DNA of 64,000 nt from Mesorhizobium onobrychidis. Lineage in GTDB: Bacteria; Pseudomonadota; Alphaproteobacteria; Rhizobiales; Rhizobiaceae. Position numbers and translations under genes: made by a program. The stretch's first letter is position 1, and the number at the start of each line of letters is the position of its first letter. Where the stretch lies: contig NZ_CP062229.1 of NCBI RefSeq assembly GCF_024707545.1, forward strand, positions 6,429,501 to 6,493,500, given 5' to 3'. Below the pieces are notes generated by a model. The model saw only the letters and a list, made by a program, of their open reading frames with translations. It did no database searches and had not been told where the DNA came from. Below, one piece after another: positions 1 through 64,000 of the stretch.

Positions 1-275
1 ACCAGGCGGGCATGACCGCGCTTGGCAGGACGCGAACGCGCAACGGCTTTGGCGCGCCCGCGCATCTCCAGTTCGCGCAGCTCGAATTTGGAAAAATTTG
101 AGCCGGGAGCGCCGCCGCTCCGAAATCACAGGCTGCGCCCCATTTCGATCGGCTCTTCACACGCGAGTGCGAGGGCAGGTGCCAAAGAACTCGTCACCGA
201 CCGCGCATATCAGGCGTTTTCTCCGCAAGCTGAAGCTATGGTCGAGACCGGTCGACTTGATCGACGGAAGCTGCG
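1..275. other. No recognisable gene (left edge)
   Basis: Short open frames run through this stretch on the plus strand, but none gives a protein I recognise, and none combines a ribosome binding site with coding-like composition. It may be degenerate sequence related to the gene fragment that follows. Confidence 0.4.
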
Positions 276-575
276 CTACAGCTTCCGTGAAATAAGATGA
301 TAGTGACGCCCGTTATACATGTGCAGCGTTTCATGCGCAGCCCTTGCTTCCTCGCGCACCGGTGAGGCCATGGCTTCATCGATCGCCTCGAGAGAGGGAT
401 AGTCGATTTCCAGAACAAAGAAGATGCTTCGGGCATGTTCGTCGCGACGGACCGGACGAAAAGTGCGTATTTCCTCGGCATGAGGTAGCTGTCGCCAGAT
501 CGGCAACAGGCGCTGCTCGATCTCTTTGAAAAAAGTATCTTGGAACCCCGAATGGATTAGGCCTTCTAGGAAGGG
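276..575 (-). pseudogene. N-terminally truncated EthD/dimeric alpha-beta barrel-like protein fragment
   Basis: The minus-strand frame is open from about 575 to the stop at 276 and reads as a plausible protein of about 100 residues. It has the segments FFKEIEQRLLPIWRQL and FFVLEIDYPSLEAIDEAM and a tail with MYNGRHYHL. The alternation and the (Y/F)-D/N-G-R-x-Y-H ending look like small EthD-type or stress-responsive dimeric ferredoxin-like proteins; that family call is tentative. An in-frame TGA closes the frame upstream at about 576. There is no ATG, only a TTG near 506, so the 5' end appears to be missing and the gene is probably a remnant. Confidence 0.4.
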
Positions 576-1259
576 GAACCTTCACTCTGCTGCAGCAGCG
601 AAGCCGGAAGTGGCAGTTCAATGAGTGTGGGGAAAGGCGGTAGCGCTCTTCCGAATCGAATCCCGACACTTACAATGTCGGAGACGGCGATCCCAATACA
701 TCACCAGAAACTTCGAGGGGCGAGTGACGCCAACCGCCCTGTTTGCAGGTCGCAACCGCAATCTGCCGCTCAACTCAATTACCTCTCTTCCTTCTGTGAC
801 CACGGTGGTCTAGGCGAGGATCAGCCCGATTTCTGAAATCTGGGTGCCAGGCTTCCCAGGTGGGCACAGGCTCAGGTTTTACTGGCGCGGGTTATTTCCG
901 CGCCCGGCATTGCGGGCGAGTACGTGAGAGGCGTTGACGAGGCCAACGCAACTTGGCCAAAGCATCCGCTCGTCCAGTGTCCTGAATTGCGGCTCCCAGA
1001 TCGCGGTTGCAGCTTGCAACTCGGGGTCGGTCACGGCGTGTTTTCGTTTGAATTCGGCGACGCCCTCTCAATGGCCGCATTTCTGTTGACTTCGCTCCAG
1101 CTCCAGATGGCAAATTATGCCACTTTTGACCCATCTCGGTCGGCAACTTCGCGCCATGAGCCGACCTTGGATACCGTGATCCTCGACGATTTGTCTCACC
1201 TCGATAGCGGACGAGATCATTGTTGATTGCCGCGAGCCCGGATTACGACCGCGAAGCGG
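576..1259. other. Intergenic region without a supported gene
   Basis: About 0.7 kb downstream of groEL's 3' end. Open frames on both strands are short and unlike known proteins. A small inverted repeat (GACCGC/GCGGTC, 1247-1261) overlaps the groEL stop codon but has no T-run, so it is only a weak terminator candidate. Confidence 0.4.
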
Positions 1260-2903
1260 TCAAAAATCCAAATCCATATCGTGATGATGATGCTCGTGAC
1301 CGGGAAGCTCCGGCGGCGGCGGGCCAGGCACTTCGGCCACCATGGCCTCCGTCATGATGAGGAGGCCTGCCACCGAGGCTGCGCCCTGGAGCGCCGTTCG
1401 CACCACCTTGACCGGGTCGATGATGCCCTTTGACACCAGATCCCCGTACACGCCCGATTGGGCATCGTAGCCATAGGCGTTGTCGTCGTTTTCGAGGATC
1501 CCGGCGATGACGACCGAGCCTTCCAGGCCGGCATTGATCGCGATTTGCCGAGCCGGCCAGGTGATCGCCTTCCTGACGATCGCGATGCCGACCTGCTGGT
1601 CCTCGTTGCTGCCCTTGAGCTTCTTGAGCGCCCTGCCGGCGCGCAGCAAGGCGACCCCACCGCCGGGGAGAATGCCCTCTGCAACCGCGGCTCTTGTCGC
1701 GTTCATCGCGTCATCGATGCGATCCTTCTTCTCCCTGACCTCGACTTCGGTTGCACCGCCGACCCGGATAACGGCGACGCCACCGGCGAGCCTGGCCAGC
1801 CGCTCCTGGAGCTTCTCGCGGTCGAAATCGGAGGTGGTTTCCGCAAGCTCGAGCTTGATCTCGGCGATGCGGGCCTCGATTCTTTCCCGCTCGCCGGCGC
1901 CGCCGACGATCGTGGTGTTTGCCTTGTCGATCATCACCTTCTTGGTCCGCCCGAGCATATCGAGGGAAGCATGTTCGAGCTTGATGCCCAAATCCTCCGA
2001 GATCACCGTTCCGCCGGTCATCAGCGCGAGATCCTGCAGCATCGCCTTGCGGCGGTTTCCGTAGGCCGGCGCCTTCACGGCTGCAACCTTGAGAGCGCCG
2101 CGCAACTTGTTGACCACCAGCGCCGCAATCACCTCACTCTCGACATCCTCGGCGATGATGAGCAGCGGCTTGCCGGCCTGCACCACCTTCTCCAGCAGCG
2201 GCAGTATTTCGTTCAGACTGGACAGTTTCTTCTCGCTGATGAGGACATAGGGATCCTGCATCTCGACCCGCATCTTTGCACGATTGGTGATGAAATGGGG
2301 CGAGATATAGCCGCGGTCGAACTGCATGCCCTCGACGAATTCGAGTTCGGTTTCGAGCGACGTCCCGTCCTCGACAGTGATCACGCCGTCATTGCCGACC
2401 CTCTTCATGGCGTCGGCGAGGCAGCGGCCGATCTCCCTGTCGCCGTTGGCCGAGATGGTGCCGACTTGCGCAATCTCGACGTTCGAGGTGACCTTCGTGG
2501 CGTTGTTTTTGAGTTCCGCGACGACGGCTTCGACCGCGAGATCGATGCCGCGCTTCAGGTCCATGGGATTCATGCCGGCGGCCACCGCCTTGGCGCCCTC
2601 CCGGGCGATCGCATGCGCGAGCACGACGGCGGTGGTCGTGCCGTCGCCGGCCTGATAGGAGGTTTTTGTTGCTATCTCGCGCACCATCTGGGCGCCCATG
2701 TTCTCGAACTTGTTGTCGAGTTCGATTTCCCTGGCGACGGTCACGCCGTCCTTTGTGACCCGCGGCGCGCCGTGCTCCCTGCCGATCGCGACGTTGCGTC
2801 CCCGCGGGCCAAGCGTGACGCTCACCGCATTCGCCAGGGTGTCAATGCCGCGCAGCATACTGTCGCGAGCCTCGAACGAAAACATGATCTCCTTGGCAGC
2901 CAT
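1260..2903 (-). CDS. groEL: Chaperonin GroEL (60 kDa, orphan copy, His-rich C-terminus)
   Basis: A 547-residue group I chaperonin subunit, the usual GroEL length, which forms the cytoplasmic ATP-driven folding chamber. The N-terminus starts [18 protein letters not shown], and the ATP-binding [11 protein letters not shown] signature is present near residue 87. The normal C-terminus is a flexible Gly-Gly-Met tail. Here it is replaced by a proline-rich segment and then [13 protein letters not shown], which could bind metal. The start has an AAGGA-type ribosome binding site. No groES lies beside it. hemA ends 55 bp upstream on the same strand, so co-transcription with hemA and the SCO gene is likely. 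Rhizobia carry several groEL paralogues; this one looks like a specialised copy tied to the respiratory locus (inference). Confidence 0.95.
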
Positions 2904-2958
2904 TTCCTTGATCCTTAAGACCTAATCTTCGGGGAACGGCGAAGCTTCATTCGGCCGC

Positions 2959-4215
2959 TCAGGCGAGATTGTCCCGTGGCAGCCCGAGCCGATTCCAGAC
3001 ATCGAACAAAGCTGCCGCGAGCCGATCAATCATGATGTCCTCATGACAGGGTGTCGGCGTGATGCGCAGCCGCTCAGTTCCCTTCGCCACGGTCGGATAA
3101 TTGATCGGCTGGATATAGATGCCGTGCTCGCTCAGCAGAAGGTCGCTCGCCGCTTTGCACTTCGCCGGATCGCCGACCGCCACGGGAACGATGTGGGTGT
3201 CGCTCAGCATGAGCGGCAGCGCCGTCGCACCCAGCACCGCCTTAACCCGTCGGGCGCGATCCTGCTGGCGCTTGCGCTCCTCCTCAGAGGTTTTCAGATG
3301 CCGGATCGCCGCCGTGGCGGCGGCGCAGATAGCCGGTGGCAACGCGGTGGTGAAGATGAAACCTGGAGCATAGGAACGGATCGCGTCGATCAGCACAGCG
3401 CTTCCCGTGATATAGCCGCCGAGGCAGCCGAAGGCCTTGGCGAGTGTGCCTTCGATCACGTCTATCCGGTTCATGGCGCCGTCGCGCGCGGCGATGCCGG
3501 CGCCGCGAGGGCCGTACATGCCCACGGCATGGACCTCGTCGAGATAGGTCATTGCGCCGTAACGATCGGCGATATCGCAGATGCGATTGATTGGCGCGAC
3601 ATCGCCGCCCATCGAATAGAGACTTTCGAAGACGATGAGTTTTGGACGATCCGGACCCGCCGTCTTCAACAATTCCTCAAGATGATCGACGTCGTTGTGG
3701 CGGAAGATGCATTTCTCCGTGCCGGACTGGCGGATGCCCTCGATCATCGAATTGTGGTTGAGGGCATCGGACAGGATCAGACAATCGGGGACCAGCTTGG
3801 CGATGGTCGAGATGCCGGTCTGGTTCGAAACATAGCCGGACGTGAAGACCAGCGCCGCCTCCTTGCCGTGGAGGTCAGCAAGCTCGCCCTCGAGTTCGAC
3901 CAGCGGATGATTGGTGCCAGCGATGTTGCGCGTTCCGCCGGCCCCGGTCCCCATCCGGGTCGCCGCTTCGATCATGGCTGCGACGACCCTCGGGTGTTGT
4001 CCCATCCCGAGATAGTCGTTGGAGCACCAGATGACGACGTCCTTCGGTCCTTGCGGGGAGTGCCACACGGCGTGGGGGAATCGGCCTGCGATCCGCTCGA
4101 GGTCCACGAAGACCCGGTAGCGCCGCTCCTCCTGCAGCCGCGCGATGGCGTCGGCAAAGAACCCGTCATAACTCGTGACGCCGGCCTCCCGGGACTGCCA
4201 TCGGCTATCGCTCAT
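2959..4215 (-). CDS. hemA: 5-aminolevulinate synthase
   Basis: A 418-residue PLP enzyme that condenses glycine and succinyl-CoA to 5-aminolevulinate, the first step of haem synthesis in alphaproteobacteria (Shemin pathway). The alpha-oxoamine synthase fold is clear: [13 protein letters not shown] near residue 83, [32 protein letters not shown], and the PLP-lysine motif [14 protein letters not shown]. The ATG follows a strong GGGGGGAG ribosome binding site. It lies between the SCO-family gene and groEL on one strand, facing away from the oxidase operon. This fits a dedicated haem supply for the cbb3-like oxidase and the c-type cytochromes encoded next door (inference). It is probably not the only hemA in the genome. 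Confidence 0.95.
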
Positions 4216-4321
4216 GCTCCCCCCAATTTCCGGTCGCCGCAGATCTCGATCTCTCCCATCGCGCCGACCTTTGGTTACACCTCACAATTTGCCTTATCTG
4301 CAACTCTAGCTAAGGCTTCCT

Positions 4322-4936
4322 TCATTCATCGGGCTGCGCCATGATTTTGCGCAGCGTGTCGGCAATGAGACTGGCCGGCGTGTCGAAGTCCAGGCCTCGG
4401 ACGAATTTGGCCTGAGGATCCATAATATAGATGTAAGTACTATGGTCGACGACGTAGTCTTCGGCGCCCGCTTCAGTTTTGTGGCGCGCGCTATAGGCGC
4501 CATATCCCTGGGCAACCGCGGCGATCTGTTGCGGACTGCCGGTGAGTCCCACGATCCTTGGATCGATCGCCCCGGTGTATTTCCCCATCACTTCAGGCGT
4601 GTCGCGTTCAGGATCGACGGTGATAAAGATCGGTTGCAGTTTTGCGGCGTCGGGGCCGAGTTCCTCAATCGCCACGGCGATTTCGGACAGTGTCGCCGGA
4701 CAGATGTCGGGACAAGAGGTATAGCCGAAGAAAACCAGCAGCCATTTGCCGCGATAAGTCTCATCGGTGACCGTCGTTCCGTCCGGCGCCGTGAGCGTGA
4801 ATGAGCCACCGACCGTCACAGGCGTGTCAGCCCGCGCCAGCAGGGGGCAGATCGACAGGGCCGCTGCGAACATGATGGAGAAGAGGGTATGCGGACCGTA
4901 GGCCCTGGGGCGGAGGAGTCCATGCCGTCGCTTCAT
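4322..4936 (-). CDS. SCO1/SenC/PrrC-family copper chaperone
   Basis: A membrane-anchored thioredoxin-fold protein of about 204 residues that acts in the periplasm in CuA/CuB assembly. I chose the ATG at 4936 because GGAGGT lies 5 nt upstream; a longer frame opens at 5002 but lacks a site. An N-terminal basic segment and hydrophobic helix (TLFSIMFAAALSICPLLARA) form the signal/anchor. The copper ligands are intact: the CxxxC in GYTSCPDICP and the distal histidine in VVDHSTYIYIMD. It is the first gene of a minus-strand run (SCO, hemA, groEL) divergent from the oxidase operon, consistent with a role in loading copper into that oxidase. Confidence 0.9.
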   Translation of the reverse strand: MKRRHGLLRPRAYGPHTLFSIMFAAALSICPLLARADTPVTVGGSFTLTAPDGTTVTDETYRGKWLLVFFGYTSCPDICPATLSEIAVAIEELGPDAAKLQPIFITVDPERDTPEVMGKYTGAIDPRIVGLTGSPQQIAAVAQGYGAYSARHKTEAGAEDYVVDHSTYIYIMDPQAKFVRGLDFDTPASLIADTLRKIMAQPDE

Positions 4937-5119
4937 TAAGTACCTCCGGCACCTCGAGAATGACGTTCCAGGTTCCCGAGTACGACGTTTCGGTCGTAGC
5001 AACTTCGGCTGGCCGCACTATCTTATCTTATTTTGTTGCTGACTGACTAGGCTAGGCGTGGTAGCTTCCTCCGCCAAATAGTCCCTCATAGGTGGCCCCT
5101 CGCGAAGGAGGCGGCTTCG
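4937..5119. promoter_or_regulatory. Divergent promoter region between SCO gene and oxidase operon
   Basis: A 183-bp non-coding gap with an AT-rich core (around 5020-5040) that must carry the outward promoters for the SCO-hemA-groEL and cupredoxin-oxidase transcription units. I looked for an FNR/FixK box (TTGAT-N4-ATCAA) and an RpoN -24/-12 element and found neither. Control by oxygen through FixK is therefore not supported by this sequence. Confidence 0.45.
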
Positions 5120-5836
5120 ATGAAGATTGTTGAGCTGATCAGCGGGCTAGCGGCGATCACTTTCGTTGCGACGATGTCGGCGCCTGCGCAAGCTTACGAA
5201 GAAGGTCCGGTCACGGGAGGCGGAACGATCGAGGGTACGATCGTCTACCGCGGCGACGTGCCGACAACAAAGATCATCCCCACCAAGGATGTCGAGGTGT
5301 GCGGCCAGCCCCGCGAGGAGCCGCTGATCGAGGTCGGCAGCGATCAGGCCGTGCTGAACGCGGCGGTGTACCTGGTCGACGTGGCGAAGGGAAAGGCCTG
5401 GGCGGAGCCCGGCAAGCCGCCTGAGCTTAACAACCTCAAATGCCGCTTTGAGCCCGCGGTTCAGATGATACCGGCCGGTTCGCTGGAGGTCGTCAACAGC
5501 GACCCAATGCTCCACAACACCCACGGCTATTATGGCAAGCGCACCGCCTTCAACCTGGCGCTGCCCAATAAGGGCCAGCGCATACCCGTCGAACTGAAGC
5601 GTGCCGGCACGGTCCGCATCGATTGCGACGCGCATGGCTGGATGGAAGGCTGGGTCTATGTGGTGGACAATCCCTACTACGCGATCACCGGCGCCGATGG
5701 CAAGTTCAGCATCCCCGATGTACCGCCCGGCAACTACAAGCTCGTGGCGATCCACCCCTTCACCGGACCAGTCGAGCAGCCTGTAACAGTAGAGGAGAAT
5801 AAGCCCACCAATCTGACGATTGAACTGAAAAAATAA
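5120..5836 (+). CDS. Secreted cupredoxin-like protein with C-terminal carboxypeptidase-regulatory-like domain
   Basis: A 238-residue exported protein. The signal peptide ends at APAQA, near residue 25. The middle has cupredoxin-like features: a His in SDPMLHNTHGYYG and a Cys/His cluster in RIDCDAHGWMEGWVYV, spaced like type 1 copper ligands (His...Cys-x2-His-x3-Met). The last 60 residues (YYAITGADGKFSIPDVPPG) match the beta-sandwich carboxypeptidase-regulatory-like repeat often seen after such domains. The ribosome binding site is GGAGG. It is the first gene of the plus-strand oxidase operon. A periplasmic copper electron carrier or copper store for the oxidase is a reasonable inference; the exact substrate is unknown. 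Confidence 0.8.
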   Translation: MKIVELISGLAAITFVATMSAPAQAYEEGPVTGGGTIEGTIVYRGDVPTTKIIPTKDVEVCGQPREEPLIEVGSDQAVLNAAVYLVDVAKGKAWAEPGKPPELNNLKCRFEPAVQMIPAGSLEVVNSDPMLHNTHGYYGKRTAFNLALPNKGQRIPVELKRAGTVRIDCDAHGWMEGWVYVVDNPYYAITGADGKFSIPDVPPGNYKLVAIHPFTGPVEQPVTVEENKPTNLTIELKK

Positions 5837-5926
5837 GAAAATGGGCGACCCACTGACCCAACAGGGTCGCGTTCCTATGAAAAGACCGACGCTTTAAGAA
5901 ACGGTCTGCACTGAGGAGGAACCCTG

Positions 5927-7063
5927 ATGTCTGACGAGCTTGACCGCATTCGGCGCGAAATGCATGCGGTGCTGCAGCAGCCCGGCGTACGCCCCGACGA
6001 CTCGCTGCAAATCACCCGTCGCACCTTCATTCACAGATCGCTGCTGTTCGGCGCCGCTTCCGTCGGCCAGACCTTCGCGTGGTGGCCGTTGCTCAACACT
6101 ATCGACGTCGCTCACGCCGCCGAAGCGCCCTTCAAGTTTGCCTGGATTTCGGACACCCATCTCTACCAGAAATCCCTCAACACGCGCTTCGTCGACAAGG
6201 TGGTGCGCGCCGTGCAAGAGGTCCAGGCCATGGATCCGCCGGCCGACTTCCTGATCTTCGGCGGCGACCTGGCCCAGCTCGGAAAGATCGAGGAACTCGA
6301 GCTTGGCGTCGATCTCCTCAAGGATCTGACGATCAAGAAGTACTACATCCCGGGCGAGCACGACTGGTATCTGGATATGGGCAAGAAGTGGGGCGAGTTG
6401 TTCGGCCAGCCCAACTGGACCTTCGACCACAAGGGCGTGCGCTTCATCGGGCTCGATACGGTCAGCCGGGGACCGGACTACTGGACAGTGAAGAAGATGA
6501 CACCAGAGGAGCGCATGGGCCATATGGCGACCCTCGACGGCACGGTTGCCGGCGCGTGGGCCGGCGTTGGCCGCGACCAGCTCGACTGGATGCAGAAGAC
6601 ACTCGCCGACTGGGATAAGTCCAAACCGATCGTCATCTTCAGCCATAATCCGCTCTACGAGTACTACCCGCCCTGGAACTTCTGGGTGCGCGACTGGCGC
6701 GAAGTGAATGAGGTGCTGAAGCCTTATACCAAGGTCACCAACATCCACGGTCACGTCCACCAGGTGCTCTACAACGAGATCGGCAGCATGCGCTCGATCG
6801 GCATGCTGGCGACCTCCTGGCCGTGGCCCTATGCCCCGGAAGGCGTGCCCAAGCTGACCAAGCTTATGATCCGGGCCGACCCCGGCGATCACTTCGATGG
6901 GGTCGGTTGGGAAACCGTGAACGTGAACGCCGAAGACAAGGTCGACGTCGAGTACATCATGTGGGGCCGCAAGGAGGTGTTCGTTCAGTCAGACCCGGAT
7001 TCCTCGCTTAGTCAGCCCGAGAAGTTGCGACCGCGAATGGCCGACAATATGTGGCCATACTAA
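5927..7063 (+). CDS. Tat-exported calcineurin-like metallophosphoesterase
   Basis: A 378-residue protein with a twin-arginine signal after a short cytoplasmic lead (TRRTFIHRSLLFGAASVG, from about residue 27). The metallophosphoesterase metal motifs follow in order: SDTH, GGDLAQ, GEHD (the usual GNHD with Glu for Asn), FSHNP and IHGHVHQ. It should therefore bind a dinuclear metal centre in the periplasm. The substrate cannot be read from sequence. It sits between a cupredoxin-like gene and a cytochrome c gene in the oxidase operon, an arrangement with no obvious textbook role. The Asn-to-Glu change at the third motif may alter metal binding or activity. Confidence 0.88.
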   Translation: MSDELDRIRREMHAVLQQPGVRPDDSLQITRRTFIHRSLLFGAASVGQTFAWWPLLNTIDVAHAAEAPFKFAWISDTHLYQKSLNTRFVDKVVRAVQEVQAMDPPADFLIFGGDLAQLGKIEELELGVDLLKDLTIKKYYIPGEHDWYLDMGKKWGELFGQPNWTFDHKGVRFIGLDTVSRGPDYWTVKKMTPEERMGHMATLDGTVAGAWAGVGRDQLDWMQKTLADWDKSKPIVIFSHNPLYEYYPPWNFWVRDWREVNEVLKPYTKVTNIHGHVHQVLYNEIGSMRSIGMLATSWPWPYAPEGVPKLTKLMIRADPGDHFDGVGWETVNVNAEDKVDVEYIMWGRKEVFVQSDPDSSLSQPEKLRPRMADNMWPY

Positions 7064-7085
7064 GGGAGGGCCATACTAAGGGAGG
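7054..7085 (+). repeat. 16-bp perfect tandem duplication spanning a stop codon and ribosome binding site
   Basis: GCCATACTAAGGGAGG occurs twice back to back (7054-7069 and 7070-7085). The first copy holds the last codons and TAA of the metallophosphoesterase and a GGGAGG. The second supplies another TAA and the GGAGG used by the cytochrome c gene. It looks like a recent slippage duplication that leaves the next gene with two Shine-Dalgarno sequences. Confidence 0.85.
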
Positions 7086-7092
7086 AATGGCT

Positions 7093-7557
7093 ATGACAAT
7101 CAGCGCGACAGTTCTCGGCACGTTGTGCCGTCCGTCCTTCATCGTAGCGATTGCGGCGGTCGCCGTCTTCGTCGGCCCGACCAGCGCCCACAAGGCACCG
7201 CACACACCGGAGCAGTTGAAACTATACGAAGAGGTGCTCATGGAAGAGGTCAGGAAGGGCGACCTCTTGTTCCATGGCGATGCGGCGACCGCCAAACAGA
7301 TGAACGTCGTCCTCTCCAACACGGGAATGGCCTGCGCAATGTGCCATCCCATGGCCTCGGACACCCACCCGCAGTCCTACCCGAAGTTCCAGGTAGAAAC
7401 GAGCAAATTCGCGACGCTGCGCGACATGATCAACTGGTGCATCGAGAAGCCCAATCAGGGCGAAAAGATCGAGATCGATTCGGAGGCGATGAAGGCCTTG
7501 GAAGCATACATCACCTGGTCGAACTCCGGCTCGGTGTTGGTCCCCGGCAAGCATTAG
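7093..7557 (+). CDS. Small periplasmic c-type cytochrome
   Basis: A 154-residue protein with an N-terminal hydrophobic signal segment (SFIVAIAAVAVFVG, then TSAHKA) and one CxxCH haem site (CAMCH) in the middle. An Asp/Trp-rich C-terminal half follows (ATLRDMINWCIEKPNQG). I chose the ATG at 7093 because GGAGG lies 7 nt upstream; ATG codons at 7087 and earlier in frame are too close to, or ahead of, that site. It probably shuttles electrons in the periplasm to the oxidase encoded downstream. The family is not one I can name; the placement between the phosphoesterase and ccoN-like genes is the main functional clue. Confidence 0.8.
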   Translation: MTISATVLGTLCRPSFIVAIAAVAVFVGPTSAHKAPHTPEQLKLYEEVLMEEVRKGDLLFHGDAATAKQMNVVLSNTGMACAMCHPMASDTHPQSYPKFQVETSKFATLRDMINWCIEKPNQGEKIEIDSEAMKALEAYITWSNSGSVLVPGKH

Positions 7558-7714
7558 TTCTTTTCGGCTTGGAGCGGGCTGCATAGCGAAGATTTGCGCG
7601 GGAAGATATCTGAAATCGGCCGCCGGCATCGGGTGGTTCTCGATGCCGGCAAAGTTTGGAGTTGAGTCCTGAAGATGCGCGCGGTTCGAGTGCGCGTGAT
7701 GGGAGAGGCGCGCC

Positions 7715-9148
7715 GTGGCAGAGACATTGCGTGGCAGATTCGCCGGCATCGACCTTGATGAGCTGGTCAACTGGCCGGTTGTGCGAACTTGGCTTTATTG
7801 GGGCATGTTCTGGCTCCTGGTCGCACCTTCGGTCGGCGTGGCGCTATCGGGCCTTTTCAATTATCCCGATTATCTAGGCACCACCCTGGAATTGACTTTC
7901 GGCAGGTTGCGGCCGGTCCACGTCAACGGCGTCATCTTTGGCGCCTTTTCCTCCCTCTTCATCGGCGAATGCTACTACTTGGTGCCGCGCCTCTGCGGTG
8001 TGCGGGTGCCCTGGCCGCAATGGGGCGTACCGCTGGCCTGGCTGTGGAATGTCTCCGTGGCGGCGGCGCTCATCTCGTTGCCGTTCGGCGAAAACCATGG
8101 CCTCGAAGCGGGCGAGTTCCCGCTGTTCGCGAAAATCCCGATCTTCCTCGTTGTCGCCGCGGCGACCGCACAGTTCCTGATCACCATCGCCCGACGTCTC
8201 GAGCCACCACTCTATGTCGCACTCTGGTATTTGATCGGGGCTTTCGTCTGGACGACGATGAATCTCGTACTGGGCATCATCCTGCCCTACACGATTTCTG
8301 GCATAAACAGCGCGGCCTTCCACGGCCTCTACCTCCACTACATCGTCGGATTGTGGATCACGCCGGCGGGTTACGTGCTGATCTACAACTTCTTGCCGCT
8401 CAGCGTGGGCAATCCGATCTATGGCCACAAGCTCTCGCTTGTCGGCTTCTGGTCCCTCGCCCTGTTCTACCCCTTTGTCGGCATCCATCATTATCTTTAC
8501 AGCCCGATCGCAGATTGGGCCGAGACGATCGCGATCGTCACTTCCATGCTGTTGATCATTCCGGTTTGGACGGTGCTGGTGAACTTCTTCGGCACGGTGA
8601 TGGGCCGCTGGGACGCCTTCGGCAAGAATCTCCCGGCGAAATTCCTCATCATGGGCTCGCTGATGTATCTGGTCGGGTGCTTTCAGGGCTCGACGGAAGC
8701 CTTGCGTTCGATCCAGCAGCCGACCCATTTCACCGATTTCGTCATCTCGCACTCGCACCTCACTGTGTTCGGGACGTTCGTGGTCTGGGCAATGGGCGGC
8801 CTGGTCTATGTCTGGCCGCGGGCCTGTGGGCGCGAGCTTTGGTCGTTCACGATGGGCAATTGGGCATTCTGGTTGATTACCGTCGGTATCTCCACCATGG
8901 GCTTGGTGCTGACCGCCGCTGGGCTGCAGCAAGGCTTCCAGTGGATGGCCGGCACCGAGTGGCTCGACACGGTGATCTCGATGCGGCCCTATTGGCTGGT
9001 GCGGACTGTTGCTGGCGTCAGCATGGATATCGGGATGACGCTTCTCGTCATCAATATGATGATGACGGCGCTGACCCGGCCCGCCGAAGCGGCGGAAGGT
9101 GCGGTATTCGGCGCGGCCCCGGTTCCGGCTGGTGGGGCGGGGCGATGA
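7715..9148 (+). CDS. ccoN: cbb3-type (C-family) haem-copper oxidase subunit I
   Basis: A 477-residue integral membrane protein with about 12 helices. The expected ligands are all present: His69 (VHVNG) and His348 (SHSHL) for low-spin haem b, His208 plus the pair His258-His259 (GIHHY) for CuB, and His346 for haem b3. The C-family cross-link tyrosine is also there as Tyr252, six residues before the His pair, so oxygen reduction rather than NO reduction is favoured. Overall divergence from FixN/CcoN is strong. The start is GTG behind GGGAGAGG. The 3' end overlaps the next gene by 4 bp (ATGA), indicating tight translational coupling with the cytochrome subunit. Confidence 0.92.
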   Translation: MAETLRGRFAGIDLDELVNWPVVRTWLYWGMFWLLVAPSVGVALSGLFNYPDYLGTTLELTFGRLRPVHVNGVIFGAFSSLFIGECYYLVPRLCGVRVPWPQWGVPLAWLWNVSVAAALISLPFGENHGLEAGEFPLFAKIPIFLVVAAATAQFLITIARRLEPPLYVALWYLIGAFVWTTMNLVLGIILPYTISGINSAAFHGLYLHYIVGLWITPAGYVLIYNFLPLSVGNPIYGHKLSLVGFWSLALFYPFVGIHHYLYSPIADWAETIAIVTSMLLIIPVWTVLVNFFGTVMGRWDAFGKNLPAKFLIMGSLMYLVGCFQGSTEALRSIQQPTHFTDFVISHSHLTVFGTFVVWAMGGLVYVWPRACGRELWSFTMGNWAFWLITVGISTMGLVLTAAGLQQGFQWMAGTEWLDTVISMRPYWLVRTVAGVSMDIGMTLLVINMMMTALTRPAEAAEGAVFGAAPVPAGGAGR

Positions 9149-10830
9149 GTGCGCGATTCGTTACCCTGGTGGCCGGCATCTTTTGCTTCTTCGCCGCCCT
9201 CATCACCCAAGGCTTCCTACCATTTTTCGAACCCTCGGCGCGAACCAACCGGGTGACCGCCGTGGTCCGCACCGATTTCGGCCAGCTCAAATGGATGATG
9301 ACCCAGGCCACCGATTACACGCCGCTGCAAAAGCTCGGTCGCGACGTGTATCTGCGCGAAGGTTGCTGGTATTGTCATTCCCAATACGTGCGCCCAGTAA
9401 CCGGCGAGACGCGCCGCTGGGGTCCGGTGACTGAGTCAGGCGAATTCGCGTACGACGTGCCGCATCTGTTCGGCACGCGGCGCATCGGACCCGATCTGAT
9501 GCGGGTCGGACTTAAGTTCAGCGACGAGTGGCATCTTGCCCATTTCTGGAATCCGCGCATGCTCTCCCCGGATTCGATCATGGCGCCGTATCGGGGGCTC
9601 TTCGACACGCCCGAGCAGCCGGTCAAGATCGTCGATGACGGAGCCGGCAATCGTACGCTGGAAAGGACGCCGGTTTCCGAGGGGCTGTTCGACTTCGCTA
9701 GCAAGGAGCAGATCAAGCTCACGCCCAATGCCGACGGGCTGCTGTTCGTGCCCATGCAGGCGCGCGGCAAGGCCCCAGTCATTGTGATACCGAACGAGGA
9801 GTACAAAGGCGACGCGGTCAAGATCGCCGCCGAGACGAAAGACCTGGAAGGCCTGATCGCTTATATCCAGAAGCTCGGCATGGACCGCGGCAAATGGCGC
9901 GATCTTTTTGAACCACAGCAGCTTGAAGTCACGGAAGTCACATTCCCGCGTTCGAGCGAATGGATCGCCCATGGCCGGGAGGTCTATGAGCGGCGATGCC
10001 TCGGTTGCCACGGCGTGAATGGAGACGGCAATGGGCCTGCTGCGACCTTCCTTTACAAGCAGCGCCCGCGAAGCTTCGCGGCTGCTGTGTTCAAGTTCCG
10101 GCTGACCAAGGAGCCGCTGCCGACCGACGGTGACCTCTTGCGCACGATCACCCGTGGGGTACGCGGCACGGCGATGCCCGCCTGGTATGAACTGCCTCTC
10201 ACGGATCGGCTCGCCGTCATCCAGTACATTAAATACGAACTGGCAGTGGACCGCTCCGATCCGGCGGAGCCTTATGCATTCTTCATCGAGGAGCCACCTG
10301 GCCCTCCGCTCTACATCGGAAAGCCGCCCACCGTTTCCCAGGCAATCCTCGAGCGCGGCAAGGAAGTGTGGAAGATCGCGAAATGCTGGGAGTGCCATGG
10401 TCAAGGCGGAAAGGGCGATGGGCAGAAGGCTGCCGGGCTGAAGGACGATCTCGGTTTCTCCATCTTGCCTGCGGACCTCACCAGCGGCCAGTTCAAGTCA
10501 GGCTCGGCGGTAGAGGATATCTTCCGGACCATGACGACCGGGTTGAGCGGCACGCCTATGCCCTCCTATCGGGACTCGTTGCCCGAGGAGGACCGCTGGG
10601 CGCTCTCGTACTACGTCCTCGCACTTTCTGCCTATAAGGACCCGCTTGCGGGCGCACCGCTGGCGATCGCCGATAAGGATCGCGCGGCGCTCAACGAGCT
10701 CACTCTGGAGGCGGGTTCTCCGGACAAGGCCTATGTTCCGGGCGGGGTGCCGGCGCAGAACACTTCTGAACTCGGCGAAGGTAACGGCGGATCGGTGACC
10801 GAGAAACAAAATGCTGCCGAAGGAGGCTGA
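9145..10830 (+). CDS. Fused CcoO/dihaem cytochrome c subunit of the cbb3-like oxidase (three haem c sites)
   Basis: A 561-residue chain starting at the ATG that overlaps ccoN's stop. Residues 1-250 are CcoO/FixO: a single N-terminal membrane helix, haem site C74-W-Y-C-H78 in the diagnostic CWYCHSQYVRP context, and GTRRIGPDL. Residues 270-380 and 400-500 are two further cytochrome c domains with CLGCH (285-289) and CWECH (414-418) and downstream methionines (GTAMP, GTPMP). These resemble the dihaem part of CcoP. Standard operons encode CcoO (about 240 aa) and membrane-anchored CcoP (about 290 aa) separately; here both are in one polypeptide and no separate CcoP follows. The final 50 residues are low complexity. 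Confidence 0.9.
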   Translation: MSARFVTLVAGIFCFFAALITQGFLPFFEPSARTNRVTAVVRTDFGQLKWMMTQATDYTPLQKLGRDVYLREGCWYCHSQYVRPVTGETRRWGPVTESGEFAYDVPHLFGTRRIGPDLMRVGLKFSDEWHLAHFWNPRMLSPDSIMAPYRGLFDTPEQPVKIVDDGAGNRTLERTPVSEGLFDFASKEQIKLTPNADGLLFVPMQARGKAPVIVIPNEEYKGDAVKIAAETKDLEGLIAYIQKLGMDRGKWRDLFEPQQLEVTEVTFPRSSEWIAHGREVYERRCLGCHGVNGDGNGPAATFLYKQRPRSFAAAVFKFRLTKEPLPTDGDLLRTITRGVRGTAMPAWYELPLTDRLAVIQYIKYELAVDRSDPAEPYAFFIEEPPGPPLYIGKPPTVSQAILERGKEVWKIAKCWECHGQGGKGDGQKAAGLKDDLGFSILPADLTSGQFKSGSAVEDIFRTMTTGLSGTPMPSYRDSLPEEDRWALSYYVLALSAYKDPLAGAPLAIADKDRAALNELTLEAGSPDKAYVPGGVPAQNTSELGEGNGGSVTEKQNAAEGG

Positions 10831-10833
10831 GTT

Positions 10834-11025
10834 ATGCTCGGATTTGAGGTCACCGGACCCTACGTGAGCGCGTTGCTTATGAGCCTTGGTGCGCTCTGTG
10901 TCTTTATTTGGGGCGTGCTTTCAGGCGCCTTCCACGGCGCCGACGAAGCGGCCACCAGATTCTACGAAAGGGAAGCGGAGAATGACAACGCCAAGCACAC
11001 CAACGCCAAGCACACCGCAGAGTGA
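10834..11025 (+). CDS. CcoS-like small membrane protein
   Basis: A 63-residue protein with one transmembrane helix (VSALLMSLGALCVFIWGVLSG) and a short acidic cytoplasmic tail (HGADEAATRFYERE). Its shape and the W-G-V-L-S-G-A-F pattern after the helix resemble CcoS, a cbb3 assembly factor, but the match is weak. It has a GGAGG ribosome binding site and starts 3 bp after the previous stop. Its last 44 bp overlap the next small gene in another frame, and its tail contains a repeated AKHTN/AKHTA peptide created by a 12-bp repeat. Confidence 0.7.
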   Translation: MLGFEVTGPYVSALLMSLGALCVFIWGVLSGAFHGADEAATRFYEREAENDNAKHTNAKHTAE

Positions 11026-11206
11026 CGGTCCGTCTCACGGTTCGGACCCCGACCACGAGATGGAGGAGTACGCCGGTGGCACCGTCCAGTCGCGACACGG
11101 GTATATCCCGATATGGCTGCTGGTCGTCTACGCGGTTCTTTTCGTCTGGGGTCTCTACTACGCCTACCTTTATTGGGGCGGGGTCGGGCCGGGAAGGATT
11201 GGTTAG
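10982..11206 (+). CDS. Single-helix membrane protein resembling the N-terminal anchor of CcoP
   Basis: A 74-residue protein starting at an ATG inside the upstream small gene, preceded by AGCGGAG. It has a Ser/Thr/Pro-rich start, an acidic segment (SDPDHEMEEYAGG), then IPIWLLVVYAVLFVWGLYYA as the one membrane helix. An acidic E-E-Y stretch followed by one helix is the layout of the FixP_N/CcoP N-terminal domain. Because the dihaem part of CcoP is fused to CcoO here, this protein may be the detached anchor helix. That is inference from architecture, not from strong sequence identity. Confidence 0.65.
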   Translation: MTTPSTPTPSTPQSDGPSHGSDPDHEMEEYAGGTVQSRHGYIPIWLLVVYAVLFVWGLYYAYLYWGGVGPGRIG

Positions 11207-11251
11207 GGAGCACGGTCGCGCACGCCGACGAGTTGAGAGAAGGAGCAGGAG

Positions 11252-11350
11252 ATGCTCATAGCTAAGATCGTAATGGGTTTGGCGATTCTGAATCTTTTCC
11301 TGCTGCTCTCCGCGCTCGCCATGAACGTTGCCCTTGTTTATTTCGGCTGA
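11252..11350 (+). CDS. 32-residue hydrophobic membrane peptide
   Basis: An ATG behind AAGGAGCAGGAG opens a 33-codon frame giving MLIAKIVMGLAILNLFLLLS and then ALAMNVALVYFG before TGA. It is almost wholly hydrophobic, with one lysine near the start, so it is a single membrane helix. Placement, strong ribosome binding site and spacing in the oxidase operon support a real gene, possibly a small accessory subunit like CcoQ or CcoM. No family can be named. Confidence 0.6.
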   Translation: MLIAKIVMGLAILNLFLLLSALAMNVALVYFG

Positions 11351-11364
11351 CCAGGAGGAGGCGT

Positions 11365-11487
11365 ATGCTTCCAGATACCGTTTTCTCGTTCGCAAATGCG
11401 AGTCCTTACCAAGCGATCGCCTTTATCGGCGGCGCGATAGCCACCGTCGCTTTTTTCGTCTGGGTCGCTTACCTCGTGCGTCACTAG
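11365..11487 (+). CDS. 40-residue single-helix membrane protein
   Basis: The ATG at 11365 follows AGGAGGAGG and encodes 40 residues: a short polar lead (MLPDTVFSFANASPYQ), then a hydrophobic helix (AIAFIGGAIATVAFFVWVAY) ending LVRH. It begins 14 bp after the previous peptide's stop and ends 58 bp before the TauE-like gene. As with its neighbour, operon position and a very strong ribosome binding site argue for a functional microprotein of the oxidase complex or its assembly. Confidence 0.6.
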   Translation: MLPDTVFSFANASPYQAIAFIGGAIATVAFFVWVAYLVRH

Positions 11488-11545
11488 CGGCGCGCGGCGT
11501 GAGCCGCCTCGTGAATGAGCGGCGGGTGGGTAGGACAATCTGCCG

Positions 11546-12274
11546 ATGACCTATTATCTGGTGATCTTCGCTGCAGGCTTTGCAGGCAGCTTCCACTGCA
11601 TCGGTATGTGCGGCGGTTTTGCGTGTGGGCTGGGACGCGATCAGCGCGGGGGAGGCGCAACAGTTGCGCGCCACCTGCTCTACAATACCGGCCGATTGAC
11701 AACCTACTGCTTCCTCGGCGGGCTCGCGGGCGCGCTCGGTCAAGTCATCTGCACCACGCAAGGTTCGATGGCGACGCCGCTCCTGAACGGCTCCCTCGAC
11801 ATCGCCCAGCGAATTCTCGCGATTGTCGCTGGCCTGCTCATGATTGGCATGGCGTTGCAGTTCTTCGGCCTGCTGCAGGTCTTTCATCGGCTTGCGCTCG
11901 GATTCGGCGGCAGCACATTTGCAATGTCCCTGCGCAGTCTGCTCACGGCCCGCAGCAGCGCTGCGCCGCTCGCCTTTGGCGTATTCAACGGCTTCCTGCC
12001 ATGTCCCCTGGTTTATGCCTTCGCCGCACAGGCGGCGAGCACCGCCGGAGCGGTTCCCGGCTTTCTCGTCATGGCGTCGTTCGGACTGGGAACCTTTCCC
12101 GCGATGTTGATGGTGGGCGGCGTCGGCCGGATACTCGGCCCAGCCTGGCGGCGGCGTGGCGTGCGGCTGGCCGGCGGCTTTATTCTTTTGCTCGGTCTCA
12201 TCACGCTTGGCCGTGGTCTCCTGCCTTCCGACGCGCATATCGGCCATGCCTGGCTGGGAGGACTTCCCGCATGA
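11546..12274 (+). CDS. TauE/SafE (UreH/DsbD-like transmembrane) family protein linked to cbb3 assembly
   Basis: A 242-residue polytopic membrane protein with six to seven helices. It carries the signatures GSFHCIGMCGGFACG at the N-terminus and GVFNGFLPCPLVYAFAAQ in the second half, two internally related Cys/Pro-containing motifs typical of the sulfite exporter TauE/SafE group found beside ccoI. Such proteins are thought to help copper delivery or thiol chemistry during cbb3 maturation. The last 4 bp (ATGA) overlap the start of the P-type ATPase gene, so the two are translationally coupled. Confidence 0.85.
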   Translation: MTYYLVIFAAGFAGSFHCIGMCGGFACGLGRDQRGGGATVARHLLYNTGRLTTYCFLGGLAGALGQVICTTQGSMATPLLNGSLDIAQRILAIVAGLLMIGMALQFFGLLQVFHRLALGFGGSTFAMSLRSLLTARSSAAPLAFGVFNGFLPCPLVYAFAAQAASTAGAVPGFLVMASFGLGTFPAMLMVGGVGRILGPAWRRRGVRLAGGFILLLGLITLGRGLLPSDAHIGHAWLGGLPA

Positions 12275-14457
12275 CAGCGCATGGCGATGTCCTCTGTAGC
12301 CATTGCTCGCTGCCCGTCGGCCTGCGCCCGATGGAGCGCAGGCTCAACGGTGAGGCTTGCGCGTTCTGCTGCTACGGCTGTTGCATCGCCTTTCAGGTGA
12401 AGATTGGCAGACACGAAGAGTGGGAGGCCGCCTGGCTTCTGATCCAACTCGGCGTGGGCGGCTTTCTCTCCATGAATATCATGATGTTCAGCCTCCTCCT
12501 CTATTCGGACGCATTCATCGGCGTCGATGCGGGCGTGCTGCCGTGGGTTCACCTTTTGCTCTGGATCTTCGCGACGCCAGCGGTGGTGATGCTCGGCGGG
12601 CCCTATCTGCGCGAAATGTGGCTCAATGGCATTCAGGGACGAGTGACGTCGTCGGCACTCATCGTGCTTGGCGTCGCTGCCGCTTATCTCTACTCGGCAT
12701 TTGCCGTGTTCGAGGGCAGCACGCATGTCTATTTCGACACAGCCGTGATGGTGCTGATGCTATTCACCGTTGGCCGCTATCTCGAGGCTGTTGGCCGCGC
12801 CAGGGCGGCGCGCGACCTCGAACCTCTTCTGGCCGCAGAAAGCGAGGGCGCGACCGTGGTCGATGGCGCGGCAGAGATCCGCCGTCCGGTGCGGGAGGTA
12901 TCGGCCGGCATGCTGGTGCGGGTCCGGCCAGGCGAGCGCATTCCGGTCGACGGCGTGGTTGTCGAGGGCGAATCGAACACCGATGAAGCCGTGATTACCG
13001 GAGAAAGCCGGCAAGTGACAAAGGGCGCCGGCTCCAAGGTGATTGCCGGCAGTATCAATATCGACGGCCCGCTCCTGATCCAAAGCAGCGGTGACGGAAC
13101 TGCAACCCGCTGGGCGCGGATTTGCCGGTCGGTGCGCGAAGCGCTGGGCCGTCGCAGTCCAACCCAGCGCCTTGCCGATCGCGTCGTTGGCGTGTCCGTG
13201 CCGCTCGTCCTCGCCCTCGGCGGACTGACGATCGTTTACTGGGCGCAGTCATTGCCTTTCGATCGGGCGTTGCTGATTGGCCTCTCGGTACTGGTGGTTG
13301 CCTGTCCTTGTGCCGTCGGCCTCGCTGCGCCGATGGCGACATCACTCGGCATCGGCCGGCTGGCGCGGCACGGCTGCCTCGTCCGCGACCCCGGCGTGCT
13401 CGAGACCCTCGCGCGTGTCCGGTTGCTCGCCTTCGACAAGACTGGCACTCTGACGGCGGGCAAAGCACGTCTCGTCGGCGTCGACTGCGAGGAGGTCTGC
13501 ATCGACGAAGTACTGGCGCGCGCCGCCGGTCTGGAGCGCCTTTCCGAGCATGGTCTGGGGTGGGCCATCGCGGCAGCCGCCGCTCAGCGGGGCATCACGC
13601 CACTCGTCACCCGCGATGTCCGGACGGTTCCCGGCCGTGGCATCCGCGGCAGCGCCGAAGGCCGGCCCGTGGCGGCAGGGAACGGCAGATTGATGAATGA
13701 TCTGGGCTGGCCGCTTCCCCCGTCGTTGACCGAGCGTGCGCGGTCGCTGGAGGCGAGCGGTCATTCGGTGGTCTATGTCGGTTGGGGCGAGCAGGTTCAC
13801 GCCTTGCTGTCGCTCGATGATTCACCGCTTCCCGAGGCGCAGGCCGCGATCGCGGACCTGCGTGAGCGCGGGCTCGACTCCACGCTGTTGACCGGCGACT
13901 TGGCGCAAGCGGCGGAGCGGATCGCGGCTCTGGTCGGGATCAAGGACGTCCAAGCGGGCCTTTCGCCGGAGGCCAAACGGCTGGCCCTGGATCGGCTCCG
14001 CCATGACTACGGTTCGGTGGCGATGGTCGGCGATGGACTGAATGACGGGCCGGTCCTGGCCGCCGCAGATGTCGGTATCGCCGTCGGCTCCGCCACCGAT
14101 CTCGCTCGCGAGACTGCGGCGCTCGTGCTGCCTGCGGACGGATTATGGATGCTGCCCTGGATCGTCGACGTGGCCCGCGCGGTCCGCAGGACCATCTTGA
14201 CCAACCTTATGTGGGCGTTCGGCTACAACCTCGTCGCCCTGACGTTCGCAGCATTCGGACTTCTGCAGCCAATCCTTGCGGCAGCGGTCATGGCCGGCTC
14301 GAGCATCCTCGTGGTGGTGAATTCGCTGCGGCTGGAGCGGCTGCCCGATCCTGTTCCAGCGCTGATCCCGGAGCAACGATCCGGCGCCGAGGTGGAGCGT
14401 GCCCGCCATACTGTCGGCGCTTCGGTCATGGCTGGCTCGGCCGTCGAGCGGAGCTGA
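12271..14457 (+). CDS. ccoI: CcoI/FixI-like copper-exporting P1B-type ATPase
   Basis: A 728-residue membrane ATPase; the ATG at 12271 overlaps the previous stop. It starts with a cysteine-rich segment (CSHCSLPVG...CAFCCYGCC) like FixI/CcoI. It then shows an actuator TGE (AVITGESR), the metal-binding CPC in VVACPCAVGLAAP, the phosphorylation motif DKTGTLT, and the hinge MVGDGLNDGPVLAAADVG. The nucleotide-binding HP motif reads SEHGLG instead of the usual SEHPL, and GDGxND is followed by G rather than A. CcoI feeds periplasmic copper needed for CuB insertion, so it closes the oxidase operon logically. About 70 residues after the last helix are unremarkable. Confidence 0.9.
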   Translation: MTAHGDVLCSHCSLPVGLRPMERRLNGEACAFCCYGCCIAFQVKIGRHEEWEAAWLLIQLGVGGFLSMNIMMFSLLLYSDAFIGVDAGVLPWVHLLLWIFATPAVVMLGGPYLREMWLNGIQGRVTSSALIVLGVAAAYLYSAFAVFEGSTHVYFDTAVMVLMLFTVGRYLEAVGRARAARDLEPLLAAESEGATVVDGAAEIRRPVREVSAGMLVRVRPGERIPVDGVVVEGESNTDEAVITGESRQVTKGAGSKVIAGSINIDGPLLIQSSGDGTATRWARICRSVREALGRRSPTQRLADRVVGVSVPLVLALGGLTIVYWAQSLPFDRALLIGLSVLVVACPCAVGLAAPMATSLGIGRLARHGCLVRDPGVLETLARVRLLAFDKTGTLTAGKARLVGVDCEEVCIDEVLARAAGLERLSEHGLGWAIAAAAAQRGITPLVTRDVRTVPGRGIRGSAEGRPVAAGNGRLMNDLGWPLPPSLTERARSLEASGHSVVYVGWGEQVHALLSLDDSPLPEAQAAIADLRERGLDSTLLTGDLAQAAERIAALVGIKDVQAGLSPEAKRLALDRLRHDYGSVAMVGDGLNDGPVLAAADVGIAVGSATDLARETAALVLPADGLWMLPWIVDVARAVRRTILTNLMWAFGYNLVALTFAAFGLLQPILAAAVMAGSSILVVVNSLRLERLPDPVPALIPEQRSGAEVERARHTVGASVMAGSAVERS

Positions 14458-14466
14458 GCCTCGCCT

Positions 14467-14560
14467 TCAACCAAACACGTCGCGTGAAGGCGTCGTACCA
14501 GCCTTCCGCCGCGCGCCGCCTGGCGGCGGACCCCGGAGCTTTCCTCGGCCTTGCCGTCGA
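14467..14560 (-). pseudogene. Degenerate duplicate of the 3' end of the flavocytochrome c flavoprotein gene
   Basis: About 95 bp here resemble 16588-16680, the last codons of the intact FccB-like gene. The minus strand reads ESSGVRRQAARGG... against ESSEVRRQAARAAEGWYDAF in the intact copy, with indels that shift the frame after the Arg-Arg-Gln segment. It lies just downstream of ccoI and of the MarR gene's 3' end, both facing it. It is probably the scar of a larger duplication or recombination in which only the tail survived. Confidence 0.7.
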
Positions 14561-14596
14561 CAGCGGCTTCATGGCACGGACAATCGCTCAATCCAG

Positions 14597-15178
14597 CTAT
14601 GCAGCGGCTGCCGGCTCTTGCTCGACGCAGATGGTGCGGCTGTCGGCTTCGGAAAGGGGTTCGTCGAGCAGGCCGCAATGGTGCGGCGTCCGGGACGATA
14701 GCCGGACGCGGACGCGAAAATGCCAGCATGAGAGACAGGCGCCGAACGCGCGGCCATTGTTGCGGGCGATTGAGTTCCTAAGGGTGCGCCTGAGTCCGTC
14801 AAGCAGCTTCGCCACATTGCCGTCGGTTGCCTGCTCGATGTCTGTGGCGACGATGCGCAGGGGATCGCGCGCCAGTGCATGTTCCGCCTTCGGAGTGAGT
14901 GCGAACTCGACCGAACGCCCGTCGCGCGCGCTTGGACCCCGCGACACATAGCCCTTGTACTCAAGTGAGGCCAGCGTCCGCGACACCGTGCCCCGCGTCG
15001 AAGCAAGATAGTCGGCAAGCGCCGCTGGCGTGCGCGAGAAACGGTTGGCGCGCGCGAGATACCTGAGCGCGTCCCACTGAGCGGGATTGAGCCGCCCGGA
15101 CTGCTCGCCCGAGCGGGCGAGGCGCTCCAGCCGGTCGATCAGATGGGCGGCTTCGAGAGCCTCTGGCGAAACAGGCAT
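14597..15178 (-). CDS. MarR-family regulator with four-cysteine C-terminal tail
   Basis: A 193-residue protein. Residues 10-130 form a MarR winged helix (LNPAQWDALRYLARAN, the recognition part TRGTVSRTLASLEYKGYVSR, and the wing SARDGRSVEFALTPKAE). A tail of about 50 residues follows with C148-x2-C151, HH-C168 and C184 (CLSCWHF...HHCGLLDEPL...TICVE). This is a plausible zinc or iron-sulfur site that could sense redox state or NO; that function is inference. It is divergent from the protoglobin gene with a palindrome between them, so it most likely controls that operon and itself. Confidence 0.88.
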   Translation of the reverse strand: MPVSPEALEAAHLIDRLERLARSGEQSGRLNPAQWDALRYLARANRFSRTPAALADYLASTRGTVSRTLASLEYKGYVSRGPSARDGRSVEFALTPKAEHALARDPLRIVATDIEQATDGNVAKLLDGLRRTLRNSIARNNGRAFGACLSCWHFRVRVRLSSRTPHHCGLLDEPLSEADSRTICVEQEPAAAA

Positions 15179-15196
15179 GATTGCTCCTAATCAGTG

Positions 15197-15241
15197 TTGA
15201 CCGGCTTGGATTCGCGCTGCAGTAATAGCTAGTAGCAATTA
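15197..15241 (+). promoter_or_regulatory. Promoter and palindromic operator for the protoglobin operon
   Basis: A -35-like TTGACC lies at 15197-15202 and a -10-like AGTAAT around 15221. Overlapping the -10 is the near-perfect 19-bp palindrome TAATAGCTAGTAGCAATTA (15223-15241; only the position next to each TAAT/ATTA end breaks symmetry). Its length and place, in the 90-bp gap between the divergent marR and protoglobin genes, suit a MarR dimer site that blocks RNA polymerase. Confidence 0.6.
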
Positions 15242-15268
15242 TCTCGGCAAGCCCAAGGAGGACATTCC

Positions 15269-15862
15269 ATGACGACCAGTTCCATTCCGGGTTACCGGCT
15301 CGGCGATACGACGCTGCCCAAGTCTCCGCTCACGAAAGACGATCTCGCGACGCTCAAGACAACGCTGCTCTTCGGAGACGCGGACGTCGCCGCGCTGCGC
15401 CAGGCGCACGGCGTCGTTGAGGATCAAGTCGAAGCCATCCTCGACGTCTGGTACGGGTTCGTCGGCAGCACGCCGCACCTCCTCGCCTATTTCAGCGACG
15501 CCAAGACGCATCAGCCGTTGGGCGCCTATCTCGATGCGGTGCGCAAGCGCTTCGGCCAATGGATCCTCGACACCTGCCGGGCTGACTACGACGAGGCATG
15601 GCTTGCCTGGCAGGACGAGATCGGCCGCCGCCATCACCGCTCCGGCAAGAACAGGACGGACGGGGTCTCGGCAGCGCCCCATATCCCCATGCGCTACGTG
15701 CTCGCACTCGCCGTTCCGATCTCGGTCACCATGAAGCCGTTCCTCGCCAAGAAGGGGCATGCGTCCGCCGAGGTCGAAGCGATGCACGCCGCCTGGAGCA
15801 AGGCCGTGTTGCTGCAGGCCATTCTGTGGTCGAGGCCCTATGCGAGGGAGGGAGACTTTTGA
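15269..15862 (+). CDS. Protoglobin (single-domain haem globin)
   Basis: A 197-residue protein matching the protoglobin family in length and sequence: IPGYRLGD at the N-terminus, SPLTKDDLATLKTTLLFGD, VVEDQVEAILDVWYGFVGS and HLLAYFSD. A histidine-rich segment follows (WQDEIGRRHHRSGKN), and the probable proximal-side helix is near HIPMRYVLALAVPI. Protoglobins bind O2, CO and NO. The ribosome binding site is AAGGAGG. The stop codon overlaps the start of a redoxin gene by 1 bp. With the Cys-tailed MarR regulator, it suggests a small gas- or redox-responsive operon. Confidence 0.93.
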   Translation: MTTSSIPGYRLGDTTLPKSPLTKDDLATLKTTLLFGDADVAALRQAHGVVEDQVEAILDVWYGFVGSTPHLLAYFSDAKTHQPLGAYLDAVRKRFGQWILDTCRADYDEAWLAWQDEIGRRHHRSGKNRTDGVSAAPHIPMRYVLALAVPISVTMKPFLAKKGHASAEVEAMHAAWSKAVLLQAILWSRPYAREGDF

Positions 15863-16327
15863 TGGCGGAACTCCGTCCGGCGCCGGACTGGCAGATCGCC
15901 CATTGGCTCAATGCTCCCTCGCCGCTGGCAGAACTTCGCGGCAAGGTTGTGTTCGCGGTGGCGTTCCAGATACTGTGTCCCGGTTTGCGTTAGTCACGGC
16001 CTGCCGCAAGCTGTCCGGGCGCGCGACGCGTTCCCCGAGAACGATCTCGCCGTGATCGGCCTGTACACCGTGTTCGAGCATCACGAAGCGCAAGGAACGC
16101 GCGCTGCGCTCGCGGCCCTGCATGAGTGTCGCATCACCTTCCCCGTGGGCATCGATGCGCAGGATCCGGGCAGCGAGGGTCCACAGACCATGCGCGCCTA
16201 TGGCATGCAGGGCACGCCGACAACGCTTCTAATCGACCGGCGCGGATACTTGCACATTCACAAGTTCGACCATCTTGATGACATGCGTCTCGGTGCTGCG
16301 ATCGCGACACTCATCGGGATACGCTGA
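15862..16327 (+). pseudogene. Frameshifted thioredoxin-like/peroxiredoxin-type protein
   Basis: The first frame encodes MAELRPAPDWQIAHWLNAPS, then PLAELRGKVVFAVAFQILCPG, and stops. The +1-related frame continues from CVSHGLPQAVRARDAFPEND through IGLYTVFEHHE and GMQGTPTTLLIDRRGYLHIH to 16327. Removing one T from the TTT at 15984-15986 restores a continuous 154-residue redoxin with the active site C-P-G-C. Either the gene is freshly inactivated or the base is a sequencing error; the downstream part shows no other damage. It is the second gene of the protoglobin operon, and thiol reduction linked to haem or NO stress would be the expected role if intact. Confidence 0.8.
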
Positions 16328-16586
16328 CACCGAGGCGCGCGGGCGAAGCAAAACCGAATGCCGGATGTGATGACGAGGGATGCCGCATCGCTGGGCAGGC
16401 CCACGCATAACCTTACCCTTTCCGACAGGGCCGCGGTACGTCCGTCACGACACGAACAGCGGGACACGTTGCGGCGCGGGTTGAGCATGACTCGGTGTGG
16501 ATTCCATCATCTTGTCCATGGCCCGCCTTGCCCCGTGTCGTCGTGCCTAGACCGCCTCGGCGGTTGGCCTCACTTGGCAACGGTGA

Positions 16587-17855
16587 TCAACCAAACACGT
16601 CGTGCGTGAAGGCGTCATACCAGCCTTCCGCCGCGCGCGCAGCCTGCCGGCGGACCTCGGAGCTTTCTTCAACCTTGCTGACGAAGCTGATGACGCTCTT
16701 GAGCTTCCCGTCGACGGGTTTGAAGCTGATGGCGTTGCTGAACGCATCGTCGGGGGCGAGATAGGTGTAGCAGGTGTTGAACAAATGCGCCGGGAAACGC
16801 GCTGATCCGGTGAGATCGGCCGCGATGGCAAAGGCGCAGGCCTTGGCCTGGCTGTTGGCGCAGAAGGCGGATTTCGGCATATCCCCGCCGATGATCGCGT
16901 CGCCGACCAGATGGACACCGGGCTGCAGCGCCGATTCGAAGGTGACCGGATCGACCGGACACCAGCCCGACCGATTGGCGAGCCCTGCCTGCTGCGCCAG
17001 GCGTCCGGCCATTTGCGCCGGGATGACATTGGCCACCGCGGCCTTGAATGTTGCTCCCGCGGTGATCACCGACCGGGTCTTCGCGTCGATTGCCGTGACC
17101 CCGCCGGTGAACTGGGCCGGCAGCCATTCGATCATTCCCGGATAATGGCGGTTCCAAGCGTCCTGGAACAGGTCCTGCGCGTTGAAGCTGTCTTTCGCAT
17201 CGAGGATCAGAATTTTGGCCTTGGGTTTGCGGCGCTGGAAATAGGATGCGACGAGCGAAGCGCGCTCGTAGGGGGCGGGCGGGCAGCGAAACGGATTCGG
17301 CGGAGCAACGAGCACGAACAGCCCGCCGTCCTCCATGCTTTCCAGTTGCTGGCGCAACAGCCTGGTTTGCTGCCCTGCATTCCAGGCGTGCGGCATGATC
17401 TCCATCGCCGCCTCATCATAGCCCTCAAGCGCCCCATCCCTGAATGCGATGCCCGGCGCAACAACGAGACGGTCGTAGCCGAGCGTCGAACCGTTGTTCA
17501 GCGTGACGGTCTTCGCCGCCGGGTCAATCGCTTCGGCGGACCCATGAACGACGGTGATGCCGTATTGTCTTGTCAGCGCTTCATAACCATGGGTGAGCTG
17601 TTCCAACGGGCGAAGCCCGGCGAGATGGAGATTGCTGAAGAAGCAGGTCGTGTAGACCTGCCGCGGCTCGACCAGGGTCACGTCGATGGTCGTGGCGCTG
17701 GCGGCAAGATATTTGGCGACCGTTGCGCCGCCGATGCCGCCGCCGATCACGACGACACGCGCCTTGGCCTGGCCTAGCGCCATCCGCGGACGCAGCGCCG
17801 TCAGCAACGCTGCTCCCGTTAAGCAACCGAACTCGCGACGCGTCCAGGATTTCAT
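16587..17855 (-). CDS. fccB: Flavocytochrome c sulfide dehydrogenase, flavoprotein subunit (FccB/SoxF-like)
   Basis: A 422-residue periplasmic FAD protein of the FCSD/SQR family that oxidises sulfide and passes electrons to a cytochrome partner. It has a Tat-type leader (WTRREFGCLTGAALLTALR), the Rossmann motif VVVIGGGIGGATVAKYLA, the redox cysteines in YTTCFFSN and PFRCPPAPYERAS, an FAD segment VHLVGDAIIGGDMPKSAFCAN, and the FCSD C-terminal domain (NTCYTYLAPDDAF). The start overlaps the stop of the cytochrome c gene by 4 bp, the usual FccA-FccB pairing. A degenerate copy of its 3' end sits at 14467-14560. Confidence 0.92.
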   Translation of the reverse strand: MKSWTRREFGCLTGAALLTALRPRMALGQAKARVVVIGGGIGGATVAKYLAASATTIDVTLVEPRQVYTTCFFSNLHLAGLRPLEQLTHGYEALTRQYGITVVHGSAEAIDPAAKTVTLNNGSTLGYDRLVVAPGIAFRDGALEGYDEAAMEIMPHAWNAGQQTRLLRQQLESMEDGGLFVLVAPPNPFRCPPAPYERASLVASYFQRRKPKAKILILDAKDSFNAQDLFQDAWNRHYPGMIEWLPAQFTGGVTAIDAKTRSVITAGATFKAAVANVIPAQMAGRLAQQAGLANRSGWCPVDPVTFESALQPGVHLVGDAIIGGDMPKSAFCANSQAKACAFAIAADLTGSARFPAHLFNTCYTYLAPDDAFSNAISFKPVDGKLKSVISFVSKVEESSEVRRQAARAAEGWYDAFTHDVFG

Positions 17856-18202
17856 GGCGGGTTCCTTCCCTGCGCTGCGACATAGCGCGCGACGCTCGCG
17901 ATCTCCTCGTCGCTGAGCGAGAGCGCGATAGCGTGCATGATGTAACTGGGGCTCTGGCTCGCCCGGTAGGCAAGCATGGCGCTGGTGAGCCTGTCCTCGC
18001 CGAGCCCGATGATGGGGGGAATGCCTTTGTCGTGGCCATCGAGGCGATGGCAGGACGCACAGGTCGCGGCGAGTTGAGCGCCTTGATCGGCGCCCGCCGC
18101 CGCTTCGGATTGGCTGACGAGCAGGACGAAGCCTGTGGCGATCGCAAATCCCACGACGAGGCGCATGCTGAACGCCCGTCTTTTTCGGAGTTTTGCGGTC
18201 AC
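17852..18202 (-). CDS. Small monohaem cytochrome c, partner of the FccB-like flavoprotein (FccA/SoxE-like)
   Basis: A protein of about 116 residues with a signal peptide (MRLVVGFAIATGFVLLVSQSEA), one haem site CASCH and a distal methionine in PSYIMHAIALSLSDEEI, which matches the class I cytochrome c fold. I favour the GTG at 18202, after GGGTGGGAGC, which adds a basic N-region; the ATG at 18166 is the alternative but lacks a good site. It lies between soxZ and the flavoprotein and overlaps the latter by 4 bp, so it should be the electron acceptor for sulfide or sulfane oxidation. Confidence 0.85.
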   Translation of the reverse strand: MTAKLRKRRAFSMRLVVGFAIATGFVLLVSQSEAAAGADQGAQLAATCASCHRLDGHDKGIPPIIGLGEDRLTSAMLAYRASQSPSYIMHAIALSLSDEEIASVARYVAAQGRNPP

Positions 18203-18256
18203 GCTCCCACCCAACTCGTCACACCACAATTTGCGCAGCTGAATTGCGCCGCCACC

Positions 18257-18583
18257 TCAACCGACCGTGAGCTGGTGCGACAACGCAAAGACGGCACCGC
18301 CATCTTCTTCCCAAACGAAATCGAGCCGGCCGCTCTCCGTCGCGCGCAGGGAAAATTCGAAGAACGGATTGGCCGAAATCGCCTCGTGGAGATCGACACT
18401 GAACACCACGGTTTCGTTGTAGCGGCAGACAAACTTATTGATGATCTTGCGCGGGATTACATTGCCTTGATCATCATGGCGTAGCCCTGTTTCCATCTGA
18501 TGGCTGATGATGGTCTTGACCTGAAAAATCTCTCCCTTCGCCGCAGTGTTCGGCACGATCACGCGTGGTGTCGGGGTGGTCAC
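18257..18583 (-). CDS. soxZ: Sulfur carrier complex subunit SoxZ
   Basis: A 108-residue protein of SoxZ length with the family segments IFQVKTIISHQMETGLR, GNVIPRKIINKFVC, DLHEAISANPFFEF and GRLDFVWEEDGG. SoxZ pairs with SoxY in the periplasm; SoxY's C-terminal Cys carries the sulfur substrate. The start is GTG with a GGAGAGAG site, 15 bp after soxY. The catalytic SoxAX, SoxB and SoxCD genes are absent from the window, so this YZ pair probably works with the adjacent flavocytochrome rather than a full Sox cycle. Confidence 0.93.
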   Translation of the reverse strand: MTTPTPRVIVPNTAAKGEIFQVKTIISHQMETGLRHDDQGNVIPRKIINKFVCRYNETVVFSVDLHEAISANPFFEFSLRATESGRLDFVWEEDGGAVFALSHQLTVG

Positions 18584-18598
18584 TGTCTCTCTCCGATC

Positions 18599-19045
18599 TC
18601 AGGCACAGCCATCCGTGGCGACACGGACCCACGTCGTGGTCATCAGCAAGACGCCGTCATTCATTTCAGCGACAGCGACGACGTGTTGCGGTTTGGCAAG
18701 TCGGATGCGTGTCGACACGCGAGGTAGACTGCGTTGCGGGACGAAATGGAAACTGGCGACTTCGATAAGCGGGTTCCGCGGCGCGAACACGCGCATCTGC
18801 CTCACATGGTCGGCCTCGGTCATGGGGCTGTCGATGTCAAGACTCATGGGCACGGTGTAGCCGGTCGGGAAGTCCGCCGGCATAATCAGGCGAAGGCGAT
18901 CTGATCTCGTGGCCGTCCGTCCGATGAGTTGCTCGACGAGATCCAACGCTTCATCGTTCGCACGCGCGCTCGGCGGCGAGAAGAGCGCGACTCCGGCAAA
19001 TCCCGCACTCCCGGCGATCAACACATCGCGGCGCGTCAAGCTCAT
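18599..19045 (-). CDS. soxY: Sulfur-carrier protein SoxY (atypical C-terminus)
   Basis: A 148-residue protein starting at the ATG after GGAGG (a TTG at 19060 also opens the frame but is less likely). It has a Tat-like signal (SLTRRDVLIAGSAGFAGVAL) ending at ARA, then conserved SoxY segments such as YTVPMSLDIDSPMTEADHV and NPLIEVASFHF. Canonical SoxY ends in a flexible Gly-Gly-Cys-Gly-Gly swinging arm. Here the last residues are ATDGCA, so the carrier cysteine is kept but the glycine arm is shortened. First gene of the soxYZ-cytochrome-fccB run. Confidence 0.88.
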   Translation of the reverse strand: MSLTRRDVLIAGSAGFAGVALFSPPSARANDEALDLVEQLIGRTATRSDRLRLIMPADFPTGYTVPMSLDIDSPMTEADHVRQMRVFAPRNPLIEVASFHFVPQRSLPRVSTRIRLAKPQHVVAVAEMNDGVLLMTTTWVRVATDGCA

Positions 19046-19269
19046 TGTCCCGGCCTCCAAACCCTGCCACCTCTTTAGGCCACTCTAAGAACACATCGGC
19101 GGCGGCAGGCGGCGCACTCGGACACATCAGTGCGGCAGCTTCTACCAAATTTAGCACCGACACCCGCTGGGAGCAATCTCGCGGAAGTGCCCATGGACGC
19201 CCTTGAAACCAATGCATTCTGTTCAACAACGATATTCAACTTGCACGATGGAGTTTGCGGCGGGCTGAA

Positions 19270-19572
19270 AACCAATAGAAGCGTTGCACCGACGGCGGCT
19301 CGCGTCTGCTCTGTGATCTCGAATTGTACCGGCCGCCCCGTCTTCCTTTGGACAATCACTGCTCGGTCGCGAAACTACGCCGGAAAGCGCAATGTCGCCG
19401 ACCGTGATGGTGACTAGGTCGCAACCTCGAAGCTTGCTCGATGGCGAGATTGAAGAGGTGCCAGATCCCGTTCCGCGCCGGACATCTGCAGTCGTGTTCT
19501 AATGCTCCAAACCTCGCGCGGTTTGAGAGGAGGCTTCTGACCGACGATGTGGCCTCTGTTCCTGTTAGACAT
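19270..19572 (-). pseudogene. Decayed tyrosine recombinase (phage-type integrase) N-terminal fragment
   Basis: From the ATG at 19572 the minus strand reads MSNRNRGHIVGQKPPLKPRE, then VWSIRTRLQMSGAERDLA. After a frameshift comes LFNLAI, then in another frame KLRGCDLVTITVGDIALSGV, and after a third shift VQRKTGRPVQFEITEQTR followed by AAVGA, where homology ends. These pieces, in this order, are the start of the short site-specific integrase common in Mesorhizobium and relatives. At least three indels and loss of the catalytic C-terminal half (the R...HxxR...Y residues are gone) make it a pseudogene. It marks this gap as a former insertion site. Confidence 0.8.
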
Positions 19573-20447
19573 GGTCCTTCTCCATGCCACCTTCCGCAGC
19601 CGCAGCGCTCAACACGAGCAAGCGAATCTAACAATGGGCTGTGAGAGCGTCGCCGAGGATTTCAGCCTAGTGGGCTCCCGGTCGATCGAAGCCGCGAGCC
19701 GGCAATGGGCGCAGTCGCGCCATTTGTCGACTTTTGCCTTGGACACGTCGAAGGTCACGATCAGATCCCGTTCCGACCCTTATGGTCCTAGGCGCGACGA
19801 GCAGCTCTGGAGCGCTTCGCCTCGACCGTTGCTGAGCCAGCCCATGAAGCCAGGAGACCACTTCGCAACGAGGCCTTGTGCTCTGACGGGTCGATGGGCT
19901 GTAGCGCGTCTTTTGTTCCCATCGCGGCTGAGGAAGCGGGGCGTCAGTCAGGAAATGACCGATAGCATTGACAATGCACCAAACCCTCCTCGCCTTTGGT
20001 CCGTTGGACCGATGACGCTGCCGAGATTTCCCCATTTCTCGTCTGCGTTGTCGGTCTCTTTTTTGGCCGGGCGGGCGGCAACTCGTTCGGATTGCCCTTT
20101 AGTGGGGGAGCGTCACCTGCACCGATTAAGCGGTTCAGTGCCCTGCGTTCTGGCCCTTAGGAATGTGTCTCGTGCCGAATGCCGTTGTTGAACGGTAAAA
20201 AGGGGGCTGTTTGTGGAGGCGTTCAGTATTAGGCGCTGGGGCCATCTGGTCCCGTCATTGCGTGCCATTGCTCGATGTGCGGGCCCGTTTGAGCGCCAAG
20301 CGACACACACCATGGCCAGCAACGGTAAGACTGTGATACCATTGCATAAGCTGCGTCGCCGCCGGCAGACTGCCGTTTCCGCGAAGCCGGACAAGCGCAG
20401 TGCTCAGTATCGTAAGTCTCAACCCGATGAACAAGTAGCCGCGGATT
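19573..20447. other. Intergenic region upstream of nuoH, no supported gene
   Basis: Roughly 0.9 kb between the integrase remnant and nuoH. Long open frames exist (for example the plus-strand frame that runs into nuoI), but their translations are arginine-rich and unlike known proteins, as expected of high-GC non-coding frames. The nuoH promoter must lie here; I could not assign a convincing box. Confidence 0.4.
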
Positions 20448-21434
20448 ATGGAACTTGTCGTCGCCCTTGGCCTGATCGCCTTCAAGGTCGCGTTGCTGAT
20501 TGCGATCCTGCTGCTGCTGCCTTTGCCGCTGACCTGGGTGGAACGCAAGATCGCCGGGCACATCCAGCAGCGGATGGGGCCGATGCGCGTGGGGTGGCAC
20601 GGGCTGCTGCAGCCGGTGGCGGACGGCATCAAGCTCTTGACCAAAGAGGACCACATCCCGGCCGAAGCCGACCGCTTCCTGTTCAAACTGGCGCCAATCC
20701 TGGCGCTCGCCCCGCCCTTTGTGGTGTTCGTCGCGATCCCCTTCGGCGAAAGCATCTCGGTCCTCGGTCACGAGATCACACTCTACGTCTCCAACATGAA
20801 TGTGGCCCTCCTTTTCGTCTTCGCGGTGATCGGGATCGAGGTCTATGGCGTCATCTTCGGCGGCTGGGCCGCGAACAGCAAATACGCGGTCCTGGGCAGC
20901 CTCAGAACCTGCGCGCAGATGATCAGCTACGAGATCCCCATGGGGTTCGCGGTCATCGGCGTGGTCATGCTGGCGCAATCCATGAGCCTGCTCGATATCG
21001 TGCGGGCACAGGCCGATGTCTGGAACATCGTCTACCAACCGGTCGGGTTTTTCGTATTCTTCGTCGCCGGGCTGGCCGAAGCGCAGCGCATTCCATTCGA
21101 CCTGGCGGAGGCGGAAGGCGATCTGGGGGCCGGGTTCCATACCGAATACAGCGGCATCCGCTTTGCGTTCTTCATGGTCAGCGAATACGCCGTCATGCTG
21201 CTGGTGTCGGTCCTGTCGGTCATCCTGTTCTTCGGCGGCTGGAACGGCGTGCTGATCCCGTTGCCGCCGCTCCTCTGGTTCGCGCTCAAGGTCGCGTTCT
21301 TTCTCTATGTGTTTATGTGGTTCCGCTTCACCTTCCCGCGCTATCGATACGACCAACTGATGGCGATCGGCTGGAAAGTCTTGCTTCCACTGTCACTGGC
21401 GAACATAATAGTAACAGGTGTTGCTTTCCTTTGA
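20448..21434 (+). CDS. nuoH: NADH-quinone oxidoreductase subunit H
   Basis: A 328-residue membrane subunit that joins the peripheral arm to the pump and helps form the quinone chamber. Family motifs are intact: WVERKIAGHIQQRMGPMRVG, the cytoplasmic loop with EAQRIPFDLAEAEGDLGAGF and HTEYSGIRFA, and eight helices. It starts a plus-strand mini-operon (nuoH, nuoI, CBS protein) that converges on the end of nuoG. Most bacteria keep nuoH between nuoG and nuoI on one strand; here it and nuoI are inverted relative to the other eleven nuo genes. Confidence 0.95.
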   Translation: MELVVALGLIAFKVALLIAILLLLPLPLTWVERKIAGHIQQRMGPMRVGWHGLLQPVADGIKLLTKEDHIPAEADRFLFKLAPILALAPPFVVFVAIPFGESISVLGHEITLYVSNMNVALLFVFAVIGIEVYGVIFGGWAANSKYAVLGSLRTCAQMISYEIPMGFAVIGVVMLAQSMSLLDIVRAQADVWNIVYQPVGFFVFFVAGLAEAQRIPFDLAEAEGDLGAGFHTEYSGIRFAFFMVSEYAVMLLVSVLSVILFFGGWNGVLIPLPPLLWFALKVAFFLYVFMWFRFTFPRYRYDQLMAIGWKVLLPLSLANIIVTGVAFL

Positions 21435-21457
21435 GGGCCACTCCAAGCGAGGCGGCG

Positions 21458-22024
21458 ATGTCGCGCGCACTGCACATAAGTGGAACATGGATCGGCTGGG
21501 CATTCTTCGCCGATCTAGCGGGCGCCTTGGCGCTGACCTTCGGCTACATGTTCTCCCGATCCGTGACCATGCAGTATCCTGACAAGGAAAAATGGTTGCC
21601 CTATTCGCGTTACCGCGGGCATCACTTCCTGAAGCGCGACGAGGAGGGCGAAATCAAATGTGTGGCATGCGAACTCTGCGCGCGGATTTGTCCCTGCGAC
21701 TGCATTGAAGTCGTCCCCTACGAGGACGAGAAGGGCAACCGGCGCCCGGCAAAATTCGAGATCGACATGGCCCGGTGCCTGTTCTGCGGGCTGTGCGAGG
21801 ACGCTTGCCCGGCGGACGCGATCGCGCTTGGCCAACAGTACGAATTCTCGAGTTTTTCCTCGCGTGACCTGGTGGTCGGACGTGACGATCTGCTCGGCAA
21901 ACCGGGCAAGGCGACGACCGGCGGCGGTGTGGTCGCGGCGCGCCTGAACACCGAACAGGACGTGCTGGTCGAGACGAGCGAGCCGCAGGGATACAACTGG
22001 TGGCGGAATATCCGCCGAACGTGA
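21458..22024 (+). CDS. nuoI: NADH-quinone oxidoreductase subunit I (2x[4Fe-4S])
   Basis: A 188-residue ferredoxin-like subunit carrying clusters N6a/N6b next to the quinone site. Both cysteine sets are visible: CVACELCARICPCDC and CLFCGLCEDACP. The ATG at 21458 follows AAGCGAGGCGGCG, 23 bp after nuoH. The first 45 residues include a moderately hydrophobic stretch (WAFFADLAGALALTFGYMF). The C-terminus is longer than in E. coli and ends in SEPQGYNWWRNIRRT. The ribosome binding site is modest. Confidence 0.95.
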   Translation: MSRALHISGTWIGWAFFADLAGALALTFGYMFSRSVTMQYPDKEKWLPYSRYRGHHFLKRDEEGEIKCVACELCARICPCDCIEVVPYEDEKGNRRPAKFEIDMARCLFCGLCEDACPADAIALGQQYEFSSFSSRDLVVGRDDLLGKPGKATTGGGVVAARLNTEQDVLVETSEPQGYNWWRNIRRT

Positions 22025-22063
22025 ACGCGCGGCAGCCGTCAAGCCGGAGCACAGGAGGCTCAG

Positions 22064-22504
22064 ATGCTTGTCCGCCAAATCTTGAAGACCAAATCTCCCG
22101 AGCTCATCTCGGTCACACCAGATCAGACGGTCGTAGAAGTCCTGCGGCTGTTTCGGGACAACAACATCGGATTCGTGGTCGTCAGCCGTTCGCCCGGGGA
22201 ATGCCTGGGCACGCTGTCGGAGCGGGACTGCTGCTATGCGGTGGCTGAATACGGAATCGAGGCGCCCACAATGCGGGTCGCCGACATCATGAACCGCAGT
22301 GTGGTGACCTGTTCGACACAGGATTTGCTGCCCTTTGTGATGTCGCTCATGACCGACCGACGCACGCGCCATGTGTTGGTCATGGATGGCGACGCTTCTG
22401 TCGGCGTGGTGAGCATCGGCGACGTGGTCAAGCACCGGCTCGACGAATTGCTCCGTACCGAGCAAGCGTTGAGCGATTACATTGCCGGGACCCCTTATCA
22501 CTGA
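22064..22504 (+). CDS. CBS-domain-pair protein
   Basis: A 146-residue cytoplasmic protein made of two CBS motifs: residues 10-60 (SPELISVTPDQTVVEVLRLF, DNNIGFVVV, GTLSERDCCYAV) and 72-130 (VADIMNRSVVTCSTQDLLPF, RHVLVMDGDASVGVVSIGDV), followed by a helical tail (VKHRLDELLRTEQALSDYI). Such pairs bind adenine nucleotides or NAD-type ligands. It follows nuoI by 39 bp with an AGGAGG site and ends 23 bp from the convergent nuoG end. A related CBS protein lies at the far end of the complex I cluster, suggesting a regulatory link to NADH oxidation (inference). Confidence 0.9.
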   Translation: MLVRQILKTKSPELISVTPDQTVVEVLRLFRDNNIGFVVVSRSPGECLGTLSERDCCYAVAEYGIEAPTMRVADIMNRSVVTCSTQDLLPFVMSLMTDRRTRHVLVMDGDASVGVVSIGDVVKHRLDELLRTEQALSDYIAGTPYH

Positions 22505-22527
22505 GGATGCAAACCCGGGGGAGCCGA

Positions 22528-25140
22528 TTAGGGTGAACTGCCCGGAAGCTCGGCAATGCCTTGGCCGCGATTTTCAGGGCGCGCCCCGACTCCGGTGGCG
22601 AAGGCAGCGTGCGCCTTTTGAACCTCCACCGGACAAGGGTATTCGCCCCGCCGCATAAGGCTGTTGAGACGCAGGTCTCTATAGTTTTCAGGCACGAACA
22701 CGAGGCCCGGGGGAAAATGCCTGTTGACCTTGAGCTGCGCCCTCAGTTCGCCCTGGGCGGATCGCACGACCACCTGATCGCGATCCGAAAGGCAAAGCTG
22801 CGCGGCGTCCCACGCGCTCATCTCAACATATGGGTCATCCGCCACCGTATTCAGGATCTCCGAGCGTTCGGAAAGATATCCATTGTGGAACAGGCAGTTG
22901 CCGGTGACCAACATGAGCCGGTCGGCCGCATTCGGGTTAGGCGGAGGGGCGAAGAACTCGCCAGCCGGCGGCGTCGAGTTCGCCGTGGTGAATGCTCCGT
23001 CGGCGCCAAGCCCGTCCTGCGTCAGCCCTTGGTAGGCCGGAACCAGCCGGGCGATCTCGCCGAAGATTTCGCCTTGCATCGACGGTTGCAATGCCTGGTT
23101 GCGGAGCGCTGCGACGAAGTCGAAGATCGCCAGATTGCCTCGCGCCTCGAAGGCGGGCTCGCGGAACTTGCAGACCTTCTGGGTCCGGCCCTCATTGTTG
23201 GTGAATGTGCCGGATTCCTCGCCATAACCCGCCGCGGGCAGGACGACATCGGCCAGGCCCGCCGTATCCGTAAGGAACGTGTCCTGCACGATCAGGAGAT
23301 CGGCGGCGCCAAGTGCCCGCTTCACGAATCCCCGGTCGGGACAGGCCATCAGGGGGTCGCTTCCGGCGATATAGAAGGCGCCCATCCGCCCCTCGTCACA
23401 GAGCTCCAGCATGGCGTCGAGATCCGCGCCCGGTTCAGGCGGAATTTCGGCGCCCCAGGCCCGTATGAGAGTTGCGCGCGCCGCATCGTCGGCGACCGGG
23501 CGCAGCCCCGGCAGCGCCGCCGGCAGACCCCCCATGTCCCAGGCGCCCAACTGGTTGGCACGGTCGAACAGGAACTGCATCGCCGGGCCCTTACCGAGTG
23601 CGCGGAGAACCTGCAAAAGGTTGTTGAGCTGCTGCAGCGTCACGCGCGCTTCGGGTGATCTCAGGAGGTCGGCGCTGACAAGCACGGTGACGCTCCGACC
23701 TTCCAGCAGCGCGGCGGCCAGACGGTCCGGCCCGTCACTGTCGGTGGTCGCTGCTGACCCGCCGGTTGTCGCGCTGATGTCCGCAAGACCATCGCCCGGC
23801 AAGGCCTGTCCGGCCGCCGCCAGCAGCCCGGCCACCACCGCGGCAAGGCTCGCCGCCTCGCCGCCCGGCCGAACGCGAACGACCACCCGGGCATCGGCGT
23901 CCAGACGGGATGGCCGCGCCGAGAGCATGAGCAACCCGGTCTGCTGCTGCCGCGCGCTGTCTCGCAGCAGGTATTCGGTGACCGGGTTTTCGTCGGTCAC
24001 GTTGCCCCCGACGACAAGCACGCAGTCGTTGCCGATCACCTCCTCCAGCGGCGCGCGGGTGTAGAAGCCCGCCACCAACGGGCCGAGCGTATCGAAGGGC
24101 GTGGACCAGCGCGACGAGCAGTCGATGTTGTTGGTCCGGAATACCGTCCGCATCAGCTTCTGGAACTGATAAAGCACCTCGTTGGGCAGGCGCGGCGAGG
24201 CCAGCCCGCCCGCAGCCTTGCTCTCGACGGCCGACAGGCGCCGGCGCAGGTAGTCCCCGGCTTCGTCCCAGGAAACCGGAACCAGTGCGCCGTCACGACG
24301 GATCATCGGCCGCTTGATCCGGTCCCGGCTCCCGACGAAGTCAAGGCCGAAGCGCCCCCGAACGCAGAGCGTTTCGCGATTGACGCCATGCTCCCACTTC
24401 GAGCGGACCCGCATGAACTCGCCCTTGCGCGCGCCGACGGTGAGCTGGCAGCCGGTGCCGCAATGCGGGCAGACCGTGTCGGTCTCGACCAGATCCCAGG
24501 GCCGTGCCTTGTAGCGATAGGGGAAGCTCATCAGCGCGCCGACCGGGCAGACCTCGACGCAATTGCCGCATTGGTCGCAACTCGCGAGACTGCCCTCGAA
24601 GCCGGTGACGGCGGTATCCATGCCTTTTTCGATGGTGCCCAAGGCGACCGCGCCGACCACGTCCTCGCACATCCGGACGCAGCGCTGGCACTGGATGCAG
24701 CGGTTGACGTTCATGATGATCACGGGGCTGAGACGGATGTCCGCGGAGTGGAACACACGTTTGGCATCGCGGAATCGGCTTTCGCGGGGCCCGTACGCCA
24801 TCACCTGGTCCTGAAGCTCACATTCGCCGCCCTTGTCACAGATCGGGCAGTCGAGGGGGTGGTTGGCGAGCAGCATGTCGAGCATGGAAGAGCGCGTTTC
24901 GTCGATCAGGGGCGTGTTCGTGCGCACCACCATGCCGTCGGTGACCGCGGTGGCGCAGGAAGGCTGCAGCCGCCGTTGCCCCTCGATCTCCACCAGGCAC
25001 ATGCGGCAGGAGGCCAGCGCCGGCAGCCGCTTCAGATAGCAGAAGGTCGGGATTTCGATGCCCAAACGCTCGGCGGCCTGCAGCACCGTAGAGCCTGCCT
25101 CCACTTCCAGCGTTTGTTCATCGATCGTGACGCTAACCAT
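22528..25140 (-). CDS. nuoG: NADH-quinone oxidoreductase subunit G
   Basis: A subunit of about 870 residues and the largest of the peripheral arm. The N-terminal [2Fe-2S] domain (TFCYLKRLPALASCRMC), the His-Cys site for N5 (NHPLDCPICDKGGECELQD), the 2x[4Fe-4S] ferredoxin part (CIQCQRCVRMC, CDQCGNCVEVCPVGAL) and an additional CPHCGTGC set as in N7-type NuoG are followed by a molybdopterin-oxidoreductase-like domain. I chose the ATG at 25140 because residues before it (an Arg-rich lead from 25218) would overlap nuoF; the ribosome binding site is weak. Last gene of the minus-strand nuo operon. Confidence 0.93.
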   Translation of the reverse strand: MVSVTIDEQTLEVEAGSTVLQAAERLGIEIPTFCYLKRLPALASCRMCLVEIEGQRRLQPSCATAVTDGMVVRTNTPLIDETRSSMLDMLLANHPLDCPICDKGGECELQDQVMAYGPRESRFRDAKRVFHSADIRLSPVIIMNVNRCIQCQRCVRMCEDVVGAVALGTIEKGMDTAVTGFEGSLASCDQCGNCVEVCPVGALMSFPYRYKARPWDLVETDTVCPHCGTGCQLTVGARKGEFMRVRSKWEHGVNRETLCVRGRFGLDFVGSRDRIKRPMIRRDGALVPVSWDEAGDYLRRRLSAVESKAAGGLASPRLPNEVLYQFQKLMRTVFRTNNIDCSSRWSTPFDTLGPLVAGFYTRAPLEEVIGNDCVLVVGGNVTDENPVTEYLLRDSARQQQTGLLMLSARPSRLDADARVVVRVRPGGEAASLAAVVAGLLAAAGQALPGDGLADISATTGGSAATTDSDGPDRLAAALLEGRSVTVLVSADLLRSPEARVTLQQLNNLLQVLRALGKGPAMQFLFDRANQLGAWDMGGLPAALPGLRPVADDAARATLIRAWGAEIPPEPGADLDAMLELCDEGRMGAFYIAGSDPLMACPDRGFVKRALGAADLLIVQDTFLTDTAGLADVVLPAAGYGEESGTFTNNEGRTQKVCKFREPAFEARGNLAIFDFVAALRNQALQPSMQGEIFGEIARLVPAYQGLTQDGLGADGAFTTANSTPPAGEFFAPPPNPNAADRLMLVTGNCLFHNGYLSERSEILNTVADDPYVEMSAWDAAQLCLSDRDQVVVRSAQGELRAQLKVNRHFPPGLVFVPENYRDLRLNSLMRRGEYPCPVEVQKAHAAFATGVGARPENRGQGIAELPGSSP

Positions 25141-25171
25141 GACTTCTTGCGGCCTTCTCCCTGCGCGCTCC

Positions 25172-26437
25172 TCAGTGAAACGGGCACCTCTGCTCCTCGA
25201 TATGGGCGACGAATTCATGTTCGAAATGCGCCAATGCCGCCTTGAGCCCCATAGCCGCGCCGTCGCCCAGTGCGCAGAACGAGTTGCCGAAAATGCCCTT
25301 GCAGAGCGCCTCCAACTGTTCCAGATCGCCCGGCGCGCCCTGCCCCGCCTCGACCCGGCGCAGCACTTTCACGACCCAATTCAGCCCTTCGCGGCACGGG
25401 GTGCACTTGCCGCAGGACTCGTGATGGAAGAACTCGATGATCCGGGTGGCGACCTTGACCATGCAGGTCGAGTCGTCGATCACGATCACCCCGGCCGAGC
25501 CGAGCATCGAGCCGGCGGCGGCCAGCGAGTCGAAGTCCATCCCAACGTCCAGCCCGCACTCCGGGATCAGGGGCGCCGAGACCCCGCCGGGAATCACCGC
25601 CTTGATCTTGCGCCCCGGTGGCGGCCCGCCGGCGTGGTCCTCGACCAGTTCGCGCAGCGGTATGCCCATTGGCAGCTCGTAAAGGCCCGGTTTCCGCACC
25701 TGCCCGCTGAGGCAATAGAGCTTCGGGCCGGGGCTCTTGTCCGGGCCGATGCCGCGGAACCAGTCCGGCCCGCGCGCCAGAATATGCGGCACGCAGGCCA
25801 GCGTCTCGACGTTGTTGATCGCGGTCGGGCTGGCGTAGAGCCCTTCGACCGCCGGAAACGGCGGTTTCAGACGCGGCTGCGCCCGCTTGCCTTCGAGCGA
25901 GTCGAGCATCGCGGTCTCCTCGCCGCAGATATAGGCGCCGGCGCCGCAATGGATATGCACGACGAAACTGAAATCCGAGCCCAGAATCCGCGTTCCCAGA
26001 TAACCCTTCGCATGGGCCTCGGCGATCGCCTGCTCCAGCCGCCGTATCGCCAGCACGTATTCCCCGCGGATATAGACATAGGCGGTTTCGGCCCCGATCG
26101 CGTAGGCGCTGATCGCCATGCCCTCGATCAGCTGGTGCGGGTCACGCTCCATGATGATCCGGTCCTTGAAGGTGCCCGGCTCGCCCTCATCGGCGTTGCA
26201 GCACAGGTATTTCGGCTTACCGGCCCGCTTCGGCACGAAGCTCCATTTCATCCCGGTCGGGAACCCGGCCCCGCCGCGACCGCGCAGGTTTGATTGCTTG
26301 ACGAGGTCGACGATCTCGTCGGGCGTGTGCTCGCGCAGCGCCTTCGCCAGTGCCTGGTAGCCGCCGCCGGCCTCGTAGGTCGCGAGCAGATGACCATCCG
26401 GCACGTCCATGTTCCTGAGAAGGACCGGTTCGAACAT
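25172..26437 (-). CDS. nuoF: NADH-quinone oxidoreductase subunit F (NADH-binding)
   Basis: A 421-residue flavoprotein that takes electrons from NADH through FMN to cluster N3. It has the NADH/FMN motifs GRGGAGFPTGMKW and CNADEGEPGTFKDR, GAGAYICGEETAML, and the [4Fe-4S] ligands SCGKCTPCREG with the distal cysteine in NSFCALGDGA. The ATG follows a GGGAG site 4 bp after nuoE. Completeness of nuoE, F and G shows that this complex I is a true NADH-oxidising enzyme rather than a truncated ferredoxin-type variant. Confidence 0.96.
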   Translation of the reverse strand: MFEPVLLRNMDVPDGHLLATYEAGGGYQALAKALREHTPDEIVDLVKQSNLRGRGGAGFPTGMKWSFVPKRAGKPKYLCCNADEGEPGTFKDRIIMERDPHQLIEGMAISAYAIGAETAYVYIRGEYVLAIRRLEQAIAEAHAKGYLGTRILGSDFSFVVHIHCGAGAYICGEETAMLDSLEGKRAQPRLKPPFPAVEGLYASPTAINNVETLACVPHILARGPDWFRGIGPDKSPGPKLYCLSGQVRKPGLYELPMGIPLRELVEDHAGGPPPGRKIKAVIPGGVSAPLIPECGLDVGMDFDSLAAAGSMLGSAGVIVIDDSTCMVKVATRIIEFFHHESCGKCTPCREGLNWVVKVLRRVEAGQGAPGDLEQLEALCKGIFGNSFCALGDGAAMGLKAALAHFEHEFVAHIEEQRCPFH

Positions 26438-26441
26438 GGCG

Positions 26442-26957
26442 CTACTCTCCCGGCGGTGCTGCGGCGGCGAGATCGGCGGCGCCCGTAGCTTGCCCCGCCG
26501 TCGCGCGCAGCCTGTCCATGAGCGCGTCGATCCGCGCGATGTCGAGGTCGCCGTGATAGTCGTCGCCGACCTGCATCACCGGGGCCATCTCGCAAGCGCC
26601 GAGGCATTCGACGGTCGAAAGCGTGAACAGCCCGTCCGGGGTCGTGCCGCCCTTCTTGATTCCCAGCACCACCTCAAGATGCCTCAGCAGGTCCTCGGAT
26701 CCGCGCAACATGCAGGAGACGTTGTCGCAGAGTTGCAGGTGGAACATCCCCACTGGCTCGGTATGGAAGAGGGTGTAAAAGGTTGCCAGCTCGTAAACCC
26801 AGATCCGCTCGACACCGAGGATATCGGCGACCTCTTCCAACACCGGGCCGGGCAGATGGCCATGGTCCTTTTGCGCGATCAGAAGCGCGGGCATGATCGC
26901 TGAGCGCTGGTCAGGATACCGCGCCGCAGCCGCCTCGATCTTTTCGCGCATGTTCAT
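26442..26957 (-). CDS. nuoE: NADH-quinone oxidoreductase subunit E
   Basis: A 171-residue thioredoxin-fold subunit with the [2Fe-2S] N1a ligands CDNVSC and CLGAC, spaced as in NuoE/HoxE. The N-terminal helical bundle (RSAIMPALLIAQKDHGHLP) and VYELATFYTLFHTEPVG are typical. The start at the ATG 26957 is preferred over an in-frame TTG at 26966 (GGGGA upstream). The last 20 residues are alanine-rich. It lies 17 bp after nuoD's stop. Confidence 0.94.
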   Translation of the reverse strand: MNMREKIEAAAARYPDQRSAIMPALLIAQKDHGHLPGPVLEEVADILGVERIWVYELATFYTLFHTEPVGMFHLQLCDNVSCMLRGSEDLLRHLEVVLGIKKGGTTPDGLFTLSTVECLGACEMAPVMQVGDDYHGDLDIARIDALMDRLRATAGQATGAADLAAAAPPGE

Positions 26958-26974
26958 CGCGTCCAAATCCCCTG

Positions 26975-28189
26975 CTACTTGTCCACCTCCGCCATCACCG
27001 GGTCGAGGCTGCCCAGCACGGCGATCATGTCCGCCAGGTAGCGTGCATTGCTGACCCCGAACAGTGCCTGCAGATTGACGAACGACGGTGCCCGCACTTT
27101 CATCCGGAACGGTTTTTGCGACCCGTCGCTGATGATATAAAACCCGAGCTCGCCCTTTGGCGCCTCGATCGCCGAATAGACCTCGCCCTTCGGCACCTTG
27201 AAGCCATAGGCCGAGAGGTCGAAATGCTGGATCAGCGCCTCCATCGAGCAGTGCACCCTGTCCTTGTCCACCGGGAAAGCGATGGTCGGCATATCGACCT
27301 GGAACGGCCCCTCGGGCATCTGGTCAAGGCATTGCTCGATGATCCGGACGCTCTCGCGCATCTCCTCGACGCGGCATCGCCAGCGCGCGTAGCAATCACC
27401 CTCATCGCGGGTAATGACGTTGAAAGCGAGCCGGTCGTAGATCTCGTAAGGCTCGTCGCGGCGGATGTCCCAGTCGACGCCCGAGGCCCGCAGGTTCGGG
27501 CCGCTCAGGCCAAGATCGATGCCGTCCTCGGCGGAGATCACGCCGATCCCATGCGTGCGTTTCAGGAACACCCGGTTGTTCTCGACCAGCCGTTCATAGT
27601 CGCGAATCCGATTCGGGAAGATGTCGCAGAACTCCCTGATCTTGGGGAAGAACCCGTCGGGCAGATCCTCGCGCACACCGCCGACCCGGCAAAACGAGGT
27701 GTGCATCCGCGCCCCGCTGATCATCTCCATCAGGTCCATGATCATTTCGCGTTCGCGCATGGCGTAAAGCAACGCGGTCATGGCGCCCAAGTCCATCGGC
27801 AGCGCGCCGGTGATCATGAGATGACCGGAGATCCGCGCCAGTTCGGCCATCAGCACGCGGATATATTGCGCGCGGATCGGCGCTTGGATGCCCAGGAGCT
27901 TCTCCACCGCCAGCGCGAAGGCCAGATTGTTCGACGGCGGGCAGAGGTAGTCGAGCCGGTCGGTCAGCGGAAAAATCTGGGTGTAGGTGAAGCTCTCGGC
28001 CAGTTTTTCGGTGCCGCGGTGGAGGTAGCCGATATGCGGGTCCACGCGCGCGACATACTCGCCATCCAGCTCAAGGACGAGCCGCAGCACCCCATGCGTG
28101 CTGGGATGCTGCGGGCCGAGATTGAGAAGCACCTCCCTGGTGTCGGGCGCGTCGCCTTCGGGCCTGCTCAGTTCCGTGACTTCGGTCAT
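26975..28189 (-). CDS. nuoD: NADH-quinone oxidoreductase subunit D (49 kDa)
   Basis: A 404-residue subunit forming most of the quinone-binding cavity with NuoB. Diagnostic segments are present: NLGPQHPSTHGVLRLVLELDGE, DPHIGYLHRGTEKLAE, the quinone-contact tyrosine region LDYLCPPSNN, RVGGVREDLPDGF, and the C-terminal KVRAPSFVNLQALFG...LGSLDPVMAEVDK. It is not fused to nuoC. The ribosome binding site AGGAAGCTGAG precedes the ATG, 29 bp after nuoC. Confidence 0.96.
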   Translation of the reverse strand: MTEVTELSRPEGDAPDTREVLLNLGPQHPSTHGVLRLVLELDGEYVARVDPHIGYLHRGTEKLAESFTYTQIFPLTDRLDYLCPPSNNLAFALAVEKLLGIQAPIRAQYIRVLMAELARISGHLMITGALPMDLGAMTALLYAMREREMIMDLMEMISGARMHTSFCRVGGVREDLPDGFFPKIREFCDIFPNRIRDYERLVENNRVFLKRTHGIGVISAEDGIDLGLSGPNLRASGVDWDIRRDEPYEIYDRLAFNVITRDEGDCYARWRCRVEEMRESVRIIEQCLDQMPEGPFQVDMPTIAFPVDKDRVHCSMEALIQHFDLSAYGFKVPKGEVYSAIEAPKGELGFYIISDGSQKPFRMKVRAPSFVNLQALFGVSNARYLADMIAVLGSLDPVMAEVDK

Positions 28190-28218
28190 CTCAGCTTCCT
28201 GTCGTGGAATGATCTCCC

Positions 28219-28755
28219 TTACGGTATGTTCCTGGTGGCGAGGTCAGGCTGCGTCGGCGGGGGCCCTTCGGCGCCAAACGGGTTCAGCTTGTCCCTGTAG
28301 CCCCGGAGCGGAAAGTCCTTGCGCTGCGGAAAGCCCTCGAAGCCTTCCCACATGTAGATCCGGCGCAGGTCGGGATGGCCCTCGAACCGGATGCCATACA
28401 TGTCCCAGGCCTCGCGCTCGTGCCAGTTGGCGGTCCGCCAGACCCCCGTCACCGACGGGACCCGCGGCGGATCGCCGAGGCGGCATTTGATCCGAACGCG
28501 CCATTTGTTCGGCAGCGAATAGAGGTGGTACACCGCCTCGTAGCGCAGCGTTTCGGGATAATGGTCGACCCCGCAGATGTCGGACAGGAAATCGAACCGC
28601 AGCGTCGGATGGCGCTTCAGGAATTGGCAAAGCTCGACGATCATGTCAGGCGGTGAGGCGAAAGCGTGAACCCCATGCGAGAAGCCAAGCTCCTCGACTT
28701 CCCCCCCGAAACGTTCCGCGATCAGGGTGCGGATGAGGGACGTCTCCACGCTCAT
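28219..28755 (-). CDS. nuoC: NADH-quinone oxidoreductase subunit C (30 kDa)
   Basis: A 178-residue subunit starting at the ATG at 28755, which overlaps the 3' end of nuoB by 4 bp. It shows the 30-kDa signature [20 protein letters not shown] followed by [19 protein letters not shown] and ends [15 protein letters not shown]. It interfaces NuoD and NuoB in the peripheral arm. A longer frame extends upstream to 29115 but that part is out-of-frame nuoB sequence. Confidence 0.95.
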
Positions 28756-29255
28756 GAGGCTGCAACCCGATCCAGAGGCGTCCCGGCCAGCGCGCGGGAC
28801 CTCTTGATCTTCTCTTGGAGCAGAAGGATGCCATGCATCAGTGCCTCGGGCCGCGGCGGGCAGCCGGGCACATGCACGTCCACCGGCACGAAAGTCTCCG
28901 CCCCCTGCACCACGGCGTAGGTGTTGTAGACCCCGCCCGAGATCGCGCAGGTGCCCATGGCGATGACCCAGCGTGGCTCCGGCATCTGGTCGAAGAGCCG
29001 GCGCACGACCGGAGCGAACTTCCGCGTCACCGTGCCGGCGATGATCATCACGTCGGACTGGCGCGGCGAAGGCCGGAACACCACACCGAACCGGTCGAGA
29101 TCGTAGCGCGCACAACCCGCCGAGATCATCTCGATGGCGCAGCAGGCAATCCCGAAGGTCTCGGGCCAGAGCGCCGACCGCCGGCTCCAGCTGATGACGC
29201 TGTCGGCGGTGGTGAACAGCACGCTGTCGCGAATCGTTTCGCCTACTCCTCCCAT
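28752..29255 (-). CDS. nuoB: NADH-quinone oxidoreductase subunit B
   Basis: A 167-residue subunit binding the terminal cluster N2 that reduces quinone. The ligands are seen as the adjacent cysteines in [10 protein letters not shown], then GTCAISGG and [15 protein letters not shown]. The ATG at 29255 sits 13 bp inside nuoA's 3' end with a GGAG site; the longer open frame to 29477 is a shadow of nuoA. The tail ([12 protein letters not shown]) is short compared with plant-type homologues. Confidence 0.95.
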
Positions 29256-29608
29256 TCCAGCGCTCCTTTCAGCCAGGCGTAGGCGAAGCCCACGATAAGC
29301 AGCAGCATGAAGACAAACATCTCGACATAGCCGACGAGCCCGATCTCCTTCAGCACGACCGCCCAGGGAAACAGGAACATCGCCTCGACGTCGAACACCA
29401 CCAGCAGGATTGCGAGGATGAAGAACTGCACCCTGAAGCGGCCCCCGGCGGCTTCGCCCGCCGGGTCCATGCCGCATTCATAGGGCATGTTCTTCGCGGG
29501 ATAGGGATTGGACGGGCGCAGTAGCGAGGAGACAAACAGCGTCGCCACCGCCACCAGAACAATTCCGGCGACCATGACAAGAACCGGCAGGAATTCCACT
29601 GCAGTCAT
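29243..29608 (-). CDS. nuoA: NADH-quinone oxidoreductase subunit A
   Basis: A 121-residue membrane subunit with three helices and the conserved loop [11 protein letters not shown]...RFRVQFF, then [20 protein letters not shown]. It begins a sub-block (A-B-C-D-E-F-G) separated from nuoN upstream by 153 bp. That is the only sizeable gap in the minus-strand complex I genes and a possible place for an internal promoter, although I found no clear box. Confidence 0.94.
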
Positions 29609-29761
29609 GTCGCATTGCCCCGGTCAGCCACCGAGGGCTTTGCTCAGGCCGCCACCAGCCCATTCGGGACCGGTGTGCGGGCGCCTCGGGAAGCGACTTG
29701 GGCATTCCTTTCTTGCACTGCCAGAGTATTCCGTCGGCCGGATCATTGCAAATCCAATCGT

Positions 29762-31201
29762 TCAGCCGCCAAACGCGGAATGTTGGGCAAGCCTCAGAAA
29801 CCACGCCGGAAATAGGCCGATGCCGATGGTTCCAGCGGCGGTGATGGCGAGCGTGGCGCGGACCGAGAGCGTCAGCGCCGGGTCAAACGCCCCCTCCGGC
29901 TCGCGCATGTAGATCACCATAACGATGCGGATGTAAAAGTAAGCGGCGACGGCGCTCAGCAACACTGCGATCAGCGCCAGCATGACGAAACCCCGCTCGA
30001 CGAGCGCGACCAGTACGTAGAACTTGGCGAAGAACCCGGCCGTCGGCGGAATGCCGGCCAGCGAAAACAGATAGAGCAGCATCAGAAGCGCCAGCCCGGG
30101 ATGCGACCTAGCGAAACCCGCGTAGTCCTCGATGACCTCGCCCGAGAAATCACCGTTCCGCATCATGATGACGATGCCGAAGATGCCGAGGTTCATGAAC
30201 GCGTAGATCAACAGGTAGAGCATCACGCTGGCGATCCCGTCCGCACCGCCGGCCACCACGCCAAACAGGGCGAACCCGGCATGGGCGATGCTGGAATAGG
30301 CCAAGAGGCGCTTGAAATTGTCCTGCACCAGCGCCACGAAACTGCCGAGCGCCATCGTCACTACCGCAATGACCGCGACGATGATCCAGGCGTCCGAGGC
30401 TGCGACCAGTGGGTTGAGGAACACCCGCAGGATCACCGCGAACCCCGCTGCTTTGGGCCCCACCGACATGAAGGCGGTGATCGTCGTCGGCGCGCCTTCA
30501 TAGACGTCCGGCACCCACATGTGGAACGGCACCGCGCCGACCTTGAATGCCAGCCCCGCGACGATAAAGACCACAGCCAGGAGCAATCCGGGATCGAGCG
30601 GATCACCGGTCACCGCCGCAGCCATCCCGTCCAACTGCGTCGTGCCGGTGAGCCCGTAGATCAGCGAAACGCCGTAAAGGAAAATCCCGGTCGAGACCCC
30701 GCTAAGGATCACGTATTTCAGCGCCGCTTCGTTCGACCGCCGCTCCTTCCTGAGGAAGCCGGTGAGCACATAGGTCGAGAGCGCCACCAGCTCGAGGCCG
30801 ACATAGATCGACAGAAGATCGGTTGCCGAGGCCATGATCATCATGCCGGAAAGCGCAAAGAGCAGCAGGACATAGTATTCGCTCAACGCGATCTCCTCGA
30901 TCTCGGCATATTTTCGCGACAGGAGGAACGTCAGGATGGTCGAAAGGTAGAACACCATCTTGAAGAAGACCGCGAAGCGGTCGGCGATAAACATGCCCGA
31001 ATAGGCCGGCCGCACCTCGCCCGCCAGTAACAGTGTCGCCAGGGCCGCAACCAGCACGGTTGCAGCGGAAGCCCAGACGAGGAAATACCCCTGTCCCTTT
31101 GGCACAAGCTGTCCCAGAATCAGCAAGATGCAGGCCCCAGTGACCACCACGATCTCGGGCAGGCTCGCTAGGATCGACTGGAAAAGCGTGGCAGCGGTCA
31201 T
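29762..31201 (-). CDS. nuoN: NADH-quinone oxidoreductase subunit N (antiporter-like)
   Basis: A 479-residue membrane subunit with about 14 helices. It carries the antiporter-family features: SIYVGLELVALSTYVLTGF with the key glutamate, the lysine-bearing discontinuous helix around GLAFKVGAVPFHMWVPDVYE, and the helix-12 segment NFKRLLAYSSIAHAGFALFG. NuoN is the proton pump nearest the peripheral arm. The start overlaps nuoM's stop (ATGA). Confidence 0.94.
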   Translation of the reverse strand: MTAATLFQSILASLPEIVVVTGACILLILGQLVPKGQGYFLVWASAATVLVAALATLLLAGEVRPAYSGMFIADRFAVFFKMVFYLSTILTFLLSRKYAEIEEIALSEYYVLLLFALSGMMIMASATDLLSIYVGLELVALSTYVLTGFLRKERRSNEAALKYVILSGVSTGIFLYGVSLIYGLTGTTQLDGMAAAVTGDPLDPGLLLAVVFIVAGLAFKVGAVPFHMWVPDVYEGAPTTITAFMSVGPKAAGFAVILRVFLNPLVAASDAWIIVAVIAVVTMALGSFVALVQDNFKRLLAYSSIAHAGFALFGVVAGGADGIASVMLYLLIYAFMNLGIFGIVIMMRNGDFSGEVIEDYAGFARSHPGLALLMLLYLFSLAGIPPTAGFFAKFYVLVALVERGFVMLALIAVLLSAVAAYFYIRIVMVIYMREPEGAFDPALTLSVRATLAITAAGTIGIGLFPAWFLRLAQHSAFGG

Positions 31202-32673
31202 TGGCCGCCCCCGTTAGAATGCACCTGCGTGAGCAGATGCCTCACCGAAGGCCCGATGATGTTGAGAAAAGGTTTCGGATAGAGCCCGACCCAGAGCACG
31301 AAGACCGCCAGCGGCAGGATCGCCACCAGTTCGCGGGCGTTTACGTCGCGAATCTTGAACCGCACGCCGACGCTGGCCGGACCAAGCGCGACTTTCCTGT
31401 ACATGCCAAGCAGATAGGCCGCGCCCAGCAAAGCCCCAAGAACGGCGGCGGCGCCGACAGCCAGGTTGGCTGCGAACGCGCCCGACAGCACGAGCAACTC
31501 GCCCACAAACGAATTCGTTCCCGGCAGCGCCATCGACGACAGGGCGAACAGCGCAAGAAACGTCGTATAGACCGGCGCTGCCTTCATCAGCCCGCCATAA
31601 TCCGCGATGCTGCGGGTATGGGTCCGCTCGTAGATAAGGCCCACGAACAGGAACAACGCGCCCGTCGTTACGCCATGATTGAACATTTGCAGGATGCCGC
31701 CCTCGAGCCCGCGGAGGTTCAACGTGAAAATACCCAGCGTCACGAAACCCATGTGGCTGATGCTGGAATAGGCCACCAGCTTCTTGAGGTCGTCCTGCGC
31801 CAGCGCGAGTAACCCGCCATAGACGATTGCGAGCGCCGAAAGCGAAAGCATTAGCGTCGAATAATACAGCGACGCCTCCGGCAGCATCGGCAGCGAGAAC
31901 CGCAGGAAGCCGTAGGCGCCCATCTTCAGGAGAACGCCGGCGAGGATGATGCTACCCGCCGTCGGCGCCTGCACATGGGCGTCCGGCAGCCAGGTATGGA
32001 CCGGGACCATCGGCACCTTGACCGCAAACGCGATCAGGAAGGCGAAGAACAGCCAGGACTGGACCCGGAACGGCAAATCCTGCGCCATCAGGGCGCGGAT
32101 GTCGAAGGTTTCGCCGCCGTGGAAATAGAGCACGATGACACCGATCAGGAACAGAAGGCTGCCCGCCAGCGTGTAGAGGAAGAATTTGAACGCCGCATAG
32201 ACCCGGCCGTCGCCGCCCCATACGCCGATGATCACGTACATCGGGATCAGCATCGCCTCCCAGAAGACGTAGAACAGGAACAGGTCGAGCGCGCAGAAAA
32301 CCCCCAGCATCAGCGCCTGCATGGCCAGCAGGCTGACCATGAACTCCTTCACCTTGCGGTCGATCGCGACCCAAGAGGCGAGCACGCAGATCCAGCCCAA
32401 TAGCGCGGTCAGGAACACAAAGAGCGCGCTGATTCCGTCGATGCCAAGCGCGTAAGTGATCCCGAGCGCGGGCACCCAGGGGCGCGTCTCGGTGAACTGC
32501 ATCTCGTGGGTAGTGGTGTCAAAGCCGGCCAGCATCGCGATGCAGAGAGCGAAGTCGAGGACGGTGACGCCCAGCGCCGTCCATCGCACCTGATCGTCGT
32601 TGCGGAGAAGCATCAGAACCGCTGCCCCGGCGGCGGGTATGAATACGATGAGGCTAAGCAGCGGGAACGCCAT
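31198..32673 (-). CDS. nuoM: NADH-quinone oxidoreductase subunit M (antiporter-like)
   Basis: A 491-residue antiporter-like pump subunit. Visible are LFLFYVFWEAMLIPMYVIIG with the conserved glutamate, the lysine helix AFLIAFAVKVPMVPVHTWLPDAHVQAPTAGS (read as two adjoining segments), and DDLKKLVAYSSISHMGFVTLG. It lies 7 bp after the NuoL/MrpD-like gene and overlaps nuoN by 4 bp. Confidence 0.94.
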   Translation of the reverse strand: MAFPLLSLIVFIPAAGAAVLMLLRNDDQVRWTALGVTVLDFALCIAMLAGFDTTTHEMQFTETRPWVPALGITYALGIDGISALFVFLTALLGWICVLASWVAIDRKVKEFMVSLLAMQALMLGVFCALDLFLFYVFWEAMLIPMYVIIGVWGGDGRVYAAFKFFLYTLAGSLLFLIGVIVLYFHGGETFDIRALMAQDLPFRVQSWLFFAFLIAFAVKVPMVPVHTWLPDAHVQAPTAGSIILAGVLLKMGAYGFLRFSLPMLPEASLYYSTLMLSLSALAIVYGGLLALAQDDLKKLVAYSSISHMGFVTLGIFTLNLRGLEGGILQMFNHGVTTGALFLFVGLIYERTHTRSIADYGGLMKAAPVYTTFLALFALSSMALPGTNSFVGELLVLSGAFAANLAVGAAAVLGALLGAAYLLGMYRKVALGPASVGVRFKIRDVNARELVAILPLAVFVLWVGLYPKPFLNIIGPSVRHLLTQVHSNGGGQ

Positions 32674-32680
32674 CGCACCC

Positions 32681-34441
32681 CTACCGCCACACCACGGCGA
32701 AGACGGCGATGGCTGCGATCACACCGACGATCATGGCCAGCGCGTAATGGGTCACGACGCCGGTCTGCATCTGTCGCAGCGCGCCGCCACCGCGCAGGAT
32801 CGAGCGGGCGACGCCGTTGACGACCGCGTCCACACCGTTGAGATCGATCCGCAGTCCGGCCCGTGCGGTTCCGTGCAGGAAGGGCAGCACCGCGGTCTCG
32901 GAGATGTCGCTCACCGCCTTCTCGTAACGCGCCAGCGGTTTTTCGGCGAGCCACATGAAGTGCCGCGCGCCTTTGCGGTAGAACCAGTCGGTGTCGATGC
33001 TGATCGTGTTCTCGGGGTCGAGCGCCCTGAGGAACAGCACGAAGCCCAATGCGGTGAACATCAGTATGCCGAGGCTCTCGGTGATATGGACGCCGGTGTA
33101 GGGTTCGAAGTCGACCGGATGGGGCAGCAGCGCGTAAAGTGGCTGGGGGAACACCCCGATCGCGATGCACAGCACCGCAGCCATTCCCATCGCAACCAGC
33201 ATGTTGCGGGGCGGTTCCCGCGCCTCCAGTTTCCGGTCCGTGCCGAAGAACATGTAATACGGGAGCTTGAGCCCAGTGTGCAGGAAGGTCCCCGACGACG
33301 CCATCGTCAGCGCCAGCACCACCAGCGCTCGGTGATCCTGCCCGGCGGCGGCCACCACCATCGATTTGGTCACGAAGCCCGAGAAGAACGGAAATGCCGA
33401 GATTGCGAAGGCGCCGACCATGTAGAGCGCCACGGTCAGCGGCATGGTCCTGTAGAGCCCGCCGAGCTCGGTGAGCTTGCGCCGCCCGGTGACGTAGATC
33501 ACCGCCCCCGCACCCATGAACAGGAGCGCCTTGTAGAGGATATGCGCGAAGGCATGGCTGGAAGCCCCGTTCACTGCCATCTCGGTCCCGATGCCGACGC
33601 CCGCCACCATGTAGCCCACCTGGCTGACGATGTGATAGGCCAGGAGCCGCCGGCAGTCGTTCTCCAGCACCGCGTAGATGACGCCGTAAAGCGCCATGAT
33701 GGTGCCGAGCCAGATCAGAAGTTCGGTCCCCGGAAACGCCCGCGCCAGCACGTAGACGGCGGTCTTGGTGGTGAAGGCGCTCATGAACACCGCCCCGGTG
33801 ACGGTCGCCTCCGGGTAGGCGTCAGTCAGCCAGGCGTTGAGCGGCGGCACCGCGGCGTTGAGCATGAACCCGGCAAGGATCAGGTAGGCGGCGACGTCCA
33901 TCCCCCCCTCGATCGGGCCGAAGAGCAAAGAGCCGGTGGCGAGCCCGTGGAGAATGACGCCGCCGAGCAGGGCGACGCCGCCAGTGATATGGACCATGAG
34001 GTAGCGGAACGCGGCGCGGATCGCCTGCTCGCCTCCCTGGGCGAAAACCAGATAGGCAGAGGCAAACGCCATGGCTTCCCAGAACAAGAACAGGGTCAGG
34101 TAGTCGCCAGCAAACACCACGCCGAGCGCGCTGCCAGCATAGACGAACGCCGCCACATGCTCTCCGGCGCCCGTCAGGTGCAGCGCATAGACCATGCCGA
34201 TCAGCGCCATGATGGTGAAAACGGTGGCGAAGACGATGCTCAGCTTGTCGACCTTCGCAATCAGGATTTCCTGCCCGATGAACTCCGCCGCACCGTAGCT
34301 GCCCGGCTGCACGGTGAGCACGGCGAGGATCGCCAGCGCGGGAATCAGCATCAGATAGGCCTTGCGGATTGATCCTTTCAGGAAAGGGATCGGCAGGGCG
34401 CCAAGAATGAACAGCAGGGCGGGATGGACGAAGTCAATCAT
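32681..34441 (-). CDS. NuoL/MrpD-type antiporter subunit with NuoL-like C-terminal tail
   Basis: A 586-residue membrane protein standing where nuoL would be expected. The first 470 residues match cation/proton antiporter subunit D of Mrp systems more than canonical NuoL (LTLFLFWEAMAFASAYLVFA, AAVPPLNAWLTDAYPEAT, DCRRLLAYHIVSQVGYMVAG). The last 120 residues add a segment that recalls NuoL's lateral helix and final membrane helix (DTDWFYRKGARHFMW...GGALRQMQTGVVTHYALAMI). I read it as the NuoL equivalent of this complex. Canonical NuoL is not otherwise present. It overlaps the small upstream gene by 8 bp. Confidence 0.85.
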   Translation of the reverse strand: MIDFVHPALLFILGALPIPFLKGSIRKAYLMLIPALAILAVLTVQPGSYGAAEFIGQEILIAKVDKLSIVFATVFTIMALIGMVYALHLTGAGEHVAAFVYAGSALGVVFAGDYLTLFLFWEAMAFASAYLVFAQGGEQAIRAAFRYLMVHITGGVALLGGVILHGLATGSLLFGPIEGGMDVAAYLILAGFMLNAAVPPLNAWLTDAYPEATVTGAVFMSAFTTKTAVYVLARAFPGTELLIWLGTIMALYGVIYAVLENDCRRLLAYHIVSQVGYMVAGVGIGTEMAVNGASSHAFAHILYKALLFMGAGAVIYVTGRRKLTELGGLYRTMPLTVALYMVGAFAISAFPFFSGFVTKSMVVAAAGQDHRALVVLALTMASSGTFLHTGLKLPYYMFFGTDRKLEAREPPRNMLVAMGMAAVLCIAIGVFPQPLYALLPHPVDFEPYTGVHITESLGILMFTALGFVLFLRALDPENTISIDTDWFYRKGARHFMWLAEKPLARYEKAVSDISETAVLPFLHGTARAGLRIDLNGVDAVVNGVARSILRGGGALRQMQTGVVTHYALAMIVGVIAAIAVFAVVWR

Positions 34442-34688
34442 AATAGTCCTCGCGCCGCATCAACCCGCCCTGATGGCCGAGGAACTTGGAGACGAAGACC
34501 AGCAGGACGCAGGACAAGAAGCCATAGACGGCCGACCAGCCCGGCAAGCGGTCCCACAGGTATTCGGCGTGTTCGCGGGGGACCAGAAAATCGGCGATGA
34601 CGATCAGAACGAGCGCCAGATAAAACAGCCGGCGGCGTTGCTCCGCGTATCTCGCCTCACCAAAGAAATCGACGACACGCCTGATCAT
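34434..34688 (-). CDS. Small two-helix membrane protein of the complex I cluster
   Basis: An 84-residue protein with a basic N-terminus (FGEARYAEQRRR), a first helix (LFYLALVLIVIADFLVP), a polar link (EHAEYLWDRLPGW) and a second helix (VYGFLSCVLLVFVSKFLG), ending in charged residues. It overlaps its upstream neighbour by 4 bp and its downstream neighbour by 8 bp, so it is translated as part of the antiporter block. I do not recognise a standard complex I subunit of this size and sequence (NuoK is separately present). It may be an added subunit that holds the extra antiporter module. Confidence 0.8.
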   Translation of the reverse strand: MIRRVVDFFGEARYAEQRRRLFYLALVLIVIADFLVPREHAEYLWDRLPGWSAVYGFLSCVLLVFVSKFLGHQGGLMRREDYYD

Positions 34689-36148
34689 CTGACCACTCCT
34701 TCCGCCAGGGTGAGAAAATAGCCGGGGAAAATACCCATCGACACCGACAGGATCGCGGTCGCGACCAGCGGGATCGTCACCATCGGAATTTCACGGACCG
34801 TCGCCGGACTTTCCTGTGTCTCCGTCCCGAAAAAAGCGACATAGCTGACCGGCAGGAAGTAGGCGGCGTTCAGGACCGAGCTCACCAAGAGCACGACCAG
34901 GAACGCAATCTCCCCCGCCTCCACCGAGCCCAGCGCCAGATACCACTTGCTGACGAAGCCCGCGGTCGGCGGCACCCCGATCATGCTGAGCGAGGCCACG
35001 AAGAACGCGCCCATCGTCCAGGGCAGCCTGCGGCCGATGCCGGCCATGTCGCTGATGTTCCGCTTGCCGGACGCGCAATAGATCGACCCGGCGCAGAAAA
35101 AGAGCGTGATCTTGGAGAACGCATGCGCCGCAATGTGGATGATCCCGCCGACCATCGCGACCGGCGACAGCAGGACCGCGCCCAGCACGATGTAGGAGAG
35201 CTGGCTGACCGTCGAATAGGCGAGCCGCGCCTTCAGGTCGTCCCGCGTCAGGGCGTAGATGGACGCCATCAGGATGGTGAACGAGACCAGATAGGCCGTT
35301 GCGATGCCGAGCCCCAGCCCGTCCACCAGCCCCGTGCCGAAGACATGGAACACCACCCGCAGCACGCAGAACACGCCCATCTTGACCACGGCCACCGCAT
35401 GCAAGAGTGCGCTGACCGGTGTCGGCGCGACCATCGCGGCAGGCAGCCAGGCGTGCATCGGCATCACCGCGGCCTTGGCGAAGCCGAACAGATAGCAGAA
35501 GTAGACCACGGTCAGCAGCGCCGGCGAGGCATCGACCCCGGCCAGCAGCCCGCCTGGCACGAAGTCGAGCGACCCCGCCAGATGGTAGGTCAGCGCCAGC
35601 GCGGCGAGAAGCACGCTTTTCGACGCCCCCATCAAATAGACGAGGTACTTGCGGCTACCCGTCCATCCCTCTTCGTCCTCGTGGTGATAGACGAGCGGAT
35701 AGGTAACGAGGCTGAGCACCTCGTAGAAGATCACCAGCGTGAACAGATTGGCGGCGAAGGCGCCCCCGACGGCCGCCGCGAGACTGGCGGCGAAGCAGGC
35801 GAAGAACCGGGTCTGCGCGTGCTCGTTCAAGTGGCGCATGTAGCCGATGGAATAGATCGCCGCCACGATCCACAAGAGCGACGAGACGGTGGCAAACACC
35901 ATGCCGAGCGCATCGACCCGGAAAGCGAAGTCGATCCCCGGCAGAATCTCGAACAGGCGCAAATCGAACGTGCCGCCGGCCAGCACCGTGGGTGCCATCG
36001 AGGCGACAATTGCGAACATGGCGATCGCGGCCAAGGGCGAGACGAGATCGCGGAGTTTCTCGCGGTTGTTCAGAACGAGAACTGCAAGGGCCGCCAGTCC
36101 TGCGACGGCGACGGCAAGCAGCGGCCGGATCGATATCACCGGGTCCAA
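34685..36148 (-). CDS. Additional MrpD-like antiporter subunit
   Basis: A 487-residue protein of the monovalent cation/proton antiporter D family with the family glutamate (FTLVIFYEVLSLVTYPLVYH), the lysine helix (FGFAKAAVMPMHAWLPAAMV), and DDLKARLAYSTVSQLSYIVLG. It is closer to MrpD than to NuoL, M or N. Together with the NuoL/MrpD hybrid, NuoM and NuoN it raises the number of antiporter-like subunits to four. No MrpA, B, C, E, F or G genes are nearby, so it is better seen as part of complex I than of a separate Mrp antiporter. Confidence 0.88.
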   Translation of the reverse strand: MDPVISIRPLLAVAVAGLAALAVLVLNNREKLRDLVSPLAAIAMFAIVASMAPTVLAGGTFDLRLFEILPGIDFAFRVDALGMVFATVSSLLWIVAAIYSIGYMRHLNEHAQTRFFACFAASLAAAVGGAFAANLFTLVIFYEVLSLVTYPLVYHHEDEEGWTGSRKYLVYLMGASKSVLLAALALTYHLAGSLDFVPGGLLAGVDASPALLTVVYFCYLFGFAKAAVMPMHAWLPAAMVAPTPVSALLHAVAVVKMGVFCVLRVVFHVFGTGLVDGLGLGIATAYLVSFTILMASIYALTRDDLKARLAYSTVSQLSYIVLGAVLLSPVAMVGGIIHIAAHAFSKITLFFCAGSIYCASGKRNISDMAGIGRRLPWTMGAFFVASLSMIGVPPTAGFVSKWYLALGSVEAGEIAFLVVLLVSSVLNAAYFLPVSYVAFFGTETQESPATVREIPMVTIPLVATAILSVSMGIFPGYFLTLAEGVVR

Positions 36149-36152
36149 GCCG

Positions 36153-36458
36153 CTATCCTTTCATCATGGTCACGTCGTCGACCTTGAGGGTGGATTTGTT
36201 CCTCACGAGGGCGACCAGAATCCCGAGGGCGACCGCAACCTCCGCCGCGGTGATTGCGATGACGAAGATCGCGAAGATCTGCCCGCGGAAATCGTCGTAG
36301 TAACGCCCGAAAGCGATGAAATTGATGTTGACCGAGTTGAGCAGCAACTCCAGCGACATCAGCACGACCAGGATATTGCGCCTGAGCAGCACGCCCGCCG
36401 CTCCGATCACGAACAGGACCACTCCGAGCAAAATATACCACCAGAGCGGAACCATCAC
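36153..36458 (-). CDS. nuoK: NADH-quinone oxidoreductase subunit K
   Basis: A 101-residue three-helix subunit with the two conserved membrane glutamates, one in [18 protein letters not shown] and one in [19 protein letters not shown]. It sits between nuoJ (4-bp overlap) and the MrpD-like gene (4-bp gap). The N-terminus ([16 protein letters not shown]) is normal; the tail [14 protein letters not shown] is slightly extended. Confidence 0.94.
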
Positions 36459-36955
36459 CCCTGCTCCTTCCGCGCCAGCACGATGGCGCCGACCAGGGCC
36501 GCCAGCAGGATCACGGAGGCGGCTTCAAACGGTAGGAGATAGTCGGCGAAAAGTGTCATGCTGAGCTGCCTGATCTGATCGCCGCCGCGCATCGCGACGG
36601 GCTCCGTGACCGAAAAGCGGTCGCTCCAGAGCACCAGTACAAGCATCTCGACCCCAAGCAGGACGAGCAGCACCAGAGCCGGCAGGTTGCTGCCCGGCAA
36701 GAACCGCTGCAACACCGCTTCGCGCACATCGATCATCATGATCACGAACAGGAACAGGACCATGATTGCGCCGACATAGACGAAGATCTGGATGACAGCG
36801 AGCAACGGTGCCTCGAGCAAGACGAAGATTGCCGAGATCTGCAGGAAACACGCCATCAGCGCCAATGCGCTGTGAACCGGATTCCGCGCCAGGACCACGG
36901 TCAGTGCCGTGATCACGGACGCCGCAGCGAACAGAAGAAAGAACGCCTGATCCAT
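36455..36955 (-). CDS. nuoJ: NADH-quinone oxidoreductase subunit J
   Basis: A 166-residue five-helix subunit with [20 protein letters not shown] and the pi-bulge helix motif [19 protein letters not shown]. The ATG at 36955 has GGAGGG upstream; an in-frame start at 36994 would add an Arg/Gly-rich lead not seen in the family. It is the first gene of the long minus-strand operon, so its promoter should lie in 36956-37240. No FixK-type box is evident there. Confidence 0.93.
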
Positions 36956-37241
36956 CGACGCCGACCCTCCGCCGCGATCTGTCACTCGGCGCAAGACGGC
37001 CGAGTTTGAGATAGCTGCGCACTTCAGATGCGTCTACAAATTGTGCCCTAGTATCGGATTTTTCTCAAGATTACATGGTTTGTCGCTACGTTATGCCCAA
37101 GTCTCAGTATCTGATACGGTGTGCGATCCCGCAGCCTGCTTATCCGTTATTCAGGCTGCCGAAGGAGGTTCGGCACGGGATCAGAAACCCTGAAAACCTG
37201 AAAAAAGGACGTCGCGGCCAGACGGCGGGCCTTTGGCGAGC

Positions 37242-37673
37242 TTACCCCGCCCAGATGTAGTGAATAATCTCTTCGGCCTCGTGCTCGACCTCCTCGATGC
37301 GCTTCTTCACCACGTCGCCGATCGAGACGATGCCGTCCAGTTGGCCGTTCTTCACCACGGGCAGGTGGCGGAAGCGGCCTGTGGTCATGATCTCCATGAC
37401 CTGGTTGATCGTGTGGTTCTCGGTGCAGAGCTTGACCTTGGCGGTCATTGCGTGACGGACACTCTGCTCCAGCGCCGCAGCCCCATGCTTGTCCAAGGCG
37501 CAGACGACGTCGCGCTCGGACACGATGCCGACCACCTTGCGATCGCCATTGGTAACGACCAGTGCGCCGATCCTGTGCTCGGCGAGCCTGTTGATCGCCA
37601 CGGCGAGCGCCTCGTTCGGGCCGATCGTCTCGACGGCTCGACCCTTGTCCTCGAGAATCGCTTTGACGTTCAT
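37242..37673 (-). CDS. CBS-domain-pair protein
   Basis: A 143-residue protein with two CBS motifs (AVETIGPNEALAVAINRLAE, IGALVVTNGDRKVVGIVSER and MTAKVKLCTENHTINQVMEI, RHLPVVKNGQLDGIVSIGDV) and a helical acidic tail (KRIEEVEHEAEEIIHYIWAG). The GTG/ATG choice is settled by CTTGGAGGAAGCC directly before the ATG at 37673. It lies about 290 bp downstream of the nuoJ start region in the opposite sense of position, that is, upstream of the nuo operon and on the same strand. Single-gene unit; a role in sensing adenylate or NAD(H) state is plausible from the family only. Confidence 0.9.
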   Translation of the reverse strand: MNVKAILEDKGRAVETIGPNEALAVAINRLAEHRIGALVVTNGDRKVVGIVSERDVVCALDKHGAAALEQSVRHAMTAKVKLCTENHTINQVMEIMTTGRFRHLPVVKNGQLDGIVSIGDVVKKRIEEVEHEAEEIIHYIWAG

Positions 37674-37989
37674 GGCTTCCTCCAAGCGTTGCTACGCTCC
37701 AGCCGTCCGCCCCGTCTCCCTCTCGGTGCATTTCTGCCCATCGTGCGCCGCGCGCCTTCATATTTCAAGTCCGACTTGCGTGCTCAGGCGCCAGTGCTTC
37801 CTGGCGGTAGGCCTTCATGATTGGCTCACACAAACCGCCGCCTGCTACAGGGGTCGCCGTGCCGTCGCCGATGCTCATCGATCAGCCGAGAGCGCCGTCA
37901 CGGATTCCGCGGAAGCCAATTCCGTCGGGCTCAGGGGCGCATGCCTGGTTCCCTCTAAACGCATGCCGCTCTCGTCTATTTCTTGCAGG
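37674..37989. other. Intergenic region, no supported gene
   Basis: Upstream of the CBS gene. Frames here are short and arginine/serine-rich; nothing recognisable was found. The CBS gene's promoter must lie at the left edge. Confidence 0.4.
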
Positions 37990-38235
37990 CGTCCCTGAAC
38001 CCCAGGCGGCGTGCAGGTGCCGTTCAGCGTCGCGTGCGGCGATTTTGGTAAGCGGCGCGAGGATCGAACTTTCGCTCTTCAGAGCGATATCACTCAGCGA
38101 GATGAGGCCCGTCGTCCGCTTCTACCGGTTGAGCACTGAAAGGTGATGAGCCTGGCGCTCTTGCATTTGTTCAAGCGCCTGCTCCAGGGGCTGGCCCTCG
38201 AAACAGAAGAATATGCCGGGCGACATCACAGCGTC
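37990..38235 (-). pseudogene. Degenerate CBS-domain protein fragment
   Basis: Read on the minus strand from about 38235: VMSPGIFFCFEGQPLEQALE, QMQERQAHHLSVLNR, an in-frame TAG, then KRTTGLISLSDIALKSE. This is one CBS motif of the type found in the neighbouring proteins, interrupted by a stop and with no recognisable first motif upstream. It is a remnant of another CBS gene next to the intact one. Confidence 0.7.
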
Positions 38236-38430
38236 GGACGCGAAACCTTCGTGGTAAACATCCGGGTCGATCGAGTGGACGGTGGAATCACTATGGCGGG
38301 CGTTACTGTGACAAGACGATCAGGATCGTCATTGATCATGTGCGGCAGATGAGCTTCCGCACCGCCGAAGATCCTACGCTAATCTACTCAAAAACAGCCG
38401 CTTCGCCGAATTTATTAGGTCTTTCCCGTC

Positions 38431-38665
38431 ATTCCCACTCGATTGTTTCATCCCACGATAACCGACTGATTTTGAATGGCAATTTAGTTTTACTCAACAC
38501 AGGTACCGGCAGAGGTGCCGTCAAAAATCTGGGCTTTTGATTTCATTGACGAATTTCCGCTTTTCGGGAAATCCATGCTTTCACGCACTATCGATAGGAT
38601 CGGTCGAGATCTTTTTTCCGCAGACTGGAACAGATCCTTTGGCAGCGGTGCGAAAAATACCGTCA
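38431..38665. mobile_element. Attachment-like site A: 3'-guaA-type core plus flanking arm
   Basis: ATTCCCACTCGATTGTT (38431-38447) read on the minus strand encodes T-I-E-W-E plus a stop (TGA, completed by the preceding base), which is the C-terminus of GMP synthase GuaA; the 3' end of guaA is a known integration target of Mesorhizobium integrative elements. No guaA gene is attached, so this is a core copy as in attL/attR or a tandem-insertion junction. The next about 230 bp are AT-rich and related to the flank of site B, and both carry TACCGTCA at nearly the same distance (38658-38665 here). Confidence 0.6.
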
Positions 38666-38938
38666 TTCTTTGACCGATCTACGTCGGCAGCAAAAGGCAT
38701 TCCGTTGCCATTTTGCGTTCCAATGCGCGGAAGCGCGTCCAGTGCCAGCCTCCCCTTGGCGCAGCGCTGTCGTTATGCAGGCTCAAATCGCAAACCTGGT
38801 TGGTCGAAGCCTCTTTCGGACAGATCGGGACCTCACCCGTCGTTCCGTGGTGAGCGTTGACGGGCAGCGTACGGCAGTTCACTTTTCGCTCGGCTTGCCC
38901 CATTCGAGCACCTTCACATCGGAATCCCATCGAATCCT
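38666..38938. other. Leader of nadQ, no gene seen
   Basis: About 270 bp between site A and the nadQ start, with no coding signature. It probably contains the nadQ promoter. Confidence 0.4.
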
Positions 38939-39904
38939 ATGCAAGACAAGACAACTCAGGCGACAACACAGGCAGCAAGGAACAACCGGGGCCAGGCCGT
39001 CAGTGCCGACCTGATCGCTGTTGTTATTGCCGTGACCAGCGGCGAACCACGCGTCTTGACCATCGAGCAGGCGGGAGCGTTGCCGTCCGGACCTTTTGAA
39101 CTCGACCATCGTTCCTTGCAGTCGGGTCTGAGGGCATGGGTAGAGCGGCACACCGGTCACCCGTTGGGCTATATCGAACAGCTCTATACCTTCGCCGACC
39201 GAGACCGGATCGGCAATGAGCGCGTGCAGATCTCGATCAGTTATCTCGGCCTGACGCGGGAAGAGGAGACCGAAAGGTCTCCAACGCATGGCTGGCGAGG
39301 TTGGTACGACTATTTTCCGTGGGAAGATCACCGTGCGGACGTGCCTCCGATCCTGCCCGATATCCTCATACCCCGACTTTTGACCTGGGCCAGCGAAGCC
39401 GAAGACCCGAACATGCGTCACGATCGCCGGCAGCGCGTGGCATATGCCTTCGGTCTCGATGATCGCGACTGGAACGAAGAACTTGTCCTGCAGCGATACG
39501 AACTGCTCTATGAAGCCGCGCTGGTGGCGGAGGCCACACGCGGCCGGGACAACGGCAGTCCGCTGGCCATTCCCGGTCGTCCGATGATTGCCGATCACCG
39601 CCGCATTCTGGCGACGGGGATCGCCAGGCTTCGAACCAAGATCAAATACCGCCCCGTCGTGTTCGAGCTGATGCCGCCGGCATTCACGCTGCTGCAATTG
39701 CAGCGCACCGTTGAAGCGCTCGCCGGCAGGCTCGTGCACAAGCAGAACTTCCGGCGTCTTATCGAACAGCAGGACCTCGTCGAGGAGACAGGCGAGACGA
39801 TGTCGGACACAGGCGGGCGCCCGGCGAAGCGCTTCCGTTTCCGCCAGACGGTACTGGCGGAACGCGCCGTCGCAGGGACGAAATTGCCGCTTTCACGCGC
39901 TTGA
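38939..39904 (+). CDS. nadQ: NadQ/NrtR-type NAD biosynthesis regulator (Nudix-like domain plus winged helix)
   Basis: A 321-residue protein. Residues 20-180 resemble a Nudix fold without a clear catalytic Nudix box (VSADLIAVVIAVTSGEPRVL, HPLGYIEQLYTFADRDR, ERVQISISYLGLTREE). Residues 220-310 form a winged helix ending in NFRRLIEQQDLVEETGE and GRPAKRFRFRQTVLAERA, as in NrtR/NadQ repressors. Such proteins sense an NAD-pathway metabolite and repress nadABC. It sits directly upstream of nadA with two operator-like repeats in the 64-bp gap, which supports nadQ over other names. The ATG lacks a strong ribosome binding site. Confidence 0.82.
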   Translation: MQDKTTQATTQAARNNRGQAVSADLIAVVIAVTSGEPRVLTIEQAGALPSGPFELDHRSLQSGLRAWVERHTGHPLGYIEQLYTFADRDRIGNERVQISISYLGLTREEETERSPTHGWRGWYDYFPWEDHRADVPPILPDILIPRLLTWASEAEDPNMRHDRRQRVAYAFGLDDRDWNEELVLQRYELLYEAALVAEATRGRDNGSPLAIPGRPMIADHRRILATGIARLRTKIKYRPVVFELMPPAFTLLQLQRTVEALAGRLVHKQNFRRLIEQQDLVEETGETMSDTGGRPAKRFRFRQTVLAERAVAGTKLPLSRA

Positions 39905-39959
39905 CATTCCTTATGCTCAAGTTAAGCATATGCCTCAGTTATACTCAATAGGAGCATAA
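39900..39959 (+). promoter_or_regulatory. nadA promoter with two operator-like inverted repeats
   Basis: CTTGACA overlaps the nadQ stop codon (39900-39906) as a strong -35, with a -10-like GCATAT about 20 bp on. Two inverted repeats follow in tandem: TATGCTCAAGTTAAGCATA (39912-39930), and TTATACTC...GAGCATAA (39939-39959). Both share TAT(G/A)CTCAA. The first covers the spacer and -10, the place expected for a repressor such as the adjacent NadQ. Confidence 0.65.
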
Positions 39960-39968
39960 GAACCAGGC

Positions 39969-40943
39969 ATGCTCAACGCCTCTACGCGCACGGCCGCGCT
40001 CTATGACCGCGTGCGGCGGGTCATCCCGCCCATCGAATGGCCGGCCTTCGCCAGCGATATCGATGCCATTCTCGATTTGAAGCAGCAGCGAAACGCGGTC
40101 ATCCTGGCGCATAATTATCAGACGCCGGAGATCTTCCACTGCGTCGCCGATATCGTCGGCGACAGCCTGGCGCTTGCCCGCAAGGCGATGTCGACCGAGG
40201 CGGATGTCATTGTGCTGGCTGGCGTGCATTTCATGGCCGAGACGGCGAAGCTGCTCAATCCGCAAAAGACGGTGCTCATCCCCGACTTGCACGCAGGCTG
40301 TTCGTTGGCGGACTCCATTACCGCCGAGGACATCCGCTTGCTGAGGCAACGCTATCCGGGCGTGCCCGTTGTCAGCTATGTCAACACGTCGGCCGAAGTG
40401 AAAGCTGAGTCCGACATCTGCTGTACCTCCGGCAATGCGAAGGCCGTCGTCGAGTCGCTGGGCGTTCCCCGGGTGATCATGCTGCCGGACGAGTATCTGG
40501 CCCAGAACATCGCCGCGCAGACCGACGTTGAGATCATCGCCTGGAAAGGGCATTGCGAGGTGCATGAGCGCTTTACGCCAGCCGACATCCGTGAGTTGCG
40601 CGAAAGCCATCCAGGTGTGACTGTGCTCGCGCATCCCGAATGCCCGCCCGACGTGGTGGCCGAGGCCGATTTTTCTGGTTCGACCGCTGCCATGTCCGAC
40701 TATGTCGAAAGGCAAAGACCGCCCCGTGTCGTGCTGATGACCGAGTGCTCGATGAGCGACAATGTCGCTCTCCAGCACCCCGAGGTCGAATTCATCCGGC
40801 CCTGCAATCTGTGCCCGCACATGAAGCGGATCACGCTCGCCAATATCCGCGCCGCGCTCGAGCAGAACCGCAATGTCGTAACCATCGAGCCCGGGATCGT
40901 CCGGCGCGCGCGGCTTGCCGTCGAGAGGATGCTTGCCGTATGA
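39969..40943 (+). CDS. nadA: Quinolinate synthase A
   Basis: A 324-residue [4Fe-4S] enzyme that condenses iminoaspartate and dihydroxyacetone phosphate to quinolinate. It has the characteristic [21 protein letters not shown] near residue 43, the Fe-S cysteine regions [28 protein letters not shown] and [15 protein letters not shown], and [13 protein letters not shown]. The ATG lies 9 bp after the second operator repeat. The 3' end overlaps nadB by 4 bp. Confidence 0.96.
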
Positions 40944-42481
40944 ACGTGGACGTCCAATGTCTCGACGGCCTGCCGGTCATCATCGGCGGCGGCATAGCCG
41001 GCCTGATGACCGCGCTGCATCTGGCACCTGAGCCGGTGCTTCTCCTGTCCACGACGCCATTAGGTGCTGACGCCTCGAGCACGTGGGCACAAGGCGGTCT
41101 GGCCGCCAGTCTCGGCGACGACGACGATCCGGCACTGCACCTGGCCGACACGCTCGCCGCCGGCGATGGGCTCTGCGACAGGGACATGGCGAGTCGCATC
41201 CTCAACGCGGCGCCAGGCGCGATCGAGCGGCTTGCGGGCTTCGGGGTCCGCTTCGACCGCACGCTAAATGGGACATTGCGCCTCGGACTGGAGGCCGCGC
41301 ACAGCCGACGGCGCATCGTTCATGCTGGCGGCGACGGCAGCGGGCGCGAGGTCATGCGTGCCCTGGTCGCGGCCGTACGCTCGACGCCCACAATAGAGGT
41401 CGTCGAGGGCTTCGAAGCGCGTCGGCTGGCTGTGGAGGACGGCACAATCGCCGGTGTTCTGGCGCGCGGTCCGACAGGCCCGGTGTTCTTTGCCACGGGA
41501 TGCGTCGTCCTCGCCACCGGCGGGATTGGCGGGCTGTTCCACGACACGACAAACCCGCTCGCCAGTTGCGGTCAGGGCCTGGCGCTTGCGGCCCGGGCGG
41601 GAGCTGTGCTTGCCGATCTGGAATTCATCCAGTTCCACCCGACAGCGCTTGACGGGTCGAACCGCCCCATGACGCTCATCAGTGAGGCGGTTCGCGGCGA
41701 AGGCGCCATAATCGTCGACGAGACAGGCCGACGCTTCCTCGACGGCGGGCTGGGGGCGGAGCTTGCGCCGCGCGACATCGTCGCGCGCGCCGTATGGAGG
41801 CATCTTGCGAACGGCCATCTGGTTTTCCTCGACGTACGCGAAAAGCCGGGCGCGACATTCGCCCAGCAGTTCCCGACGATCGCATCGGCCTGCAGTAAGG
41901 CCGGCATTGATCCGGCACGTGATCTCATTCCCATCCGGCCGGCGCAGCACTACCACATTGGCGGTGTCGCCGTGGATCTGGCGGGGCGCACATCGATTCC
42001 TGGACTTTGGGCCTGCGGCGAAGTCGCCTCGACCGGGTTGCACGGCGCCAACCGGCTTGCCAGCAACTCGCTAACCGAGGCCGTCGTCTGCGCGCGCTGG
42101 GTTGCCGAGAGTGTGGCCGCCTCGCCTGGCGGCGGTGGAAAGCCAACGATGGCATCTGACCTGCCCGCGCCGGATCCAGGGCCGGTGCGTCCTCTCCTGT
42201 CGCGTGCCCTCGGCGTCACGCGGGATGGCGAAGGTTTGAAAGAGGCTGCGCGCGCTTTGCTGCGGCTTGCGCAGCGCCATGACGCGGCGTCCGATTCCGC
42301 CGCCGTCGGGTTGATGATCACCATTGCCGCTTTGCTGCGCCGCGAAAGCCGCGGCGCTCATTTCCGGACCGACTTTCCGAATCATGCGACCGTCGTCCGC
42401 CGCTCCCAAATCACGCTCGACGCGGCTATAGCCGCAGCGCGGGAACTCGCATCCTCCCCAACGCTGGAAAGCGTGCTGTGA
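40940..42481 (+). CDS. nadB: L-aspartate oxidase
   Basis: A 513-residue FAD enzyme oxidising L-aspartate to iminoaspartate. Motifs: the dinucleotide-binding [34 protein letters not shown], the succinate dehydrogenase/fumarate reductase family signature [21 protein letters not shown], and [20 protein letters not shown] followed by [24 protein letters not shown] overlap with nadA and 1-bp overlap with nadC show a coupled nadABC operon. Confidence 0.95.
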
Positions 42482-43335
42482 TGAACCTCTCGCCACTTCC
42501 CGCAATCATGCTCGAGCCGCTGGTACGGGCAGCACTTCTCGAAGACCTTGGCAGAGCCGGTGACATCACCACTGATGCCATCGTGGCAAAGGAACACCAT
42601 GCGACGACCGTGCTTTCGGCACGCCAGCACGGGGTTGTCGCCGGGCTCGATCTGGCGATGCTCGCCTTCCGGCTGATCGACCAGACTGTCGAGATAAGGG
42701 TGGAGCGAGCGGACGGCAGCGAGGTCGAGCAAGGAGAGACCATTGCATCGGTGAGCGGCCCGGCGCGGGCGATTCTCACCGCGGAACGGACCGCGCTCAA
42801 TTTTCTCTGCCATCTGAGCGGCATTGCCACGGCGACGGCGTCGATCGTCGATGCGATACGCGGGCACAAGGCAAAAATCGTCTGCACTCGCAAGACGACA
42901 CCCGGCTTGCGGGCTGTCGAAAAATACGCCGTGCGCGCCGGTGGCGGCTCCAATCACCGCTTCGGCCTCGACGACGCGATCCTGATCAAGGACAACCACA
43001 TCGCCATCGCCGGCGGAATTCGCCCCGCAATAGAGCGCGCGCGAGGCAGCGTCGGCCATCTGGTCAAGATCGAAGTCGAGGTCGATACGCTGGCCCAGCT
43101 GGAAGAGGCCCTGGCCCTCGCCCCCGACGCCGTGCTGCTCGACAACATGTCGATCGACGAGTTGCACCAGGCTGTAGCATTGGTTGCGGGCCGATCGGTC
43201 ACCGAGGCGTCTGGCAGGATCACCGCCGCGATTGCGCCAGCCGTTGCCGCAACCGGTATCGATCTGATTTCCATCGGCTGGTTGACTCACAGCGCGCCGA
43301 TCCTCGATATCGGCCTCGACTACCGTGAGCCTTGA
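42481..43335 (+). CDS. nadC: Nicotinate-nucleotide pyrophosphorylase (quinolinate phosphoribosyltransferase)
   Basis: A 284-residue enzyme converting quinolinate and PRPP to nicotinate mononucleotide. Family segments: EDLGRAGDITTDAIV, ERTALNFLCHLSGIATAT, CTRKTTPGLRAVEKYAVRAG, NHRFGLDDAILIKDNHI, EVEVDTLAQLEEAL and LLDNMSIDELHQAV. I take the ATG at 42481, sharing its A with nadB's TGA; a GTG one codon earlier is also possible. It completes de novo NAD synthesis in this module. Confidence 0.96.
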   Translation: MNLSPLPAIMLEPLVRAALLEDLGRAGDITTDAIVAKEHHATTVLSARQHGVVAGLDLAMLAFRLIDQTVEIRVERADGSEVEQGETIASVSGPARAILTAERTALNFLCHLSGIATATASIVDAIRGHKAKIVCTRKTTPGLRAVEKYAVRAGGGSNHRFGLDDAILIKDNHIAIAGGIRPAIERARGSVGHLVKIEVEVDTLAQLEEALALAPDAVLLDNMSIDELHQAVALVAGRSVTEASGRITAAIAPAVAATGIDLISIGWLTHSAPILDIGLDYREP

Positions 43336-43401
43336 TCGTCGTACCCAGCTTCTCTCGACTGTGGTCCGCCATTTCAAAGGCGCCGCAACGCAAGGAACAG
43401 G

Positions 43402-44409
43402 ATGGAAATGCGCGCAGCAATTTCGGAAAAAACCATGCCTGAAGCTCAATCCTTCGACCACCACCGGATGTGGACCCTGGAAGAAGCCCAGGCGCTCCAC
43501 GACGTGCCTTTCAACGACCTGCTGTTTCAGGCGCAAACCGTTCACCGCCAGAATTTCGATCCCAACAAGGTCCAGCTCAGCCGGCTCCTCAGCATCAAGA
43601 CCGGCGGATGCCCGGAGGATTGCGGCTATTGCAGCCAGTCGGCGCATCACGAAAGCGGGTTGAAGGCGTCAAAGCTGATGGAGGTCATGCGCGTCATCGC
43701 CGAAGCGGCTAAGGCGCGTGACGCCGGCGCCACCCGCTATTGCATGGGTGCTGCCTGGCGAAACCCCAAGGCGCGCGACATGGATGCGGTAGTGGCGATG
43801 GTCGAGGGTGTGAAGGCGCTGGGCATGGAGACCTGCATGACGCTCGGCATGCTTGATCTTGAGCAAGCCGCTCGGCTGAAGCAGGCTGGCCTTGACTACT
43901 ACAACCACAACATCGATACGTCTGAACGCTACTATAGCGAGATCATCAGCACTCGCAGCTTTGCCGACCGGCTGGACACGCTCGCCAATGTCCGCGACAG
44001 CGGCATCAAGGTCTGCTGCGGCGGCATTGTCGGCATGGGTGAAGAGCCGGTGGACCGGATCGACATGCTGGTGACGCTGGCCAATCTGCCGGAGCATCCG
44101 GAAAGCGTTCCGATCAACATGCTGATCCCGATCGAGGGCACCCCGCTAGCCGAGGCCAGGCCGATCGAGCCGATTGAATTCGTGCGCGTGATCGCGCTGG
44201 CACGCATCATGATGCCGAAATCGCATGTCCGCCTTTCCGCCGGCCGCACCGCCATGACCGACGAGATGCAGGCGCTGTGCTTTTTTGCCGGCGCCAACTC
44301 GATCTTCGTCGGCGACACGCTGCTGACGGCGAACAATCCCGGCGAGGACAAGGATACGCTGCTATTCCGGCGTCTCGGCATCGAGCCGATGGAAATCGGC
44401 ACGCAATGA
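43402..44409 (+). CDS. bioB: Biotin synthase
   Basis: A 335-residue radical-SAM enzyme inserting sulfur into dethiobiotin. The radical-SAM cluster is [16 protein letters not shown]; further conserved parts are [39 protein letters not shown] and [16 protein letters not shown]. The start at 43402 has AAGGAACAGG upstream. The 66-bp gap after nadC contains no BioR box (TTATAGATAA-like), so the bio genes may be read through from nad. The 3' end overlaps bioF by 4 bp. Confidence 0.96.
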
Positions 44410-45545
44410 ACGAGGCACTTCTTGCCCGGTATGACGCATCCCTGCGTGGGCTGGCGCGCAAGGACCGGCTGCGGACTCTTGCGCCGCGCGCCGGGCTCGA
44501 CTTCTCGTCGAACGACTATCTAGGACTTGCCACCTCCAAAAGACTTGGCGAAGCGGTTGCGGCGGCGATTGCGCGGGGAACGCCGGTCGGTGCTACCGGG
44601 TCGCGGCTGTTGCGGGGCAATGCACCGGAGCACGAGCAACTGGAGGCGGACGCGGCGACATTCTTCGGCGCCGAGCGCGCACTGTTCTTCGGCAACGGCT
44701 ACATCGCCAACTTCGCTCTGCTGACCGCGCTGCCGCAGAAGGGCGACCTTTTGATCCTCGACCGGCTCGCCCATGCCAGCATGCATGAGGGTGCGCAGGC
44801 CGGACGCGCCGAGTTCGTGCTGGCCGCGCACAACGAAGTCGATGCTGTCGAGGACGCGATCAAGCGCTGGCGCGCCGAAGGCGGCGCGGGGCGCGTGTGG
44901 ATCGTGGTCGAAAGCCTGTACAGCATGGATGGCGACCGCGCGCCGATGGAGAGCCTGGTCGCACTTGCCGATCGGCACGAGGCATTCCTCGTCGTCGACG
45001 AGGCGCACGCCACCGGCGTCTGGGGACTGGACGGCCGGGGGCTAGCCGCCGCTTTCGAGGGCCGCGACAACATCGTCGCGCTCCACACATGCGGCAAAGC
45101 GCTAGGCGCGTCCGGCGCACTCGTCACCGGCCCGCGAACACTGTGCGACTATCTCGTCAACCGTTGCCGGCCATTCATCTACGCCACCGCGCCATCGCCG
45201 CTGATGGCAGTCGCGGTGCGTGAAGCGCTCGCCATGCTGTCCGACGAGCCGATGCGCCGCGTTCAGCTGCAGGAACGCGTTGCCTTCGCGGGCCGCCAAT
45301 TGGCCGAGCGCTGCGGCGTGATGCCGAGCGGCTCGCAGATCCAGCCATTTGTCATCGGCGATAACGGGCGCACCATGGCGGTGGCGGCAGGACTGCAGGC
45401 CCGCGGCTTCGACATACGCGGCATTCGTCCGCCGACCGTGCCCGAGGGCACATCGCGGCTGCGCATCTCACTGACGCTCAACGTCGACGAAGCTGACGTT
45501 TCCGCCATGGTCGAGGCGCTCGCCGAGGTGTTGGCCACGGCATGA
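44406..45545 (+). CDS. bioF: 8-amino-7-oxononanoate synthase
   Basis: A 379-residue PLP enzyme (alpha-oxoamine synthase family) joining pimeloyl thioester and alanine. Seen: [64 protein letters not shown] and the PLP-lysine region [14 protein letters not shown]. It overlaps bioB and bioD by 4 bp each. It is homologous to the hemA product in this window but has a distinct substrate role given its place between bioB and bioD. Confidence 0.94.
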
Positions 45546-46173
45546 CCAAGCGCATCGTCGTCACCGGAACAGACACCGGAATTGGCAAGACAGTATTTTC
45601 GGCTGGGCTCGCCGGCCTGCTCGACGGCTTCTACTGGAAGCCGGTGCAATCGGGCCTCGACGACGAGACCGACAGCGAGGTGGTTGCGCGGCTCGCCAGC
45701 CTGCCGCCAGGGCGCGTGCTGCCGGAAGTCTACCGCTTGAGCAAGCCGCTGTCGCCGCATCGTTCGGCCGAGATCGACGGCGTCGCAATCGAGGCGGCAA
45801 GGCTCTCGCTTCCAGTCTTGCCGGGTCCGCTCGTCATCGAAGGCGCCGGCGGCCTGATGGTGCCGCTCAACCGGCAGACAAAGTTCATCGACATATTCGC
45901 GCAGTGGCGGCTGCCGGTCATTCTGTGCGCCCGCACCGCGCTCGGCACGATCAACCACACCCTGCTGTCGATCGAGGCCCTGCGGGCCCGCTCAATCCCG
46001 ATCATCGGCCTCGCATTGGCGAGGAGGTGGCCGATACGCAAAGGACAATCGTGGAATTCAGCGGCGTGCCACAGCTCGGCAGGCTGCCGCTGCTCGATCC
46101 GCTGACGAACGAAACGCTGAGGGAAGCGATGGTTGCCGGCTTTGACCTTGCCTCGATTGCCGGAGGCGAATGA
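45542..46173 (+). pseudogene. bioD: Dethiobiotin synthetase, interrupted by a 4-nt deletion
   Basis: The first 157 or so codons are normal BioD: the P-loop [37 protein letters not shown] and [15 protein letters not shown], up to SIPIIGLA. The frame then shifts at 46015-46018, and the remainder ([33 protein letters not shown]) continues in another frame to the stop at 46173. Homologues read G-L-A-F-I-G-E here; the sequence fits loss of four bases between short direct ATT repeats. If real, dethiobiotin synthetase from this copy is inactive and would need another bioD. Confidence 0.85.
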
Positions 46174-47438
46174 TGTCGCAGTCTCAAGTCTGGCATCCGT
46201 TCACGCAGCACGCGCTTGAGCCGGCGATTCCAGAAATCGTGCTGACGGAGGGAGCCTATCTCCATAAAGCTGACGGCACGCGTATCCTGGACGCCATCTC
46301 TTCCTGGTGGGTCGTCACGCATGGCCACCGCCATCCCCGCATCATGAAGGCTATCGAGACGACCGCGTCGAGCCTCGACCAGATCATCTTTGCAGGCTTC
46401 ACGCATGAACCGGCCGAAGGCCTGGCCAGGGCGCTTGTCGGCCTCGCACCGCCCGGCCTCAACCGGGTGTTCTATTCCGACAGCGGCTCGACCTCGGTCG
46501 AAGTCGCGCTGAAGATGGCGCTTGGCTATTTTCGCAACATCGACGCGCCGCGCTCGCGCATCGTCGTCATGGAGCACAGCTACCATGGCGACACGATCGG
46601 CACGATGAGCGTCGGCGCCCGCGGCGTGTTTAACGCCGCCTACGAGCCCTTGCTGTTCGAGGTCGACACCATCCCCTTCCCGGCCGCCGGGCGCGAGCAG
46701 GAGACGCTGGATCGGTTCGAGGCCGTCTCCCGCGACCGGCACGCGGCCGCGCTGATCGTCGAGCCGCTCGTGCTCGGCGCCGGCGGCATGCTGATGTATC
46801 CGGCCTGGGTTGTCACCGAATTGAAGAAGATCGCCGAGACCTCCGGCACGCTGCTGATCGCCGATGAGGTGATGACCGGCTGGGGACGCACCGGAACCAT
46901 GTTCGCCTGCGAACAGGCATCGATCTCTCCTGATATCCTTTGCACCTCGAAAGGCTTGACCGGTGGCACCGTCCCGCTCGCGGCCACGCTCGCCACCGAT
47001 GCCATCTTCCAGGCCCACTATTCCGACGATCGGAAGAAGACTTTTTTCCACTCGAGTTCCTACACCGCCAATCCGATTGCCTGTGCGGCAGCACTTGCCA
47101 ATGTCGAGATCTGGCGCGACGAGCCGGTGACCGAGCGGATCGCGGCCTTGAGCGCGAAGCAGGCCGCCGGGCTTCAACGCTTTCGCCACAATCCCTACTT
47201 CACTGACAGCCGGACGACAGGCACCATCGCGGCCCTCGATCTGCGCACTGGCTCAGCCGGTTATCTGGCCGAGATCGGACCTAAACTGCGCGCATTCTTC
47301 CTCGAGCGCGGCCTGCTCGTGCGTCCGCTCGGCAATGTCCTGTATCTTCTGCCGCCCTATTGCATCACCAGCGACGAGTTGGACAGGCTCTATGACGCGA
47401 TCGAGGAGGCCGGCGAACGCTTCGGTTCGAGGCCATGA
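46173..47438 (+). CDS. bioA: Adenosylmethionine-8-amino-7-oxononanoate aminotransferase
   Basis: A 421-residue class III PLP aminotransferase making 7,8-diaminopelargonate. Motifs: [84 protein letters not shown] and the lysine region [21 protein letters not shown] lies 6 nt before the ATG at 46173; the preceding ATG at 46170 is possible. It overlaps bioZ by 4 bp. Confidence 0.95.
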
Positions 47439-48417
47439 GCAGATCGTCGCGCATTCTCGGGTTTGGCCATCATGCGCCGTCGCGCAAGGTCGAGAACCCG
47501 GAAATCGAAGATCGTCTCGGGCTTGAACCCGGCTGGATCGAGCGGCGGACCGGAATTCGTTCGCGCTTCTGGGCAGTGGACGAAGACACGCTGTCTGGTC
47601 TTGCCGCCTATGCCGGCGACATGGCGCTGGCGAACGCCGACGTCGACCGCAGGGACATCGGCCTGCTCCTGCTTGCCACCTCGACGCCCGACCACCTTCT
47701 GCCGCCAAGCGCGCCCCTGGTCGCACATCGGCTCGGACTGGGCCGCGCCGGTGCGATCGACCTGACCGGCGCCTGTGCCGGCTTCATCTATGCGCTTATG
47801 TTCGCGGACGGATTCACCCGGCTGCATGGCAAATCGGCCCTCGTCATTGCGCCAACATCCTCAGCCGTCGCATCAATCCGGCCGAACGCGCCAGCGCCGT
47901 ACTTTTTGCCGATGCCGCCGGCGCGGTGGTGATTGGTCCCGGCGACGACCCGGATCGCGGCATTCTCGGTGCTTCGGTGGATTCCGACGGCTCGCGCTAC
48001 GGGCTGATCCAAATACCCGCGGGCGGAAGCAACAAGCCGTTCCACGGCAACCTTGAGCTCGAGCAAACCCGGATGACGATCACCGACGGCCGTGAAGTGT
48101 TCAGCAAGGCCGTGGAGATGATGACTGCCTGCTCACAGGACGCACTCGCCGCAGCCCAAATGCGGCCACAGGACATCGATCGGTTTGTGCCGCATCAGGC
48201 CAATGCGCGCATTTTCGATGCGGTCGGGCGAAACCTCGGCATTGCGGATCACGCGATCGTCAAGATAATTGTCGAATACGGCAACTCTTCCGCCGCGACG
48301 ATTCCCCTGTCGCTGTCACTCGCCCATCGGACGGAGCCATTCCGACGTGGCGAGAAAATCCTTCTGGCGGCAGCGGGGGCGGGTCTCAGCGGCGGTGCTC
48401 TCGTCGTCGGAATTTAG
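47435..48417 (+). pseudogene. bioZ: BioZ (KAS III-like pimeloyl-precursor synthase), frameshifted
   Basis: A beta-ketoacyl-ACP synthase III homologue of the biotin-operon type. The first frame gives the N-terminal half with the active-site Cys in [19 protein letters not shown]. Near 47850 the frame breaks; the second half ([20 protein letters not shown], then [50 protein letters not shown]) lies in another frame and keeps the catalytic His and Asn. One missing G/C in GCGGCC restores a continuous protein of about 327 aa. Both halves are otherwise clean, so the event is recent or a sequence error. Confidence 0.85.
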
Positions 48418-48463
48418 CGCGGCGGCCGGCCGCGCGCACAATGGTGGATAGGACAAAGGATCA

Positions 48464-48917
48464 ATGCGAAAAATAGTGGCCGGCAAGCTGCACGGCATCC
48501 ACGTCACCGAAGCGAACCTCAACTACCATGGTTCGATAACGCTGGATCCTGACCACTGCGAGGCAGCCGGGATCCTGCCATGGAATTCGTGGAGATATGG
48601 AACAAGAACTCCGGTGCGCGGATTTCGACCTATGTCATTCTCGGCGAGCGCGGCTCACGATGCTGCATCCTCAACGGGGCGGCCGCCCGCACCTGCCAGC
48701 CCGGCGACCAGATCATTGTCTGCAACTCCATCTACCTGGATGAAGCGCAGATTACCTCGCTGAAGCCGCGGATCGTCACTTTCGACCAGGATAACCACAT
48801 ACGTGACCGCCTGAGCTACTCGGTCGATCTCGACGCACATGGCCGATATACAGTTTCTCCATCCTTGACGAGGCGAATGCCGCTTTGGCCATTCCTGCCC
48901 TGGTCTCCGGCGCGTGA
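48464..48917 (+). pseudogene. panD: Aspartate 1-decarboxylase precursor with two frameshifts
   Basis: PanD makes beta-alanine for pantothenate. The N-terminus [20 protein letters not shown] with the self-cleavage site Y-H-G-S-I-T-L-D is intact up to GILP; the frame then breaks at about 48579 (one base missing). It resumes as [20 protein letters not shown]...[12 protein letters not shown] second break (an extra TC at 48854-48859) separates the last part, SILDEANAALAIPALVSGA, which ends at the TGA 48915-48917. With both indels corrected the protein is about 150 aa, the family length. The start has AGGACAAAGGA upstream. Confidence 0.85.
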
Positions 48918-48982
48918 TCCGACGTATGCGCGAGCTTTCTCGGCTTGATCGGCCGTCGATTACCGCCACGACCCGAATGCGC

Positions 48983-49011
48983 TTGACAAGATAGCGCCGG
49001 CCCGTTCAATT
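48983..49011 (+). promoter_or_regulatory. Probable thiC promoter
   Basis: TTGACA (48983-48988), a 17-bp spacer and TCAATT (49006-49011) lie just ahead of the riboswitch aptamer, the expected layout for a sigma-70-type promoter making a leader of about 215 nt. Confidence 0.5.
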
Positions 49012-49021
49012 CCAAGCATTC

Positions 49022-52068
<3,047 letters not shown>

Positions 52069-52235
52069 GGTTGCCGCCGCCACGCTGGCCGAACTGCTTG
52101 CCGCACTCGACTATGACGGCGATTGGCTGGCGACGGCCGTCAACAGCGACGTCGTGCACAAAGCCAGGCGGGCGGAGTTCCAGTTGAGCGACGGCGATCG
52201 GATCGAAATCCTCTCGCCCATGCAGGGAGGCTAGC

Positions 52236-53009
52236 ATGTTCGAACTTTTCGGAACGTCGCTTCCGTCGCGGCTGCTTCTCGGCACCGCTCAATATCCTTC
52301 TCCAGCTATCCTTGCCGATGCGGTCAAGGCGTCCGGAACGTCGGTGGTGACCGTCTCCTTGCGGCGTGAAATGGCAGGCGGCAGGGCTGGCGAAAAATTC
52401 TGGTCGCTTATCCGCTCGCTCGGCATGAGAATCCTGCCCAACACTGCGGGCTGCCACTCCGTTAAGGAAGCGGTCACCACCGCAAAGATGGCGCGCGAAG
52501 TGTTTGGCACGAGCTGGATCAAGCTCGAAGTGATCGGCAACCACGACACGCTGCAACCGGACGTGTTCGGCCTGGTCGAAGCCGCCCGTATCCTGTGCGA
52601 GGACGGCTTTTCGGTATTCCCCTACACCACCGACGATCTCGTCGTCGCCGAGCGGTTGCTGGAAGCCGGATGCAGGGTGCTCATGCCCTGGTGCGCGCCG
52701 ATCGGTTCCGCTCTCGGACCGGTCAACATGACGGCGCTGCGCTCTATGCGCGGACATTTCCCTGGCGTCCCGCTGATCGTGGATGCAGGCCTCGGGCGAC
52801 CGTCGCACGCGGCAACGGTCCTGGAGCTAGGCTTTGATGCTGTGCTCCTGAACACGGCAGTCGCCAGGGCGGGCGATCCGGTCGGCATGGCGCGCGCATT
52901 CGGCAAGGCAGTCGATGCCGGCCGTGAAGCCTTCCTTTCCGGAATGCTCGAACCGCGCGACGTCGCCGTGCCATCGACGCCGACCATCGGCAGGGCAGTT
53001 TTTTCATGA
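52236..53009 (+). CDS. thiG: Thiazole synthase ThiG
   Basis: A 257-residue TIM-barrel enzyme building the thiazole phosphate from deoxyxylulose phosphate, the ThiS sulfur and the ThiO product. Family segments: [39 protein letters not shown], the Schiff-base lysine in [34 protein letters not shown] and [16 protein letters not shown]. 1-bp spacing after thiS and 4-bp overlap with thiE. Confidence 0.96.
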
Positions 53010-53611
53010 AGCTTGATCCCTTCTACCTGATCGTCGACAGCGCCGCCTGGATCGAGCGATTGGCGCCGCTCGGCGTCAGGCTGGTGCAGCTTCGCGTCAA
53101 GAACCTGAACGAGGCTGCGCTGCGCGCCGAAATCCGGAAGGCAAAGGCCTTGTGCGCCGAGCACCAGTGCCAGCTCATCGTCAACGACCATTGGGGCCCG
53201 GCAATCGAGGAAGGCTGCGAGTTCGTTCATCTCGGCCAGGAGGATTTGCAGGCTGCCGACCTCGCACAGATACGGGCAGCCGGCTTGAGGCTGGGGGTTA
53301 GCACGCATGATCATCTGGAATTGGAGACGGGTTTGGCCGCCAAGCCCGACTACATCGCACTCGGGCCGGTCTATGCCACCATTCTGAAGAAGATGAAATG
53401 GGCGCCGCAAGGGCTCGAACGTATCAGCGAGTGGAAACACCGGGTGGCGCCGATCCCATTGGTCGCCATTGGCGGCCTCAATCCCGACCGGCTCGACGGT
53501 GTCTTTGCGGCTGGTGCGGACAGCGCGGCGGTGGTGACCGACATCACGCTCAACGACGACCCCGAAGCGCGCACGCGGGAATGGATCGAAAAGACTGACC
53601 AATGGCGCTGA
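53006..53611 (+). CDS. thiE: Thiamine-phosphate synthase ThiE
   Basis: A 201-residue TIM-barrel enzyme that couples the pyrimidine diphosphate and thiazole phosphate to thiamine phosphate. Typical parts: [36 protein letters not shown], the [12 protein letters not shown] region, [30 protein letters not shown] and [20 protein letters not shown]. It overlaps thiD by 10 bp. An alternative TenI-like role is unlikely given the complete operon. Confidence 0.92.
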
Positions 53612-54399
53612 AGCGAGAACCGCATGTGCTTGTCGTTGGCGGGTCGGACCCTAGCGGCGGCGCCGGAATTGCCCGCGACGTCGAGACGATCTCGTCCCTT
53701 GGCGTGCGTACCTGCCTTGCTGTTACAGCGCTAACGGTTCAGACGCACGAAACCGTCGTGGAAATCCATCCTTTGCAGCCCGATCTTGTGGTCGATCAGA
53801 TGCGCGCTGCGCTGCAGGCAAACGAGGTGGCGGCCATCAAGATCGGCATGCTCGCAACGGCCGACATCATCATTGCCGTTGCCGCCGTGCTGCGCGAAAA
53901 TCCTCAGGTGCCAACAGTGCTCGACCCGGTACTGGCCTCCACGTCAGGCCGGGCGCTGCTGGAAACAGGCGCCATCGCCGTCATGAAGCGTGCTCTGATG
54001 CCGCTTTGCCGTCTCGTCACACCCAATTTCATCGAACTGGCGCTCCTTGCCGGCTCAGAACTGACGGGGGATGAGGACGGCGCAGTATTGCAAGGCCAGG
54101 AATTGCTGGTCGCCGACGCACAGGCCCTGCTGATCAAGGGCGGCCACGCATCGGGACCTCGATCAACCGATATTCTGTTGCGCTCCGATCAAGAACCAAT
54201 CCACTTCGACTCGCCACGCCTTGCCGCATCGATGCGCGGGACGGGTTGCATGCTGGCCAGCGCGATCGCGGCGCATCTGGCAAAGGCGAGCCCACTCGAA
54301 AACAGCGTGCGCAAAGGCAAGGTGTTTGTTTTCGAGAGGCTTCAGAAGCAAGCAGCCAATGACAGTGGCTTTTATGCCCAAGTTGAACTGCCCGTCTGA
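53602..54399 (+). CDS. thiD: Hydroxymethylpyrimidine/phosphomethylpyrimidine kinase ThiD
   Basis: A 265-residue ribokinase-fold kinase that phosphorylates HMP and HMP-P. Motifs: VLVVGGSDPSGGAGIARDVETIS near the start, LGVRTCLAVTALTVQ, IKIGMLATADIIIAVAAVL, VLDPVLASTSGRALLE, LLIKGGHASGP, and the catalytic MRGTGCMLASAIAAHLAKA. Last gene of the thiamine operon; site B follows 155 bp after its stop, with no strong hairpin between. Confidence 0.95.
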   Translation: MALKREPHVLVVGGSDPSGGAGIARDVETISSLGVRTCLAVTALTVQTHETVVEIHPLQPDLVVDQMRAALQANEVAAIKIGMLATADIIIAVAAVLRENPQVPTVLDPVLASTSGRALLETGAIAVMKRALMPLCRLVTPNFIELALLAGSELTGDEDGAVLQGQELLVADAQALLIKGGHASGPRSTDILLRSDQEPIHFDSPRLAASMRGTGCMLASAIAAHLAKASPLENSVRKGKVFVFERLQKQAANDSGFYAQVELPV

Positions 54400-54554
54400 G
54401 AGGGCGCCCGACTTTCGACACCTCAACCTTTGAATGGCTGTCATGACGCGAAGCAGACCCGCCGATTTGCACGCGGAGGAAATGGCCGCCGGCATCTGAC
54501 GTGCGCCAAAAACTGAAATCACAGGGGCTGCCGTTCTACGCTGCGGCCTCCCCT

Positions 54555-54791
54555 ATTCCCACTCGATTGTTCGCATCGGGCCTAATGAGTTGATTTGTCG
54601 TCGCGAAAAATTTTTCCGCCTTGAAAACTCCCGTCGCCCGAACCGTCAGATGCGCATGGCTTTTGAATTCAAAGAGGAATTTGATCGCTCCAGAAAATCT
54701 CCGCTTTCAGCGACTATCAATATCGATCGGTCCACTTTTCTCGAATCCACTGGCAACGCCGCACCGCCGACATAGCCGAAGACTACCGTCA
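54555..54791. mobile_element. Attachment-like site B: second 3'-guaA-type core plus flanking arm
   Basis: ATTCCCACTCGATTGTT (54555-54571) is identical to site A and in the same orientation, 16.1 kb away. The minus strand again reads T-I-E-W-E and a stop (TAG here). The following about 230 bp resemble the flank of site A, for example GGCTTTTGAATTCA, CGCTTTCAGCGACTATC and GATCGGTC, and end with TACCGTCA (54784-54791), 229 bp from the core against 227 bp in site A. Confidence 0.6.
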
Positions 54792-54885
54792 GCAGCGCTA
54801 AGGATCGACCGCGATGTCGCTCGGAGCGATCGCAGCTCGGCTTCCGACCGGATTACGGCAAGCGTCGCCGGCGACCTGCCGCGCG

Positions 54886-55782
54886 TCAGTCGCGCGATAC
54901 GGACAGTCCCGCGAGAAGCGGCGCGTACGCGGCGAGCCTGCGGGATACGAACTCGGTGAAGAGCCGCACGCGCTTCGTCTTGCGTGTCTCCCCCTGTGTG
55001 AGAAGCCAGAGCGTTCCGTGCATGTGCAGGTCGGTGCCTGGCACCCTCACCAGCAGGGGGTCGGCATCTCCGACGAAGCACGGCAGTGTCGTCATCCCGA
55101 GCCCTTGCCGTACTGCAACGATCTGCGCCTCGCCGTCTGTGGTCCTGAACGGAACCCCTGTGGTACGAACCTCACCCTCGCGGACCCAGTCCGGGATGCC
55201 ATGAATGCTTATGACGATCCACCGGATGGGATCCGGCGCACCCGCATGCCACGCGGCCAGTCGATCGCGAGACATGTAGACACCGCTGAACAGATCCGGT
55301 CCCTTCAGGCCGTGAAGATTGAGCGGCAGGGTTTTGCGGTCGTAAACGACGCGGATCGCGACATCGGCCTCTCGGTTGGTCAGATTTGCCAGCTCGCCGG
55401 ACGACACGATCTCCATCTCGATGTCCGGATGCAGAAGCGCGAAATCGGCGAGGTCCGGCATGAGCAGGTGTGTCGCAAGGGTTGGAGCCAACGTCACCCG
55501 CAGAAGCCCGCGCACGCTCTGGTCGCGACCGAAGACGCGCGTCTCCAGCTGGTGCGACGACGCTTCCATCTGGTTCGCGAGCTCGAGAACCTCCTCGCCC
55601 GCAGCCGTCAGGCGGTAGCCCGAAGGCACCTTTTCGAACATCTGCGCCCCGAGGCGTTCCTCGAGCTGTGCGATGCGTCGCAGCACGGTCGAGTGATACA
55701 CCCCGAGGCCCTCGGCGGCAGCCCGCACTGAGCCTCCGCGCGCCACGGCAAGAAAGTAGCGAATGTCATCCCAGTCGATCAT
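54886..55782 (-). CDS. LysR-family transcriptional regulator
   Basis: A 298-residue LysR protein. The N-terminal helix-turn-helix is MIDWDDIRYFLAVARGGSVR with AEGLGVYHSTVLRRIAQLEE; the rest is the substrate-binding domain (MPDLADFALLHPDIEMEIVS, READVAIRVVYD, VRQGLGMTTLPCFVGDADP). I place the start at the ATG 55782; longer frames add an unlike lead. It is divergent from the SDR/reductase genes 270 bp away and probably regulates them. It belongs to the LysR subset in which the HTH starts straight after Met-Ile/Asp-Trp. Confidence 0.93.
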   Translation of the reverse strand: MIDWDDIRYFLAVARGGSVRAAAEGLGVYHSTVLRRIAQLEERLGAQMFEKVPSGYRLTAAGEEVLELANQMEASSHQLETRVFGRDQSVRGLLRVTLAPTLATHLLMPDLADFALLHPDIEMEIVSSGELANLTNREADVAIRVVYDRKTLPLNLHGLKGPDLFSGVYMSRDRLAAWHAGAPDPIRWIVISIHGIPDWVREGEVRTTGVPFRTTDGEAQIVAVRQGLGMTTLPCFVGDADPLLVRVPGTDLHMHGTLWLLTQGETRKTKRVRLFTEFVSRRLAAYAPLLAGLSVSRD

Positions 55783-56053
55783 GGTGCAATCTTGCACCGC
55801 GCGGTGCGCCTTCCAAAGCCCGTATCTAACGCATCGTACCGCAGTACGGGCGGTCATCATAGCTTATGTCGACGAGCGCGGCCCAATTCCGAACGGCGGA
55901 CACCGATCGTCGCGGCTGGCGTCAGTCGTCCAGCCGGATCGATTTTGCACCACCGATGTGCGCGCTTCCGCACTCAACGCCTGACTCCGGCGGACCTATT
56001 TCGAGGGTGTCTCGGAGGCAGATGCTGTCCCGACAACACGAAAAGGAGAAGTC

Positions 56054-56787
56054 ATGGGAAAGCTTGAGGGTAAGGTTGCAGTCATCACGGGTGGATCGAG
56101 CGGCATGGCGCTGGCGAGCGCCAAGCGGTTCGTTGAAGAAGGCGCCTATGTTTTCATCACGGGCCGGAGACAGGAGGCGCTGGACGAGGCCGTCAAGCTG
56201 ATCGGCCGGAACGTGACCGGCGTGCGCGGCGACGCGGCCAATCTCGACGACCTCGACCGCCTGTTCGATACAGTCAAGCGGGAAAAGGGCAAGATCTCGT
56301 CCTGTACGCGAGCGCCGGCACGGGCGAAGCCGTCCCACTGGGCGAGATTACCGAGCAGCACTTCGATGCGGCCTTCGGCCTGAATGCGCGCGGCACGCTC
56401 TTTACGGTTCAGAAGGCGTTGCCGCTGTTCAGCGATGGCGGATCGATCTTCATGACCGGGTCAGTTGCTTCGATCAAAGGTTTTCCTGGTTACAGCGTTT
56501 ATGCGGCGAGCAAGGCGACGTTGCACGCATTCGCACGCGGTTGGCTCAATGAGCTGAAGGGCAGGAATATCCGGGTGAACGTGCTGCACCCGGGGCCGAT
56601 CGCCACACCGATGCAGGACCAAGTCCTCACCGAGGAGGCGAAGCAGATGTTCGAATCCCTGATCCCGCGGGGAAAGATGGGTCGTCCTGAGGAAATTGCA
56701 GCGGCCGCGCTGTTTCTTGCTTCAGACGATTCGAGCTTCGTGAATGGGGTGGAATTGTCTGTCGACGGCGGCTTCTCGGCCATCTGA
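56054..56787 (+). pseudogene. Short-chain dehydrogenase/reductase, frameshifted
   Basis: The N-terminal Rossmann part is classic: [20 protein letters not shown] with the TGxxxGxA/G pattern. After VKREKGKI the frame breaks at about 56291-56296; one missing base restores [20 protein letters not shown]. The other frame then runs clean to 56787 with the catalytic set Ser in MTGSVASIKG and Y-x3-K in YSVYAASKATLHAF, and VNGVELSVDGGFSAI at the end. Corrected length is about 244 aa. RBS AAAAGGAGAA. Recently inactivated or a sequence error. Confidence 0.85.
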
Positions 56788-56939
56788 AATCGGGCCGGAT
56801 CGGGGAAGCGGCTGGCCGTCCGGCCGCGTGGAGGTCGTTCACGGCGGGACGCCTACGCGAACGTCGCCACGCAGCGAAACGGATACCCAGCGCCGATGAA
56901 GGCCGGGGAATCAATATCAACACGGATCGGAGAAATATT

Positions 56940-57542
56940 ATGAGCTATGCGATTATAGGATTCGGTGCGGTAGGCCAGGCCCTCGCCCGCGCCTTCGCCC
57001 GTAAAGACATCGACGTGACCGTCGCGAGCCGCCGACCGCCCGAGGCGTTGGCGCCGCAGGCTCGGGCGATTGGACCCACGGTCGTCGCCAAGTCGCTGCG
57101 GGATGCAGTCGAGGCCGACACGATCATCCTGGCGGTCCCGTTCTGGGAGCACCGCGAGGTGGCGAAGGCCCTGCCGAGCTGGGAAGGCAAGACAGTCATC
57201 GACGCGACGAACACGTTTGGAGTTCTCCCTGAAGAGCTGGACGGCCTCCCGTCCTCCGCCTTCGTCGCCAAGGCGTTCACCGGCGCCAAGCTCGTGAAAG
57301 GTTTCAATCACCTGGTTGCGGCCACCCTGGCTGCCGATCCGATCGTCGAGGGCGGGCACCGGGTCGTCTTTCTGTCGAGCGACGACGAGGACGCGATCGC
57401 TCCCGTGGCGGCCTTGGCCAAACAACTTGGGTTCGCACCCGTCAATCTGGGAAAGCTCAACGAGGGTGGCGCGCTGGTGCACGCACGCGGCCGCACTTGG
57501 GGTCAGCTCATCTTCCAGGATTTGTTCAAGAAGGAGCAGTAA
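56940..57542 (+). CDS. NADP-binding oxidoreductase, F420-dependent NADP reductase-like
   Basis: A 200-residue protein with one N-terminal Rossmann domain (MSYAIIGFGAVGQALARAFA, then the RRP after strand 2 typical of NADP specificity). It continues TIILAVPFWEHREVAKALPS and KAFTGAKLVKGFNHLVAATL, matching small F420H2:NADP oxidoreductase-like proteins (COG2085). The F420 assignment is by family only; rhizobia do not normally use F420, so another hydride partner is likely. It follows the SDR gene and is probably controlled with it by the LysR regulator. Confidence 0.85.
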   Translation: MSYAIIGFGAVGQALARAFARKDIDVTVASRRPPEALAPQARAIGPTVVAKSLRDAVEADTIILAVPFWEHREVAKALPSWEGKTVIDATNTFGVLPEELDGLPSSAFVAKAFTGAKLVKGFNHLVAATLAADPIVEGGHRVVFLSSDDEDAIAPVAALAKQLGFAPVNLGKLNEGGALVHARGRTWGQLIFQDLFKKEQ

Positions 57543-57806
57543 TCGATCTACGACCGTGTGATCGACGCCGAGAACTGGTCGCGCGCGCTAACTTCTTCGA
57601 GCAGCGCGCGACCGAATATTTGAAGGCCACAAAGTCGCGAAGGTTGGGGTGGGCCTGACGGCGTATGGGCGCCGTTCGAAGAGCGGGGAGACGCCCGACA
57701 GAGCGGCAGATCTGCGGGTCGCCTAGAATCTATCGACTGCTATCGATGGCCAGGATTCGCTCGAGCGTCCTCTGCTATCCGGTACTACTCCACGGTACTC
57801 CCCTTC

Positions 57807-57900
57807 ATTCCCACTCAATCATCAATTAGGTCTATATCTGTTTGTTTTAACTGATCAAATTTTATCATCTTGCCAAGTAATACCGTCAATAATACCGTCA
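57807..57900. mobile_element. Attachment-like site C: diverged 3'-guaA-type core
   Basis: ATTCCCACTCAATC (57807-57820) matches sites A and B at 13 of 14 positions, in the same orientation. The minus strand reads M-I-E-W-E and a TGA. An AT-rich stretch follows and TACCGTCA occurs twice 12 bp apart (57881-57888 and 57893-57900). The flank is shorter and different from A and B, so it may belong to another element at the same target. Confidence 0.5.
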
Positions 57901-58747
57901 GATTCTTACGCTGTTGAAAACACTGAAACAATGTGGTCGCCGTCGCGGTATGCACACTTTTGACTGCATCATTTACGCCATCCGTGGAGGTCAAAGCCGG
58001 AGTTCACAGACCATAACGCAAGGACGGTCTTGTTCATGCTCGACGGCCCTAGGATTGTCGTCGACCTACGCACTCGCAGTCGTGCTTTCTCGGCTCGATC
58101 CGGTCGCAGTTCTTCGCAGTGCCGATTTGGCCGAGTTCGAAGGCGTAATGGCACAGCTTCAAAGCCGCCATCAGGATCCGGGCTTGGCGCGCGATGGTCC
58201 AAAGCGCGGGGAGACGGTCCTGCCGATCAAATCCGTGATCGCGAACGCCATCTCCGGTGCCCGCCCCTCACGCGAAAGCATGATCCGAGACATGCGGAAG
58301 AGAATCGAAACCCTAAGCGCCGGGTTGAAGAGCCGCCTACCGCACGGCAGATCTGCGCGAGATCTTCTGCGCTCGACCGCGTCGACGGCGAGACGCTCGC
58401 GTGATCTCCAAGACCGGCTCGTGGGAGACGCGCCAGTCCGGCGGACAGGAGATTGACGTGCAGGGCATACTCCGCGTGCGGGAGAGCAGCGATGCGAATT
58501 CAAACCCGTGATGGAGAGTGGCTGGCCGCTCGGACCAGGCAAGAGATGTTCGAGTGAACATCGGCCTCCTTGCAGGCAACGGCGCCGCGACAATCACGAA
58601 ACACCAGGCCGACCGGACAGTAGGTGGCGGAAAAAGGTTGCTTTACCCACACATCAGAAAAGTAGCCTGACCTCAAGGTTGATACCGGCCTCAGCACCGC
58701 TCTGCTGGTAGAGGGCGGCATCCACCGCACCCTTTCGGCATGGTACC
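57901..58747. other. Gene-poor region, no supported gene
   Basis: About 0.85 kb beyond site C. The longest frame (57914-58456, plus) has no start with a good ribosome binding site and no recognisable domain. Composition alternates between AT-rich and GC-rich patches, typical of decayed insertion DNA. Confidence 0.4.
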
Positions 58748-59190
58748 CTAAGGAACATCGATTGGCTCAGGCGATCCTTTGCTCAGCTGTATGACGTTTG
58801 CATTGTTCCGCAGACCCGTCGCGACGACCGACACCCGGGCCACTGCGCTGTCGCCGCCGATCGCATCGAGCTTGTCGGTGGCCCGGGTGCGCCGGGCGAG
58901 CTGCTGCTGTAGCAACTCACCAAGATCGGCAAGCCGACGCTCGCCTTCCACCATCTCAATTGCGAGCCGGTCGAGATCGAGGCTTTCGAGCAACGACCGC
59001 GCGTGGATGATATCGTCCACCGCGAGCTCGCTCGAGAGTCGGTATTCAAGTTCGGTGACGGCGCTCTGCAAGCGATCTCGCTCGCGAAGCCGTTCATCGC
59101 GCTCCACGACTACGGCCAGAGTGTTCACCCAGTCGCCGAGCTGGACGAAAATCCGGAGGTTGGCTTTGGCGCGGCCGAGCAGCGCGGCGG
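58748..59190 (-). pseudogene. C-terminal fragment of a coiled-coil ATPase (YhaN/SbcC-like)
   Basis: The minus-strand frame from about 59190 reads LLGRAKANLRIFVQLGDWVN, then VVVERDERLRERDRLQSAVT, LEYRLSSELAVDDIIHARSL, and later QQQLARRTRATDKLDAIGGD followed by SAVARV. The heptad-rich pattern and the LDAIGGDxAVAR ending resemble coiled-coil parts of AAA-type DNA repair ATPases. Neither Walker motifs nor a proper start are present, and the last 25 residues look unrelated, so this is a fragment. Confidence 0.5.
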
Positions 59191-59449
59191 CTTATGGATC
59201 GCTTGGAGCTGGGGCACGTGCCGCATGAGGCGCTGCGTGCCCGGTATCACGGAGTTCTTCCACGCCGTCCTCGGTCCGGAGGTGGCCGCGCGCGGCGCTT
59301 TCCGCGTCGAGGCGCGGCGCTGGCCGCAAATGGAATGGCGCTGCGCCGTTTCGGGCGGCTAGGCGCGACGCAACGCTGCCGCCTGCCGGGTTACGGCCGG
59401 AACGGCGAAGATTTTTTGCTCTACGACTGGACAAGAGAAAGCTGGAACC

Positions 59450-59644
59450 ATGTGCCTTTTTCAAAAGCCGCCGGCGCTGAAGCCGCTGCCACCGACACCG
59501 ACCATTGCCGACAAGGACGTGCAGGCGCGCGAAGCAGCGCTTCGGGCTGAACTCGAGCAGCGCCAGGGCACCGCCGGCACGGTTAAGACCGATCTGTCGC
59601 CGAGCGAGATCACAGGCCAGCGCCGCGTGTTGGTAGGGGGATGA
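59450..59644 (+). CDS. Small phage-like hypothetical protein
   Basis: A 64-residue product: a MCLF(Q)KPP start, a Pro-rich lead (ALKPLPPTPTIADKD), a charged helix (AREAALRAELEQRQGT) and the ending LSPSEITGQRRVLVGG. The M-C-x-F-x-K-P start, a Pro-rich linker and a -(R/K)xxLxG end are shared by small virion-associated proteins of podoviruses; the match is by pattern only. No other clear structural phage gene is next to it. Confidence 0.4.
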   Translation: MCLFQKPPALKPLPPTPTIADKDVQAREAALRAELEQRQGTAGTVKTDLSPSEITGQRRVLVGG

Positions 59645-59740
59645 GATAGGCGCGATGAAACACACGTTCAGGAACCGGGCGCTGGCCTGGTGGTATTGGC
59701 ACCGGCATGCGAGGCAGGTGAAGCGGCGGGGTGTGGGCAT

Positions 59741-59910
59741 AATCTCCCACCTTGAGGGCCCCTTGAGGGGGAGATTATCCCGAAGGCGACAGCGGGGGTC
59801 GGCACGTGTTGAAGCGGCTTATCGGGGACGGAGGATGCCCGCGCTTTACGCGAGACGACCCCTCTGCCCTGCCGAGCATCTCCCCTCAAGGGGTCATCAA
59901 GGGGGGAGAC
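59741..59910. repeat. Pair of palindromic intergenic repeats
   Basis: Two palindromes, AATCTCCC...CCCCTTGAGG...GGGAGATT (59741-59775) and TCTCCCCTCAAGGGG...GGGGGGAGA (59878-59909), share the CCCCTCAAGGGG core and flank a GC-rich spacer. They resemble the mosaic intergenic palindromes scattered in Mesorhizobium genomes. As RNA they would fold strongly and could act as a transcription end for the methyltransferase gene, whose stop lies just to the right. Confidence 0.6.
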
Positions 59911-59917
59911 TACGCTC

Positions 59918-60535
59918 TCACCCCGGCTTGCGCGCGAACGCCCAGACCATCAGCGGATATTCCTCATCGTTGCTGAGGTCACGCCATAGGCCGTAGGCGC
60001 GCACTGGGCCGCCGATATGGGCTTTTGCGCAGACTTTGTTGCCCCAGCCGAACACTTCTATCCCGGACTCTGCGAAGCCGCCTTCGACCATCATCTGCTT
60101 CAGGCCGGCAGGGGTCCAGCGGTTGTAGTCGTGCGGCCTGGCATGCACCCTGAACAGGAACGGCGTCGCCACCATCGCCCAGCCGCCCGGCCGGGTCATG
60201 GCATGGATATTCTGTGCCGCGGCAAGCGGCCGCTGCACATGCTCCAGCACCTGATCGGCGATGACGACGGAATATTGCCGGTCGGTGCGGTCCTTGCAGA
60301 TGTCGAATTCGGGGAAATCGTCCGAGGTATAGTTGGAGCACATCGTCTTCCAGTAGCGGTTCCAGCCGGGCGAAACCTCGATCACGTCAGATGATTCGCG
60401 GCCGTCCGCTTCAAGAAACGCGGTGAACGCCTCAATCTGTCTTATGCGCAGCCAGTTGCGGGAATCGTAGCCGATCAGCCGTTTTGCAACCTGCTTGCTT
60501 CGCCTCGTCAGGGCGCCGGGTAGGCTTTCCGTCAT
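59918..60535 (-). CDS. Class I SAM-dependent methyltransferase
   Basis: A 205-residue protein from the ATG at 60535 (an in-frame start at 60634 gives a less typical lead). It has a degenerate first motif (DVIEVSPGWNRYWKTM), the acidic loop FPEFDICKD, motif IV-like QYSVVIADQVLEHV and RPGGWAMVATPFLFRVH. These match Methyltransf_11/23-type enzymes in surface-polysaccharide loci. The substrate is unknown, and no glycosyltransferase genes are nearby. The ribosome binding site is weak. Confidence 0.82.
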   Translation of the reverse strand: MTESLPGALTRRSKQVAKRLIGYDSRNWLRIRQIEAFTAFLEADGRESSDVIEVSPGWNRYWKTMCSNYTSDDFPEFDICKDRTDRQYSVVIADQVLEHVQRPLAAAQNIHAMTRPGGWAMVATPFLFRVHARPHDYNRWTPAGLKQMMVEGGFAESGIEVFGWGNKVCAKAHIGGPVRAYGLWRDLSNDEEYPLMVWAFARKPG

Positions 60536-60660
60536 TATCAAATCGATCTCCCTGAAGCCCGCCGCGCTTCCTTGAATATCGCAAAAGCGAACGAAATTCG
60601 ACCGGCCCCTCGAAAAGATCTGGGCCTCGAACAAGCTGATACCACCGAAGAAAGAATGCT

Positions 60661-60966
60661 ATGATGATCGATTCCCGCGCCCACGATATCCTGTCGAGAC
60701 AGGCGGAACTGGAGAGCGAGCGCCAGTATGAGGCTGCCTGGGAGGCGGTGTCCGCGACCCGGACGCGCTCGATGTCTGAAGTGGGCGCCGGGGCGTCGAC
60801 TCGCAAGCCGAGCGGCAGGAGCGCCCGTGTCTACGCCAACACCATCAACTCGGCCGCCTCACATTCACCGATACGGATTTCACCTGGCGACATGCATTGG
60901 CAGTTTGTCGGTCAAGTACGCGGGACTCTACGTCCTTACGACACATCGGAGTATACTCTGATGTAG
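60661..60966 (+). pseudogene. Possible remnant with phage connector-like start
   Basis: The frame begins MMIDSRAHDILSRQAELESE, which resembles the first residues of podovirus head-tail connector (portal) proteins; afterwards the sequence (TRTRSMSEVGAGASTRKPSG) no longer matches such a protein. With the phage-like small gene at 59450 it hints at a scrambled prophage remnant, but the evidence is thin. Confidence 0.25.
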
Positions 60967-61333
60967 CAAGGTAGCCTAACGCCGACAACTATCGAGGTCG
61001 AGGATCCTTGTTAATCAAAATGCTGTCACAATCGACGACGCCGGAACATGGAATCGTTTTCGAGCCCGACGATTTACAACTCTATATTGAAGCACCGGGG
61101 TGAGTACCGGCACCGACCCAGCCAACTGGATGTCGGTCGACGACTTCCTAGCGAGACGGCCGATTGGCCGGCACACTTGGGAGCGCCCGACAATCTGGTT
61201 GCGCTGCTGCGTACGGCGCTCGCCTAGGACGAAGGCTCGCGAACAGCCCCGGAACAGGCGGATGACTAGGGTCGACGGATCAAGGATCTCAAGGAAGGAC
61301 TAGTATATTAGCTACGGTGAATGAACTAAATCG
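60967..61333. other. Intergenic, no supported gene
   Basis: No frame here has both a start signal and a recognisable product. GC content falls relative to the flanks. Confidence 0.35.
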
Positions 61334-61522
61334 TTGAATGACCATGATGAGCCGGACGAGGGTGAAGAGAAGCATTTCCGGATATGCCCTTGGTGCGGTC
61401 AGCGGATGGACATGCGGGATCTTGCGCAGACGATGCACGATGGACACCGGGTGATCGCCACTGCCGGCCGTGAGTTGATGGGCACCATTGCACTCCCATC
61501 GGATTACTCATCCGGTATCTGA
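61334..61522 (+). CDS. Small hypothetical protein with a zinc-ribbon-like CxxC
   Basis: A frame of 62 codons starting at TTG gives an acidic lead (NDHDEPDEGEEKHF) followed by RICPWCGQRMDMRDLAQTMH and a DGH. C-P-W-C-G-x6-D-L-x4-H-x2-H recalls small rhizobial zinc-ribbon hypotheticals. There is no second CxxC and the start codon is doubtful, so it may be a real small gene or a remnant. Confidence 0.4.
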   Translation: MNDHDEPDEGEEKHFRICPWCGQRMDMRDLAQTMHDGHRVIATAGRELMGTIALPSDYSSGI

Positions 61523-61747
61523 ACTCATCTGAACCGGCCTTTGCAGACGCGACTCAGCGGAGATTTTATACAACCGTCGTCGTTTTGTTTTATCGAACCG
61601 AGCCCGGCATCTTCTTCCTAACCGAGTTTACGTCGAACCCATTGCGCTCTTGGACGCCAGTGATCAACGCGTTTCCCATTCCCGCCTCACCGCAGCTCAT
61701 CGGTACTTTAACGCTCTGCTCGATGCAGTGACTGATGACGGCGGCGA
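61523..61747. other. AT-richer intergenic stretch
   Basis: Non-coding as far as I can see. It lies downstream of the GGDEF-EAL gene's stop; no clear rho-independent terminator was seen. Confidence 0.35.
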
Positions 61748-63688
61748 TCAACATCGCTTCGGGCCCTCTTTAACTGCCACCTCAAGCGCCTGGCTTAGAG
61801 GCACCGCCTTGGAGAATAGGAAGCCCTGAGCAGTTCTGCAGCCGAGCTTGTACAGAATTTGCCGGTCCGCCTCTGTTTCGACGCCCTCGGCCATGACATC
61901 GATCCCGAGCGCCCGACCAAGATCGATCACGGTTTTGACAAGCAGCCGGTCCTCCCGAGACTTGGCCAAGCCGCGAATGAAGCCTTGATCTATTTTCACC
62001 TTGCGTATCCGGCTGTCCTTGAGCGATGCCAACGTGGAAAAGCCGGTGCCGAAGTCATCGAGCGCGATGGAAATGCCGGCATGTGAAAGCCGTCCGAGCT
62101 TTTCATCCAGTCTTTCCGGGTCCACTGGAGATTCTTCGGTAATCTCGATTTCGAACATCGTTGCAGGGAGGTCTTTTGCCGCCAGACCATTCAGAACCAT
62201 GTCGTCGATATCGCCGGCTTCCAATTCGCGCGGTGAAACATTCATTGCCACACGAACATCTCGACGGTCAGCTTTCACCAGGCCGTCGATAAGAGCACAA
62301 CAGTCGGAGAATACCCTTTGCGTTAACAGTTGAAGCATTCCGGTTTCGCGCGCGGCTGTCATGATTTCGGGTGGAGAGATGGAACCATGGATCGGATGGG
62401 ACCATCTCAGCAAGGCTTCAAAACCGATCACGGCCTCGGTATCGAGTCTTACGATGGGCTGGAACCAAGGTGCCACCCTTCTCGCCTCTATCGCCGAATG
62501 AAGGTCGCGTTCGATGGACTGGCGACGTTGCAATTCCCTGTCGAGTTCGGCATCGAACAGGCGAAATTCGTTCCTGCCACGACGCTTGGCCGTGTAAAGA
62601 GCGACATCCGCCCGCAGCAACATTTCCGTCAGCCCCGGCCTTTCAGCCAAGTATATTCCGATCGATGCACCGATCCGGACGGACGCGACCTCACGATAGG
62701 GGCTGGCGACTTTGGCTATGATGTTGGATGCGAGGGTACTGGGAGAAAGCGAACTCCTGAGTGAGGGAAAAAACAGCACAAACTCGTCGCCGCCGATACG
62801 GGCGAGCGTTGAGCCTGCCGGCGCTTCCTGCTCTATGCGGCGGGCGATCATGGCGAGCAGTTCATCACCGGTCCTGTGACCGTAGGTATCGTTGATAGAT
62901 TTGAAGCCGTCTAGATCAATCAGCATTGCAACGAACGGGCCGTCTGTATTCTCGAGCTGATTGATCGCGTGTTCGAGGCCCCGTCTGTTGAGAAGGGCCG
63001 TCAGGGGGTCCTCTCTGGAATTGCGCTCCATTTCCGCCGCAAGCCGCTCCGCCTCATGTCTCAGGCGGCTTGCTTCGCGGAAGCGGGTTTGCCCTACAAA
63101 CGAGCTTCGAACCAAGCCGCCCATGAAAAGCAGAACGGCAAAGGCCAGAACGTAATCTTCAAAGTTGCCTTTCGCCGACAAGCACCCCACCGTGATCAGG
63201 AGTGGCGGTGTGATGAAGTTGGTCGCTACTGCCGCGTATGAACTGCCGTATGTAACCGCACCAGCTGAAATGCCCGCCAAAATGATCAGATGCAGCGGCG
63301 CTTGAGGTGTCGTGTAGCCAACAGTAAGGACGGCAAGAAAGGACCAGGCAAACCCTGCCAGAAGAGCAAGGACGCCAAACCAGCGAAGCTGCTGCGAAAT
63401 CCCTGTTACCGTCTCCTTTAGCTGATAATGGGCGAGTGCAAGGCGGGCGGCATTTATCGCATTGACGACTAAGAACCAGATTGCGGCGGCAAAGCCGTTC
63501 CCGGAAAGGGCCTGCACGGTCAAAATCAGGCCGGATAGGACCATGCTTATCGGCATTGACACGAAGAGACCTGCCCTCAGATCACAAAGCTGATCCTGAA
63601 GGATTCTGGCCTCCAGCGCGTCTTCTTCTTTCAGGGTCGGGCGGGTCAGCTTGCATCTCCTGCTTGTACGCAGCACATGCCTATGCAA
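61748..63688 (-). CDS. Membrane-bound GGDEF-EAL protein (cyclic di-GMP turnover)
   Basis: A protein of up to 646 residues. Residues 35-200 hold five to six membrane helices (MPISMVLSGLILTVQALSG, WFGVLALLAGFAWSFLAVL). A GGDEF domain follows with DPLTALLNRRGLE, DLDGFKSINDTYGHRTGD and an intact active site RIGGDEF. Then an EAL domain has GFEALLRW, NVSPRELE, FEIEITE, DDFGTGFS, KIDQGFI and AEGVET, so both synthase and phosphodiesterase centres look complete. The frame opens at a TTG (63688); the true start is uncertain, because a CAGGAG lies within the first 15 codons but no ATG follows it in this frame. Stand-alone gene. Confidence 0.93.
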   Translation of the reverse strand: MHRHVLRTSRRCKLTRPTLKEEDALEARILQDQLCDLRAGLFVSMPISMVLSGLILTVQALSGNGFAAAIWFLVVNAINAARLALAHYQLKETVTGISQQLRWFGVLALLAGFAWSFLAVLTVGYTTPQAPLHLIILAGISAGAVTYGSSYAAVATNFITPPLLITVGCLSAKGNFEDYVLAFAVLLFMGGLVRSSFVGQTRFREASRLRHEAERLAAEMERNSREDPLTALLNRRGLEHAINQLENTDGPFVAMLIDLDGFKSINDTYGHRTGDELLAMIARRIEQEAPAGSTLARIGGDEFVLFFPSLRSSLSPSTLASNIIAKVASPYREVASVRIGASIGIYLAERPGLTEMLLRADVALYTAKRRGRNEFRLFDAELDRELQRRQSIERDLHSAIEARRVAPWFQPIVRLDTEAVIGFEALLRWSHPIHGSISPPEIMTAARETGMLQLLTQRVFSDCCALIDGLVKADRRDVRVAMNVSPRELEAGDIDDMVLNGLAAKDLPATMFEIEITEESPVDPERLDEKLGRLSHAGISIALDDFGTGFSTLASLKDSRIRKVKIDQGFIRGLAKSREDRLLVKTVIDLGRALGIDVMAEGVETEADRQILYKLGCRTAQGFLFSKAVPLSQALEVAVKEGPKRC

Positions 63689-64000
63689 GCCTACTAAAGG
63701 AGGGGTTAACTACTCAGCGCGATATCAGCGTTTGGGCTGATAAAGCGCTGACACAATGCCTCTTCGGGCGACATTTAGCGCCTGCCGCGGGAAGCTGTCG
63801 CCTCTGCGTGCAGGGGCAGCGACTACTCCGGGGAATGTAGCCACTCTGTCCCAAGCGCCCCCAATACACGAGCAAAAGTCCAAAGCTGCTGGTACGGTTT
63901 CATCGCCTAAGCATGGCCGAAATGCCGTGCCGCACAAAGGGAACATGTTGGGCGAACCGAAGCCCCACATGTCTTGCAAGCCGCGCCGCCGGGTGCTCGC
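63689..64000. other. Right edge, no supported gene
   Basis: A minus-strand frame (63725-63979) has a Cys-rich translation with no family resemblance. The window ends before any clear gene begins. Confidence 0.35.

Follow-up and report, generated by a model that had tools for sequence, protein, structure and literature searches.

The window, that is, the whole stretch of 64,000 nt that was analysed (contig positions 6,429,501-6,493,500), carries a 16.1-kb block of vitamin genes between two copies of a 17-bp sequence. This block is probably a CIME-like cargo remnant of an earlier guaA-integrating element, stacked between the attR of a resident tripartite symbiosis ICE and the native chromosome. 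The original prediction had described an acquired module between guaA-type attachment sites that might move as a 16-kb cassette. Its guaA-type cores and its acquired block stand, given the homology breaks at the cores and the native DNA left of core 1; the self-moving attL-attR cassette is not supported. The features are listed below; coordinates preceded by w are positions within the window, and C1 denotes coordinates of the genome contig.

w21837..38440: native chromosome, guaA neighbour in relatives (nuo/antiporter genes, CBS-domain ORF); collinear with G086 and G039
w38431..38447, minus: core 1, guaA 3'-end attachment core; TIEWE-stop
w38448..38693: arm 1, attR-type; CCGTCA at 38518-38523 and 38660-38665
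w38939..39904, plus: nadQ-like regulator; NrtR-type winged-helix domain (Pfam)
w39969..40943, plus: nadA (Pfam)
w40940..42481, plus: nadB; FAD-binding family (Pfam), name from position
w42478..43335, plus: nadC (Pfam)
w43402..44409, plus: bioB (Pfam)
w44406..45542, plus: bioF (Pfam)
w45542..46170, plus: bioD, frameshifted near 46018 (Pfam for the first part; 4/4 relatives compared)
w46170..47438, plus: bioA (Pfam)
w47435..48417, plus: bioZ, frameshifted near 47850 (Pfam for both parts, the first below cut-off; 4/4 relatives compared)
w48464..48914, plus: panD, frame changes near 48586 and 48855 (Pfam; one relative with a panD row)
w49015..49131, plus: TPP riboswitch (Rfam)
w49235..51070, plus: thiC, sole copy found in the genome (Pfam)
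w51067..52068, plus: thiO (Pfam)
w52037..52234, plus: thiS (Pfam)
w52236..53009, plus: thiG (Pfam)
w53006..53611, plus: thiE (Pfam)
w53602..54399, plus: thiD (Pfam)
w54400..54554: flank between thiD and core 2, common to other species
w54555..54571, minus: core 2, identical to core 1
w54572..54800: arm 2; CCGTCA at 54643-54648 and 54786-54791
w54886..57542: cargo of a 3.25-kb unit; LysR (minus), SDR split over two frames (plus), F420_oxidored-family protein (plus)
w57807..57823, minus: core 3, diverged guaA end, MIEWE-stop; guaA attR of the resident tripartite ICE
w57824..64000: arm 3, leading into ICE region alpha (720 kb); CCGTCA at 57883 and 57895

The 17-mer ATTCCCACTCGATTGTT is present in two exact copies on the same strand (cores 1 and 2), and both read TIEWE-stop on the minus strand, as had been predicted. 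The window contains no further match with up to two mismatches, and 100 shuffles gave none. A search of the whole genome (7.55 Mb) yielded two exact and two two-mismatch matches; the exact ones are the copies in the window alone. One two-mismatch match is the true end of guaA (C1:1815444; guaA domains at 1813927-1814496 and 1814527-1815459), in agreement with the predicted likeness to the end of GuaA. The other, at 2135305, continues as ...TIEWELDPP and probably arose by chance. Core 3 had been overlooked. All three cores have one orientation, and their reading as guaA attachment cores is supported because homology to relatives breaks at each of them and CCGTCA motifs lie on their right sides.

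Left of core 1, the window is collinear with G086 (w21837-38440, 94.7%) and with G039 (w28190-38448, 95.8%). Both matches stop in core 1 or at its end, and different DNA follows beyond the same core. The 3' end of guaA in G086 is located 4.6 kb past this native-tail match; the intervening ORFs, read by eye, presumably encode an IS256-type transposase, an oxidoreductase and a TetR-type regulator. Furthermore, G086 DNA upstream of guaA matches the guaA locus of the present genome with 91.8-94.0% identity (five longest matches). Since G086 joins the same DNA to guaA within 4.6 kb and the upstream DNA matches as well, the stretch that ends at core 1 on its left side is the native guaA neighbour. 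G140, G014 and G089 have the native tail in common only up to w37864.

On the right side of core 1, homology begins at w38422-38433 in nine of 17 loci compared (seven genomes); two of the remaining eight loci have the left side in common, and six match the core alone or short pieces. On the left side of core 2, homology runs up to w54570-54572 in seven of eight loci (G082, G135 twice, G021, G073 twice and G036), and in the eighth, G103, the match reaches only w54474. For core 3, homology on the right side begins at w57802-57805 in two of six loci (G014, G035); one other locus matches the core only and three show no match. The original prediction would call for an empty site in related strains; none that was clean, with a single core and no further DNA, was found. 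Downstream of guaA in G067, G077, G092 and G140, no stretch of more than 100 bp matched the window; an IntG relative is located there in three of these genomes and G092 has none.

The resident tripartite symbiosis ICE evidently uses guaA, tRNA-Met and tRNA-Phe, with core 3 as its guaA attR, and the junctions with these genes were found in three separate regions. At guaA (1.815 Mb), an integrase ORF (1815598-1817034) comes next after the gene, and 3.3 kb beyond guaA there are 14 bases of a tRNA-Met 3' end (1818790); the chromosome past this fragment is the DNA found directly behind tRNA-Met in G086. The second region, of 48-53 kb, begins with tRNA-Met at 1610002 and ends either at 1657799, with a tRNA-Phe 3' part, or at 1663166, with the full tRNA-Phe, and integrase matches at 1656483 and 1658178 lie in or near it. 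The third region, alpha, spans 720 kb from core 3 to position 7207484, where a tRNA-Phe 3' fragment is located; its motifs include one of NifH (7009639) and a VirB4-like Walker motif (6517300). Of the integrases IntS, IntG and IntM and the three excisionases of a tripartite ICE, integrase genes were seen at guaA and tRNA-Phe, and none could be assigned to IntM. The distance from guaA to core 1 is 4.65 Mb in contig coordinates, or 2.67 Mb in the opposite direction should the contig be circular, because the tripartite layout splits guaA from its former neighbour. The vitamin block lies beyond the guaA attR, left of core 3, and therefore outside all three ICE regions. No tRNA was found in the window, in 24 of 30 integrase loci fetched or in 784 kb around the window.

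CCGTCA is found to the right of each core, at +89 and +231 (core 1), +90 and +233 (core 2), and +78 and +90 (core 3). We sorted 64 distinct cores from fetched loci by guaA motifs into 35 guaA heads and 29 others including the three of the window. Among these 29, CCGTCA was found at +87..91 in 19 and at +229..233 in 14, as compared to a chance rate of about 0.12% of sites for a given 6-mer inside a given 5-position window; these counts come from a biased sample, many loci having been chosen for likeness to arm 1, and are raised further by common descent of arms. Nine non-guaA cores had been fetched by the core pattern alone, and four of them carry the motif at +88/89 and three at +229..233. The whole-arm identity among the three arms of the window was 40-54% versus 42% in a shuffled control, so the arms need not be kin; arms 1 and 2 have 75 bp in common at 72%. 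The integrase encoded at guaA, IntG, possesses the arm-binding domain PF13356 and may have its arm site in CCGTCA at +89 and about +230. Additionally, arm 1 occurs in G050; in that genome, 102 kb that include an IntG homologue lie between guaA and an arm 1-type core.

The left sides of the 35 guaA heads show another set of motifs, with CCGTCA near -134, -198, -253 and -268 and TGACGG at -176 in 19 of them, which would fit an attL arm. This set is absent left of the cores in the window: no motif was found left of core 2, a single CCGTCA overlaps the edge of core 1, and core 3 has one motif at -149. Furthermore, none of the 41 PF00589 matches of the genome is located in w38431-57823, and a search for IntG relatives gave only a match of 20% identity (E-value 0.88) in this interval. 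Hence, the block is unlikely to be a 16-kb attL-attR cassette that IntG, encoded in another part of the genome, would excise and integrate: identical cores at both ends, two CCGTCA motifs in the right arm of core 1 and the IntG-type integrase gene at guaA would agree with such a cassette, but the attL-side motifs are missing left of core 2 and no integrase was found in the block itself. The proposal that it could move by itself is therefore not supported.

The predicted gene content, nadQ-nadABC, bioBFDAZ, panD and riboswitch-thiCOSGED, proved right by Pfam and by the Rfam TPP riboswitch. These genes are common, NadA being found in 118 of 146 genomes of the genus; the locus is thus special in its setting, not in its genes. 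We compared ten nadA loci of relatives (about 40 kb each). Vitamin homology begins in them at w38764-38855, and beyond the vitamin genes homology was found only in G082 (core 1 and arm 1). The nad, bio and thi genes occur together in four of the ten loci. The G135 locus has nad and bio, with thi present in part and on the opposite side, G001 has nad and bio, G082 has nadQABC and thi, and G007, G022 and G115 have nadQABC only.

A junction of thiD, flank and core is followed by different right arms in G082, G135 and G021, and in G036 a truncated thiD lies about 30 bp from a guaA end. G135 shows core, arm, nadQABC, bioBFDAZ and further on thiD and core in the same polarity over 46 kb, the first core being one base short. 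The flank between thiD and the core had been considered a deletion scar; this idea was dropped because two G073 loci contain the core-adjacent flank without detectable thiD, and the flank is thus not simply such a scar.

Homologous recombination between ICEs, rather than an integrase, is an improbable cause of the position of the block beside the cores. Recombination among tandem ICEs has been described for Mesorhizobium (PMC8627217) and the nadQABC, bio and thi blocks are separate in relatives, but homology breaks at all three cores and not at random places; recombination may have reshuffled the vitamin block internally. The vitamin genes can hardly be native at their present place with incidental cores, widespread as NadA is in the genus, since G086 and G039 match the window on the left as far as core 1 and carry other DNA after it, the ten nadA loci match only the vitamin genes apart from the G082 core and arm, and no relative was seen to join the native tail to vitamin genes without cores.

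A cargo remnant of an earlier guaA element resembles the CIMEs treated in PMC7563491, which occur in tandem accretion with ICEs and IMEs and for which mobilisation in cis was proposed. Like these, the block is cargo between att-type cores and adjoins an ICE of the same site. No integrase was found in it, and no conjugation genes appear among its ORFs, which are explained by vitamin genes. Identical cores are present at each end, yet left of core 2 the attL-side motifs of a complete att pair are absent. Unlike the CIMEs as presented there, the neighbour is a tripartite ICE with attL megabases off, the stacked cores appear to be of attR type only and the cargo consists of vitamin genes.

The tripartite ICEs reported for Mesorhizobium have guaA, tRNA-Met and tRNA-Phe junctions (PMC5882170, PMC8627217, PMC9973854). 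The resident ICE is like them in its junctions, its three regions and the nif motif in alpha, and differs from what these reports describe in that two units past the guaA attR, namely the vitamin block and the 3.25-kb unit, belong to none of the three regions. ICEMcSym1192 carries bioBFDAZ, nadABC and thiCOSGED (PMC8090884), and thiamine, biotin, nicotinate and pantothenate genes are conserved on Lotus ICESyms (PMC7643969). The block has the same gene set and operon names but, unlike the copies covered in those accounts, it is a separate copy that has partly decayed; it is located in stacked att remnants, and the ICE next to it has a nad-bio cluster of its own. Most nonsymbiotic mesorhizobia considered in PMC9973854 are without nad and bio genes, which the ICESyms have. 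Vitamin genes on ICESyms, the guaA att site, tripartite ICEs and CIME accretion are already in print (PMC8090884, PMC7643969, PMC8627217, PMC9973854, PMC7563491); the openly licensed literature that was searched yielded no account of a tripartite ICE with a vitamin remnant stacked at its guaA attR.

Under the proposed mechanism, guaA elements would have arrived one after another. The older ones would have lost their integrase and attL arm while their cargo stayed between attR-type cores, and owing to this loss the block would not excise alone. IntG may join the guaA attL not to core 3 but to core 1 or core 2 and so take the block along in cis. An attL-like side was seen at the guaA head alone, and each of the three attR sites could thus in principle serve IntG. 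We tentatively suggest a tripartite ICE with three guaA attR choices, in which larger circles would include the stacked units, and thiamine synthesis and further cargo would form detachable modules at the ends of a split element; this would be accretion-mobilisation by an ICE with its attL megabases off. The locus suggests a route for vitamin genes onto and off symbiosis ICEs, by stacked guaA sites at which elements of the same specificity drop and pick up cargo.

Frame changes that the original prediction had not recorded were found in three genes of the block. Both bioD and bioZ change frame relative to four of four relatives, and panD does so twice relative to the single relative with a panD row; the nad and thi genes showed no frame change in this comparison. 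As a control, 12 of 12 flank ORFs of G086 matched the window in one frame (nine on the gene strand, three in antisense frames). A general sequencing fault is thus unlikely, a local one conceivable.

Region alpha contains a second nadQABC-bioBFDAZ cluster (6633229-6642869) with 61.7-86.8% amino-acid identity, all nine genes of which are unbroken in one frame as compared to G144. Within the 13 kb of alpha searched, no match to panD or thiC was obtained, and thiC was found once in the genome, inside the vitamin block. Redundancy with the bio genes of the ICE may have permitted the decay of bioD and bioZ, whereas the thi operon, being unique, was retained. This would explain the decay only in part, because the nad genes of the block are intact despite their duplication, and the broken panD, for which the searched part of alpha yields no counterpart, counts against it.

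The 3.25-kb unit is located between core 2 and core 3 and likewise outside the tripartite ICE; with its cargo of LysR, split SDR and F420_oxidored-family genes, it is probably a second stacked remnant.

Two to four guaA-type attachment cores in the same orientation were found in several other genomes of the genus, namely at loci L291, L292 and L293 of G084, at L288-L289 of G082 and at places in G118 and G046; core stacks at guaA therefore look common in the genus. The tRNA-Phe site of the source genome is also a stack. Besides the full tRNA-Phe, there is a second tRNA-Phe 3' part 5.4 kb away, at about position 1657799 of the first contig (G000:C1, locus L399), and an integrase match was observed between the two.

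Cores 2 and 3 enclose a 3.25-kb unit with the following cargo:
54886-57542, a LysR gene, an SDR that is divided between two frames, and a gene of the F420_oxidored family

A search of 20 stretches revealed no homologues of this unit above 40% identity at other guaA sites. In the flank left of core 2, about 90-105 bp are additionally present at window position 54474/54475 in G082, in two loci of G135 and in both loci of G073 as compared to the window; either the window has lost a short segment here or these three genomes have gained an insertion.

The native neighborhood of guaA in the clade is a complex I-like/antiporter cluster:
22528-36994, minus strand, complex I-like cluster encoding NuoG, NuoD, NuoB, NuoN, NuoM and a chain-6 protein

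Two subunits of the monovalent cation/H+ antiporter type are interspersed in it. To the left of core 1, the segment 37934-38233, with a length of about 300 bp, is a small dispersed repeat within the native tail, the chromosomal stretch left of this core. Copies with 83-90% identity occur both in other genomes and within the source genome, whose second contig has one:
C2:9081-9383, copy of the repeat 37934-38233
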